Assembly: GCA_037043015.1 (NCBI GenBank)
Contig: CM073328.1
Span: 11,691,495-11,755,494 of the forward strand
Source: Bryum argenteum
Lineage: Eukaryota; Streptophyta; Bryopsida; Bryales; Bryaceae
Direction of reading: 5' to 3'
Length of the DNA stretch: 64,000 bases
Position 1 is the stretch's first letter; each line of letters starts with the position of its first letter. The position numbers and the translations under genes were made by a program. A model generated the notes under the pieces. It saw nothing but the letters and a program-made list of their open reading frames with translations. It was not told the origin of the DNA and ran no database searches. Shown piece by piece: positions 1 to 64,000 of the stretch.

Positions 1-1198
1 CGCTAGGGAGTGCTGGACTCGCCGCTGGCATAAGGAGCCTTGTCTTCCTCAGATTGTGAATGTCAACATTGTTCTGTTCTCTCATAGGATGCCGTCACAT
101 GCAAAGAAAGGTCCACCAACTACACATATCATTCCCGAGCAGGCCGCTGCAGCTGCAATGTCTAACCTTGAGGCCGCTGGAGCTGTTCTCTAAGCTGTTC
201 CTCATACATTTGTATCGGCTTCCGGCCGACACGCTTCATGTGAGCCTCCCTCGCATCCTCCCACTCTATGACGGACCTGCTCTGCACTTGTCGGCTGCCG
301 GTCAATACTGATCTCATATGCTTTCGCTCTATCAACTCCGTCCTTCTATCTGCTGCCGGCCGATACTGATCTCATATGCTTTCCCACCAGAAACTCCGAC
401 CTCCTATCGGCTGCCGGCCGACACCACGCTCTAGCCGCTGGTTCTTATCTGACTCACCTCACTACTGCGTTTAATGTCTATAATCCGTGCATACCCGTTG
501 TATTTTTGCTACGGCATACTCATCATTATCAATATGCTACAGCTCATTCCATTACTCTTGTTTTCGGTCTTTCCTATCCATGACAGTTGATTGGAGTATA
601 TTCATCGTTTTCACGATTGTAGCGTTCATTGGTTGCTTTGTTGTACTTCCTCCTTCTCTCTAGTATATTGTTTCTCGGCTGGCGGCCGATAAGTGACTTT
701 GCATTGTATCCATGTATCCCTCTCAATCATATTGAATTGATCTGTGTATGAATGAGTGTGCAACCTTTTGGATTCCTTTTCTGAGCTAAGTTCTGAAATT
801 GTTACTACTACTTCGTCATATTCCTTGGGCTTCTATCGGCGGCCGTCCGATACAAAATTTCAGCTAATGTGGGTTGGGGACGGGAACTGTAGTCTACGGT
901 CTAAGGTTCAGGGTTTAGGGTCTAGGGTTCAGGGTCTTTAGGGTTTAGGGTTTAGGGTTTAGGATTTAGGGTTTAGGGTTTGGGGTTTAGGGTTTAGGGT
1001 TTAGGGTTTAGCGGTTTTAGTTGTATTGGCCTTCGGCCGATATAATTTAGATAGTTTTTTTTTTACATGCACTTTTCAATATATAGTGCTTGATTTTCAA
1101 TATATCTTGTTTGGTTTTCTGTTATTTATTAATCTGCCATACATTTTGATACTTATGTTTTTAGTGAAAATATCCATAAGTTCGGAATTTGTCCATAA
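1..1198. repeat. Gene-free edge with GC-rich palindromic motif repeats
   Basis: I see no convincing gene here. Short open frames are present but have no family signature. An imperfect palindrome of the form TCGGC-N5-GCCGA (typical copy TCGGCTGCCGGCCGA) recurs near positions 213, 291, 355, 410, 674, 834 and 1028, often followed by TACTGATCTCATATGCTTT. The segment is more GC-rich at these motifs than its surroundings. It may be the distal part of the LTR retrotransposon whose gag lies at 1199-2519, but no second LTR can be recognised inside the window. Confidence 0.5.
894..1013 (+). repeat. Interstitial telomeric repeat, (TTTAGGG)n
   Basis: About 16 imperfect copies of the plant telomere heptamer TTTAGGG lie in one orientation, with variants such as TTCAGGG, TCTAGGG and TTTGGGG towards the left end. 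The sequence on both sides is ordinary, so this is an interstitial tract and not a chromosome end. Telomere-strand repeats at internal sites are known from break repair and from retrotransposon-borne tracts; which applies here is not visible. Confidence 0.85.
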
Positions 1199-2519
1199 TT
1201 AGTTAAATATCCGTTTTAAGTAAATAGGAGCCTTAGACTTTTTTGATTGGACAATTAATTGAATTTCTTTCTCTTTTGAAGATTGGAATGGGTATTGGAT
1301 TCTCTTACATTTTTGGAAATGCAAAGAAGATGTTGCATACCCATCTCTGAGCTTCTTCTTTGCAATTGTTGTCTCAAATGTGGCTGGGTAGTGTGGTAAA
1401 GGCCTCAGTCCCGATTTCCTTTTTCCCAATTTCTCAATTTCCTCCTCTTCGTTATCCATGACTGCAAGGGATATGGCTTGCTCGGATTTTTTGAACAGTA
1501 GTTCGAATATGGTTATATGGCCAAGTTGACCAAACCCCAGCATCTTCCTTGCCGCTGGTATTCCAAGCGTTCGCGTTCAGCGGCTGTTTTGGCCATTGCT
1601 GTAGTTCCTCGAATTACATCCAATTCCATTGGAACTGGTCCGGAAGCCCTGGAATTTGTTGGAAACCGGCCCACCCGATCTTGTGTGGGAGCAGATGACG
1701 ACAAGGAAGGTCATCAATCTTAGCGTCGAGACCACAATCTCTCGTCAATCCTTGACGCCATTGCCATCCATTCATATAGTCGGAGTGGTTGCGTCTCGGC
1801 GGTTGCAATGGAGTCGAAGATCTCATATTTCAACCCTCCTCTAAACCGAGCCACTAAACTCGCCTCGTTCCAATCAACCTGCGCAACATGCTCATTAAAT
1901 GATGAGATGTATGAAGCTACTGCTCCGGTCTGGCGAATCCTTCCTAGTCCGTCTTCGGCATTTCTCCGGCGATCCATATCTCCATACACCGCGATCACTG
2001 CTTCCCGAAATTCATCATAATTGCTTAATAATTGATGAGGACGTTCATCATCGAGAGCTTTGAGAAGAGGCATCGCCCAATTCTGCGCTCTCCCGCTCAT
2101 ATAGGAGAGAGCAGAAGCAATCTTGTCTTCATTCGAGGCATACGAATGTGGTTTGCTATGAAAAACCAACCGAAGCTGTGCAAACTACTTGTACACCTCC
2201 CCACCCTTCTTTCCTGAAAACTTTTGTGGCGTTGCAACCTTCAATTCTCCGCGATCGTAGGCATAACTTTCTCCTCCTACGAGTGTTCGAGTGCCCATCT
2301 CGGCGGTTCTTCTTGCATCGGATGGAGAAGCGGTTATGCGTGTATCACCACTCGTTCAAAAAGTTGCTGCACTATATGTGGAATAGCCGTTTGAAGAATA
2401 GATTGAACTTGTTGTTGAATGAAGACAGTAAATTCTAAATCCAACCCTTCCATCCCCGGCCCCCGGGAACCCTCCAACCGCAACATTCCCCTCACACTCC
2501 ATATTGGTTTTGATTCCAA
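1199..2519 (-). pseudogene. Ty3/gypsy-type gag pseudogene with partial zinc knuckle
   Basis: The best-preserved part, at 2169-1720 on the minus strand, has the retrotransposon gag core: a segment with ALSYMSGRAQNWAMP, then YDEFREAVIAVYGD, then a stretch ending in a VARFRGGLKYEI block. This is the usual capsid-like order of plant Ty3/gypsy gag. A different frame then gives PMELDVIRG and ERERLEYQRQGRCWG, followed in a third frame by GFGQLGHI. Together they resemble the CCHC zinc knuckle (CxxCGxxGH) with the second cysteine lost. At least two frame changes are needed to read through, so it is a pseudogene. The upstream 2519-2334 piece probably encodes the gag N-terminus. Confidence 0.7.
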
Positions 2520-3271
2520 ACCTCACTAAATTAGTGCTGAGACTTTTGCTTGCTTGCTACGAGTGGTAGCACCAGTTGAAAATAGTTGCGGAGGAAATTT
2601 TGATGAAAGTTGAGGAACCCCATAAAAGCTCGTATCTACTGTTGTGAAATTGTACTCTCCAAGCACCTTCGCCATGCAGGCTCCCTCGTCATTCCACCTC
2701 AACAAAAGCGCAACTTTGGGTATCATGGCTTGTTCTTTATTTGTGTGTAGCACCTTGATGACCGACAGTCCATGGTGTCTCCAAATCGAAAGAAGAAGTG
2801 CTATGGCTGGAATTGCAAGTGTCACAAAATCTCATGATCAATAGGATGACCATCTCATGCCTATCAGTCCCGATTGCGGAGTGGGAACAAGCTGTAGACT
2901 CGACATTATATTAGGAACCGGTCAGGTTCATGCCGGCACTCCGCTTCTACCTTCATAGCTCATGCGTTTATCTATGTAAAGTCACAGTTCATGAATATAT
3001 GGTATCTTAAAAGATAATGCCATGTATTTACCTATGCAAGAAGTAACAATACTTTGTGATGTCAAGTCAGAAGGCGTGAATACGTAAACATTGTTACATT
3101 GATAAAATGTCGAGTGAGGGACATGCTCCCCTCACTAAGCTTATAAGCATGATAAAGATGTATCTGTTTGGAACTGACTTAACTACTCATTTGTAATAAG
3201 TACTTACTATCTCCTCTTCCCTTTCTATGGTTGTTTCTTGTAATCCAGTCCCGTTGATACGACGAAGTCGT
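1199..3271 (-). mobile_element. Decayed LTR retrotransposon (Ty3/gypsy-like), minus strand
   Basis: A gag-like reading frame (2519 down to 1199) follows a candidate 5' LTR (about 2850-3271) on the minus strand. The LTR candidate begins TGTTACGAC on the minus strand at 3271 and holds a short hairpin of the GAGGGGAGCATGTCCCTC type near 3112-3140. The right flank at 3272 (CCTCATAGATTG) is the interior of a dispersed TTAA-type element also seen at 30400, so this retrotransposon appears to have inserted into that element. No protease, reverse transcriptase or integrase is seen in the window; they are deleted or lie further left. The primer binding site is not recognisable. Confidence 0.55.
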
Positions 3272-4058
3272 AACACCTCATAGATTGCAAGATCATAGCG
3301 TATTAGTGCGCAAAAAACATCACAAAATCTCAACATTTTCAGTTTGAAGTGAAAATGCTACCAATATACTTATTGCAATGAAAAAATCACCAACTAGGAA
3401 ATTGTTTACCTTCATCTCAATAGCACCCTTGAACAAAAAAAATCGATTGAAAAAATTTCTTTGCGCAAGTAATGACTTTGCAATAGTGAAAATTGCTAAA
3501 AGTTTTACAAAGGAAATTTAGTCCAAAACTCAACCCTTTGCACACAAATCTATGCCATATCTTCGATGCATCTTTGATGTTTTTCAAGGTTTCTCCCACA
3601 TGAGCTAGACTCAATTTGGAACCCATCTCCATAAAAAGTCAAAAGTCAACATTGGATGAAGGAGATATAGCTCCTTTAAATTCATCCATTTATGAACTTT
3701 TTCTCAAGAACAAACATTGTTGCAAATCCAATACCAAAATTATTCGGATAATTAAGTCTCCCAATCAAAAGTTCTTAGCCTTCATCTTAAATCGACGACA
3801 ATATAAGAAAATTCCATGAAAACAACTTTTTGATTTCCCATAATTCGCTCACAATGGTAAAACGTGCCCCATGCTTGAAAACTTGGAAAGAAAAGTTGCC
3901 TTCACTAAAATGCATGCCATTTATTCATGCTTCATTTCATGGGTCTCCAAATTTAGTTACACAAACTAAACTTGATTTGGGACCCAACCCAAGTGGTTTT
4001 ATTCAAAAACAAGATGAAGAAGTTATAACTCTTCAAAGTTTGTTGCAGTCACCCAAAT
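3272..4058 (+). mobile_element. Truncated TTAA-family element (unit A, left edge)
   Basis: This sequence matches the interior of the complete TTAA-flanked element at 30243-31216, including CTCATAGATTG, CGTATTAGTGCGCAAAA, CCAACTAG-AA-TTGTT and a GATGAAGAAGTTATA block near the right end. The left end is cut by the LTR retrotransposon. The right end is joined at about 4058 to another element, and relative to unit B roughly 1.37 kb is missing at this junction. There is no coding capacity. Confidence 0.6.
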
Positions 4059-4418
4059 TAATCAATCAAAAGAGTAAAACCTTGAAAATCAACATAAACA
4101 TAAGCAATTGGAAATTGATATGATTGGCAATAATCACATATTATTTGATAAAATGGAGAGGCCACGAGTAAACTACAAGGAACCATATTACTTTCCCAAA
4201 TAGCAAGTGTTCTTACACTAAGAAAACCTTAACCGCTTATAGTTGAAGGCTCATTGTGAACAATCTATGAATCCAAAGAAGGTCTTGTAAATTGAATGTG
4301 ATTCCCAACACACCAAAGTTCAGGAATGTTAACAAAAATTCCAAAGAAAATCTTCATTTCCTCAAAACTCCAGCTCGACCATAAAATGGTTGATTGGGCT
4401 CTTAGAGGTTGAGATTTC
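4059..4418 (+). mobile_element. Remnant of a second TTAA-family element
   Basis: This segment is homologous to the right two thirds of the element at 37884-38423 in unit B. The matching right terminus in unit A reads GGGCTCTTAGAGGTTGA, with the TTAA target mutated. Its left end was removed by the deletion that fused it to the element at 3272-4058. From 4419 to 5166 I see no gene; the sequence matches unit B and forms the region downstream of GTF2H2-A. Confidence 0.45.
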
Positions 4419-5166
4419 AACACCAAAACGGTGCAAGATATGGGTGAATATTGATGTGCTCCATTTAACACTTGGATATGATTCTCACTATGAAGTATTT
4501 ACAATTTCAGTCTGTAGTTTTCACTGTAATTTAATCATTACTAAGTTTCAGGGGAACTGGCGAACTTTGTAAGAAGAAAATAATTCGGCTTCCAAAAAAT
4601 CTTTCACCAATTCTGTTACCTCACAGACCACTACCACACAAACCACCATAAATGTCAATAAAAAGTTAAACCAACCCACGGGATAAGAGTCACAATTGAG
4701 TGGTGTTTACCTGCCGGTACGAAGGAAAAGGAAATTCACTTTGTCAGGAAGCCGATCAAGTTCTGAAATTTCCCAATTTGTAATGAAGATAATAATGGAG
4801 GTAAATTTCATGGATGTGGAAAGTAAGTGAAATGACAGTCATAGTAGAGTGATTCATGATTTTTGGATTCTTCTATAATCTGCTATGAAATTTTTGAAGG
4901 CAGTTTCATAGGTGATTCTAAAATGTTGCCCTAATTCTGCACCCTATGTTGTTTGCTGTGAGTACATGCTACTGTTGAGTGAAGAAGCTATTGTGTACCT
5001 CTGGGTCAAGAAGCCTAGTGCTCCATTATTGGTACAGCTCTGTAACTATGACCTGTCATACATGGCTACTAAGAAAGCAACCACCATGCAACTTCCAAAT
5101 CATTCATGCTCCTTAAAAAAAATTGAATGATACGGAAGAGAAGAGAGGAAATGGGAATGTATTCGG

Positions 5167-7674
5167 TTATTGAGAATGTTGTGAAGTACTTTCACAACCA
5201 GGACAATTATGAAGACTCTCGTGAATGTAATTGTCACAATCGAAACAAAAATGCTGTTTACAACGTGGGCACTCTAGTCGCACTCCTTTCACCTTGCCTC
5301 CTGCAAATCCCAACATCATCAACAAACAAGATCGGTGAACCCAACATTGGCAAATGATTTTTAAACTAACACAAGCAATGCACTTCATGACCAAAAAAAG
5401 AAAAGAAAAGAGAGCATCAGAAATGACCATGAGAGAGCATGCTTCAGAGAATTTCGATGGTGGTGAAATGTTTTTAAAGCAACACAAGCAATGCTCATTT
5501 TGACAAGAAAAAACGCAAATTAAGGTTGCCATAAAATGGTTAGAGAAGCATCTTTGTATGTTAGTGAGAATTACTCGTTTGTGGAAAAATACTTCTGAAG
5601 CAACACAGCAATACTCTTCTAAGAAAACAGTACAGTTACCATCAGAAGCATGCTCAAGAATATTTTGAGGATTATGATGTTAGTGAACAATACTTGTCTG
5701 CTGGCAAAGGGACAAAGGAATGCTCTTCATGACAAAATAAACGACTTCACATGCATCATGAAAGATCAGCAAAAGAAGACTCTGATGTTAGTGAACAATA
5801 CTGCGGGCAAAGGAACGACTCCGACATACATCAGAAAGGGTTAGAGACAAAGGGTACCTGGGGTAGGAAGCTCCTGTAAGCAGCCATAGCAACACTCAGC
5901 GAGTCCTTCTTTGCCATTAGCAACATTCCCCAGGTTGGTAATCTCCTCAAACGGGGGAACAGGGAAGAGATGGTGATAAGAGCGAGCCAAGTGAGGAGAC
6001 GAGACGAGAGTCAAGCCACAGATGTGGCATTGCGTGGGAAGCTCGCACACTCTGGCCTTGCAACGGGGACAAGTGTAGCCACCGCCGATTTTCACTTCTC
6101 GGTGGCACGCGCAGAGCGCTACTGCGTCCTCTGCTCCCCTTTGCGGAAACCCCATGCGTACTAAACTCGCTACTGACATCTCTGCTTGTGTGGGTGGAGG
6201 TGGTGCGTGCTCCATTATCAACTCCTTCAAATGCCCCTGTTGCACAGCTTCAAATGTAAATACTACTAACCAAGCACCTGACTGAATGAATTGTAAAGGT
6301 ATGTTATAGGAGTAGAGGGGCATACCTCATTTGTGGCGACAGAGTAAGTACCACCAGTGTTGTCACACAACATTTTGCAGACGAAAATCTCAGCCGACAA
6401 CCCCACAACAGAGCAGCGAATGTTGGCGTCTTTGCAAAGCTGCACAGCTTCCAGGATATCACCAGGGTCGATGGTGCTCAGAGCCGAGAACACGAGCACG
6501 ACCTCCCGATGGCCGTAGCTCGGGATCTGTGTCAAGTAGCCCCGAGCAAGATCCAGCGCGTTCTGGATGGACGCGTCCCCGGCACACTCCATGTTACTTC
6601 GGAGAGCCTTGATGTGCGTCTCGGGACTGCCGCTCAAATCTGTCAATCTGTGGGCTATCCCGTTGCGGAGGAGAATGATGCCGAGGTGACTTAAGGGGTT
6701 TTGGTCGAAAAACTCCCGGATGAAGGCTTCTACGCAGTCTGCTACTATGCCCATCCTACTTGGCCGCAAATCCATCTCTGCCGCTGCCTGCACACTCCAT
6801 TCCATAGCATCAATCCGAATTCTTGCCGAATCCGACTTTGCTACCCCAAACTAGTTCCTATTTTGTATGGTGCATTACGTGCTTTTATGGCATATAGTAT
6901 CGAATTAGGTAGAGTGCTCTTAAATGGAGCAACTCAGAAGTCCAATTTTTCATGTTCTCACAGCAAACATTACAATGCGCTATTTCTGGATATCATACTA
7001 GAATCACCTCTAAGTCCAGCTTCATAGCAAGTTGTAAAAGAGTGCAATTCCACTGGCTCTATCCCTCCACTTTCTTTGCCCACACTGTTACAGTATGCTA
7101 TGCTGAAGAATTTAAGCATGTTATCTTACAAATGAAAGATTGCCCAGATTGCTCGTTGTAAGGGTATAGGGCAGGGTTCACTACAGAATTCCCATGCTGA
7201 AATTTGAGCCATTAGAGCCATATTAAGCAGGTTATCTTACAGAAGAAAACCATCATGCTGAACTTAAAGCCATTATTGAGCAGGTTATGTAACAGAAGAA
7301 ATGATTGCCCAGATTGCTCATGTGAAGGGGGTTTAGTGTGCAGGGGTTTAGGGTGCAGGGGTTTAGGGTGCAGGGGGTTTGGGTTCAGGAGGTTTAGTGC
7401 ATACTCTCGAAAAATCGAGCAATAGGTAGACGTAGCGGATGATGCCGCGCTGAATGTGAGGGCCAGCCATGGCCGCCATGCGCTTACGGTGTTGTCGTTG
7501 CTGATCGGCAACGTCCAGAGGGCGCAGCATTCCGGATTCATCCTCCTGAAGCTCCTCCCAGGAGCGCTCGTCCGCGTAGTGGCGCTCGAATGCTCCCCTG
7601 TCCGCCATCGCCTCGTCCTCCTCTGCCCCATCGTCCTCCATGTCCAACCGGAGCGGCACCTCCGTGTCCATCAT
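5167..7674 (-). CDS. GTF2H2: TFIIH core subunit p44 (GTF2H2/SSL1), copy A, intact
   Basis: This is subunit p44 of the general transcription and DNA-repair factor TFIIH, which binds and stimulates the XPD helicase in the nucleus. There are four exons on the minus strand: 7674-7405, 6787-6326, 6236-5858 and 5300-5167. All introns have GT-AG borders (617, 89 and 557 bp), and the frame is kept throughout, giving 414 aa against about 420 in the family. The N-terminus has the ADERSWEELQEDESG motif. An Ssl1-like von Willebrand A domain spans about residues 78-245 (LLLDFSR joins AAAEMD exactly across intron 1). A central zinc finger (C300, C303, C308, C314, C317) precedes SSPHLARSYHHLFP. The C-terminal C4C4 RING-like finger uses C360/C363, C381/C384, C389/C392 and C403/C406. 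It ends at TAA. The start is the first of two ATGs behind a purine-rich leader. A near-identical copy lies in unit B. Confidence 0.95.
7325..7395. repeat. 15-16-bp minisatellite in GTF2H2-A intron 1
   Basis: About five copies of a unit like GGTTTAGGGTGCAGGG sit just inside intron 1, next to the exon 1 donor site. The unit resembles a telomere heptamer extended by GTGCAGGG. Unit B has only about three copies at 40930-40974, so the array has changed length since the duplication. Confidence 0.75.
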
Positions 7675-7734
7675 GCCTCCCTATTCAGCTTTCTCTCTCC
7701 TTTCTTCCTTCCTTCCTTTCCTGCACCCATGCGC

Positions 7735-8490
7735 CCTGAAACATATGAAAATGGAGCTTGCAGCATTCAAGCAACCTTACGAGAGAGCGATACACCATTT
7801 TCAAAAACTGAAAAGTTCTCAAATCCTTATTGAAGCTTCGATTCATTTAGCCAAACTTGCAACCACCCACACTTGCAACCCTGAATCAAACAGACAGGAG
7901 CTTCTGTCGACCGGTAGCATCTAGCAACCGTGAGTTATCACAGAGCGTTACACCATTTTCAGAAACTGAACAAGCCTCACATGCTTGTCGGAGCTTTGAT
8001 TCAACTAGCAACAGTTGCAACCCTGACTCAGACAGACAGACATGCACATGAAATGGAGCTTCTATCGACAGGTAGCATTCTAGCAACCTTGAGTTATTAC
8101 AGAGGGTTACACCACAATGCCATTTTCAAAATCTGCACACTCTTCATATCCTCATTGAAAATTCAATTCATTAAAGCCACACTTGCAACCATGAACCGGA
8201 CAGACACGCGCAAATGGAGCTTCTACCGACAGGCAGCATTCTAGCGACCTTGTGAGAGAGCGCTACGCAACACTGCCCAATATCAAAAAATGAACAGTTC
8301 TCAGATGCTTGTTGAAAGTTTCGATTGATTCAGCCACCCTTGCAACCCTGATTCAGACAGACAGACAGACATGCGCCCTGAAACATATGGAATGGAGCTT
8401 CTATCAATCAACAGGCAGCATTCTGCAACCTAGCGTGACACCATTTTCAAAAACTGGAGAGTTGTTATATGCTTGTTGAAGCTTCGATGC
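7735..8490. repeat. ~160-bp tandem repeat upstream of GTF2H2-A (about 5 copies)
   Basis: Each unit carries GCAACCTTGAGTTA..CAGAG, then TTACACCATTTTCA, then CTGAA.AGTTCTCA, ATGCTTGTTGAAGCTTCGATTCA, TTGCAACCCTGA and a CAGACAGACA tract, ending in GGAGCTTCTATCGACAGG. Unit starts recur near 7771, 7923, 8083, 8244 and 8425. The array lies between the GTF2H2 start codon and its likely distal leader, so it may be inside a 5' UTR intron. The short open frames in it are repeat artefacts. Confidence 0.8.
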
Positions 8491-8559
8491 AATGAGCAGG
8501 CATAGATTCATGAAGTGTGATACCGATCAATCTCAGAATTGAATGATACAGCGCAAGAT

Positions 8560-8830
8560 GCAATCAGATCGATTAGGTTAAAGTGATGGAGCTGTACCCT
8601 CGAATTCTCAGAATTGGGAATGTAATACTGAAGAGTTCATGACGATCGTGCACCTTGAATAGCCCCCAGAAAGTCAAGATTCAGCGAGACCCACCCTCCG
8701 AATAAGCAGCTGTTGCCTTTAATGATGAGATAACAAGCTCGTGTCGAAGGAAGGAAGGAAGGAAGCAGGTGCTTGCTCGATTGCGATCGAATTTCCGATG
8801 CGAGAAGCCTTAAACCCTAATCCTCCTGCC
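8560..8830 (-). promoter_or_regulatory. Probable distal leader/promoter of GTF2H2-A with telo-box
   Basis: This block is strongly conserved in unit B (about 42600-42885) although nothing is encoded in it. It contains AAACCCTAA at 8812-8820, the plant telo-box common near transcription starts of housekeeping and translation genes, and a (GGAA)n tract at 8747-8764. Its position about 1.1 kb upstream of the minus-strand start codon suggests a first non-coding exon. No transcript evidence is available, so the exact start and splice sites are not assigned. Confidence 0.4.
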
Positions 8831-9059
8831 AAAGAAAAGTAACGGGAAAAAGTAACGAAATGAAAAGGGACTAAAAGTAACGAGAAAAAGTAACGAACTG
8901 AAAAGTAACTACACTGGGGTTTAAGGTGGACTACTCAATAATGGCGCAAAAAGTTTAGGAAATCTGTAATGGAGTTACCAATATGAGTATTTTTTGTGCA
9001 TTTGGAAAGTAATTGAAACGGGATCATCAATTCAAGAGATTACAAATATTTGTAATGAC

Positions 9060-9215
9060 TTTTTGAAACTAGACTTATAGGGTTTCCCAAAATGGTGCCC
9101 TAAAACGGCACCCAAAAATCTCGACACATGTTATTTGAAGAATCAAAATCAAGAACTATTTTCTACCTCTAGGATAAAATGAATAGTAAACCAATATTGG
9201 TAGAGAGTCGTACAA
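9060..9215 (+). repeat. Dispersed repeat family 2, first copy in unit A
   Basis: The sequence TAGGGTTTCCCAAAATGGTGCCCTAAAACGGCACCC, then AGAATCAAAATCA-AGCTATTT and TACCTCTAGGATAAAA-G-ATAGTAAACCAAT, recurs at 11340-11520 and, inverted, at 11083-11110. Unit B has the same set. No ends, target duplications or coding region could be defined. It is probably an old transposable element family. Confidence 0.5.
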
Positions 9216-9336
9216 ATAATGGCTCTTCGCGCTTAGACATGTTCATACATTGTTAATTGTTGTATTTTGTGATAAATTGATCTTGTTCTTGATTCTTGTG
9301 CGTGAGCCTTGGTTATATTTGACTTGATTGATGGTA

Positions 9337-9339
<3 letters not shown>

Positions 9340-9378
<39 letters not shown>
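9340..9378 (+). repeat. Poly(A) tract
   Basis: The tract runs AAAAAAATTTAAAA and then an uninterrupted run of more than 30 A. Unit B has only nine A followed by TTAATTAATT at the same place, so the tract expanded in unit A or contracted in unit B. Confidence 0.9.
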
Positions 9379-9381
<3 letters not shown>

Positions 9382-9779
9382 TTGTGAAAATTGTATAATA
9401 TTTTAACGAGCAGAATGTGGCGTTTGAATGCAAACCAATTCTAACAAATTTGAGTTTCATAATATACAATTTTGTAACTGAAAATCGTAATTGTGTACCA
9501 AGAAACTGAGCACTTGACCATAGTAAGAGTTATTAACCTTCTTGTTATGGTAACCATAAAGACCGAATGTAGAACTGTGAGCAAATTTGTAAGGAATATT
9601 GGTATTTTGTGCCCACATAAATTTTTTTGTGTGTTTCCTGTTCTTTAAATCTGTTCATTTCCCGTGAAATTCCGCTAACTACTCATGAAATTTTGCTCAC
9701 CACTCGCACCATGAGCACATTAAGGAACATGTAAGGTCTCGCTCGTCCTTATGACGTAGTTTTCTACTTGATGCTCTTT

Positions 9780-10230
9780 AAAAATTATTCCATGTTTTTT
9801 GTTCCCGATTCCATATCTTCCTTTATCTTATTCTTGATGCTCCATATCTTCCTTCATCTTATTCTTGAATCTCCATCTGCCATTTTCTAATTCCCGGTTC
9901 TCCATCCTCTGTTCCCTAATCCCTGATTCCATATCTTCCATTCTCTCGTTTTTTGTTCTCCATATTCTGTTCTTTTGTTGCTAGTTCCTCATTCTCCGAT
10001 CCCTCGTTCCCTATTCACTATCCTATGTTTCCTTGTTCTTGATTCTCAATCATTTGTAACTTTGTACCCTTGTTTCTAATTCCTCGTCTCCAAACTCCCA
10101 ACTCCAGTTTTCGATTCCCATTTTTCGTATCAAGTTCTCATCATTCGTTCTTCTCCTCCTATTTTCTCGTTCCCTCATTTTCCACTCATATTTCCATATT
10201 CTTTGTTTCCATTCCCTTCTTCTCCGCTTC
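9780..10230 (+). repeat. Pyrimidine-rich degenerate short repeat
   Basis: About 450 bp are built from variants of TTCCC/TTCTC with GATTC, GTTCC and CCATATCTTCC, at roughly 10-20-bp spacing (for example CCATATCTTCC, CCTATTCACTATCCTATG). The composition is strongly strand-biased towards C and T. Unit B has the same block at 43740-44190 with internal length changes. It encodes nothing recognisable. Confidence 0.65.
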
Positions 10231-11082
10231 CATCATCGCATAAGCAAGAGTCGCTTGGAGAAATTACTTGGACCCTAGCTGCTGTTAATCAAACCGCGGA
10301 AAGATAAAAACATTCACAAGTATAGATTGAAATCCACTGGTTGCGGTAAAGGTGCAAGGTTGTAGCTTCTCAATGAGGAAGTTGCTAACTACCCCTTACT
10401 CTACACAGCGGTTTATCACTTGAGGAAAATAAGCACACAAATTGCAAAGCTTTATTTACATATGACTCCAAATTGCCTTTTTAAAACATTACCAACATAT
10501 AAAAAGAAATACCTCTTAAAACATCACCCCCTCTCTCTATCTCAATACCCCTCTTTGAACTCTCAATTGTACGTGTTGGCGGCGTTGCTAGGCTCATACA
10601 CAAAAAATTTAGTACTTTTGGAGCCATAATAATACTGTGAAATTCAATATCTTGGGATTTAAAAGTCCCATTTGCAATCCGATCGTTTTCCACAACTCTA
10701 CAAAAAAAAACCCTTCAAACGACACCTCATGTGCCCAATCTGACCACTGGTGCCCAAAATCACAATGTCACGTCTAAACAAAAAAAATAAAAAAATTTAA
10801 AAAAAATAAAAAAGTAAGAATATTACTTACCTTAAATAATAAATGGACCTATTGCGGGTTTTGAAGAGGAAAGGTACCCTTTCTTATATCCTCCCAAACA
10901 ACCACTTTACGTTGACAAAGACTACCAGTTCACTCTTTCTTATCTGCCTATTTAAAAAAAGTCCTTTATGTTTGCCAAAAGTGCTTATCCCCAACCTTTC
11001 ACCTCATTCTTATCACCTCTCCACTATCACTCATTTTATTATTTATGTAACTATAAAACTATTTACTACGCAACATTATAGG
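10231..11082. other. No recognisable gene
   Basis: This is AT-rich sequence that matches unit B (about 44190-45024) with small indels. Short open frames are not conserved between the two units. Confidence 0.5.
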
Positions 11083-11720
11083 GTGTCACTTTAGAGCACC
11101 ATTTTGGAAGCATCTATACTTCCAATTTCAAAAATTCATAACTCATTGTAGACGACTCTATTAATAATGATTCCACTTGCTCTAGCTTTCTACTAATTTT
11201 CCCCACGCACAAAGATTGCTTGCAGTGCCAACATCCCTAGAGATTTTCTCGGCTGAAAATTGCGCCATTATTGGCCACCTTACTATAAGTGGAAGACTTG
11301 ATCAAGAAGAATCATGAGTTTGGAGTTTTATACAATTTGTAATGAGTTTTTTATACTAGAATTCTAGGGTTTCCAAAACAGTGCCCTTAACAGACATCCT
11401 AAAATATTTACATTCGTTGTATGGAGAATCAAACTTCAGAGCTATTTGTGTACCTCTAGGTTAAAAGGTATAGTAAACCAATGGCTAATGAGTCACTATG
11501 GATAATGGCTCAATAATGGCTCACTAGGCTTTTTACTTACAGCTACATAATATAGTATGCAATTTTAGGGCAACATGTTACAAGAGCCTACAAGTCTAAA
11601 TTCAAAAATATATTTAAACTTGTAGGAGAGTCCAATATTGATGATTCCACTTGATCTAGTTTTTCATTTACTTTGCGCTGCAAAAAAATCACTTAATATC
11701 GGTTGCCTTGATAGTTGAGT
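11083..11720. repeat. Dispersed repeat family 2, inverted and direct copies
   Basis: A copy in the opposite orientation starts at 11083 (AGAGCACCATTTTGGAAG), and a direct copy runs from about 11335 (TAGGGTTTCCAAAACAGTGCCC). A sub-module GATTCCACTTG-TCTAG-TTT occurs twice, at about 11170 and 11640. The ensemble is present in unit B at 45025-45660 and therefore predates the segmental duplication. Confidence 0.5.
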
Positions 11721-12155
11721 GTTGAAAGACTGCTACTCTGAAAACAATGATCACAACCATTAGATCAAGGAAGAGCATCTTAAGTTGGGAACATCCAATA
11801 ATTTGGTGATTTTGAGATTGAAATCATTTATCTTTGATCCAAAAGAAGAAAAAATATGGTACAAACTTCAGAAGCTTCTGTTGACACCAGGTGAATTTTG
11901 AACTAGTTTACATATGTCACAAAATGTATCCACATTGTTCATTGGAGGAATCCTTTTAAGGTGACTCGTGTTAATTTCAGAGAAATAAAAAACATTAATT
12001 AAAGGATAATAATTCACAATTACAAAAGATTTTCTAAAGCACAAAAATCACATAACTACGTACTGTTGTTTTGCCTACATAATGCTTGTCCCAATTAACT
12101 ACTTAGTGCATGTCGATATTAACTACTCAGTGCATGTCCAAATTAACTACTCAAT

Positions 12156-13486
12156 AGAGAAATCTCCTAAGTAGTCCCCAGTTTGGACCCCAGTTGGTCC
12201 CCAATCTGTCGTTTTGTCAGTTATCCGCTAAGTAGAAGGGATTGGGGACCAAATGCACCAAACTCCGGATCATATGTAAACTAGAAATCTTATGTAGATG
12301 CAAAACTGTATTTCTTCTAAAGTATAATTCAGAAGTCGGCTCAACATGTGAAACAATGAGGCTCATCTCACATTGTAACCTTAAACAGAACATAATGCTG
12401 TATCATAAGTTCTGAATCCTCTCTTTATCAGAGTACGGTATCTGCAGTTCAATCCAAAAGTTCAACTTTGGATGATCGAAATTGCCATTTATCACCAATG
12501 CACAGGTTAGTATCGAAGAATCAAGCATCAAACAAAAACAAAAATCTGCTAATAGCATATCATATGGTTCCAAGCGTTGATGAAAACCTTTCATAATTGA
12601 TACGTGAGGCACCTACTCTTACAACAAGCTCTCATATGTTTCAAAGAGCTGAAATCTTAATCTATTCCCATCAACAAATTATCGGAGGTTGTGCATGGAC
12701 AACCCCACCACTTCAGTAGAGCGTGATCTCTGATCTGTGATGATCTTAATCGCTTCTAAATGAGATATACAAGCATTTGGACATCTCTCCTATAGCTGCA
12801 AAATTAGTGGTTGTTTCAAGATGTGTCACCCTGGAACCTCCCAGTCTCGATGAATAACCAGCAATCGACAAAAGATATTGACATTAGATCTTGTTCGATG
12901 CATCATGGTTGAATAACTGGCTTTAAACCCTAAGCATGTAATCACCTTTTTCTCTCGGTCCTCCATTTGTACACCGGCTTCTGATCAAAATCACTCTTTT
13001 GAATCTTCCGTTTCCTGCCCTTCCCGCTCAATTGCTTCTGCAAATCCACGGCAGACGCCATCTCCTTGAGCTTTTCAGATCGCTCAGTCCGCTCCTGGAT
13101 CTCCTTGGCCAATTTGGAGCGAACCCTAGGCATTTGAAGCAGCTCCGGTGCCCGCTTCACCACTTTCTCACGTATGCTGTCAACTTCGTCGTCATCATCC
13201 TCAACGAATAATACGTGCCTAGATTCATGTTCGCGCTCGGAGGAAGGACCGAGGACTGTAGCCTCTCTACTTTCGTGCTCCTTCGGTCTTACGCGCATCA
13301 CGTTGCGGACTGGGCACGAAGTTGAATTGGGGACCAAACTCAGAAAACCATCAAAATCATGCATTTTTGAGTTTAGTCCCTAGTTCAATCTTAGAGTAAA
13401 AATATGGTGCCCAGTTCGACGTTTGGTCCCTAGTCCAACCAAAACTGGGTGTTTTGGTCCCTAGTCCGTCTTACTTAGCGGATTTC
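12156..13486. mobile_element. TIR transposon carrying a captured gene fragment (Pack-TIR type)
   Basis: The left end reads AGAGAAATCTCCTAAGTAGT and the right end, reverse-complemented, AGAGAAATCCGCTAAGTAAG. They match at 16 of 20 positions, and both are followed by a GGACC(C/A)-type subterminal motif. Flanks are ...CTCAAT and AATGCATG. Unit B has the uninterrupted order ACTCAATGCATG, so AAT is a 3-bp target duplication and the insertion is specific to unit A. A 3-bp duplication fits PIF/Harbinger or CACTA elements; the superfamily is not certain. A related end occurs at 33056 next to a Harbinger-like ORF. The cargo is a UTP11 C-terminal fragment. Confidence 0.7.
12942..13364 (-). pseudogene. 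UTP11: Captured C-terminal fragment of UTP11 (U3 snoRNP/SSU processome protein)
   Basis: UTP11 is a nucleolar small-subunit processome protein. The 140-aa frame holds RHVLFVEDDDDEV, RAPELLQMPRVRSKL, a charged helix KEIQERTERSEKLKEM, LQKQLSGKGRKRK and the terminal KPVYKWRTERKR, which match the order at the C-terminus of UTP11 proteins. The first ~25 residues (MHDFDGFLSLVPN...) derive from the transposon flank. The N-terminal half of UTP11 is absent. The frame has no stop and ends at the natural terminus, so a short chimeric protein is possible, but capture inside a TIR transposon makes a gene fragment more likely. It is absent from unit B. Confidence 0.7.
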
Positions 13487-13591
13487 TCTAATGCATGTCC
13501 AAATTTACTACTCACTGCATGTCTAAATCATCAACTTAGAGAATATGAATAAAAATGCTATTAGCCTATTCTGGAGATGTCTATTCTTTAC

Positions 13592-14013
13592 TCAATGCAC
13601 AGTCTCGTGTTTGGCATCAGCAAAGGTAAACTGGTCTTCTTCCTCCACCAGCACTATGTTGTCGAGATTTTTGACAACGGATTCAGTAGTCACCTGATTA
13701 AAATCATGAGTGATCTGTGAATTATGAAACTTTTATTAACTAGGAATATAGAATTGGTTGCAATTAGAATGCCGGTATTGTCAACCTTGGACAACCAAGC
13801 CCTATCCCCTCTATTATACTGTACACATTTGTGTAACGATCAGACCTTAAGTAGTAAGTTCTAAAATAAATAAAATTTCATTTTTACATTCTGAGTTGCT
13901 ATAAATTTGAGGTTTTAGTCAAACATGCAACATATCTTGCTTAGTAGTGGTAATTTGTGTTTTACCTTTGATGTAGTGCCAACTTTTGATGTAGCCTTCT
14001 CTGCCCTTGAATT
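13592..14013 (-). other. Two putative terminal exons of an unrecognised gene
   Basis: On the minus strand an acceptor TTTTTCAG precedes a 48-bp exon (14013-13966, NSRAEKATSKVGTTSK) that ends at AAG/GTAAAA. A second acceptor TTAATCAG precedes a 102-bp exon (13693-13592, from VTTESVV to FADAKHETVH) with a TGA stop. Both joints are phase 0. Unit B keeps the first exon with a 3-bp deletion, but a 2-bp deletion shifts the frame of the last. Upstream exons are not recognised. A cysteine-containing frame at 17589-17299 (CDGCGCSN..QLKQCS) could belong to the same locus and loosely recalls a MYND finger, but that is weak. Confidence 0.3.
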
Positions 14014-14226
14014 CTGAAAAATGTAAAAATGAAGAATATACTACAGCAATAATAAATTGTGTGTCAATGTAAAGTTATACACATAGTACTAGAGGTCAAG
14101 TAGAGCCACAAAAGAAAGAGCGTCGACATTGCAAGAGACGTAAGATGAACAACAACTCTACCTCCAAAACCCCAACAAATTCCAAATCGATTACCAACGC
14201 CCAAGCCTATATATTGCGTTGAAATC

Positions 14227-15577
14227 TCCTCCCCAGTAACATGCCCTTTACAAATCACCAAATACTACTCTACATTCCCACGTGACAAAATATTTGGCTC
14301 CAATGGCCCTGCCTTTCATTATAAATGGCAAGGAATTGGTTATGCCCATCTACACAACGACGAAACTGCTCAACAAACTATTCACTGGGCCAGGTTAGCT
14401 GCACAACATAACTCCAATGCTATAACCATTGTGGTCATGCCAGACAAGCAATGGTTCCAAAATCCAACCCCATACTCAAGTGAGTTTCCAGATACACACG
14501 TTTTAGCACACTTTGCCGCTGACACAATAACATACGAACAACCCACCGTCTCCACTGACCACAAAAAACCCCGAACAGAATCAAACACAATTCAAATCCT
14601 TTGCATCCACCACAAACAACACCATCTCACAATCACATCGGACACACATAATCTCACAACCACTCTTAGAAATCTATCTATCACTCACTTCCACCTTCAA
14701 GAAATTCCCCCCACACCTGAAAACACCAAGGTCAACAAAAAAAAAAATGGACAAAAATTGGGGGATATTCCTATATCCCCCAACACATACACCCAACTTC
14801 TCAAGCACACCCCCACTCCCACAATACACCACACATCTTCCTATCAAATTCCCTCCAGAATACAGCTATTATACAGACGGATCTTTTATACCACCACAAA
14901 AAACAGCAGAGGGCTATATGCTCCTAGAAACCGCCGGTTATGGCATTTATAACCCAACAAAACCAGAAATACAAATATCAAAAAGACTACCGGGCTTACA
15001 AACCATCTTTAGGGCAGAACTTATGGCCATATACAAAACACTCAAAATCCTTACAACTAGGTACATAGACGAACCCGCATACATATTTACAGATTGCATA
15101 AATTGCTTGTACGTTTTACAAACACACATAACACATCCTACCCTACAAAACAACCACCCCGATTTAAACACTCTCATCGCCATTACAAATATGTTGAAAA
15201 TACGTACACAACCCACTACGTTCCACAAAGTAAGAGCTCATGTTAACATATCCGGAAATGAAAAAGCAGATAAGCTAGCAAAAGTAGGAAACGAGAAAAA
15301 CTATAAATTTGCCCGAAAAAACCACGAATTTGCACACATCACCCCTTTCTATTACCAAAAAGATATATGGCCTGGACCGCACCATAGACCAGATAAGGGA
15401 CCAGTTAGAAACCTAGCTACATACCTTACCAAATACGACCGTGAAAACAACCTCACAATTCTAGCACAAAACTTTCCTAACATAAACAAATGGACCTCCA
15501 ATCCCGATATACATGCAAAATCTTCAAATGCCTTCTGGAAAAATCCAAAAATTACAGACTCCCAAATAACTAGATGA
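14227..15577 (+). pseudogene. LINE ORF2 fragment: connector and RNase H domain
   Basis: The frame is open from the 5' junction (frame of 14227) to about 14740, then continues in the frame of 14747-15577 after a shift near an A11 run. RNase H signatures are visible in order: YTDGS (first Asp), RAELMAIYKTL (Glu), FTDC (second Asp), and VRAHVNISGNEKADKLA (His and final Asp). All catalytic acidic residues are kept. It would degrade the RNA strand in target-primed reverse transcription. It ends prematurely at 15577 (SQITR then stop). The minus-strand frame at 14947-15228 is its shadow. Confidence 0.8.
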
Positions 15578-15799
15578 TATATTTAACTAAATATGGACAG
15601 TCCACGGTTTACAATTACCAGCAACAACTGCAAAATGATTTCTAGAATCTAGGTTTTAAGAAGATAAAATTCAAATATGTAGATTTTAGGGTCATGGATG
15701 GGTGGATCCCCCCATGTTTCAAAGTCCACAAATAAGCCCAAAGTCCATAATTAGTTAAATGATGCTTCTAGCATATTAAAATTCCGCACATGACAATAC

Positions 15800-16531
15800 A
15801 TGGGTAACACACGAAAACAACTATTCTTTGGACATATACAATTCCCAACAAAAACATGCCCTATCTGCAACTCCATAGACGTAGACACATGGCTACACGT
15901 CTTACTTAAATGCCCACACCCAAACATCCACGCACTTAGAATTACCAGACACAATCAGGCAGTTAAAATCATTAAACAACTCATCATGTCCAACACCAAG
16001 TCTAGATGCTACACACTTATAAATGCCGGAAAGCACCTCAGCGCACCCCCAGATAACACATTACCCAGTTGGCTCCTCCCTTGTACTTGCGACACACATA
16101 GATGCCGCTGCAATGCAAGATTTCGACCTGACTTACTTTGTGTAATCGGCCTCCCACACCAAGGCACACCTCCACAAGACCCCAACAACAACATTGCCAT
16201 TCAATATATTGAATTCACATACAGTAATGACAGATTTCCACAAGAAACCATCACAAATAAAACCAATAAATACCAACCATTACTCGACTCAATAGCTGTC
16301 CGTGGCTGGAAAGTCAACCGCCTTATAGTCATTACTTCAGGTGCTAGAGGCACTACTCACACACCATCAATGACCTCATTGGAAACTTCATTCAAACTAA
16401 CCAAAAAACAAATCAAAAACGCATTCAAAACAATTAACATGATAGCCATACAACACACAGCATTAATCCTCCTATATAAACGCAAACTAGAAAACCACCA
16501 AACCCTCCCCACCAATCTCGAACCACCATGA
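15800..16531 (+). pseudogene. LINE ORF2 C-terminus with RT-linked zinc-binding motif
   Basis: After an in-frame TGA just upstream, the frame resumes with QYMGNTRKQLFFGHI, then CPICNSIDVDTWLHVLLKCPH, a CxxC-x8-H-x4-C zinc-binding motif typical of the end of plant LINE polyproteins. A second cysteine cluster follows (LPCTCDTHRCRCNARFRPDLL), then conserved-looking blocks such as YQPLLDSI-VRGWKV and ITSGARGTTH. The stop is at 16529-16531. The segment 15585-15790 between the two frames has no coding sense and may be an insertion or decay. Confidence 0.7.
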
Positions 16532-16676
16532 GAAACAAAAAGGGGGGTAGTGGTACAAACCATCACAGTTAACAACAAGATCAATTCGATCTTCTCGACT
16601 TTCCGGGTAGGGGCCGGGTAGTTGATTTATTTTTCCTGCCATATACTCACAGACAGCCCCAAGCCATGCGAACTGC

Positions 16677-16765
16677 TCAAACGAGCCCGACAAGGTTCGA
16701 ACTCGGACCAACACGATTACAAATGTCCCACACCTCAACCACCCTAGGACTGCACGGCTTGGTGA
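16677..16765 (-). repeat. tRNA-like (SINE-head-like) segment, antisense in the LINE 3' region
   Basis: On the minus strand CCTAGGGTGGTTGAGG resembles a pol III A box, and GGTCCGAGTTCGAACC about 35 bp further resembles a B box. This spacing is typical of tRNA-derived SINE heads. It does not fold as a complete tRNA by eye and lacks a matched acceptor stem. It may be a nested SINE on the opposite strand or an internal part of the LINE 3' UTR. Confidence 0.4.
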
Positions 16766-16995
16766 CCTTGAACCCACCCAAATCCCAATTAAAACATCCA
16801 TTTGCCAAACACTTGCACCCTAAATAGTTCTATCTTGGTTACTTTAGTTTAATCTGGTCTCGGTTACTTTGTATAGTCAGTTTCGTGTGTGTAGTTTAGT
16901 GTCTATTCCCGTAAGGGGTAAGTAGTTTTGTTCTTTTACCACTTTGTCCTGTGGCCATTGAGGTAAAGATATTACGAACAGACGACAGATTCACG

Positions 16996-17017
16996 CCAAT
17001 CTCTTATTGGAGATTGG
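16996..17017 (+). other. LINE 3'-terminal hairpin
   Basis: CCAATCTC pairs perfectly with GAGATTGG across a six-base loop, directly before GGAGTTC and the TA tail. The same position in two other elements (32705-32728 and 33735-33757) carries a stem of different sequence that still pairs. In several plant LINE/SINE pairs the 3' stem-loop is the part recognised by the reverse transcriptase. Confidence 0.6.
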
Positions 17018-17022
17018 AGTTC

Positions 17023-17259
<237 letters not shown>

Positions 17260-18065
17260 TTGAAATTTCAAAAAACGTGAAAGCAAAGTCTCTAGAACCT
17301 AAATGCGCAACCCTACTATACGTCTGGGAGGATTGATCTTCAACCACAGGCCATGCTTGACAGCATCCTCATCTGCATCGAGCAACTGTGTGCCCACGGT
17401 TGCAGGGCTTTGTGTTGCGGAGCGAGTTGTTGTTGGCCTCCAAGTAATCCTTCGGCTACATTGTTTGAGTTGTTCACCGACGTTACTGCATCCGCATCCA
17501 TCACAAGCTTCCTTAGACGCATCTGTCACAAGCCAAGCGCATAAGGTGTCTACGTTTAGCTCCTTAGGGTTAGCTGTTAGTTTAGCCATTCTAATTTAGC
17601 GAAAGAAAACTTACCAATCGATTTATGAATGTCTTCTTTTCATCTAGGCTTGTAGACCATAAATAGAAATATTGACATCTATAGGTTTATTCCAACTGAG
17701 GTCCATCTATAAAATGAATTTGTAAATAAATATTTTTCTTGGAGCCATAATTGGGCTTCAAAGCTAAATTATGCAATAAAAATTTCTTAATTTGGAATTT
17801 GACTTTTCAAATTCTTACACACCTTATAGTATGAAGGAAGCACATAGAAAATATCTTAGGCAAAAATATTAATTTTAAACCCTTCATCTAGGCAGCATTA
17901 AATCCCAAAAACCACTTTCAACATCCTTGGTCCTCCAAGAGTTAAATTTCCCACTTCCACCAATTACAACTTTATTCAATTGTGTGAGTTTTACCGCCAT
18001 TTTACAAAATTCACAAAGTCTTGAAGTTCCTAGTCAAAACTAAAAGGAACATGAAAATCAACGTA

Positions 18066-19011
18066 ACCACCAAACGTCCTTGATTTCAAAAATCGACAAT
18101 TTGAATGAAGGGTAGATACTTTGAAGAGTCATAACTTCTTCATCTCGAGTCTTTTTTTGACTAAATCACTTGGTTTGGGTCTCAAATCAAGTCTACCTTG
18201 TTTGGTAAATATATTAGACCTATAAAATAAAGTATGACTTAATGGCATGCATTTAAGTGAACGCTACTTTTGTTTTTGTATTTTCAAACAAGGTCAAGAT
18301 TTATCACTGCAAGCTAATTATGTGAAATCAAGAATAGTTTATTAGGAATTTTTCTTCATAATCATGATCTTAAGATGAACTCTAAAAACTTTCTAGTGGG
18401 AAGATTTATGATCCAAATACTTTTGGTATATGATTTGCAATGATGTTTACAAAATGAGAAGAGTGAAAAATTGGATGATTTTTGAGAAGCTATATCTCAT
18501 TCATCTACGGTTGGTTTTTGACTTTATTTTTGAGGTTGGAATTCAATAGTCTAGTTTTAGTGTTAGAAACCTTTACAAGATTGAAGATGTTCTGAAGGCA
18601 AGGCATAGATTTGAGTGCAAAGGGTATTGATCTTAACTAATTTTCCTTTGTAAAGTTTTTGGCAGTTTTTGCTATTGCAAGGCTATTATTTTGAGAGAAT
18701 ATGTTTGTTGGTGGAGTCTATTAGAACAAGAGTAGCTTTCTAGATGGTGATTTTTTCCATTGTAGTAGCGTTGGTAGAATATTCACTCCTCGCCAAAAAA
18801 ATTTGAATTTATTTTGCTATTTTGCTTACTAACATGTTTCGATCATGCATTCTATGAAGCCTCATAAGTCAAATTTTGGCCCACACGACCTACAACAACT
18901 CCAGTACAGCTATGTTTAGTTAAGATCTTAATAGTTGATCTTCATTTTCATCTATACCACTTACATTGAAACTGTGACTTTTAGCCAGAAATACCTAATG
19001 ACGTATAGGGG
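18066..19011 (-). mobile_element. TTAA-family element, unit A, reverse orientation
   Basis: The right end is ACGTATAGGGG followed by TTAA (19012-19015). The left end is CCACCAAACGTCC preceded by a degenerate GTAA. Read on the minus strand it is clearly related along its length to the complete element at 30243-31216 (shared TAGCC-AAA-T, GATATAGATGAAAAT and GGGTCTC/GGGACCC blocks). It also occurs in unit B (49572-50518), so it predates the duplication. It is non-coding. Confidence 0.6.
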
Positions 19012-19671
19012 TTAAATATGTACTAGGAAGTAGTTTTGCAATAACAATTTATCAAATTTTAAATTAAGTAAATTCATAAAATTCTTGAATGTAAGTAAAA
19101 GCATCCAACACTAGCTAAAATATGAGGTTAAAAGCTTCCAAATATTGAAAAATGACAGATAAAGCTTTTCATAAAATTCTAAGAATACCTAAATAATACA
19201 TTTGTTGAACTTCAAACATGGCCAAATTTTCTGAAATATTATACAAGGTATTGTGAAATCCAAGAACAATTTAACCCCATAACATATAACCCGAAGAAAG
19301 AGAACAACTCACAACCTTTCCATTTGCAATTCTTCTAAACCGAATATTCTTGAGATAATTCTTCAACTCATCCAATACCTTACAATTCATAAAGCATAGA
19401 TCCTCTAACTTAGAAGACGAGAGGATCTCAAATTGCTATATAAATAAGATTTAGCAACCAAACCTCCTTAAAATAACCAAAGAAGGATAGAAAGCATTTG
19501 AAAATGCTAACAAAATTGTAGAACCATTTTCTACCCTATGAAAGAATACGCCACATAAAAAATAAATTATCCCCTACAAACTTCAAAGATGGCGAGACAT
19601 CTCGGGAAGACCTCGTAAATAAGTCAAACTCTAATTCAATAACTGTAAAAACAAAGAGGCCTCTTTCTTTT

Positions 19672-22600
19672 TCATTGACTCCAAGAAAGAGGCATTTGAA
19701 TATGATAACAACCATTAATATGCATCTCCTTTAAGTTGGTCAACAAACCAAATGATTCTGGAAACCCTACCAAATTCTCGCAGTATGAAAAATCCACCTC
19801 CTTCAAGCTTGAAAGATGGCCAAAATCCTCCGGAAGATCTCGAATTGCTGAAAAACTAACATCTAAGAACCAAAGCTTCTCAAGAGCACCAAATGTAGAT
19901 GGGAGCCTTTCAAATTGCTCACAACCATACATTTCCAACTTCTCCAAGTTGGACAAGCAACCAAATGATTCTGGAAACTCTACCAAATTCGTGCAGTCTG
20001 AAAAATCCACTTCCTTCAAGCTTGAGAGATGGCCAAAATCCTCTGGAAGATCTCGAATTGCTAAAGAACTAAGACGTAAGAACCAAAGCTTCTTAAAATC
20101 ACCAAATGAAGATGGGAGCCTTTCAAACTTCTTACAACCGCGCAACTGCAACTTCTCCAAGTTGGATAAGCAACCAAATGATTCTGGAAACCCTACCAAA
20201 TTCTTGCAGTCTAAAAAAACCAATTCCTTCAAGCTCGAGAGATGGCCAAAATCCTCCGAAAGATCTCGAACTGCTGAAGAACTAAGACGTAAAAACCAAA
20301 GCTTCTTAAGATCACCAAATGAAGATGGGAGCCTTTCAATTTCTTTACAACCTTCCATATCCAACTTCTCCAAGTTGGACAAGCAACCAAATGATTCTGG
20401 AAACCCTACCAAATTCTTGCAGTCTGAAAAAACCAATTCCTTCAAGCTTGAGAGATGGCCAAAATCCTCTGGAAGATCTCGAATTGCTGAAGAACTAAGA
20501 CGTAAGAACCAAAGCTTCTTAAAATCACCAAATGAAGATGGGAGCCTTTCAAACTTCTTACAACCGCGCAACTGCAACTTCTCCAAGTTGGATAAGCAAC
20601 CAAATGATTCTGGAAACCCTACCAAATTCTTGCAGTCTGAAAAAACCAATTCCTTCAAGCTCGAGAGATGGCCAAAATCCTCCGAAAGATCTCGAATTGC
20701 TGAAGAACTAAGACGTAAGAACCAAAGCTTCTTCAGATCACCAAATGAAGATGGGAGCCTTTCAATTTCCTTACAATCTTCCATATTTAACTTCTCCAAG
20801 TTGGTCAACAAACCAAATGATTCTGGAAACCCTACCAAATTCTCGCAGTATGAAAAATCCACCTCCTTCAAGCTTGAGAGATGGCCAAAATCCTCTGGAA
20901 GATCTCGAATTGCTGAAGAACTAACATCTAAGAACCAAAGCTTCTCAAGAGCACCAAATGTAGATGGGAGCCTTTCAAATTGCTCACAACCATACATTTC
21001 CAAATTCTCCAAGTTGGACAAGCAACCAAATGATTCTGGAAACTCTACCAAATTCTTGCAGTCTGAAAAATCCACTTCCTTCAAGCTTGAGAGATGGCCA
21101 AAATCCTCCGAAAGATCTCGAATTGCTGAAGAACTAAGACGTAAGAACCAAAGCTTCTTAAGATCACCAAATGTAGATGGGAGCCTTTCAAACTGCTCGC
21201 AACCATGCATTTCCAACTTTTCCAAGTTGGTCAAGCAACCAAATGTTTCAGGAAACTTTCCGAATGTCTCGCAACCTATCAGATACAATTCTTTCAACCT
21301 CAACAGATTGCCAAAGCTTTGAGGTAATTCTGATAAATGTGTGTTTGATAGATTGATAACTTTTAACATTCTCATGTTGAACATGTCCAAAGAATATGTT
21401 AGTCTTTCACAGCCAGATAATATAAGTGTTTCTAGACCAGAAAGTTCTAATAGGCCTTCAGGTAATGATGTCAAGGATAGACATCCTCCAAGATCCATAT
21501 GCTTTAATTTTCTACAGCATAGAATCCCATTTGATATCGATTCAAGCTTTGAACAATTTTTCAAGAGCAATATTCTTAATTCCTCCAAAGAATTCTGCAA
21601 AACAATTAACTCATATGAGAGAGAGATCAATATTACATTTAAGTACTGCTCGACTTGCAGCACTTCAAAAATTGGAGGCTCTATCCCATGGTTTCGTGAA
21701 CAAGATGCGAACTAAGTACTAAGCCGAAAATATTTCTGAAGAATAAAAAGATACCTGAAGCCCTTGGAATAAATTTTTAATTGCCAGCTAACCATTTCAC
21801 AAAATAAAACAATCCAAAACATGTATTCTTCTAGATTACCCGAATGAGTCCACATTCACCACGGCACATCAAGTATGTATATTCTAAATTAATATCTAAG
21901 GACATAAAATCAAAACAATAATAATTAATCTTCTATAAAATTAAATATTATATTCAATGACAACTTTTATTATCAAGTGTTGTATGAGCAAATTTTCTTG
22001 ATGACTCTATTCTAACCATATGATTTTGAACATTATTCTTTTGGGAGTAGAGAAATCTTACCTCATGCATAGTTTGCTTTGTCCAAATGTGTGTGAGAGC
22101 ACTGCTCCATGATAAGTCTAATACAACTAGGCTCCGAAATTGAAAAGCTGTTGGTAATTGGTCATGAGGAAAGTTTCTCCATTGTAACCATCTTAAGTTC
22201 TTCAAACAACTTGAAAATTCGCCTTTCAATACATAATCACCAAGAAAAAGATATCTTAACTCCTTCAAGCTTTCAAATAAATTTGCTTTGAGAATTTTTG
22301 AAGGTTGTACTCCAACAAGTGATAGTGCTATGACTCCTTCACCCTACACACCACATTCAAAATTTTGTCAAAAACAGACTATCAACATACTTTAGACATC
22401 ACATTACTACTCCCTTGACTTTCAGCGAGCGTAATGATTAAGAAGTCTTTCATTAAATAAAATCATGGTAAATCACAAGTTACTTTCTTTTCAATAGCAT
22501 TGTGAGTAAGACGGCTAAGTATTTATAATGATAAAATATACTCACTTGTTCTGATTGAAGAATCCTTTCTCCTTCAAGGGAGTTCCATACATAAGTTGGC

Positions 22601-25309
22601 CTTCTAGACGTTCTAATTGAATCATCTGTAACGATATTCCGCCCCATGTCTCGCAATAAATCGTGAATACTTAGATGACCCTCACCATCAATTTTGACCA
22701 TACATCTGTTTATCAATGTACTTAATTGAATTTCTGGCTCACTATAGCCGATTGACTTCCACACTTCCACTGCTACATACTTGGGATGCCCTAGCATGCA
22801 ACAAGCTATATCCAAGAACATTTGTTTCAATCCCATAGTCTTCAAACCATCATAGCTAAACTGGAGATTGCTCATAATATCTTCGTGAGTTTGAAGTGCA
22901 AATTTTGCTTTGGTCCAACATTCTTCCACTTCTCTATTTTCCGACATGTATCCACCCATAACTTCTATTGCAAGTGGGACTCCTTTGCAAGCCCTTACAA
23001 TGTCTTCTACATGGTTATGTAAAGCATTATCGATTTCAAGTAAGCTCTTTTTATGAAATGCATGCCAAATAAATAGCTCAAGAGACTCCTCATATCTTAG
23101 CTCTGGCATAGCGTAGAGGTGTCGTTGTAGCTCTGGTAAATTGCGCATAATCCTTCGCAACAAACTACAATCTCGAGAAGTGATTACTACTCGACTTCCT
23201 GACATGAGATTCTCAAGATTGGGTAGCAGCTCACCAAATTGTTTTTCATCTTTTATATCATCAATTACCAAAAAAACCTTTTTCTTCATTATCATCTCAA
23301 AAAAGTGTTCTCGTCGCTCTTTCAAAAGTTTCAAATCCTCATGTAATAATCCTGACACCATCTCCATTTGCAAATTCCTCATATCCTTTCCTTCACATTG
23401 CTTCACATCCTTAAGAAAGTAATGATGCTTAAAGCTTGCACGTCCACGATAGTACAATTCACTTGCTAGCGTCGTTTTTCCAATTCCACCCATGCCATAG
23501 ATGCCAATAGCTCCAAGATGCTCTCCCATTGCATGTAATCTCTCTGATAAAATATTCAGCTGTTCACCTACACCCACTCGATGCTCAGATGAAGGTGATC
23601 CCGCACGTGAAGGTAATACACTAAGAATTCGAGCAACAACTTTCTCCTTCAACTTCTCAATATCACTGCAATGACCAATATATTTACAAATTCAATTAGT
23701 AAAGAGAGGTAATATGGGTTATTTAATCAGCATATAGATTATTGAAGGCCTACTTATCATGCAAGAATTGTATCCACATGTAAGCTCGAGAGCTAGGTAG
23801 TCTTACTCGGTATGTTCTCTATGCTTGAATCCTGTGATTGTAGCGGCCTCATTGAGAGCACTTCTCCATCTCTTCACATTTTCTTCCAATTCTCTTTTCA
23901 AGTGTTTCTTAAAGGCTTCAGCATATGGTCCTTCACTCGTCCGTCGTAGATTCTCAGGTTCCACATTGTAGAATACTACAATTATTGGCTTCTTGCTTGC
24001 CAACATGTCACATAATTCATCAAGACAATATCTTGACTCTGCATATCTTGGAGAGAATATTGCAACATGCACAAGAGCTCCACTTAGAGCGTCATTAATG
24101 GATGTGAAAGCTTTTTCTCCTTTCACAAGTGACTCAACATCCAAAAATGGCTCACAACCAACATGTTGCAATGCATTGTGCAATATTATTCCAAAGGTCA
24201 TCTTAGTATCAGACCCGCGGTGATTCAAAAACACATCAAATTTTGTATCATTTTTTGTACTTTCACTTAGATCACTTGGACCGCCTTCCATTTCATCACA
24301 CCCACCCTTTTTTAATTTGCCACCGTTCATTTCATCACACCCACCCTTTTTTGATTGGAACCTGCAATCAATCAAGTACTTCAATTCCACTCCTTGGATG
24401 ATATGTACTGCATGATGTACAATAGCAACAAAATCTCAAAAACATCCGATTCAAGAACACTACAAGATCCTAAAATTTTGATGTCAAAAAGTAGGAATAC
24501 GAGAAAATGAAGTACTTCGCAATCAAATATTATTATGATTTACATTATAAGTTTTTAATAATTTCTTAGAAACATAATTACATGTTAAGATAATAGCTTA
24601 CAAAATCACAAAGCTTGAGCAAATCCAATGTGGTCCCCTACAATATATCTTCACAACACAAATCTTTCTGCACATTTATAAATGTTGGACTAAATAATTT
24701 GCTCTTCTCAAAGTGTACCAATAAAGCTTTTACAGCTCAATATGGTATATAAGAAAGTTCAAATTACAAGTACCGAATGTGTAGAATGTTTAAGTGTTCA
24801 AATCATGCTTATCCAAACTAAAAATGCACAATCCAAAATGCACAATCAACATGTAGGAAGGCTTGACCTCAAGAATCCTCAAATTCAATCAATTATATAC
24901 TTCACATGTTCGTTGTTTTACGATACAAGCCCACATTATTGTTCCACATTGCAATGGAGAAAAACCAACTACTTTCAAACACTCTCTTTGATTGCAAAGC
25001 ACTTTCTACTTTATTCAATAAAATTAATAGTTGATTTTTTACTTCTAATTCACCATCACAATTACAACAAGTGGAGTAATCAACAAACGGTAACATCACT
25101 TCTCCTTTGAAGTTTACAAAATTTATCATACCATCTTAATTTGTCAACCCAAGTAAATATGTGTCACCATCTAGTATACTCTCAAATCTTTCAATAGAGT
25201 GTTGTATAGTACCATCTCTACTCGAGACACTATAAATGAACACATCTTACCTCAACCACCAAAAGACAGCACCCACGAGCAACACAAAACCGCCAGCTTC
25301 CAACCTCAT
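19672..25309 (-). CDS. TIR-NB-LRR immune receptor, copy A (TNL-A)
   Basis: This is an intracellular immune receptor. Five exons on the minus strand are supported by GT-AG borders and continuous frame: 25309-25251, 24361-23807, 23665-22546, 22343-22062 and 21594-19672, 3939 bp, 1312 aa. Exon 1 encodes a hydrophobic stretch (GGFVLLVGAVFWWL), a possible signal anchor, conserved in unit B. The TIR domain is at about residues 60-200 (FDVFLNHRGSDTK; SRYCLDEL holds the presumptive catalytic Glu). The NB-ARC domain has P-loop GMGGIGKTT (262-270), kinase-2 VFLVIDDI, GSRVVITSRD, GLPL-type CKGVPLAIEV, FLDIACCMLG and an MHD variant IHDLLRDMGRNIV. The LRR exon begins LEELRILLL and holds seven full 71-aa modules, each of three LRRs. 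It is head-to-head with the lectin fragment. Exon 1 is inferred from phase and conservation; without it, translation could start at ATG 24390. Confidence 0.85.
24288..24357 (-). repeat. 42-bp in-frame duplication in the TNL-A TIR exon
   Basis: The block encoding KKGGCDEM-GG occurs twice in tandem (starts 42 bp apart, 14 codons), just before the TIR domain. Unit B has a single copy (SRKGACDEMEGG). The duplication keeps the reading frame and lies outside the structured domain. Confidence 0.8.
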
Positions 25310-25489
25310 TCTTGCCAATTTAGAACGCAACAATCTATATTCCCGAAAATCGCAAGATGATCTCCTCAAACTTGAAACACTGTCATCCACAGACAGAAAA
25401 CTCCGCGGTCACCTACCGCTCCCAAGCTCGGCTCTACATCACAAGTAGGCATCAGATATGTTTTGGGTCGTTCCAAAGTATGATGGTCA

Positions 25490-28200
25490 AAGTATCAAAC
25501 AAGCTGCTCCTGCGGTATCACTCCAACCGCTATCACAAGATAGCCTCACTGTCCTTGCCGTCCCCCTAGTATGATTGAATATGTCTGATTCATACACATC
25601 CCACCAACTGCATACGCTCTACAGGCATGTCTGCGTGGGAACGAATCAAATCCAAAGAACATGACATCGACAAACCCAAAAACCGACTGCCATCCATACC
25701 CTCTAAGGATCCGCCAAGCCGCTCAGACCGAGCTCTTGTACTTCCCGACATCCACACATTGTCCTACCATCAACTACTATGCACATGCCTGATCGATTCA
25801 CATCTCACCTACTGCATACTGTTACGGATAGACTGAAATTCAGCTCCAAGCATGTCCGCGGATAACAACCTAGTCCTCAAGTTAGAACATGAGATCGACA
25901 CAGAGAAAGTCGGTCAACTGCCATCCATACCTTCGTAAAGCTGCTCAAGTAACCGCTCAGAACAAGCTTAAGACATCTACACTGCCCTGGTCAGACATAG
26001 TGTTGACACTTGATCTACACGGATTGAGTATGTAATAGTAATTGTATACTGTAACATGTGCATCTTTGTACGTACACGAACAGTCGGGCAGAGACGCATC
26101 ATTAATGTAATCTTATCGTTTACTTTTCAGGTTGGAGGCATCGCCGTGAAAGCTCAATTATTAGACACAGGAAATTTTATGGTATTGGATACAAACGGGG
26201 CGACGATCTGGAACAGCTCTAACGACAGTTCACCTACCGACACTCACTTACCAGGGCAATTCTTGTCCCGGAAACAGAACCAGAAGCTGATATCATGGCA
26301 GAAGAATGGAAGTCCGGCAACGAACAACAACGAACAACAACGAACCTACTCATTCGGGTGGGAGAATAATATCCCCGCTGTCTCCTGGACCACGCCGAAG
26401 ACCTTCCTCAACTGGAAAGGAGGAACTTACATCTCCTCTCGAGTTCTACACGATGCGCACTCCATCTCCGATGTGGACTTCGTCTACTTCCACGCTACTC
26501 TAGGCCATCTCTAATTCACTAGCTCGACATCAAAGACCACTATTCTTTCTGGAGGGCTGGACAAAGTCAGCGAGACGACCCTGAAGCGCATCACAGTCGA
26601 TGAGGACGGAGGATTTCAGATATGGCACTGGACGATCGGGCAAAATACGACTTCGTCGGGGACTATAGCGACTGGGTGGTATCAGAACGATGGACACTAG
26701 CTAGAAGTAAGCATGTGGAAAAAGTGAAAGTGCTGTACCATACGAGCAATTGTGATCACAATTTTTTCTTCATGCACCAGAAACATACATCATATGCTAT
26801 CATTCTCCTGCAATGCTTATAACTGCGATAGTACAAACATCGTTTTAACTCCAGCCATGCCCCAGCGAGAACAACCAAACCAAAGTCAAGTCACACATTG
26901 CAGATCGACATGAGAATCACACACCGAGACCTGACAGCCAACCAAACCTTCTAAAGCTGCTCCTGCCATTACCGCTCAGAACAATCTCTGCGAACTTCAC
27001 CATGGACACACTGCCTTCGCCGGCCACTAGTATGAATGCCTGATCGGCTCACAACATTCTCATCGATTGTGTATGGTTACGAAACGACTGACATTCAACT
27101 GCGGTCATGTCCGTTCGGGAAATCATCCAGCCCTAAAGTCAAGTCACACTGCAGACCCAAACACCAAAAGCTGACTACCATTCACACCATGGAAGGATCT
27201 GGCAAGCTGCTTCGGCGATACCCGCGCAGTCTAAAGCCTCACAACATCCACACTGTCCTGCTGGCCAGTGGTATGTCTGATCGAGTCATATCCCCCCACT
27301 ACGTAGAATTACGGAAGCACGGTCGATTAAGTTCAGAAATGCCCAGGCATGGACAACCCCATCCCGAAGTCAAGTCAGATTGCAGATCGACACAAGATCC
27401 ACACACCTGAATCGACAGTATGCACGCCATCGAAGGATCCGGCAACCTGCATCTGCCACAGCCGCTCAAACCAAGCGCTACGAGTTACCGACAGCCACTA
27501 TCTTGGCCGGCCGGCCATAACTATGGACGCGGAATCAATACCCATCCTACCAGCTCCATGAGGTTACAAAAGAACGGACATTCAACTGCAGACATGTCGG
27601 TACGAGAACAACCCTACCAAAGTCAAGTCACACAGTGCTGAACAACATGAGAATCCGACGGGAAGCTGACTGCCAACCGGACCTTCGAGGCTTGTATTAC
27701 AGGCGCGCACGAGATTGTTCTGGTGGTTGTGTCAGGTATCTCGCACATACACAATCTGATAATCTTTACCGCATACACTATCTGATAATCTACAGGTTGT
27801 GAGATTATCTGATGATGAGTATATGTAAGCAAGAACAAAAATATAAAAATAAATAAAAATCCGAGTACGTTTAGTTTCAGGCCAAACTACGGAATTCAAA
27901 ATTTCGCAAGCAGAAGAGGATTTTCGTCCGTTGCTAAACTTGCTCGAAGGCTCCGGCAAGCTGCTCCTGCAATAACCCCTCGGAAGGATCTCAGCTAGCT
28001 TCACCGTAACCACACTCTCTTGACCGGGCACGAGCCTGATCGACTCACGTCTCAACGGCTGTTAGATGGTTACGAATCGACTGACATTCAACTTCAACCA
28101 TATCTCCGCTAAAACAACCCAAGTCAAGTCACGGACTCGAGAGAACAAGAGATCGACATTCCGAATGCCGACCGCCACTGAAACCCTAGCTTAAGTCCCA
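25490..28200. repeat. ~242-bp tandem satellite around the lectin fragment, unit A
   Basis: Recognisable recurring blocks are GGCAAGCTGCTCCTGC-ATACCCGCTCAGA, CGACATCCACACTGTCCTG-GGCCACTAGTATG, CTGATCGACTCACATCTCA, GGTTACGAAACGACTGACATTCAACTGCAG, CATGTCC-CG-GAGAACAACCCAACC, AAGTCAAGTCACAC and GAAAGCTGACTGCCATCCACACC. Anchors recur near 26957, 27200, 27440 and 27685 (243, 240 and 245 bp apart), with a further unit near 27955 and degenerate units at 25490-26050 on the other side of the lectin exon. No coding function is apparent. Confidence 0.7.
26131..26700 (+). pseudogene. Bulb-type (G-type) lectin domain exon, copy A, with nonsense codon
   Basis: A good acceptor (TTTACTTTTCAG) opens a frame with VKAQLLDTGNFMVLDTNGA, IWNSSNDSSPTD, LPGQFL and LISWQK-GSPAT, followed by YSFGWENNIPAVSW. 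This is the second half of a mannose-binding bulb-type lectin domain as in S-domain receptor kinases. An in-frame TAA at 26512-26514 interrupts it. Beyond it the frame stays open to 26700 and encodes ITVDEDGGFQIWHWTIGQ, resembling the next lectin repeat. Copy B reads TTA at the TAA position. No upstream exon, PAN or kinase domain is found, so this is a fragment. Confidence 0.7.
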
Positions 28201-28321
28201 GACTGCGGCAAAGCACGAGACATCAAATCATCCTGAGCCAACTGAAGGTCTAAGTATACTTACTTGATGCCGACAGATCGAGTTGCCGGTTTGAGAGCGA
28301 GCAGCGGAGACGTGCAGAGAG

Positions 28322-28600
28322 AGCTCGATTGCGCAAAACGGGAAGGTGGAGGGAGCGCAAGCAAAATGGAACTTGGTGCAGACATTTGCTGCGGTGCGTG
28401 CAAGTTGGGGACGACGACGGAATAGTCTCCTCATCTATGCAGGTGTGTCAGCGTTGATCGGTGCGTGGCTTGTACGCTATTTTCTTTATCGAGGAGGAAG
28501 AAATGGTAAACATTTGCAATACAAAACTCAGAAGAAGGATGACTTCAAACCTTTGGTACGGGGCTTGAAATCCAGATGGGCATCACAAACCACTCACTAG
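28322..28600 (+). CDS. Unrecognised ORF with one predicted membrane segment
   Basis: The frame encodes GAQAKWNLVQTFAAVRASWGRRR followed by a hydrophobic segment (NSLLIYAGVSALIGAWLVRYF) and a basic tail. No ATG lies close upstream in frame (the apparent start is GTG), so it may be an exon or a decayed gene start. Unit B keeps the first part (63290-63467) but changes the hydrophobic segment and stops earlier. A basic patch plus one membrane helix would suit a membrane-anchored N-terminus, but I do not recognise the family. Confidence 0.25.
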   Translation, partial: SSIAQNGKVEGAQAKWNLVQTFAAVRASWGRRRNSLLIYAGVSALIGAWLVRYFLYRGGRNGKHLQYKTQKKDDFKPLVRGLKSRWASQTTH

Positions 28601-28999
28601 CCCCAATCCAAGCGTGAGGTATATGGTTGCTTCCAACTTCAAATTTCAATGTACTCAAACGGGTATACATTTTGGAGACACAAGAGTTGTTCATTGGTAT
28701 TATATGAAGATAAGTATTCCCTACTTATCCTGTACACTATTTCTCCACTTTTTTGAGAGTAATATTCACATTGAGCAGCCATAGCAATGAATACTCTTTG
28801 TCTTTTCTTCAAGCCACCTATTGCACCACATCATATAACTTTTTCTCCTTCCAAGGAAGTTTTTATGCTCTCACATTTAGTGCTATATTGTGTAAAATGG
28901 TGATGTATGACATTTAGTGTTTTTGTTTGCAATTAAGGTTTGTAACACTAATCAACAACTGCTATGTAGTTGGGCACTATGAGAACTTGAAGGGAGGAT

Positions 29000-30238
29000 A
29001 TAACATTTTTTGGTCAAAAGTTGCTCAAGTGGAGCAATGACCTAGTCCTTGTTCTAGCAATGCTTTCGAAATAAAATAAAATGTAATGTTAATAATAATG
29101 CCATAGATGTTAGATTGGAAGTATTTCTAGAGAAAGTATTAGGATGTTGCTTCACTTCAACGTTGTTTATAAAAAGACTTGTAGAGAACTTTGTTGATCC
29201 TCCTCTCGTGTGGTAGTAGGGTACACATAAAGGTTAAACTACTTACAGAACTAATGGAAATCTAACGCAAATTTTATATTCTAATTAGTCTACTCTCTTA
29301 CCTTTACACATGCTCCGAAATTTATTTTAAGTTTTAGTTGTTTTTAAGCCAGTTACTATATATTCACGTTGGTGTGATTAAATTTTTTATCTGACCTTTC
29401 TATAAATACTTGTGTCTGGAGTCACACCACCAATCATAAACTATTCATCCCACCTTAGCCCTTAGGTGAGCATTCTTATAGATCCTACATAGCCAATATA
29501 CAATTGATAATCACCATATTATTCTCCCTCAAAGCTTTGAAATATTCATATAACTAGGTCCAAGAAACCCTCACCATAGTCAGGTGAACTATGGTTGTAA
29601 GTACCATGCATGTATGGAGAATAAAACCCACAATATCTTTACAGTGGAGGGCCCAACCAACAAGCTAAGGCTTGTGATGGCTCTCAAAAATCTCAATGCC
29701 AAGCCTATCCACATTCTAACGTCTTCTATCGACATTACTCTTTAGTAGTCATCTTTAACCACATCTTAGATCTTGATTCCTCACCATTTGTGAGATTATA
29801 ATCTTCAAAGTTGGAAGTATAAACATCATTTTCTCTATATTCGATAGAGAATTTTCTATGGCCACAATAATCATTTTTACAAGTAGAATCAATGTGAGGC
29901 TTTTTGAAATCTTGTTATTATGTGAGTTAGATATATATTTACATAATTTTCTCTCTCATAGGACATAGAAAATGTAGAGAAATTATGAGTTTTTACATAC
30001 CTCATTTAGAAATTTTGAACTTTAAATAAAAAATTTGGCAATAAAAAGTCATGAAAGAATTTAATTTATAAAGCGAGGATGAGAACTAGTATTACTATGT
30101 TTTAAACATACACATATCAATCTCAAAAAATTAAACCCTCAATTTTGATAAACTTCAAAGTTTCTATAAGCTATTTGTTCTTGGGAATATTCTGAGAATA
30201 AATCAGAAATCAATATATAATTATTTTTTCTGGCATAT
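29000..30238. other. No recognisable gene
   Basis: AT-rich sequence right of unit A. Short frames lack family signatures. Homology to unit B cannot be tested because unit B runs off the window at the matching point (about 28985 versus 64000). Confidence 0.5.
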
Positions 30239-30242
30239 TTAA

Positions 30243-31216
30243 CCCCTAAACGTCCTCGGGGTATTTTTAGCCAAAAACTCATTTTCAGAAAAAGTGATAT
30301 AGATGAAAATAAAGATAAGCTATTCAGATCTTAACCGTACAAACTTGTAATAAACTTGTAGTAGATCATGTGGGCCAAAACTTGGCTCATGGGACCTCAT
30401 AGATTGGGAGATCGTAACGTATTAGTGCGCAAAACAGGCTACAAAATACCATCATTTCCACTTTGAAGTGAAAATACTACCAACATCAAATTTGCAATCA
30501 AAAAATCACCAACTAGAAAGTTGTTCATCTTCATCTCAAAAACACTTTTGTACCAAAAAAATTCATCAAAAAAATATCTTGGCTCAAATAGTAGCCCTCC
30601 AATGGTGAAAACTGCCTCAAAATTTACAAAGGAAAAATAGTCCAAAACTAGACCCTTTGCACTCAAATCCATGCCCTATCTTCAATACATCTTCAATTAG
30701 GTTAAGGTTTCTACCACTTAAAATAGACTATGATTGGAATCTATCCTAAAGAATAAAGTCGAAATCTAACGGTGGATGAAGGAGATCTTGCTCCTCAAAA
30801 ATCATCCATTTTTTCACTTTTTTCATTGTAGAAACATCATTGCAAATCCACTAGCAAAGTTATTTGGATCAAAAAACTTGCAACTAGAAAGTTGTTAGAA
30901 TACATCTAAAGATCATACTTATGTAAAAAAAATTCATGAAAAACTATTTTTGGTTTTGCATAATTGGCTTGCAATGGTGAAACATGCCCAATGTTTGAAA
31001 TCTCAAAACCAAAAGCTGCTGTCACTAAAATGCATGCCATTAATTCATACTTCATTTTATGGGTCTGCAATTTGTACCAAACAAACTAGACTTAATTTGG
31101 GACCCAACCCAAGTGATTTCGTCAAAAACGGAGTTCGGATGAAGAAGTTATGGCTCTTCAAAGTTTCTGCCCTTCATCCAAAATGTCGTTTTTCGACACT
31201 AGGGACGTTTTGGGGG
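30243..31216 (+). mobile_element. Complete TTAA-flanked non-coding element (974 bp)
   Basis: It is bordered by TTAA on both sides (30239-30242 and 31217-31220). Termini are CCCCTAAACGTCC on the left and, reverse-complemented, CCCCCAAAACGTCC on the right. The interior has no long ORF. Partial or complete relatives occur at 3272, 18066, 31502, 35909 and 49572. TTAA target duplication with CCC-starting termini is the hallmark of piggyBac-type elements, but no transposase is present here, so membership is inferred only. Confidence 0.7.
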
Positions 31217-31501
31217 TTAAGCTTGTCCGGAAGCACTTTCGCACTATGAAAGCCAATTATACCAATGATAAAAAAAGGTTCAAGCATAATAACTAGGTAA
31301 GTGATAATTCTAAAATAGTTTATAAGCTTGGGCTTCATAGTGAAACGTAAAGTAAGTGCGCCAAAGTCAAAAGAATTAATCATGGGCCTTACTTGACATT
31401 AGGGGTGAAGAGAAAATTTGGGGTATGGAGAAATAAGATTTTATTAAAGTATTTTCACAAAAAGCTTCATACACTCTTTATTTGAATGTATGTGCTATCA
31501 A

Positions 31502-31900
31502 ACCCTAGACGTCCTTATGTTGAAAAGCAAGCATTTGGGACAAAGTGTTGAAGCTTTGAAGAGCCATGAATTCTACATTGAAAGTTCATTCACGACAAAT
31601 CTATTATATTGAATCACAAATGAAGTCTAGTTTGTGTGGTAAAAGTTGCAAACTCATCTTATATTGTATGAATCAATGACATGCATTTTAGTAAAGGCAA
31701 CTTTGGTTTATTGGTTTCCTAAAATGGAGCATGTTTAGCACTAGAAGCAAGTTTTGTGATATTAATTATAACGATTTGTTAAATCCGTGAAAACTTAAGT
31801 TGTTTTCCAACATCTTTCTAGTTGAAAGATTTTTGATCCAAATAACTTTGGTATCAAATCTAGAATGATACATTTGTATTGAAAAAACTCCAAAAATACA
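31502..31900 (-). mobile_element. Partial TTAA-family element, reverse orientation
   Basis: It begins CCCTAGACGTCC and continues with GAAGAGCCATGA-TTCT, a TTGAATCACAAATGAAGTCTAGTTTGTGTGGTAAA block and AATGACATGCATTTTAGTAAAGGCAACTTTGG. This is the reverse-complement order of the element at 30243-31216. The far end is not recognisable. From 31900 to 32390 I see no gene. Confidence 0.5.
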
Positions 31901-32394
31901 TGGTTATTGATGAGTTCTATGACTCTGGAACGTGTTGGGGTTCACATGACGCCTTATTGCAAAGAAATTGACTTTCAATGGCCACCTAGAATATTTTGAT
32001 AGGTATATTTTTTTTGTATATCTAGTTTAATGGATAATCTAGCAATAGACACCTAACTAAGGAATAAAATTGGTGTAGCTACATGTTTATATAAAAAGTA
32101 GCACTAGTAGAAATACTCACTCTATTTTATTAAATATGTCCAATAGATTCTCTCAAATCTACCTCAAGAAGTAAATTTGAGAGAACCTATGGGATAGATT
32201 CTAATGGAATAGAGGAGTATTCAAAAAACATGTAGTGTTTCTTGAGAGGAGTCGGTGCATGCCATAAAGCTAGGGGGGCAAGACCGCAAGACGCACATGG
32301 GTTTAGGTTGAATTTCCAGCCGGTTTTAGTGTGTTCAATCTAAACTATTTTTGGGCCCTTTAAGTGTTTGTGTTTATAGTTGGGTTGGGTTGAG

Positions 32395-32745
32395 GCACGA
32401 CAAGCTCAGGCTCGGTGGGTTAGGGCTGATGGCCCCCAATGAGGAGGTCATTGGTTTTACTCCTCATGCCAGCGTAGTGCTCACCACCTTAGTCCACCCA
32501 ACTATGGTGGAGGGTTATTGGACCTTATTCCATAGGTACCTCAAAAGTTTTTTGGGGAGAGACCATGTCGAGTATTTTTATGGCACTAGTCGCTAGGTAG
32601 AAACTAGTATAGTGGATATCCGAAGAGGGGTTAGTTGTCGTGTCATTGGTGTGATGACCCCCAAGCATACATCCAAGGATAGGTTGAACAAAGACTCTAT
32701 TCACGCCAACCTCTAAGTAAATAGGTTGGAGTTTCACTCCTTGGT
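32395..32745 (+). mobile_element. tRNA-derived SINE with LINE-like 3' end
   Basis: The head has an A-box-like CGGTGGGTTAGGGC (about 32413-32426) and a B-box-like GGTCATTGGTTTTACTCC (about 32446-32463), at the spacing usual for plant tRNA-derived SINEs. The 3' end (ATTCACGCCAACCTC-TAGGTTGGAGTTTC, hairpin 32705-32728) matches the 3' end of the LINE at 14226-17255, including the sequence before the hairpin (TTCACGCC). Target duplications were not identified and the 5' end is approximate. Confidence 0.55.
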
Positions 32746-33055
32746 TGGGTTGAGTTTGAATTAAATTGAATGTAGATTGAGATCAAAAGCCCATTGGATT
32801 GAGATTTGAATCCAAGTTGCCCAAAGAAGCTCATCGTTGCACGATTAAGCTTATTTGAGCAAACTAGTATTAAAATTTTCAACCACACATGAAAACTACA
32901 ATCCGGAAACTTCAGAATTGGGGGGGACCACTTTCTCTTATTTTCTTGTTGTTGAAATTTTTTCCATTGTGCCATCGCCGGTTGAACTGAATTTCCACCC
33001 AAACCCCTCTTTATTTTCAACCCAACCCATTGTCATTAATAGTTATTTATATAAT

Positions 33056-33623
33056 AGAGAAGTCCGCTAAGTAGTCTCTATTTTGGACCTTATTTGGTAC
33101 CCAATCCGTTGTTTTGTGCCTTGTTTTCCATTATCCACTAAGTAAAACGGACTAGGGACCAAATGCACCAATCTAGGCTCCAAATCACTCTATAAAAAGT
33201 TGAAGCTTGTAGAAATAGAAGGTCTTTTTGGTTGTCACAAGCATGGAGCCTCCTCCTAACTCCTTTGAGTATTCTAGCTGCTCATCTACCTCATCTATGA
33301 ACTCTACATCTTCTTCTCGTAGTGATAGTGAAATGGTCGACATGATGATTGTGGCTTGCACACTTGGCGTGGCAAATAATACCGAGCCTTTTTTTGGACA
33401 TGAGGTAGAGGCAGGTGCGGGGCAATCAATAGTTCCAAATATTGTCGTTTGTGATGTTTTGACAACAATAAGAGCAACTCCAGCCCTTTTCAAGACTCTC
33501 ACGAATTTCACTCTAGGTGAGTTTGATGAGCTTGCATCCATTGTAGTGCCTACCATCAGGAGTTCCACTAGAACAAGTAGTGAAGCTCCCACAGTCAAGT
33601 ATCTTCAAGGCACTATTAACTAG
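33056..33623 (+). mobile_element. Fragment of a TIR transposon with Harbinger-like ORF
   Basis: The left terminus AGAGAAGTCCGCTAAGTAGTC resembles the ends of the Pack-type element at 12156, again preceded by AAT, and shares its subterminal motifs (CCAATC-GT-GTTTTGT, GGGACCAAATGCACCA). The ORF from ATG 33243 to 33623 encodes a Ser-rich N-terminus (SSCSSTSSMNSTSSS) and FKTLTNFTLGEFDELASIVVPTI, which resembles the start of PIF/Harbinger nuclease-type transposases. The DDE core is missing and no right terminus was found. The minus-strand frame 33185-33598 is a shadow. Confidence 0.45.
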
Positions 33624-33639
33624 GCTAGACACCATCGTA

Positions 33640-33775
33640 GTTATCGTGTCCACCCCCGAGAGGGGGAAGTAGTATTGTTCCAGTTTCCCCTTGTCCGGTG
33701 GTCATCGGGATTACAAACGGACACTTCATTCACGCCGGCCCCTTAGAAAGGGACCAGAGTTTCTACCTACCTGAA
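33640..33775 (+). mobile_element. LINE-type 3' end remnant with hairpin
   Basis: GTCCGGTGGTCATCGGGATTACAAACGGACAC, then CATTCACGCCGGCCCC-TTAGAAA-GGGACCAGAGTTTC, aligns with the last ~100 bp of the LINE at 16908-17022 and with the SINE tail. The stem (GGCCCCTT with AAGGGACC, one mismatch) differs in sequence from the other two but still pairs. No coding part remains. Confidence 0.5.
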
Positions 33776-34880
33776 GCTCCCATTCTATCCATTCTTCTTG
33801 ACATTTTTTCAAGCTTTTGAGCTTGAGGCTCTTACTCTTTTTATCAAATATAGTTATATAACTTCTTTTTTAATTATAATATTTTTGTTAACATTAGATC
33901 TCCAAGCTCTCAAAGCAACTTCTAATTAAGTGAAATTTAACTACAATTTTACAACTGTCAATTTCAATAAAAAAGTAACATCAAGTTAACTATAGCAAAT
34001 CTACAAAAGCCTCATCAACCAATTTATAAAGGATTGAGAAATTGGTTTCACTCTATTTACTTTAGCCAACTCTTTTTTCTATATACATCAAATATAATAA
34101 GGCTAGAGTAACGAAAACTTTTTAAATTGTGATTGATAAAATGTCAAAGCAACTCACTTGTAACTAGTCAATATTTATTATACAAAAATGCATATAGTAC
34201 AGTTACTTCAGAGAGTTGACAAATTTTTTAATACATGAATGCACACATCAATTGAAAGTGAGTAATTCAACTTTCTTTCCATCAGTAGTAGAAAATGTTG
34301 TCCAAAATTTGTCCATAATTACATAGAACCGCTATTTCTTTTCTATAACTTTGTGTCCTCAACCAATTATTACAATTGTCAATTTTCATCAAATTCTTAC
34401 TGATTCAATACTAATGTAGGTTGGTCTACTACACTAAAGAAAAGTTACCAGATATTGGTAGTTGTGTTTATTGATTTGAGGATAGTAAGTTGTAGGGAAA
34501 AAAATGGTGATTATATGGAATTCTCGTCAAATTTTGGACATCATTTTCTGAAAGTGTATGTGTATTGCTAGGAACACTTCTTTATCATAAAAATTAACGC
34601 TTTTTAGCTGTCATCAACAAACAATCAAAACTCAAAATGCACTTTTCACCATATCCTTGCTTGTTATTCAAGAACTAAAATAAATATTTTCTAGGGTTGA
34701 AATTGGCATGTTTTTGGTACAAACTTATGAGAAAATACATACATGAAAAATACGCTTGTATCCATAATCAAAATGTGTAAGAGTAAAATTACTAAAAGAA
34801 CATATGAATTCAAAAGAATCTTGACACCAATATGAAATATTCCTTGTACTCCGGTAACAATACAATGATGGATAGTGATC
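33776..34880. other. No recognisable gene
   Basis: AT-rich sequence. No conserved frame, repeat boundary or RNA gene was seen. Confidence 0.5.
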
Positions 34881-35102
34881 CCATTCCACACCTCATTCCT
34901 CGTTCACATCATTCTTCACTCGAAGTGGTTGTGCAGCTTTCCATTGTCATCAATTCCCAAGCTCCTCATCGTCGCAATTAGGGTTTCCAAATTCTCATTA
35001 GGGTTCAGGGAGCTTCGGTGTCTCCGGTGATTATTCAGTATTCGGAATTTGGATTCTCAAATTGACTGTTCAGGTGTGTGTTGATTGCAAGCATTTCAGG
35101 GT

Positions 35103-35201
35103 ATGGATCCGTCAATTGTACGCGATTCCATAACTGGGCTCGGAGTGACGGCAGCTGGGATTCTGATATTCGGAGACATGTTGCGCGACCCTTCGATCTG
35201 A
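35103..35201 (+). CDS. Small ORF (32 aa) behind a leader-like sequence
   Basis: The ORF starts MDPSIVRDSITGLG, has a small hydrophobic stretch (VTAAGILIFGDML) and ends RDPSI. It lies about 10 bp after an acceptor-like GCATTTCAG and downstream of GC-richer leader-like sequence with AGGGTTT motifs (34976-35010). It might be a first coding exon or a micropeptide. It is not duplicated in the window, and the family is not recognised. Confidence 0.2.
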   Translation: MDPSIVRDSITGLGVTAAGILIFGDMLRDPSI

Positions 35202-35364
35202 ACGGTGATCGACTAGTACGCTTCTTCGGAGCCTGATTCTCCAACTACAAGGAAGCAAAAGAGAATCGCTCACTTGAGATCGTTCTCTCATTCGAGCAAT
35301 CCGTTGTCGCAATCGAAATAGCAAGGTTCGTCCGCTGTCCTTGCCCTTTGCTTGCAACTCTTGA

Positions 35365-35530
35365 AAATCATGAATCCAGCAATCGAGTGTTGAAAGACTG
35401 CTACTTTGAAAACAATGATCACAACCATCAGATCAAGGAAGAGCACCAAAAGTCGGGAACAAACATCCGCTAATGTAGTAATTTTGAGATTGAAATCATT
35501 CATCTTTGATCGAGAAGAAGAAGAAATATG
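35365..35530. repeat. Third copy of a segment found in both units
   Basis: GAGTGTTGAAAGACTGCTACT-TGAAAACAATGATCACAACCAT-AGATCAAGGAAGAGCA and TTTGAGATTGAAATCATT-ATCTTTGATC match 11714-11860 in unit A and 45660-46100 in unit B. It lies outside both units, so this sequence was mobile or was duplicated separately. Confidence 0.6.
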
Positions 35531-35908
35531 GAACAGTGATGATTTCGTGATTTTATTTGCAGTTACAGGTTTGTTTTTAGTTTTTGGAATGAAAACTAGT
35601 AAGTACAACCTCGGCTTATCCTCTAGATTCCTTGAATACACTTTTGCATATCTGAGCCTCTAATACTAGTCAATTGAAAAGACCACCTATTTTAAGTACA
35701 AATTTTAGTGATTCTCTAGTATCTTACATCATTTTGGTACAATGATTCACAACTTTTTGATTAGTTTACGACCGCGTCAATGTTTATTGGAGTTTGTATG
35801 AGGCTTGTGACACGGCATTTGATTAATAATATAAACGGGGAGGGTGCGCTTGTGCGGTAGTTAATACAAAGTATTCTTGGCTTGTGATTAGGGTTCCTAG
35901 GTACGTAT

Positions 35909-36709
35909 TAGTACTCAAAAAACATCACAAAATCTCAACATTTTCACTTTGAAGTGAAAATGCTACCAATATACTTATTGCAATCAAAAAATCATCAACT
36001 ACATAATTGTTTACCTTCATCTTAATAACACCCATCTTAATAACACCCTTGAACGAAAAAAAATTGATCATAAAACTTTTTTTGCACAGATAATGACCTT
36101 GCAATAGTGAATACTATTAAATTTTCTACAAAGGAACTTTAGTCCAAATCTCAGCCCTTTGCACTCAAATCTATGCTTTATCTTCGATGCTCTTTGATTT
36201 TTTCAAGGTTTCTCCCACATGAGCTACACTCAAATTGGAACCCATTCTAAAAAACTAAGTCAGAATCCAACAATGAATGAAGGAGATATAGCTCCACAAA
36301 TTCATCCATGCATTGACTTTTTCTCAAGATCAAAACATCGTTGCAAATCCAATACCAAAGTTATTTGGATCAAAAGTCTCCCAACGAAAAAGTTGTTAGC
36401 CTTCATCTTAAGATCATGACTATATAAGAGAATTCCATGAAAGCATCGTTTAGATTTCCCATAATTCCCTCACGATGGTAAAACATGCCCCATGTTTGAA
36501 AACTTAAAAACAAGAGCTGCCTTCACTAAAATGCATGCCATTTATTCATGCTTCATTTTACGAGTATGCAAATTTTATTACACAAATTAAACTTGATTTG
36601 GGACCCAACCCAAGTGATTTCATTCAAAACATGATGAAGAAGTTATAACCCTTCAAAGTTGCTGCAGTCACCCAAAATGTCGTTTTCCAACATTCCGCCC
36701 GGTTAAGGG
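35909..36709 (+). mobile_element. Truncated TTAA-family element (unit B, left edge)
   Basis: This is the partner of 3272-4058. The right terminus is kept (GTCGTTTTCCAACATTCC...GGTTAAGGG) and is followed by TTAA at 36710-36713. The left end is missing; unit homology begins inside the element. It has no coding capacity. Confidence 0.6.
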
Positions 36710-36713
36710 TTAA

Positions 36714-37883
36714 GAGCCAAATTGGCTTTTCCGGAATGGTCATCTTAGATGAAGTATCAAATTTTTATTTTCTAATTTACCAGCTTTTAGGGTGTACGGA
36801 AATTGAAAAGCTATGTGGGAAACTAATTGGAAGAAGAGAAGTCATGGTTTAGGATACATTCTACATTGAAGTTTTGAACTCTATTTTGGGTAGCTAGAAA
36901 TAGTTATTTTCGAGTGTTTTTTTTAGAATTTCTTTCTATAGTATGTTCTTAACCATATCCCCACTCACATTTCTAAGTGATGGAGGTTGAATTAATTATG
37001 TGTCTGACAAGAAAAGGCTTTAAAAAAAAATTAATTTTCATGTTTATAATACGGAAGCTTGTCTATTTTGAAAATTACAAAATAAAATTGGTCAAAAAGT
37101 TAAATACCATCACAAAGTCATCACCATTCAATCTTTATTTCCAAACCAAGTATGCTTGACATTATGCATATTTTACCAAATTTTTTGTAATTCTTATGTT
37201 CATATCTTTTTTTAAAGAATCTGCATGAAGATAAAAAAGAAGAAGTGTAATTAATCTCTAAAGTTTTGCATGCACATTCAGACCTTACTATATTCCTCGA
37301 AACAAGATGTTAGTAAAATATTTGAGTGAACAGTCACAAAGTAAACTATTGTATGTGACCCGAGCAATACTTTTATTTTATTTATTTATTTATTATTATT
37401 TTTTGTGTTTAACTCCTAAAGTCAAAATCAGTCACAATGATGTCAATTTGCTTAAAAAAGATGGGATGTTTTGCAAAAACTAAAACTTCGACTCAATTTA
37501 TTTCAAGATCAGTACAGTGAAATTTGATAAAGATTGGTAGGTAGACTAATTAGACACTAAAAAAAAAGATCCTAGGGCTGAATTTCTCAAAATTGGATTC
37601 AAAAAGTATTTGTTCATAGGTTTCAAATATAGCCATCTTGAGGTGCACAATTGAGCTTTTCCTTTAGAGCTTAAATTTGAACATTATGATCTCATGAAGG
37701 TGCACATCCAACCGTTGATATTTGGCATGGTACTTCAATAGTAGTCAGCTTTGCAATCGTCCGCGTAGAAGTATGCAAGAACTATAATAAACTGATCTAT
37801 ACTCTCAAATGTGCAAAGAAGAAAAAACCACCACTATTCCAAATTCTTCAACTCTCAAGAATGCAAGGATTCTTAAAGATTAA
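36714..37883. other. No recognisable gene (segment deleted from unit A)
   Basis: This AT-rich stretch has no counterpart in unit A, where about 1.37 kb is missing between 4058 and the matching position. TTAACTCCTAAAGTC at 37407 resembles a left end of the TTAA family, but no matching right end was found. Confidence 0.45.
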
Positions 37884-38423
37884 CCCCTAAAGGCCCGAGG
37901 GGCTTGAAGAAAAACTTAGATGTGTTATAAGATTTGGGATTTTGTAACCCTTATGATGTAGCACTCCGCAGATAGTATAAAGACCTTAAACCCTTAGTTA
38001 GAACTATACAATTAAGTTTCCTAAAATAGGTAGTAGTTGTCTCATAATTAATAAAAAGAGTAAAACTTTGAAAATCAATATTAAATGTACTTTTAATTAT
38101 TAGTAAATGGAAATTGATATGATTGGCTAAAACCACATATTATTTGATGAAATGGGGAGAGGCCACGAGTAACCTATGAGGGACCATATTAGTTTTCCCA
38201 AAATGATAAGTGTTCTTACTCTAAGAAAACCTTGCCGTGTTTGTGTTTGAATGCTTATTGTGAACAATCCATGAATCCAAACGAGGTTTCGTATATTGGA
38301 TGTGGTTCCACCGCACCAAACTCCTGGAATAATAAAAAAACTTTAAAAAAACTCTAGTTTATCTAGGTACAGCTCCTCAAAATTTGGGCTTGACCATAAA
38401 ATGGTTGATTGGGCTCTTAGGGG
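37884..38423 (+). mobile_element. TTAA-flanked element (540 bp)
   Basis: TTAA flanks lie at 37880-37883 and 38424-38427. The left terminus is CCCCTAAAGGCCCGA and the right, reverse-complemented, CCCCTAAGAGCCCAA. The interior is non-coding. Its right two thirds are present in unit A at 4059-4418, so it predates the duplication. Confidence 0.6.
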
Positions 38424-38638
38424 TTAAGATTCCAACAACAAAACGGTTCAAGATGTGGGTGAAAATTGATCGAGGTGCTCTACTAAGCACTTGGATGTGA
38501 TCCTCACTACAAATCCATTACAATTTCAGTCTGTAATTTTTAGTGTAATTTAATCATACTAAGTTTCAGGGGAACTGGTGAACTTTGTAAGAAGAAAATA
38601 ATTCGCCTTCCAAAAAATCTTTCACCAATTCTGTTACC

Positions 38639-41248
38639 TTAAAGCCGGTCAGAGACCACTACCACACAAACCACCATAAATGTTAATAAAAAGTTAAACC
38701 AACCCACGGGATAAGAGTCACTCCAGTTTTGGAATGGAGGATAAGCTAGCTCTGTAACTATGACCTGTGATACATGGCTACTAAGAAAACAAACTTCTGT
38801 CAACCACCATGCAACTTCCAAATCATTCATGCTCCTCAGAGAAAAATGATACCGAAGAGAGGAAATGGAATGTTTCGGTTCTTGAGAATGTTGTAAAGTA
38901 CTTTCACCACCAGGACAATTCTGAAGACTCTCGTGAATGTAATTGTCACAATCGAAACAAAAATGCTGTTTACAACGTGGGCACTCTAGTCGCACTCCTT
39001 TCACCTTGCCTCCTGCAAATTCCAACATCATCAACAAACAAGATCGGTTCAAAAACCCTACATTGGCAAAGGATTTTTAAACTAACACAAGCAATGCTCT
39101 TTATGACCAGAAAAAAGCAAATTAGAGTTGCCATAAAATGGTTCGAGAAGCATCTTTGTATGTTGGTGAAAATTACTCGTTTGTAGAAAAGTACTTCTGA
39201 AGCAACACAGCTATACTCTTTAAGAAAACAGTACAATTACCATTAAGAATGTTTTGAGGATTATGATGTTAGTGAACAATACTTGTCTGCTGGCAAAGGA
39301 ACAACGGAATGCTCATCATGACTTCACATGCATCATGAAAGATTAGCTAATGCATGATTAAGAAGACTTTGATGTTAGTGATCAATACTTTTTTCTGCGG
39401 GCAAAGGAATGCTCTTGATGACTACTCCCGCATACATGAGAAAGGGTTAGAGACAAAGGGTACCTGGGGTAGGAAGCTCCTGTAAGCAGCCATAGCAGCA
39501 CTCAGAGAAGCCTTCTTTGCCATTAGCAACATTCCCCAGGTTGGTAATCTCCTCAAACGGGGGAACAGGGAAGAGATGGTGATACGAGCGAGCCAAGTGA
39601 GGAGACGAAACGAGAGTCAAGCCACAGATGTGGCATTGCGTGGGAAGCTCGCACACTCTGGCCTTGCAACGGGGGCAAGTGTAGCCACCGCCGATTTTCA
39701 CTTCTCGGTGGCACGCGCAGAGCGCTACTGCGTCCTCTGCTCCCCTTTGCGGAAAACCCATGCGTACTAAACTCGCTATTGACATCTCTGCTTGTGTGGG
39801 TGGCGGTGGTGCGTGCTCCATTATCAACTCCTTCAAATGCCCCTGTTGCACAGCTTCAAATGTAAATACCACTAACCAAGCACCTGATTGAATGACTTGT
39901 AAAGGTATATTATAGTAGTAGAGGGGCATACCTCATTTGTGGCGACAGAGTAAGTACCACCAGTGTTATCACACAACATTTTGCAGACGAAAATCTCAGC
40001 TGACAACCCCACAACAGAGCACCGTATGTTGGCGTCTTTGCAAAGCTGCACAGCTTCCAGGATATCGCCAGGGTCGATGGTGCTCAGAGCCGAGAACACG
40101 AGCACGACCTCGCGATGGCCGTAGCTCGGGATCTGTGTCAAGTAGCCCCGAGCGAGATCCAGCGCGTTCTGGATGGAAGCGTCCCCGGCACACTCCATGT
40201 TACTTCGGAGAGCCTTGATGTGCGTCTCGGGACTGCCACTCAAATCTGTCAATCTGTGGGCTATCCCGTTTCGGAGGAGAATGATGCCGAGGTGACTTAA
40301 GGGGTTTTGGTCGAAAAACTCCCGGATGAAGGCTTCTACGCAGTCTGCTACTATGCCCATCCTACTTGGCCGCAAATCCATCTCTGCCGCTGCCTGCACA
40401 CTCCATTCCATACCATTTACTCCGCATACTTGCCGAATCCGACTTTGCTACCCCAGACTAGTTCCTATTTTGTAAGCTACATTACGTGCTTTTATGGCAT
40501 ATAGGTAGAGTGCTCTTAAATGGAGCAACTCAGAAGTACATAGCTTAGCTTTACAATTTTCATGTTCTCACAGCAAACATTATAAGGCGCTATTTCTGGA
40601 TATCATTCTAGAATCACCTCTAAAGTCCAGCTTCATAGCAAGTTGTGAAAGAGTGCAAAAATGATGATTCCACTTCAATACAGTATGCTATGCTGAAAAA
40701 TTTGAGCCATTATTAAGCATGTTATCTTACAGAAGAAAGATTGCCCAGATTGCTCGTTGTAAGGGTTTAGGGCAGGGTTGAGTACAGGATTCTCATGCTG
40801 AAATTTGAGCCATTGGAGCCATATTAAGCAGAGCCATATCTTACAGAAGAAAAACATCGTGCTGAACTTGAAGCCATTATTGAGCAGATTGTGTAACAGA
40901 AGAAATAGTTGCCCAGATTGCTCATGTGAAGGGGGTTTAGTGTGCAGGGGTTTAGCGTGCAGGGGGTTTAGTGCATACTCTCGAAAAATCGAGCAATAGG
41001 TAGACGTAGCGGATGATGCCGCGCTGGATGTGAGGGCCAGCCATGGCCGCCATGCGCTTACGGTGTTGTCGTTGCTGATCGGCAACGTCCAGAGGGCGCA
41101 GCATTCCGGATTCATCCTCCTGAAGCTCCTCCCAGGAGCGCTCGTCCGCGTAGTGGCGCTCGAATGCTCCCCTGTCCGCCATCGCCTCGTCCTCCTCTGC
41201 CCCATCGTCCTCCATGTCCAACCGGAGCGGCACCTCCGTGTCCATCAT
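38639..41248 (-). CDS. GTF2H2: TFIIH subunit p44 (GTF2H2), copy B, altered C-terminus
   Basis: Exons are 41248-40979, 40393-39932, 39842-39464 and 39012-38639, with the same splice phases and lengths as copy A except for the last exon. Residues 1-400 are almost identical to copy A (for example MSIASL for MSVASL and GFSECC for GLAECC). In the last exon H401 is Gln and the final zinc-ligand cysteine C406 is Gly (CPGG for CPGC). The TAA stop is GAA, so translation would run 80 more residues to 494 aa, through a hydrophobic stretch (FNFLLTFMVVCVVVV). The RING-like finger should be destabilised. The otherwise clean coding region suggests recent loss of constraint or a dominant-negative/partial function. 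Whether it is expressed is unknown. Confidence 0.85.
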
Positions 41249-41299
41249 GCCTCCCTATTCAGCTTTCTCACTCCTTCCTCCCTTCCTTCCTTCCTTCCT

Positions 41300-42550
41300 T
41301 TCCTGCACCCATGCGCCCTGAAACATATGAAAATGGAGCTTGCAGCATTCAAGCAACCTTACGAGAGAGCGATACACCATTCTCAAAAACTGAAAAGTTC
41401 TCAAATCCTTATTGAAGCTTCGATCCACTTAGCCAAACTTGCAACCACCCACACTTGCAACCCTGAATCAAACAGACAGGAGCTTCTATCGACCGGTAGC
41501 ATCTAGCAACCGTGAGTTATCACAGAGCGTTACACCATTTTCAGAAACTGAACAAGCCTCACATGCTTGTCAGAGCTTCGATTCAATTAGCCACACTTGC
41601 AACCCTGACTCAGATAGACAGATAGGCGCGCATGTAAACTGGAGCTTCTATCGACAGGTAGCATTCTAGCAACCTTGAGTTATTACAGAGGGTTACACCA
41701 CAATGCCATTTTCAGAAACTGAAGAGTTCTCAGATCCTTACTGAGACTTCGATTCGTGTAATCACCACTTGCAACCCGGAGTCAGACAGTCATGCTGCAA
41801 ATGGACCTTCTACCAAGTGGCAGCATTCTAGCGACCTTACGAGAAAGCGTTACACAACACTGCCCAATATCAAAGAATGAACAGTTCTCAGATGCTTGTT
41901 GAAAGTTCCATTCATTCAGCCACCATTGCAACCCTCATGCTCAGATGGAGCTTCTTTCGACAGGCAGCATTCTAGCAACCTAAAGTTATGGCCGAGCGTT
42001 ACACCATTTTGAAAACTCAACAGTCCTCCATATCCTTACTGAAACTTCGATTCACTTTGCCACACTTGCAACCCGGAATCGGACAGACAGACATGCGCCC
42101 TGCGATATATAAAGTGTATATTCTATCAACATGCATCACTCAACCTTGAGTTATTATATGGAGTTACACCACAATGTCATTTTCAAAATCTGCACACTCT
42201 TCATATCCTCATTGAAGCTTCAATTCATTAAAGCCACACTTGCAACCATGAACCGGACAGACACGCGCAAATGGAGCTTCTACCGACAGGCAGCATTCTA
42301 GCGACCTTGTGAGAGAGCGCTACGCAACACTGCCCAATATCAAAAAATGAACAGTTCTCAGATGCTTGTTGAAAGTTTCGATTGATTCAGCCACCCTTGC
42401 AACCCTGATTCAGACAGACAGACAGACATGCGCCCTGAAACATATGGAATGGAGCTTCTATCAATCAACAGGCAGCATTCTGCAACCTAGCGTGACACCA
42501 TTTTCAAAAACTGAACAGTTGTTATATGCTTGTTGAAGCTTCGATGCAAT
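41300..42550. repeat. ~160-bp tandem repeat upstream of GTF2H2-B (about 8 copies)
   Basis: Same unit as at 7735-8490. Unit starts recur near 41355, 41507, 41669, 41831, 41977, 42145, 42309 and 42484. About three more copies are present than in unit A. The first three and last two units pair best with unit A copies, which places the length change in the middle of the array. Confidence 0.8.
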
Positions 42551-42599
42551 GAGCAGGCATAGATTCATGAAGTGTGATAACGATCAATCTCGGAATTGA

Positions 42600-42890
42600 A
42601 TGATAGAGCGCAAGATGCAATCAGATCGATTAGGTTAGAGTGATGGAGCTGTACCCTCGAATTCTCAGAATTGGGAATGTAATACTGAAGAGTTCATGAC
42701 GATCGTGCACCTTGAATTGCCCCCAGAAAGTCGGGATTCCGCGAGACCCACCCTCCGAATAAGCAGCTGTTGCCTTTAATTATGAGATAACAAGCTCGTG
42801 TCGAAGGAAGGAAGGAAGGAAGCAGGTGCTTGCTCGCTTGCGATCGAATTTCCGATGCGAGAAGCCTTAAACCCTAATCCTCCTGCCAAA
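42600..42890 (-). promoter_or_regulatory. Probable distal leader/promoter of GTF2H2-B with telo-box
   Basis: Partner of 8560-8830, with AAACCCTAA at 42869-42877 and the (GGAA)n tract at 42805-42822. High conservation of a non-coding block between the two units supports a regulatory or leader role. Confidence 0.4.
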
Positions 42891-43739
42891 GAAAAGTAAC
42901 GGGAAAAAGTAACGAAATGAAAAGTGACTACACTGGGGTTTAAGGTGGACTGCTCAATAATGGCGCAAAAAGTTTAGGAAATCTGTAATGGAGTTACCAA
43001 TATGAGTATTTTTTGTGCATTTGGAAAGTAATTGGAACGGGATCATCAGTTCAAAAATTAAAAATATTTGTAATGACTTTTGTGAAACTAGACTTACAAG
43101 GTTTCCAAAATGGTGCCCTAAAATGACACCCAAAAATTTCTACAATTGTTATATGGAGAATCAAAATTCAGAGCTATTTTGTACCTCTAGGATAAAATGT
43201 GTGGTAAAGCAATATTGGTAGAGAGTCGTAGGAATAATGGCTCTTGGTGCTTTGACATGTTCATACATGGTTAATTTTTGTAGTTTGTGATAAATTGATC
43301 TTGATTCTTGTTCTTGAGCCTTGGTTATATTTGACTTGATTGGTGGTAAAAAAAAAATTAATTAATTGTGTGAGAAATTTATAACATTCCAAGGAGCAGA
43401 ATGTGACATTTGAATGCAAACCAATAGTAAAAATTTGAGCTTCATATTATACAATTTTGTAGTTGAAAGTCGTGATTGTGTACCAAGAACTGAATACTTG
43501 ACCATAGCGAGAGTTATTAACCTTCTCATTACGGTAACCTTAAAGACTGAATGTGGAACAGTGAGCAAATTTGTAAGGAAAATTGGTATTTGGGCCCACA
43601 TGATTTTCTTTTGTGTTTTTTGTTCGTTTAAATCTATCCATTTTCCGTGAAATTCTGCTAACTACTCATGAAATTTTGCTCACCACACGCACCATGAGCA
43701 CATTAAGGGATATGAGGTAGTTCTTTACTTGGTGCTCTT

Positions 43740-44190
43740 TAAAAATTATTCCACGTTCTCTGTTCCCGATCCCATATCTTCCTTTATCTTATACTTGATT
43801 CTCCATTTGCCATTTTCTAGTTCCCGGTTCCCCATTCTTTGTTCACTAATCCTTGATTCCGTCTCATCCATTCTCTCGTTCGTGATTCCCCATTTTCTGT
43901 TCTTTTTTTTCATGTTTCCCATCCTCCGATCCCTCCTTCTCTATTCACTATCCTATCTTACCTCGTTCCCTGTTCACTATCCTATGTTCCCTCGTTCTTG
44001 ATTTCCTATCATTTGTAACTTTGTTCCCTTGTTTCTATTTCCTCGTTTCCCAACTCTAGTTTTCGATTCCCATTTTTTGTATCAGGTTCTCATCTTTCGT
44101 TCCTCTCCTCCTATACCCTCGTTCACTCATTTTCCACTCATGTTTGCATATTCTCGACTTCCATCCCTTGTTCTCCGCTTCCATCATCGC
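43740..44190 (+). repeat. Pyrimidine-rich degenerate short repeat, unit B
   Basis: Partner of 9780-10230, made of TTCCC/GATTC/CTATTCACTATCC variants, with local gain and loss of short units (CTATTCACTATCCTAT occurs twice here). Confidence 0.6.
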
Positions 44191-45024
44191 ATAAGCAAGA
44201 TTCCTATGGGGAAATCACTCGGACCCTGGATGCTCTAATTTAATCCCGGAAAGATACAAAAAATTCACAAGTATCGATTGAAATCCACCTGCTGCGGTAA
44301 AGGTGCAAGGTTGTAGCTTCTCAATGAGGACATTGCTAACCACCCCTTACTCTACACACCAGTTTATCACTAGAGGAAAATACGCACACAAATTGCAAAA
44401 TTGGAAAGCTTTATTCACATATAACTCCAAATTGCTTCTTCAAAACATCACCAACATATAAATAAGAAATACCTCTCAAAACATCTCAAAACATCACGCC
44501 CCTCCCTCTATCTCAAAACCCCTCTTTAAACCCTCAATTGTACATCTTCGAGGCGTTGCTACATTCATTCACAAATTTTTTAGTACTTTTGGGGCCATAA
44601 TAATACTCTGAAATTCAATATATGTGGATTTATAGATCCAATTCGCAATCCGATTGTTTTCCACAACTCTACAACTTCCAATGACACCTCATGCGCCCGA
44701 TCTGACGAGCAGTGCCCAAAATCACAATATCATGTCCAAATAAAATAAAAATATAAAATAGAATAAAATAAAATAACTTACCTTAAATAATGAATGGACC
44801 TATTGCGGTTTTTGAAAAAGGAAATGTACCCTTTTTTATATCCTCCCAAACAACCACTTTACCTTCACAAAGACTACTAGTTCACTCTTTCTTATCTGCA
44901 AAAGAGTCCTTTATGTTTGCCAAAAGTCCTTATCTCCAACCTTTCACCTCATTCTAATGACCTCTTTACGATCACTCTATTTATTATTTCTATAAATATA
45001 AAACTCTTTACTACGCAACAATAC

Positions 45025-45670
45025 AGGGTGTCACTTTAGAGCACCATTTTGGAAGCATCTATACTTCCAATTTCAAAAATTCATAACTCATTGTAGACGA
45101 CTCTATTAATAACGATTCCACTTGCTCTAGCTTTCTACTAATTTTCCCCATGCACAAAAAGTGCTTGTAGTGGCAACATCCCTAGAGATTTTCTTGGCTA
45201 AAAATTGCGCCATTATTGGCCACCTTACTATAAGTGGAAGACTTAATTAAAAAAAATCATGAGTTTGGAGTTTCATACAATTTGTAATGAGTTTTTGATA
45301 CTAGAATTCTAGGGTTTCCAAAACAGTGCCCTTGACGGACATCCTAAAATATTTACATTCGTTGTATGGAGAATCAAACTTCAAAGCTATTTGTGTACCT
45401 CTAGGTTAAAAGGTATAGTGAAACCATTATTGGAAATGAGTCACTATGGATAATGGCGTAATAATGGCTCACTAGGCTTTTCACTTACAGCTACATAATA
45501 TAGGATGCAATTTTAGAACAACATGTTACAGGCGCCTATAAGTCTAAATTCAAATGTAAAATTGTAGGAGAGTCCAATATTGATGATTCCACTTGGTCTA
45601 GTTTTTCATTTACTTTGCCATTGCAATAAAATCACTTTATATTGGTTGCCTTTATAGTTGAGTATTGAAA
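45025..45670. repeat. Dispersed repeat family 2, unit B
   Basis: Partner of 11083-11720 with the same inverted and direct copies. The single copy at 43080-43260 matches 9060-9215. No gene is seen from 42890 to 43740 or from 44190 to 45025. Confidence 0.5.
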
Positions 45671-45678
45671 GACTGCTA

Positions 45679-45979
45679 TGGTGAAACCACCTATTGTCGT
45701 GCACTTAAGGAAAATTGAGGGAATCTATATACTTGGAAAGGAAATAAGTGTGTTACTATTTTTCAGGGATGAGGAATAGGAAAAGACTCACTTTCCCAAT
45801 TTTTGTGATTTTTAAGAAAACACACATAATTAAATACAAATTTTAGAAGCGGTAGCCTAAAGGCGGGCAACCTTTTTATGTTTGCATGAGGTACATGCAA
45901 GGGAGGTTAGATCTTTATGAAAGAAAGAATCTTGGGTGCATGCCTTTAGGTAGGTGCCCGCTTATAGGTGGTTTCACCA
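45679..45979. mobile_element. 301-bp MITE with TGGTGAAACCACCTAT terminal repeats
   Basis: The left end is TGGTGAAACCACCTATTG and the right end, reverse-complemented, TGGTGAAACCACCTATAAG. TA lies on both sides (45677-45678 and 45980-45981), compatible with a 2-bp target duplication. Unit A lacks the element at the matching site (11735), so it inserted in unit B after duplication. It is non-coding. Confidence 0.7.
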
Positions 45980-46451
45980 TAATCTGGAAACAATGATCAC
46001 AACCATTAGATCAAGAAAGAGCATCATAAGTTGGGAACATCCAATAATTTGATAATTTTAAGATTGAAATCATTTATCTTTGATCAAGAAGAAGAAAAAA
46101 TATGGTACAAACTTGAGAAGCTTCTATTCACACCAGGTGACTTTTGGACTAGTTCGCACATGTCACGAAACGTATCCACATTGTTCATTGGAGGAATCCT
46201 TTTAAGGAGACTCGTGTTGATTTCAAAGAAATAATAAAACATCAATTAAAGGATAATAATTTACAGTTACAAAATATTTTCTAAAGCACAAAATCACATG
46301 ACTACGTATTGTTGTTTTTAATTACAAAAGATTTTCTAAGCACAAAAATCACATAAATACATACTCTTGTTTTTGCCTACATATTGCATGTCCAAATTAA
46401 CTACTCAGTGCCTGTCCCAATTAACTACTTAGTGCATGTCCAAATTAACTA

Positions 46452-46852
46452 CACTAAAAATTATATTTAGTTTTGGCAACACTAAACACGAACAACAACA
46501 CCAATTGTCAACAAGGGTAGAATTGTAGCAACTCTAATTGTCAATTCCAACACCAATTGTGAACAATAGTAAGATTTAAAGTATTGAAAAGTGAAGAAGT
46601 TGACATTTAGTGTTAGATTTTGATTTGGTGTTGGCCAACTTGCAACTTTGGTGGCTAAAAGAGAGGCTACCATTAAGATATGCTGGCCCCCCAATACACT
46701 AATTGTTTACAAGTTGACTATAAAAGGGAGGTTGCCATTAAGAAAGGGTGGCCCCCCAATACACTAATTGTCCACAAGTTGACTAATAGTGTTGGAGTAT
46801 GATGGTGGTAACTACAACAATTGCCATCCAACACTAAATATAATTTTTAGTG
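46452..46852. mobile_element. 401-bp MITE with CACTAAAAATTATATTTAGT termini
   Basis: The 20-bp terminal inverted repeats are perfect (CACTAAAAATTATATTTAGT at both ends). TA flanks both sides (46450-46451 and 46853-46854), and removing the element with one TA restores the AACTACTCAATG seen in unit A. The interior has two copies of GGCCCCCCAATACACTAATTGT-ACAAGTTGACTA. It lies within 10 bp of where unit A carries the UTP11-bearing transposon. Confidence 0.8.
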
Positions 46853-46977
46853 TACTCAATGCATGTCCAAATTAACTACTCAGTGCATGTCTAAATCATC
46901 AACTTAGAGGATATGAATAAAAATGCTATTAGCCTATTTTGGAGATGTCTATTCTTTACCCAATGCACAGTCTCATG

Positions 46978-47660
46978 TTTGGCATCAACAAGGGTAAACT
47001 GGTCTTCCTTCTCCACCAGCAGTATTTTGTCGATTTTTGACAGCGGATTCAATAGTCACCTGATTAAAATCAAGAGTGATCGGTGAATTATGAAACTTTT
47101 ATTAACTAGGAATATAGTATTGGTTGCAATTAGAAAGCCGGTGTTGTCAACCTTGGACAACCAAGCCCTATCCCCTCTATTATTCTGTACACATTTGTGT
47201 AACGATCGGACCTTAACCCCTAAAGATCCACGATGTTTTGGGAGCTTGAAATCCCAACACTGACCACTATGTACTAATGCGGGTACGTCCAAAAAATTTA
47301 GAAATTTTTGATAACTTCAACCGTAGGATCTTGAAGTAGACTACCATAGGTAGTAGTGTGAAAATTTATAACCGTTGGATCATCAGTGGATGTGAGATCA
47401 TAACATTTGAAGTTGACTATAAATTTTTTTGCCTTGACCGTAAAAGCCGAATCGGTGGCCGTGGTCGTTTAGGGGTTAAGTAGTAAGTTCTAAAATAAAT
47501 AAAATTTTATTTTTACATTATGAGTTGCTATAAAGTTGAAGTTTTAGTCAAACATGCAACATATCTTGCTTAGTAGTGGTAATTTGTGTTTTACCTTTGT
47601 AGTGCCAACTTTTAATGTAGCCTTCTCTGCCCTTGAATTCTGAAAAATGTAAAAATGAAG
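46978..47660 (-). pseudogene. Partner of the orphan exons, frame broken
   Basis: The last exon (about 47060-46960, after TTTTAATCAG) has lost 2 bp relative to unit A (CGATTTTT for CGAGATTTTT), which shifts its frame before the DQFTFADAKHE-type segment. The 48-bp exon near 47600-47645 has lost 3 bp. The intron between them holds the TTAA element 47217-47475. Confidence 0.3.
47217..47475. mobile_element. 259-bp TTAA-flanked MITE with clean empty site in unit A
   Basis: It is bordered by TTAA at 47213-47216 and 47476-47479. Termini are CCCCTAAAGATCCACG and, from the right, CCCCTAAACGACCACG. Unit A reads CAGACCTTAAGTAGTAAG at 13841-13858, exactly the sequence expected before insertion, so the target duplication is TTAA. 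Confidence 0.85.
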
Positions 47661-48450
47661 AATATACTACAGCAGTGATAAAGTGTGTGTCAATATAAAG
47701 ATATACACATAGTACTAGAGGTCAAGTAGAGCCACAAGAGAAAGAGCGTCAACATTGCAAGAGAGGTAAGATGAACAACAACTCTACCTCCTAAACCCCA
47801 ACGAGTTTCAAATCGATAGCAAACCCCCAAGCCTATATATTGCGTTGAAATTTCAAAAGAAAGTGAAAGCAAAGTCGCTAGAACCTAAATGCCTGGGAGG
47901 GTTGATCTTCAATCACGGGCCATGTTTGACAACATCCTCATCTGCATCGAGCAATTGTGTGCCCATGGTTGCAGGGCGTTGTTGTTGCGGAGCGAGTTGT
48001 CGTTAGCCTCCAAGTAATCCTTCCGCTACATTGTCTGAGTTGTTCACCGACGTTACCGCATCCGCATCCATCACAAGCATCCTTTGACGCATCTATCACA
48101 AGCCAAGCGGATAAGGTGTCTACGTTTAGCTCCTTAGGGTTATTTGTTAATTTAGCCCTTCTAATTTAGCGAAAGAAAACTTACCACTCGATTTATAATG
48201 TCTTCTTTTCATCTAGGCTTGTAGACCATAAATAGAAATATTGACATCTATAGGTTTATTCCAACTGAGGTCCATCTATAAAATGAACTTGTAAATATAT
48301 ATATTTTCTTGCAGCCCTAATTGGCCTTCAAAGCTAAATTCTGCAATAAAAAATTCGTAATTTGGAATCTGACTTTTCAAATTCTTACACACCTTGAATA
48401 GTATGAAGGAAGCACATAGTAAATATCTTAGGCAAAAATATTAATTTTAA

Positions 48451-49379
48451 CCCCTAAACTACCAAGGCCTCCGATTAGGAGATTTGCGATTTGGGGCAGC
48501 CTAAGTGAAGATGTTAAAAGTGATATTTTTGCCTAAGATTTATACTCGATGTTCCCTATACTACAAGGTGTATGTGAAAAAATTTGCAAATTCAAACTCC
48601 ACCTATGGAGTTCTTAAACGCAAATTTTAGTTTTCAGCCTTAAGGCGGGCAAAAAAAACTTTTTATTTTTACCTTTTTTTTAAAAATTATTTTTTTAAAA
48701 ATCTTTTCTTGATTGACTTTGTACTTAGGTTTCCAAGTGACCCAAGTTGAAAATTTTACCAATCCTACAAGGGCACCCTTCAAAAATTACAAGAGCTAGA
48801 TTCAAAGTTTTCTTTGATATTACAATGTTTTCTTTCAAAATTTGCCAAAATTTGAAAATTTGGAATTTTTTGAATTTCTTTTTTCTTGAAATTTAAAAAC
48901 TCAAGAAGGTATATACTCGCCGTTTATTTTTCCCCTAAACCATATAGAATCAACGTGGTGCATGTTTTACCAAATCCTTGATTTCTACCTTCTTCTGGTA
49001 AATAAATTGCATCAAGGTTTAAAAAGCAAAATGATCGTCTAAACTTTTGCATGGGCATGCCCAACTTAGTTATATACATGGAAAAAAAATATGAGCTACA
49101 TGTTTAAGGTAATAAGCATCACGTTTTCCTTTGTACAAAGTGGACTATGTTTGCTGAAAAAAAGATTGCATCATCTTTGAATGTTACGATCTTACAAGTG
49201 GCTACGATCCAACGGTTCAAATTTCAACCACTATTCTAATAATAGTTCTCTTCAAGATCATATGGTTGAAAGTCTCAAAAAAGTGTAAAAAAATATTCTC
49301 ACACTCCAAAGTTTACAAGGTGGTATGAAATTGCAATTTTGAAGTTTGGACCTCACAAAACACCATGGTCGTTTAGAGG
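48451..49379. mobile_element. 929-bp TTAA-flanked element with empty site in unit A
   Basis: TTAA flanks lie at 48447-48450 and 49380-49383. Termini are CCCCTAAACTACCAAGG and, from the right, CCTCTAAACGACCATGG. Unit A has AATTTTAAACCCTTCATC at 17871-17888 without the insert. The interior is AT-rich and non-coding, with GGCGGGCAAAAAAAAC-type sequence. Confidence 0.8.
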
Positions 49380-49571
49380 TTAACCCCTTCATCTAGGCTG
49401 CATTAAATCCCAAAAACCACTTTCAACATCCTTGGTCCTTTAAGGGTTAAATTTCCCACTTCCACCAATTACAACTTTATTCAATTGTGTGAGTTGTACC
49501 GCCATTTTACAAAATTCACAAACTTTTGAGATTCCTAGTCATAACTAAAAGGAAAATGAAAATCAATGTAA

Positions 49572-50518
49572 CCACCAAACGTCCTTGATTTCAAAATTTG
49601 ACAATTTGAATGAAGGATAGATACTTTGAAGAGCCATAACTTCTTCATCTCGAGTCTTTTTTTGACTAAATCACTTGGTTTGAATCTCAAATCAAGTCTA
49701 CCTTGTTTGGTGAATATATTAAACCTATAAAATTAAGCATGAATTAATGGCATGCATTTAAGTAAACGCTACTTTTGTTTTTGTATTTTCAAACAAGGTT
49801 AAGATTTATCAGTGCAAGCTAATTATGTGAAAGAAAGAATAGTTTTCTAGGAATTTTTCTTCATAATCATGATCTTAAGATGAACTCTAAAAACTTTCTA
49901 GTTGGAAGATTTATGATCCAAATACTTTTGGTATATGATTTGGAATGATGTTTACAGAATGAGAAGAGTGAAAAATGGGATTATTTTTAAAAAGCTATAT
50001 CTCATTCATCCACAGTTGGTTTTTTACTTTATTTTTGAGGTTGGAAATCAATAGTCTAGTTTTAGTGGTAGAAACCTTTACAAGATTGAAGATGTTTTGA
50101 GTGCAAAGGGTATAGATCTTAACTAATTTTCCTTTGTAAATTTTTTGGCAGTTTTTACTATTACAAGGCTATTATTTTGAGACAAGATGTTTGTTGGTGT
50201 AGCCTATCAGTACAAGAGTGTTATTTGCATGAACATGAGCAACTTTCTAGATGGTGATCTTTTCTATCGTAGTAGCGTTGGTAAAATTTCCACTCCTAGC
50301 CAAAAAAAATTGAATTTATTTTACTATTTTGCTTACTAATATGTTTCGATCATGCATTCTATAAGGCCTCATAAGTCAAATTTTGGTCCACATGACCTAC
50401 AACAACTCCAATACAACTATGTTTAGTTAAGATCTTGATAGTTGATCTTCAGTTTCATCTATACCACTTACATTGAAACTGTGATTTTTAGCCAAAAATA
50501 CCTAATAACGTATAGGGG
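49572..50518 (-). mobile_element. TTAA-family element, unit B, reverse orientation
   Basis: Partner of 18066-19011, with right terminus TATAGGGG and then TTAA (50519-50522) and left terminus CCACCAAACGTCC. It predates the duplication. No gene is seen between 50523 and 51153. Confidence 0.6.
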
Positions 50519-53220
50519 TTAAATATGTACTGGGAAGTAGGTTTGCAATAAGAATTTATCAAATTTTAATTTAAGTAAATTCATAAAATTCTTGAATGTA
50601 AGTAAAAGCTAACAACACTAGCTAAAATATGAGGTTAAAAGCTTCCAAATATTGAAAAATGACAGATAAAGATTTTCATAATATTATAAGAATACCTAAA
50701 TAATACATTTGTTGAACTTCAAACATGGCCAAATTATGTGAGATATTATACATGAATGCATTGTGGAATCCAAGAACAATTTAACTCCATAAGATATAAC
50801 CCGTAGAAAGAGAACAACTCACAACATTTTCATTTGCAATTCTTCTACACCAAATATTCTTGAGAAAATTCTTCAACTCATCCAATACCTTACAATTCAT
50901 AAAGCATAGATCCTATAACTTAGAAGATGGCGAACACTCTCGAGAGGATCTCAAATTGCCATATAAATAAGATTCAACAACCAAACCTCCTTAAAATACC
51001 CAAAGAAGGTTAGAAAGCATTTGAAGATGCTAACAAATTTGTAAAACCATTTTCTACCCTACGAAAGAATATGCCACATAAAATATAAATTATCGTCTAC
51101 AAACTTCAAAGATGGCGAGACATCTCGGGAAGACCTCGTATAATAGTCAAACTCTAATTCAATAACCGCAAAAAAGAAAGATGTCCCTTTCTTTTTCTTT
51201 CACTCAACCAAAGGGGCCTTTGAATATGATCACAACCATTAATACGCATCTCCTCTAACTTGGTCAACCAACTGAATGATTCTGGAAACCCTACCAAATT
51301 CTCACAGTATGCAAAATCCACCTCCTTCAAGCGTGAAAGATGGCCAAAACCCTCCGGAAGATTTCGAATTGCTGAAAAACTAACATCTAAGAACCAAAGC
51401 TTCTTAAGAGCACCAAATGTAGATGGGAGCCTTTCAAACTGCTCACAACCATACATTTCCAACTTCTCTAAGTTGGACAAGCAACCGAATGATTCTGGAA
51501 ACCCTACCAAATTCTTGCATAGTGAAAAATTCACCTCCTTCAAGCTTAAAAGATCCCCACACTTCTCCGGAAGATCTCGAATAGCTGAAGAACTAATATC
51601 TAAGAACCAAAGCTTCTTAAGATCACCAAATGAAGATGGGAGCCTTTCGAACCGCTCGCACCCGCGCATTTCCAACCTCTCCAAGTTGGACAAGCAACCA
51701 AATGATTCTGGAAAGCTTACCAAATTCTTGCAGTCTGAAAAATCCACCTCCTTCAAGTTTGAGAGGTGGCCAAAATCATCCGGAAGCACCCGAATTGGTG
51801 AAGAACTAAGACGTAAGAACCAAAGCTTCTTAAGATCACCAAATGAAGATGGGAGCCTTTCAAATAGGTCACAACCGCGCATTTCCAACTTCTCTAAGTT
51901 GGACAAGCAACCAAATGATTCTGGAAACCCTACCAAATTCTTGCATAGTGAAAAATCCACCTCCTTCAGGCGTGAAAGATGGCCAAAATCCTCCGGAAGA
52001 TCCCGAATTGCTGAAGACCTAAAATCTAAGGACCAAAGCTTCTCAAGAGCACCAAAAGTAGATGGGAGCCTTTCTAACAGGTCACAACCACGCATTTCCA
52101 ACTTCTCCAGGTTGGACAAGCAACCAAATGATTCTAGAAACCCTACCAAATTCTTGCAGTTTGAAAAATACACAACCCTCAAGCTTGAGAGACGGCCAAA
52201 CTTCTCCGGAAGTTCTCGAATTCCTGAAGAACTAAGATTTAAGAACGAAAGCTTCTTAAGTTTACCAAATGAAGATGGGAGCCTTTTAAGCTGCTCACAA
52301 TCATGCATATCCAACGTCTTCAAGTTTCTCAAGCAACCGAATGATTCTGGAAAGCTTACCAAACTCTTGCAGTCTGAAAAATCCACCTGCTTCAAGCTTG
52401 AGAGACGGCCAAAATCCTCTGGAAGATCCCGAATTGCTGAAGACCTAAAATCTAAGAACGAAAGCTTCTTAAGATCACCAAATGAAGATGGGAGCCTTTC
52501 AAAAAGATCACAGCCGCGCATTTCCAACTTCTCCAAGTTGGACAAGCAACCAAATGATTCAGGAAACCCTACCAAATTCTTGCATAGTGAAAAATACACA
52601 ACTCTCAAGCTTGAGAGAGGGCCAAACTTCTCCGGTAGTTCTCGGATTCCTGAAGAACTAAGATGTAAGGACAAAAGCTTCTTAAGTTCACCAAATGAAG
52701 ATGAGAGCCTTTCCAACTGCTCACAACCGCGCATATCCAACGTCTTCAAGTTGGACAAGCAACGAAATGATTTTGGAAAGCCTACCAAATTCTTGCAGTC
52801 TGAAAAATCCACCTCCTTCAAGCTTGAGAGATGGCCAAAATCTTCCGGAAGATCTCGAATTGCTGAAGAAGTAAGCTGAAAGAACCAAAGCTTTTTAAGA
52901 TCACCAAATGAAGATGGGAGGCTTTCAAGTAGGTTACAACCGCGCAATCTCAACTTCTCTAAGTTGGACAAGCAACCAAATGATTCTGGAAACCCTACCA
53001 AATTCTTGCAGTTTGAAAAACCACCTCTTTCAAGCTTGGGAGATGGCCAAAATCCTCGGGAAGATCTCGAATTGCTGAAGACCTAAAATCTAAGAACCAA
53101 AGCTTCTCAAGAGCACCAAAAGTAGATGAAAGCCTTTCAAACTGCTTACAACCATACATTTCCAACTTCTCCAGGTTGGATAAGCAACCAAATGATTCTG
53201 GAAACCCTACCAAACTCTTG

Positions 53221-55155
53221 CACTCTGAAAAATCCACCTCCTTCAAGCTTGAGAGATGGCCAAACTTCTTCGGAAGTTCTCGAATTGCTGAAGAACTAAG
53301 ATTAAAGAACCAAAGCTTCTTAAGATCACCAAATGAAGATGGGAGCCTTTCAAACTGGTCACAACCGCGCATTTCCAACTTCTCCAAGTTGGACAAGCAA
53401 CCAAATGATTCTGGAAACCCCACCAAATTCTTGCAAAGTGAAAAATTCACCTCCTTCAAGCTTGAAAGATCCCCACACTTCTCCGGAAGATCTCGAATAG
53501 CTGAAGAACTAATATCTAAGAACCAAAGCTTCTTAAGATCACCAAATGAAGATGGAAGCCTTTTGAACTGGTCACAACCGCGCATTTCCAACTTCTCCAA
53601 GTTGGACAAGCAACCAAATGATTCTGGAAAGCTTACCAAATTCTTGCAGTCTGAAAAATCCACCTCCTTTAAGCTTGAGAGATGGCCAAAATCTTCCGAA
53701 AGATCTCCAATTCCAGAAGAAGTAAGACGTAAGAACCAAAGCTTCTTAAGATCACCAAATGAAGATGGAAGCCTTTCAAACTTCTTACAATTATATATAC
53801 TCAAGTTCTCCAAGTTTGTCAAGCAACCAAATGATTCTGGAAAGCCTACCAAACTCTTGCACTCTGAAAAATCCACCTCCTTCACGCTTGAGAGATGGCC
53901 AAAATCCTCCGGAAGATCCCGAATTGCTGAAGACCTAAAATCTAAGAACGAAAGCTTCTTAAGATCACCAAATGAAGATGGGAGCCTTTCAAACTGCTCA
54001 CAACCGCGCATTTCCAACTTCTCCAAGTTGGACAAGCAACCAAATGAGTCTGGAAACCCTACCAAATTCTTGCATAGTGAAAAATCCACCTCTTTCAAGC
54101 TTGAGAGATGGCCAAAATCCTTCGGAAGATTCCGAATTGCTGAAGACCTAAAATCTAAGAACCAAAGCTTCTCAAGAGCACCGCAAGTAGATGGGAGCCT
54201 TTGTAACAGGTCACAACCACGAATTTCCAACTTCTCCAGGTTGGACAAGCAACCAAATGATTCTGGAAACCCTACCAAATTCTTGCAGTTTGAAAAATAC
54301 ACAACTCTCAAGCTTGAGAGACGGCCAAACTTCTCCGGAAGTTCTCGAATTCCTGAGGAACTAAGACGTAAAAACGAAAGCTTCTTAAGATCACCAAATG
54401 AAGATGGGAGCCTTTCAAACTGCTCACAACCATACATTTTCAACTTCTCCAAGTTTGTCAAGCAACCAAATGATTCTGGAAAGCCTACCAAACTCTTGCA
54501 CTCTGAAAAATCCACCTCCTTCAAGCTTGAGAGATGGCCAAACTTCTTCGGAAGTTCTCGAATTGCTGAAGAACTAAGATTAAAGAACCAAAGCTTCTTA
54601 AGATCACCAAATGAAGATGGGAGCCTTTCAAACTGGTCACAACCGCGCATTTCCAACTTCTCCAAGTTGGACAAGCAACCAAATGATTCTGGAAACCCCA
54701 CCAAATTCTTGCAAAGTGAAAAATTCACCTCCTTCAAGCTTGAAAGATCCCCACACTTCTCCGGAAGATCTCGAATAGCTGAAGAACTAATATCTAAGAA
54801 CCAAAGCTTCTTAAGATCACCAAATGAAGATGGAAGCCTTTTGAACTGGTCACAACCGCGCATTTCCAACTTCTCCAAGTTGGACAAGCAACCAAATGAT
54901 TCTGGAAAGCTTACCAAATTCTTGCAGTCTGAAAAATCCACCTCCTTTAAGCTTGAGAGATGGCCAAAATCTTCCGAAAGATCTCCAATTCCAGAAGAAG
55001 TAAGACGTAAGAACCAAAGCTTCTTAAGATCACCAAATGAAGATGGAAGCCTTTCAAACTTCTTACAATTATATATACTCAAGTTCTCCAAGTTTGTCAA
55101 GCAACCAAATGATTCTGGAAAGCCTACCAAACTCTTGCATAGTGAAAAATTCACC
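53221..55155 (-). repeat. 1278-bp internal duplication within the TNL-B LRR array
   Basis: Segment 53221-53870 recurs almost unchanged 1278 bp higher, at 54499-55150. 1278 bp is exactly six 213-bp LRR modules. Modules carrying NLSIYNCKKFERL, DISSSAIRDLPEKCG and FNLSSSAIRELPKKFG appear twice in the same order. The near identity indicates a recent unequal exchange. Confidence 0.8.
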
Positions 55156-56703
55156 TCCTTCAAGCTTGAGAGATGGCCAAAATCCTTCGGAAGATCTCGA
55201 ATTGCGGAAGAAGTAAGACGTAAGTACCAAAGCTTCTTAAGGTCACCAAATGAAAATGGGAGCCGTTTAAATCGCCAACAACCATGCATGTCCAACTTTT
55301 CCAAGTTGGACAAGCCACCAAATGTTTCAGGAAACTTTCCCAATGCCTCGCAACCTACGAGATATAATTCTTTCAACCTCAAGAGATTGCCAAAGCTATG
55401 AGGTAATTCTGAAAATTGTGTGTTTGATAGATTGATAACTTTCAACATTCTCATGTTGAACATGTCCACAGAATATGTTAGTCTTTCGCAGCCAGATAAT
55501 ATAAGTGTTTCTAGACCAGGAAGTTCTAGTAGGCCATCTGGTAATGATGTCAAGGATAGACATCCATCAAGATCCATATGCTTTAATTTTCTACAGCATA
55601 GAATCCCATTTGATATCGATTCAAGCCTTGAACATTTTTTCAAGAGCAATATTCTTAATTCCTCCAAAGAATTCTGTAAAAGAATTAACTCACATCAGAG
55701 AGAGATTAATATTACATTTAACTACTGCCGCACTTCAAAAATTGGAGGCTCTATCGCATGGTTTTGTGAACAAGATGTGAACTAGGTACGAAGCCAAAAA
55801 TTTGAAATATAACTAAGAATAAAAAGATACTTGAAGCCCTTGGAATAAATTTTTAATTGCCACTTAACCATTTCACAAAATAAAACTATCCAGAACATGT
55901 ATTCTTCTAGAATACCCGAATGAGTCCACAATGACCATGGCACATCAAGTAAGTATATTATAAATCAATATCCAAGGACATAAAATCAAAACAAAAACAA
56001 TTAGTCTTCTATAAAATAAAATTTTATATTTAATGACAACGATTATTATCAAGTCTTGTATGAGCAAAATTTCTTGATGACTCTATTTTAGCTATATGAT
56101 TTTGAGCATTATTCTTTTGGAAGTAGAGAAATCTTACCTCATGCATAGTTTCTGCTGGCCAAATGTGGGTGAGAGCACTGCTCCATGATAGGTCTAATAC
56201 AACTAGGCTCCCAAATTGCAAAGCTGTTGGCAATTGGTCATAAGGAAAGTTTCTCCATTGTAACCATCTTAAGTTATTTAAACAACCCGAGAATTCACCT
56301 TCCCACACACAATCACCAAGGAAGAGATATCTTAACTCCTTCAAGTTTTCGAATAAATTTGCTTTGAGAATTTTTGAAGGTTGTACTCCAACAAGTGATA
56401 GCGCTATGACTCCTTCACCCTACACACCAAATTCAAAATTTTGTCAAAAAGAGACTATCAACATACTTTAGACATCCTACGTTACTACTTCCTTGACTTT
56501 CCGCAAGTGTAGAGCTTAAGAAGTCTTTGATTAAATAAAATCATAGTAAATAACAAGTTACTTTCTTCACAATAGTATTGTGAGTAAGAACATTAAGTAC
56601 TTATAATGACAAACTACACTCACTTGTCCTGATTGGAGAGTTCGTTCTCCTTCAAGGGAGTTCCATACACGACTTGGCCTTCTAGACGTTGCAATTGAAT
56701 CAT

Positions 56704-57019
56704 CAATAACGATATTCCGCCCCATGTCTCGCAATAAATCGTGAATACTTAGATGACCCCCACCATCAATTTTGACCATACACCTGTTTATCAATATAAT
56801 TAACTCATTTTCTGGCTCAGGATAGCCAACTGACTTCCACACTTCCAATGCTATGTTTTTTCAATAACGATATTCCGCCCCATGTCTCGCAATAGGTCGT
56901 GAATACTAAGTAGACCCTCACCATCAATTTTGATCATACACCTGTTTATCAATGTACTTAATTGAATTTCTGGCTCAATATAGCCAATTGATTTCCACAC
57001 TTCCAATGCTATGTACTTG
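56704..57019 (-). repeat. 158-bp diverged tandem duplication in the TNL-B NB-ARC exon
   Basis: The two copies are directly adjacent but differ at roughly 20 positions, whereas simple recent tandem copies would be nearly identical. Each encodes the EVWKS-GY-EPE...LINRCM-KIDG-G-LSIHDLLRDMGRNIV segment. Because 158 is not a multiple of three, the second copy is out of frame. Confidence 0.85.
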
Positions 57020-59689
57020 GGATGGCCAAGCATACAACAAGCTATATCCAAGAACATTTGTTTCAATCTATTACTCTTCAAACCATCATAGCTAAACTGG
57101 AGATTGCTCATAATATCTTCGTGAGTTTGAAGTGCAAATTTTGCTTTGGTCCAACATTCTTCCACTTCTCTATTCTCCCACATATATCCACCCATAACTT
57201 CTACTGCAAGTGGAACTCCTTTGCAAGCCCTTACAATGTCTTCCACATCGTGATGTAAAGCATTATCAATTTCAAGCAAGCACTTTTTATGAAAAGCATG
57301 CCAAATAAATAGCTCAAGAGACTCCTCATATCTTAGCTCTGGCATAAGATAGAGGTGTTGTTGTAGCTCTGGTAAATTGCGCATAATCCTTCGCAGCAAA
57401 CTACAATCTCGAGAAGTGATTACAACTCGACTTCCTGACATGAGATTCTCAAGATTGGGTAGCAGCTCACCAAATTGTTTTACATCTTTGATATCATCAA
57501 CTACCAAAAACACTTTTTTCTTCATTATCATCTCAAAAAAGTACTCTCGTCGCTTTTTCAAGCTTTTCAAATCAACATGTAATAATCCTGACACCATCTC
57601 CATTTGCAAATTCTCCATTTCCTTTCCTTCATATTGCTTCACATCCTTTAGAAAGAAGTGATGCTTAAAGCTTGCACGTTCACGATAGTACAATTCACTT
57701 GCTAGCGTCGTTTTTCCAATTCCACCCATGCCATAGATGCCAATTGCTCCAGGATACTCTCCCATTGCATGTAATTTCTCTGATAAAAATTTCAGCTGTT
57801 CACTTACACCCACTCGATGCTCAGAAAAAGGTGATCCCGCATGCGAAGGTAAAACACTAAGAATTCGAGCGACAACTTCCTCCTTCAACTTGTCAATATC
57901 ACTGCAATGACCAATATATTTACAACTTCTATTAGCATAGAAAAGTACTAATATGGGTTGATTCATCATCATAGAAATTATTGAATGCCTACATTCTTCT
58001 TATCATGCAAGAGTTGTATCCACATGCAAGCTCAGGTGCTAGATAGTCTTACTCTGTATGTTCTCTATGCTTGAATCCTGTGATTGCAGCTGCCTCATTG
58101 AGGGCGCTTTGCCATCTCTTCACATTTTCTTCCAATCCTCTTTCCAAGTGTTTCTTAAAGGCTTCAGCATATGGTCCTTCACTCGTCCGTCGTAGATTCT
58201 CAGGTTCCACATTGTAGAATACTACAATTATTGGCTTCTTGCTTGACAACATGTCACATAATTCATCAAGACAATACTTGGACTCTGCATATCTTGGAGA
58301 GAATATTGCAACATGCACAAGAGCTCCACTTAGAGCGTCATTAATGGATGTGAAAGCTTTTTCTCCTTTCACAAGTGACTCAACATCCAAAAATGGCTCA
58401 CAACCAACATGTTGCAATGCATTGTGCAATATTATTCCAAAGGTTATCTTAGTATCTGGCCCCCGGTGATTCAAGAACACATCAAATTTTGTATCCTTTT
58501 TTGTACTTTCACTTAAATCACTTGGGCCGCCTTCCATTTCATCACACGCACCCTTTCTTGACCGAAACCTACAATCAATCAAGTACTTCAATTCAACTCA
58601 TTGGATGATATGTACTGTATGATGTAGAATAGCAATAAAGTCTCAAAAACATCTGTTTCAAGAACAATACAAGATCCTAAAATTGTGATGCCGAAAAGTA
58701 GGAATATGAGAAAATGAAGTACTTTGCAATCAAATATTATTATGATTTACATTATAAGTTTTGAATAATGTCTTAAAAACATAATTACATGTTAAGATAA
58801 TGGCTTACAAAATCACAAAGCTTGAGCGAATCCAATGTGCTCCCCTACATCATATCTTCACAACACAAGCCTTTCTGCATATTTATAAATGTTGGACTAA
58901 ATAGTTTGCTCTTCTCAAAGTGTATCAATAAAGCTTTTACAGCTCAATATGGTATGTAAGAAAGTTCAAATTACAATTACCAAATGTGTAGAATGTTTAA
59001 GTGTTCAAATCATGCTTATCCAAACTAAAAATGCACAATCCACATGTAGGAAGGGTTGACCTCAAAAATCCTCAAATTCAATCAACTATATACTTCTCAC
59101 AGTCGTTGTTTTGCGATACAAGCCCACATAATTATTCCACATAGCGATGGAGAAAAACCAACTACTTTTAAACACTCTCTTTGATTGCAAAGGACTTTCT
59201 ACTTTATTCAATAAAATCAATAGTTGATTCTTTATTTCTAATTCACCATCACAATTACAACAAGTGGAGTAATCAACAAACGGTAACATCACTTCTCCTT
59301 TCAAGTTTACAAAATTCATCATACCATCTTAATTTGTCAACCCAAGTAAATATGTGTCACCATCTAGTATACTCTCAAATCTTTCAATAGAGTGTTGTAT
59401 AGTACCATCTCAACTCGAGACACTATAAATGAACACATCTTACCTCAACCACCAAAAGACAGCACCCACCAGCAACACAAAACCGCCAGCTTCCAACCTC
59501 ATTCTTGCCAATTTAGAACGCAACAATCTATATTCCCGAAAATTGCAAGGTGATCTCCTCAAACTTGAAACACCGTCATCCAAAGACGGAAAACTCCGCG
59601 GTCACCTACCGCTCCCAAGCTCGACTCTACATCACAAGTAGGCGTCAGATATGTTTTGGGTCGTTCCAAACATTTGTCAGTGGCATACT

Positions 59690-62600
59690 GTCATGATCAA
59701 AGTATCAAACAAGCTGCTCCTGCGGTATCGCTCCAACCGAATGCTATCACAAGATTGCCTCACTATCCTCGCCGTCCCCGTAGTACTATTATTGAATATG
59801 TCTCATTTATACACATCCCACCAACTGCATACGCTCTACAGGCATGTCTGCGCGCCGGGAACGAATCAAATCCGAAGAACATGACATCGATAAACCCAAA
59901 AACCAACTGCCATCCCACCATCTAACGATCCGCCAAGCCGCTCAGACCGAGCTCTTATACTCCCCGACATCCACACTGTCCTGCCGGCCACTACTATGCA
60001 CATGCCTGATCGATTCACAGCTCAACTACTGCATACTCTTACAGAAAGACTGAAATTCAACTCCAGGCATGTCCGCGGATAACAACCCAGTCCTCAAGTT
60101 AGAACATGAGATCGACACACATAAAGTCGATCAACTGCCATCCATACCTTCGTAAAGCTGCTCAAGTAACCGCTCAGAACGAGCTTACGACGTCTACACT
60201 GCCCTGGTCAGACATAGTGTGGACACTTGATCGATTGACACTTGATCTACACGGATTGAGTATGTAGTAGTAACTGTATACTGTAACATGTGCATCTTTG
60301 TACGTACACGAACAGTCGGGCAGAGACATATCATTAATGTAATCTTATCGTTTACTTTTCAGGTTGGAGGCATCGCCGTGAAAGCTCAATTATTAGACAC
60401 AGGAAATTTTATGGTAATGGATACAAACGGGGCGACGATCTGGAACAGCTCTAACGACAGTTCACCTACCGACACTCTCGTACCAGGGCAATTCTTGTCC
60501 CGGAAACAGAACCAGAAGCTGATATCATGGCAGAAGAGTGGAAGTCCGGCAACGAACAACAACGAACAACAACGAACCTGCTCATTCGGGTGGGAGAATA
60601 ACATCCTCTCTGTCTCCTGGACCACGCCGAAGACCTTCCTCAACTGAAAAGGAGGATCTTACATCTCCTCTCGAGTTCTACACAATGCGCACTCCATCTC
60701 CGATGTGGACTTCGTCTACTTCCACCCTACTCTAGGCCATCTCTTAATGAGTAGCTCGCCATCAAAGACCATCATTCTTTCTGGACGGCCAGACAAAGTC
60801 AGCGAGATGACCCTGAAGAACATCACAGTCGATGAGGACGGAGGATTTCAGATATGGCACTGGACGATCGGGCAGAATTCGACTTCGAGGACGACTATAG
60901 CGACTGGGTGGTATAAGAACGATTAACACTAGGAGTATGAATGTGGAAAAAGTGAAAGTGCTGTACCATACGAGAAATTGTGTTCACAATTTTTTAGTCA
61001 TGCACCAGATACATACATCACATGCTGTCATTCTCCTGCAATGTTTATGACTGCGAACGTACAAACATCGATTTAACTCCAGTCATGCCCCAGCGAGAAC
61101 AACCAAACCAAAGTCAAGTCACACATTGCAGATCAACATGAGAATCACACACCCAGACCTGACAGCCAACCAAACCTTCGAAAGCTGCTCGTGCCACTAC
61201 CGCTCAGAACGATCTCTGCTAACTTCACCATGGAAACACTGCCTCTGCCGGCCACTAGTATGGATCCCTGATCGACTCACATCATTCTCATCGATTGTGT
61301 ATGGTTCCGAACGACTGACATTCAACTTCGGTCATGTCCGCTCGGGAAATCATCCAACCCTAAAGTTAATTCACACTGCAAAACAACATGAGATCCACAC
61401 ACCAAGAGCTGATTACCATCCACACCATGGAAGGATCTGGCAAGCTGCTTCGGCGATACCCGCGCAAAGTAAACCCTCACAACATCCACACTGTCCTGCT
61501 GGGCAGTGGTATGCCTGATCGAGTCATATCCCACCCACTACGCAAAATTACGGAAGCACTGTCGATTAACTTCAGAACTGTCCAGGCAGGAACAGCCCAT
61601 TCCCGAAGTCAAGTCAGATTGCGAATCGACACAAGATTCACACAACGGAATCGACAGTATGCACGCCATCGAAGAATCCGGCAACCTGCATCTGCCACAG
61701 CCACCACGCGTTACCAAGCGCTACGAGTTACCGACAGCCACACTGTCTTGGCTGGCCATTACTATGGACTCGGAATCGATACCCATCCCACCAACTCTAT
61801 GGTTGAGGTTACGAAAGGACGGACATTCGACTGCAGACATGTCGGTACGAGAACAACCCTACCAAAGTTAAGTCACACAGTACAGAACAACATGAGAATC
61901 CGACGGGAAGCTGACTGCCAACCGGACCTTCGAGGCTTGTGTTACAGGCGCGCACGAGATTGTTCTGATGGTTGTGTCAGGTATCTCCTACACACACAAT
62001 CTGATAATCTTTACAGCATACATTACCTGATAATCCACAGGTTTTGAGATTATCTGATGATGAGTATATGTCAGCAAGAAAAATTTACTTAAACCGAGTA
62101 CGTTTAGTTTCAGGCCTGACTACGGAATTCGAAATTTCGCCAGCACAAGAAGATTTTCGTGCGTTGGTAACCTTGTTCCATGGCTTTCGGCAAGCTGCTC
62201 CTGCTATAACCGCTCAGAACGATCTCTGCTAGCTTCACCGTAACCACACTGTCTCGGCCGGCCACTAGTATTGATGCCTGATCGACACATATCTCATCTA
62301 CTGTATATGTATTCGGAATGACTAAAACTCAACTGCAGCCATGTCCCCGCGAGAATAACCCAACCGCCAAGTCAAGTCAGACTGCAGAGTAACTTGAGAT
62401 CCACATACCAAAAGCTGACTACCATCCACACCATGGTAGGGTCCGGGCAAGCTTGTTCTGCGATACCGGCTCAGACTTTAACTTCGCGACATCCACGCTG
62501 TCTTGCTGGCCAGAAGTATGCCCGATCGAGTCATATCCCACCCACTACATACGGTTTTGAAAGGACTGACGATGAGCTTCAAACATGTCCGGGCATGAAC

Positions 62601-63130
62601 AACCCAACCTCAGAGTCAAGTCAGATTGCACAACGACATGAGATTCACACGCCGACAGCTGAGCACACCATCGAAGGATGCACAAATTGCTCCTACGATT
62701 GCCGCTCAAAGCGAGCGCGTGGAGTTACGACAGACAATCACTCCTGGCTGGACGCGCAATTGATACCCACCCTACCTACTCCATGAAGCTACAGAAGGAC
62801 GGACATTGATCAACTGCAGGCATGTCCCCGCGAGAACAACCCAACCGTAGTCTTGTCACACGGAGCAGACCAACATATAAATCACACACCGGAAGCCGAC
62901 TGCCAACCGAACCCTCGAGTAGCTGCTAATTGCTCATGACGATCTCTGCTAGCTTCACCATAGCCAAATGTCTTGGCCAGCCCGATCGATCGACTCACAT
63001 CTCATCGACTGTACATGGTTACGAAACGACTGACATTCAACTGCAGCCATGTCTACGCGAGAACAACCCAACTTAAGCCAAGTTACAGAGTCCACGATAA
63101 CATGAGACCGTCATACCGTATGCCAACTGC
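59690..63130. repeat. ~242-bp tandem satellite around the lectin fragment, unit B
   Basis: Same repeat as in unit A, interrupted by the lectin exon at 60363-60926. The right part (61080-63130) is about 0.7 kb longer than in unit A, roughly three more units. Anchors (GGCAAGCTGCTYCTGC-type) recur near 61184, 61440, 61679, 62187, 62447, 62690 and 62930. Confidence 0.7.
60363..60926 (+). pseudogene. Bulb-type lectin domain exon, copy B, with nonsense codon
   Basis: Same exon as 26131-26700 with the same acceptor. The TGG codon after TPKTFLN is TGA (60645-60647), which truncates it. The position of the TAA in copy A is TTA here, and the frame then stays open through ITVDEDGGFQIWHWTIGQ to a TAA at 60924. 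Each copy thus carries a different single lesion. No kinase or transmembrane exon is found. Confidence 0.7.
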
Positions 63131-63289
63131 CATCCAAACCCCAACTTAAGTCACACACAGCAGTGAAACATGAGAAATCAATACATCGAAAGCCGAAGAG
63201 AAGTCCGAGTCTATACTTACTTGTTGCCCACAGATCGGGTTGCCGGTTCGAGTGCGAGCAGCGGTGACGTGCAGAGAGAGCTCGATAGC

Positions 63290-63467
63290 GCAAAACGGGA
63301 AGGTGGGGGGAGCGCAAGCAAAATGGAACCTGGTACAGACATTTGCTGCGGTGCTTGCAAGTTGGGGACGACGACGGAATGGTCTCCTCATCCATGCAGG
63401 TGGGCCACCGTTGATCGGTGCGTGGCTTGTACGCTATCTACAAGGAAGAAATGGTAAACATTTGTAA
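63290..63467 (+). pseudogene. Partner of the 28322-28600 ORF, shortened
   Basis: The frame keeps GAQAKWNLVQTFAAVLASWGRRR but the hydrophobic segment reads LLIHAGGPPLIGAWLVRY, and the frame ends after RNGKHL. The proline pair in the middle of the segment would break a membrane helix. The remaining sequence to 64000 matches unit A and shows no recognisable gene. Confidence 0.25.
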
Positions 63468-64000
63468 TACAAAAATCAGAAGAAGCATGACTATGCAGCA
63501 ACATCTCAATGATAACTATCTCCTAAAATCTCACACGTTTGGTACGGAGCTTGAAATCCACATGGCACCACAAACCACTCACTCGTTCAATTCAAGCTTG
63601 AAGTATATGATTGCTTCCAACTTCAAATTTAAATGTACTCAAACGGGTATACAGTTCGGAGACACAAGAGTTGTTGATGATCAGTATCATATGAAGATAA
63701 TCCTTACGAAAACTTATCCTTTACTGTATTTTGCAACTTCTTTGAGAGTAATATTCTCATTTAGCTGCCATTGCAATCAATACTCTTTGTCCTTTCTTCA
63801 AGCCACCTATTGCACGACATCCAATAACTTTATCCCCTTCCAAGTTTCTTTTTATGGTCTCATGTGCATTTAGTGATATAGTTTGAAAAATGGTGTTGTA
63901 ACACTTTGGTGATGTATGACATTTAGAGTTTCTTGTTTGCAATTAACCTTTGTAACACTAATCAACAACTGTTGCGTAGTTGGTTTTAGGCACTATTAGA

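Follow-up and report, generated by a model that had tools for sequence, protein, structure and literature searches.

To our knowledge, land plants have been considered to contain few piggyBac transposons or none. The superfamily, represented by T. ni piggyBac (PDB 6x67) and piggyBat (PDB 9c0f), duplicates TTAA on insertion and has termini starting with CCC, and both traits are found in the elements of the moss Bryum argenteum described here. piggyBac elements and piggyBac-type MITEs are a kind already known. According to the available excerpts of the papers cited, the spread of the CMITEs of the coral Acropora has been ascribed to piggyBac-like autonomous elements (PMC2872659), PiggyBac is among the superfamilies named for angiosperm MITEs (PMC10004981), a 2025 paper describes piggyBac as "occasional" in plant genomes and names red algae (PMC12732532), and 1230 PiggyBac fragments (122 kb) are tabulated among the repeats of the fern Ceratopteris (PMC6890710). 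A 2026 review of moss genomes has 0 occurrences of piggyBac (PMC13120521), and no report of piggyBac in moss was found among the matches listed from the open-licence literature (titles and abstract starts). PMC10619864 was discarded as a piggyBac report, the word there being piggybacking.

Elements of the window and their TTAA flanks

The window, that is the whole 64-kb stretch of DNA analysed, shows six occurrences of TTAA followed by CCCC(T/C)AAA, four forward and two reverse, where a first-order Markov estimate predicts 0.03. Four elements, all on the plus strand, have TTAA on both sides. The first, a member of a ~973-bp family, has 974 bp (30243..31216), ends CCCCTAAACGTCC and CCCCCAAAACGTCC, and TTAA at 30239-30242 and 31217-31220. 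The others have 540 bp (37884..38423, ends CCCCTAAAGGCCC and CCCCTAAGAGCCC), 259 bp (47217..47475) and 929 bp (48451..49379), the two subterminal regions of the last resembling the ends of the 5.7-kb element described below. These elements are almost certainly MITEs of native piggyBac-superfamily transposons of Bryum argenteum. The left end is CCCCTAAA in all four, in agreement with the predicted terminus CCCC(T/C)AAA-(C/G), but two of the four right ends are one base off this motif; read inward, they are CCCCCAAA (30243), CCCCTAAG (37884), CCCCTAAA (47217) and CCTCTAAA (48451). One right end among the window elements is CCTC, and the degraded element at 18067 shows CCAC.

The original prediction had described one family with at least five TTAA-flanked elements, one of them starting at 18066. 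This element is present, but its boundary is at 18067 (18067..19011, minus strand) and its left TTAA has been lost, with GTAA in its place; TTAA is kept on the right (19012-19015). An old copy in a degraded state, it is related to the 30243 family, has ends CCACCAAACG and CCCCTATACG, and shows 89.6% identity over the aligned stretch with 49572..50518 (minus strand). Since both lie at corresponding places of the two copies of a duplicated unit, they represent a single old insertion. Instead of one family, several families with differing TIR continuations (CGTCC, GGCCC and CTACC) are found. The truncated copies that had been claimed were located at 3275..4057 (unit A, plus strand) and 35903..36692 (unit B, plus strand), both of the 30243 family, at 31503..31914 (a related fragment, minus strand) and at 4059..4448 (unit A, plus strand). 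The last is the right-hand part of the 37884 element, whose insertion predates the duplication.

Two of the insertions have empty sites in the paralogous unit, neither assigned to a strand. For 47217-47475, the unit is uninterrupted and contains one TTAA at 13847..13850. For 48451-49379, the empty site (17839-17915) also contains one TTAA (17875..17878) and differs by one base directly beside it. These empty sites may be pre-insertion sites. The piggyBac frames examined gave no match in the 64-kb window by tblastn, consistent with the claim that elements of 259 to 974 bp lack a transposase.

DNA searches of the genome, in which the best 40 candidates per element were scored and identities are therefore biased to the closest copies, gave 7434 first-pass candidates for the 30243 element, 1223 for 37884, 996 for 47217 and 3575 for 48451. 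Of the best 40 for 30243, all 39 apart from the element itself cover 969-973 of its 974 bases at ~98% identity. The scored matches to 37884 other than itself are 81-87% identical. The elements are short, non-coding, present in high copy number and have ends in common with an autonomous element, the sharing of ends being weakest for 30243 and 37884.

Long elements with a PF13843 transposase

A PF13843 profile search of the genome gave 116 scored matches from 775 candidates, all above the curated cut-off and with a best E value of 7.4e-82. Five whole copies of an element of 5.69-5.71 kb, chosen for holding such matches, show CCCCTAAAGGCCC ends around an 831-residue piggyBac (PF13843) frame. Their flanks are TTAA/TTAA in four copies and TTAT/TTAT in one; the latter is non-palindromic and therefore a genuine direct duplication. 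Furthermore, four of the five copies are 0-3 substitutions apart in ~5,690 bases, at different places of the genome. PF13843 transposases are also carried by another four elements that have two related ends, three picked by their transposase (L040, L064 and L065) and one by its transposase and a nearby TIR (L049); two other candidates (L062 and L063) were discarded as having no usable end pair in the stretch taken. The long elements measured range between 5.2 and 5.9 kb and the frames inspected between 831 and 1290 residues. The TIRs of the MITEs and long elements examined start with CCC, as CCCCTAAA or CCCTTAA.

Across 34 frames, taken from 33 distinct loci, the aspartates of the catalytic triad are retained in 33, 33 and 31 cases, and they align with those of the piggyBat and piggyBac transposases of known structure. 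Both the PF13843 domain and the DDD triad are thus present in long elements bearing such ends, so that the long element with a DDE or DDD transposase sought by the original prediction was found, and its reading of TTAA duplication and CCC ends as a piggyBac trait is supported. By eye, CxxC-type C-terminal tails are seen in L040, L049 and L065. The 831-residue frame of L041 (a 5.7-kb element) shows no cysteine-rich C-terminal tail, a point against the piggyBac reading. The N-terminal extension of the long frames gave no Pfam match above threshold. The transposase clades show 38-84% protein identity over aligned stretches.

Short elements, their partners and alternative readings

An autonomous partner had been postulated for the short elements, and the 5.7-kb element fits this role for 47217 and 48451. 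The two ends of 48451 correspond, in the expected order, to those of the 5.7-kb element: with the first 14 bp set aside, the z-scores are 12.3 and 18.5, and 0/300 shuffles are as good at each end. At its left end, 47217 matches with a z-score of 7.0 against the 5.7-kb element and of 6.2 against L049; its right end did not beat the shuffles against the corresponding 5.7-kb end in the same 136-bp test (243/300 as good), although relatives of this element share 34 bp at 82% there by blastn. Three of four fetched ~261-bp pairs are 93.5-93.9% identical to 47217 end to end, and from these comparisons it looks like an internal-deletion form of a 5.7-kb piggyBac-type element. There is also similarity between L049 and the right end of 48451 (z 3.9), and such cross-matches of 47217 and 48451 to L049 blur the assignment to parents. 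The partnership did not extend equally to the other two elements: 37884 has nothing beyond the TIR in common with the long elements tested, and 30243 is linked by one end.

Outside the TIR, the left end of 30243 gave no match to the six autonomous ends compared, with at least 225 of 1000 shuffles scoring as high. For the right end of the window copy, even the best matches to autonomous ends are weak, 1 and 4 of 1000 shuffles scoring as high. Both results would agree with a reading in which only 47217 and 48451, and perhaps 37884, are piggyBac-driven and 30243 uses a different, unseen transposase, having acquired its terminal letters by convergence or recombination. We consider this unlikely. 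A sister copy of 30243 (in L004) has 44 bp of its right end in common with the L065 element, which is 5.88 kb long with a 1226-residue piggyBac frame (score 53, with 1000 shuffles reaching 30 at most), and the same end scores 31 against L049, where 1000 shuffles reach 24 at most. In the window copy, too, the right end beats 300/300 shuffles against the 5.7-kb right end, although weakly (z 4.1), and the TTAA rule is identical, with TTAA at both ends in 12/12 fetched copies. The 30243 family is linked to an autonomous partner by no more than ~44 bp at a single end, seen in a sister copy; for this family, the commonest by candidates, none of the full-length elements tested matches both ends beyond the TIR. 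Two candidate partners were rejected: L048 (C2), where two TIRs 5.9 kb apart belong to two separate ~970-bp MITEs of the 30243 kind, and L049, which is unconvincing, with z-scores of 2.4 and 0.6 for the ends expected to match and 3.4 for right against right.

Kolobok and Sola elements produce TTAA or other 4-bp duplications, and TTAA by itself is not diagnostic of piggyBac, so the elements could belong to such a superfamily and be merely piggyBac-like. This was addressed by pairs picked by their ends alone, not by transposase. The 17-bp word TTAACCCCTAAAGGCCC (TTAA plus end) brackets both the 5.7-kb and the ~261-bp elements, and 100 of its 669 occurrences, those listed, contain 37 inward-facing pairs, of which 13 measure 5692-5708 bp, 22 measure 260-265 bp and two measure 578-580 bp. 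Four of the 13 long pairs contain a place among the listed PF13843 matches. Five of the remaining nine were read over 1,982 bases each and all five carry PF13843 transposase DNA, 99.7-99.95% identical to the transposase region of the 5.7-kb element, which makes a Kolobok or Sola origin very improbable. L040, L064, L065 and L049 also carry PF13843, although chosen with the transposase. In all five end-picked stretches, as well as in L046 and L047, the frame is broken by small gaps, and it is open in 3/10 copies of the 5.7-kb element examined. The five stretches show 0-1 substitutions and 1-4 small gaps in relation to L041; with almost no substitutions, assembly errors are indistinguishable from real frame breaks.

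Genome-wide scoring of TTAA flanks, set beforehand, agreed with the piggyBac reading. TTAA directly precedes CCCCTAAACGTCC in 1405/1568 sites, against ~8.5 expected from the TTAA rate of the window, and TTAACCCCTAAAC is found 3904 times, its letters in reverse order 28 times. The 4-bp duplication is thus seen in genome counts, fetched copies, two empty sites and one TTAT/TTAT repeat. Tc1/mariner elements are common in plants, the target-site duplication of Stowaway is TA, and TA is contained in TTAA, so the outer T and A could be terminus and target context of Stowaway-type MITEs. In that case the base before TAACCCC should be free, yet it is T in 1405 of the 1443 TAA-preceded CCCCTAAACGTCC sites (~419 expected by base composition; another base in 38/1443), the TTAT/TTAT copy leaves no A before CCCC, and the linked transposase is PF13843; we rejected the TA duplication on the first two points, and its probability is slight indeed. 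That the ends are interstitial telomere-like repeats, telomeric by chance, has a negligible probability: CCCCTAAA includes CCCTAAA, the plant telomere unit, but the ends form inward pairs at fixed spacing (260-265 bp, ~580 bp and 5.69-5.71 kb), on which ground the reading was rejected, and the empty sites have a single TTAA.

Proposed mechanism and comparison with known systems

In the piggyBac reading, the full-length elements of ~5.2-5.9 kb elsewhere in the genome encode a DDD transposase, which most likely recognises the CCC(C/T)TAAA termini and adjacent subterminal sequence, would excise the element precisely and would insert it at TTAA, duplicating these 4 bp. Short elements would be born by internal deletion of full-length elements and multiplied in trans by the PF13843 enzyme. 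Judged from the genome sequence, we slightly favour the view that Bryum argenteum has a natively active piggyBac, a present-day autonomous/non-autonomous system several clades deep with large N-terminally extended transposases, which may recently have seeded thousands of MITEs, some of them in a duplicated immune-receptor cluster. The broken frames of the end-picked copies lower the odds for present activity.

The 116 scored transposase matches, the copies 0-3 substitutions apart and more than 1000 TTAA-flanked ends of a single kind alter the view of piggyBac in plants and raise the question of horizontal transfer into mosses. They also offer a system for studying the origin of MITEs from piggyBac. 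Marker excision has made use of piggyBac of animal origin, according to titles cited in PMC12732532, and native plant elements are now on offer beside it.

The moss MITEs are similar to Tourist (PIF/Harbinger) and Stowaway (Tc1/mariner) elements in size, copy number and non-coding nature; however, the duplication of Tourist is TTA/TAA, according to the available excerpt of PMC10004981, and that of the moss elements TTAA. The Acropora CMITEs belong to an animal host and their TIRs are less conserved than the internal region (PMC2872659, available excerpt), whereas the moss MITEs have ends in common with nearly identical full-length copies. The PF13843/DDD domain aligns with PDB 6x67 and 9c0f over ~390-415 residues (E values of 3.2e-28 and 3.9e-25). 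In contrast, the moss elements are larger (5.2-5.9 kb) than T. ni piggyBac, given as 2472 bp in the accessible portion of PMC10140906, and their frames of 831-1290 residues exceed the PDB chains of 594 and 578 residues (6x67 and 9c0f). The extra length is N-terminal to the PF13843 domain, and the host is a land plant.

Short elements of the window and their target sites

Four MITEs of the window are flanked by TTAA on both sides and share the left end CCCCTAAA. They lie at 30243-31216 (974 bp), 37884-38423 (540 bp), 47217-47475 (259 bp) and 48451-49379 (929 bp), and reading inwards from the right gives CCCCCAAA, CCCCTAAG, CCCCTAAA and CCTCTAAA, respectively. The original prediction of at least five TTAA-flanked elements thus holds for these four; in the fifth, degraded element (18067-19011), TTAA is retained on the right side alone, and together with 49572-50518 it represents one insertion, seen in both copies of a duplicated unit. 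The word TTAA followed by CCCC(T/C)AAA is found six times in the 64 kb window, against 0.03 expected.

The two diverged copies of this unit span 3275-28973 and 35904-63983, with an offset of 33-35 kb and 82-93% identity in most pieces, and contain immune-receptor genes of TIR / NB-ARC / LRR type as well as a fragment of Ssl1 (TFIIH subunit). The insertions at 47217 and 48451 are missing from the first copy, which shows a single TTAA at both places. Two exact empty sites had been described, and the 48451 site departs from this by one adjoining base. The 37884 insertion is older, since its right part occurs in both unit copies. The LRR arrays consist of near-identical repeats (19672-21711 and 51154-55694, minus strand), and the opposite plus strand is also open over 537-794 codons (19709-21322, 51230-52879 and 53017-55401) because the repeats are so regular. 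The first copy (unit A) also shows a retrotransposon-like element with RNase H-bearing frames (14149-16531, plus strand; PF00075, 4e-14), and the second (unit B) lacks a stretch matching unit A from about 14225 to 17248.

The flanks were scored across the whole genome (258.8 Mb, 25 contigs; window at C8:11691495-11755494), as had been proposed, and the TTAA rule was borne out. The terminal 13-mer CCCCTAAACGTCC, which does not itself include TTAA, has 780+788 sites, and TTAA directly precedes 704+701 of them (1405/1568), compared to about 8.5 expected from the TTAA rate of the window. Where TAA precedes the 13-mer, the base before it is T at 1405 of 1443 sites, while about 419 would be expected if this base were free. 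The same 13-mer with its letters backwards is not rare (227+245 sites), therefore the 163 sites that lack TTAA may include some background; the longer 17-mer, read backwards, has 0+0 sites. In the family of the 30243 element, TTAA is present at both ends in 12 of 12 copies, in twelve different surroundings; these copies were drawn from 40 scored matches, a sample biased toward those nearest the window copy. Pairwise they differ by 1.7% on average (0.2-2.3%), and 2.1% separates them from the window copy.

A 5.7-kb piggyBac element and its transposase

A genome search with the piggyBac transposase profile PF13843 gave 116 scored matches among 775 candidates, all above the cut-off, with a best E of 7.4e-82. 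Contamination can hardly explain them, since matches fall on every contig from C1 to C11; the same search had matches in 0 of 14 control genomes (well-known, unlisted), a control that says little. At 6,985,077 bases, contig C11 is much smaller than C1-C10 (16.8-44.1 Mb); it could be incomplete or represent a sex chromosome. A LEAFY DNA-binding domain is present in the genome in two pieces; of five solved chains compared, it scores highest with 4bhk, FLORICAULA/LEAFY HOMOLOG 1 from Physcomitrium (243 bits, the other four reaching at most 172). Along with the TIR, NB-ARC and LRR domains of the window, this points to a moss as the probable host.

Five copies of an autonomous-type element (L041, L044-L047), all taken from the PF13843 match list, were examined. 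They measure 5693-5708 bp, run from CCCCTAAAGGCCC to GGGCCTTTAGGGG, and are flanked by TTAA/TTAA in four cases and by TTAT/TTAT in one (L045:307-5999). As TTAT/TTAT is a non-palindromic direct repeat, it shows a true 4-bp duplication, and a target one base off TTAA is usable. At C2:1912700-1913150 (L073), two 5.7-kb elements stand right end to right end with a single TTAA common to both, as expected if one copy integrated at the TTAA duplication flanking another. Over an alignment of about 5,690 bases, four of the five copies are 0-3 substitutions apart, with 6-8 gap columns in addition, and the remaining one (L047) shows 99-100 substitutions from the others.

An 831-residue frame is open in L041, L044 and L045, and broken in L046 and L047. 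The L041 frame can be aligned to piggyBat (9c0f) and T. ni piggyBac (6x67), and this alignment, together with what is known of the enzyme, points to D537, D628 and D745 (L041 numbering) as the putative catalytic triad. These aspartates are kept in 33, 33 and 31, respectively, of 34 aligned frames, which are the longest per locus, some of them cut by stops, and represent 33 loci because L010 and L040 are the same locus. The autonomous partner anticipated for the MITEs, with a DDE or DDD transposase, was thus found as a TTAA-flanked element whose PF13843 frame has three aspartates.

The inspected frames form at least three clades: L040 (897 residues), L041 (831), and L042/L049/L064/L065 (1058-1290). 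Proteins of different clades are 38-42% identical, and those of the last clade share 58-84% identity along the main aligned stretch. The corresponding elements measure 5191 bp (L040), 5697 bp (L041), 5783 bp (L049), 5879 bp (L065) and 5889 bp (L064); no end pair was found for L042 in the 8 kb fetched. The long frames (L042:704-4573 and L049:1896-3062) are extended at the N terminus by several hundred residues. The first ~110 of these are alike by eye between L042 and L049, and the extension gave no Pfam match above threshold.

Links between short and long forms

Pairing of ends is independent of the protein. The 17-mer TTAACCCCTAAAGGCCC has 343+326 genome sites (backwards control, 0), and the matches listed (100 of 669) include 37 inward-facing pairs: 13 are spaced 5692-5708 bp, 22 are spaced 260-265 bp, and two 578-580 bp. 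Four of the 13 long pairs contain a listed PF13843 match. In five of the other nine (L074-L078), a stretch of 1,982 bases was read. Each shows 99.7-99.95% identity with the L041 transposase region; there are 0-1 substitutions per copy, and 1-4 gaps, left as assembled, that break the frame in every case. For two of the remaining four (L072, L073), the termini were read. Given the few substitutions, the small gaps in L074-L078 and L046 could reflect either genuine disruptions of the frame or faults of the assembly.

Three of the four ~261-bp pairs fetched (L067, L068 and L070) show 93.5-93.9% identity with the 47217 element along its full length, and the fourth (L069) is more distantly related. 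Each of the four aligns with the 5.7-kb element in two places, at the right terminus (34-42 bp, 82-86%) and in the left part (~104-135 bp, 70-73%), and for this reason the 47217 family looks like an internal deletion of a 5.7-kb type transposon. In a 136-bp shuffle test, the left end of the 47217 element itself matched the 5.7-kb element with z 7.0, and its right end did no better than shuffles. The 48451 element aligns at 71%, ends in register, with ~400 bp at the left of the 5.7-kb element. With the first 14 bp set aside, each of its two ends still matches its counterpart in the long element (z 18.5 and 12.3; 0/300 shuffles each).

The link to long elements is weaker for the 30243 family. 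In the sister copy L004, ~82% identical to the 30243 element, the right end agrees over its first 44 bp with the 5.88-kb element of L065, which has TTAA on both sides and a 1226-residue frame; this match scores 53, and the best of 1000 shuffles scores 30. The right end of the window copy scored 25 in the same test, against a best shuffle of 26; compared to the 5.7-kb right end it gave z 4.1 (0/300 shuffles). The left end of the window copy matched none of the six long-element ends tested, and the 37884 element has nothing but the terminal inverted repeat in common with the long elements tested.

Proposed mobility and comparison with known piggyBac elements

The ends, the target duplication, the empty sites, the transposase frames between like ends and the near-identical copies at different places are observed directly. 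By analogy with known piggyBac biochemistry, the enzyme would pair the two element ends, cut at the TTAA border and join the element to a new TTAA, and the short forms would have been moved in trans.

Animals are well documented as hosts of piggyBac elements and of piggyBac-type MITEs (PMC10813416, PMC10140906, PMC8086355, PMC2872659). For plants, published statements range from piggyBac not being described (PMC2528002) to occasional presence, for example in red algae (PMC12732532), a mere listing among angiosperm MITE superfamilies (PMC10004981), a general statement that it occurs in plants (PMC8086355) and a PiggyBac count in a fern repeat table (PMC6890710). No report of piggyBac in mosses was found among the matches listed in the open-licence literature. 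piggyBac and its MITEs are an already known kind; what is unusual here is the host, the abundance, the recency and the length of the transposase.
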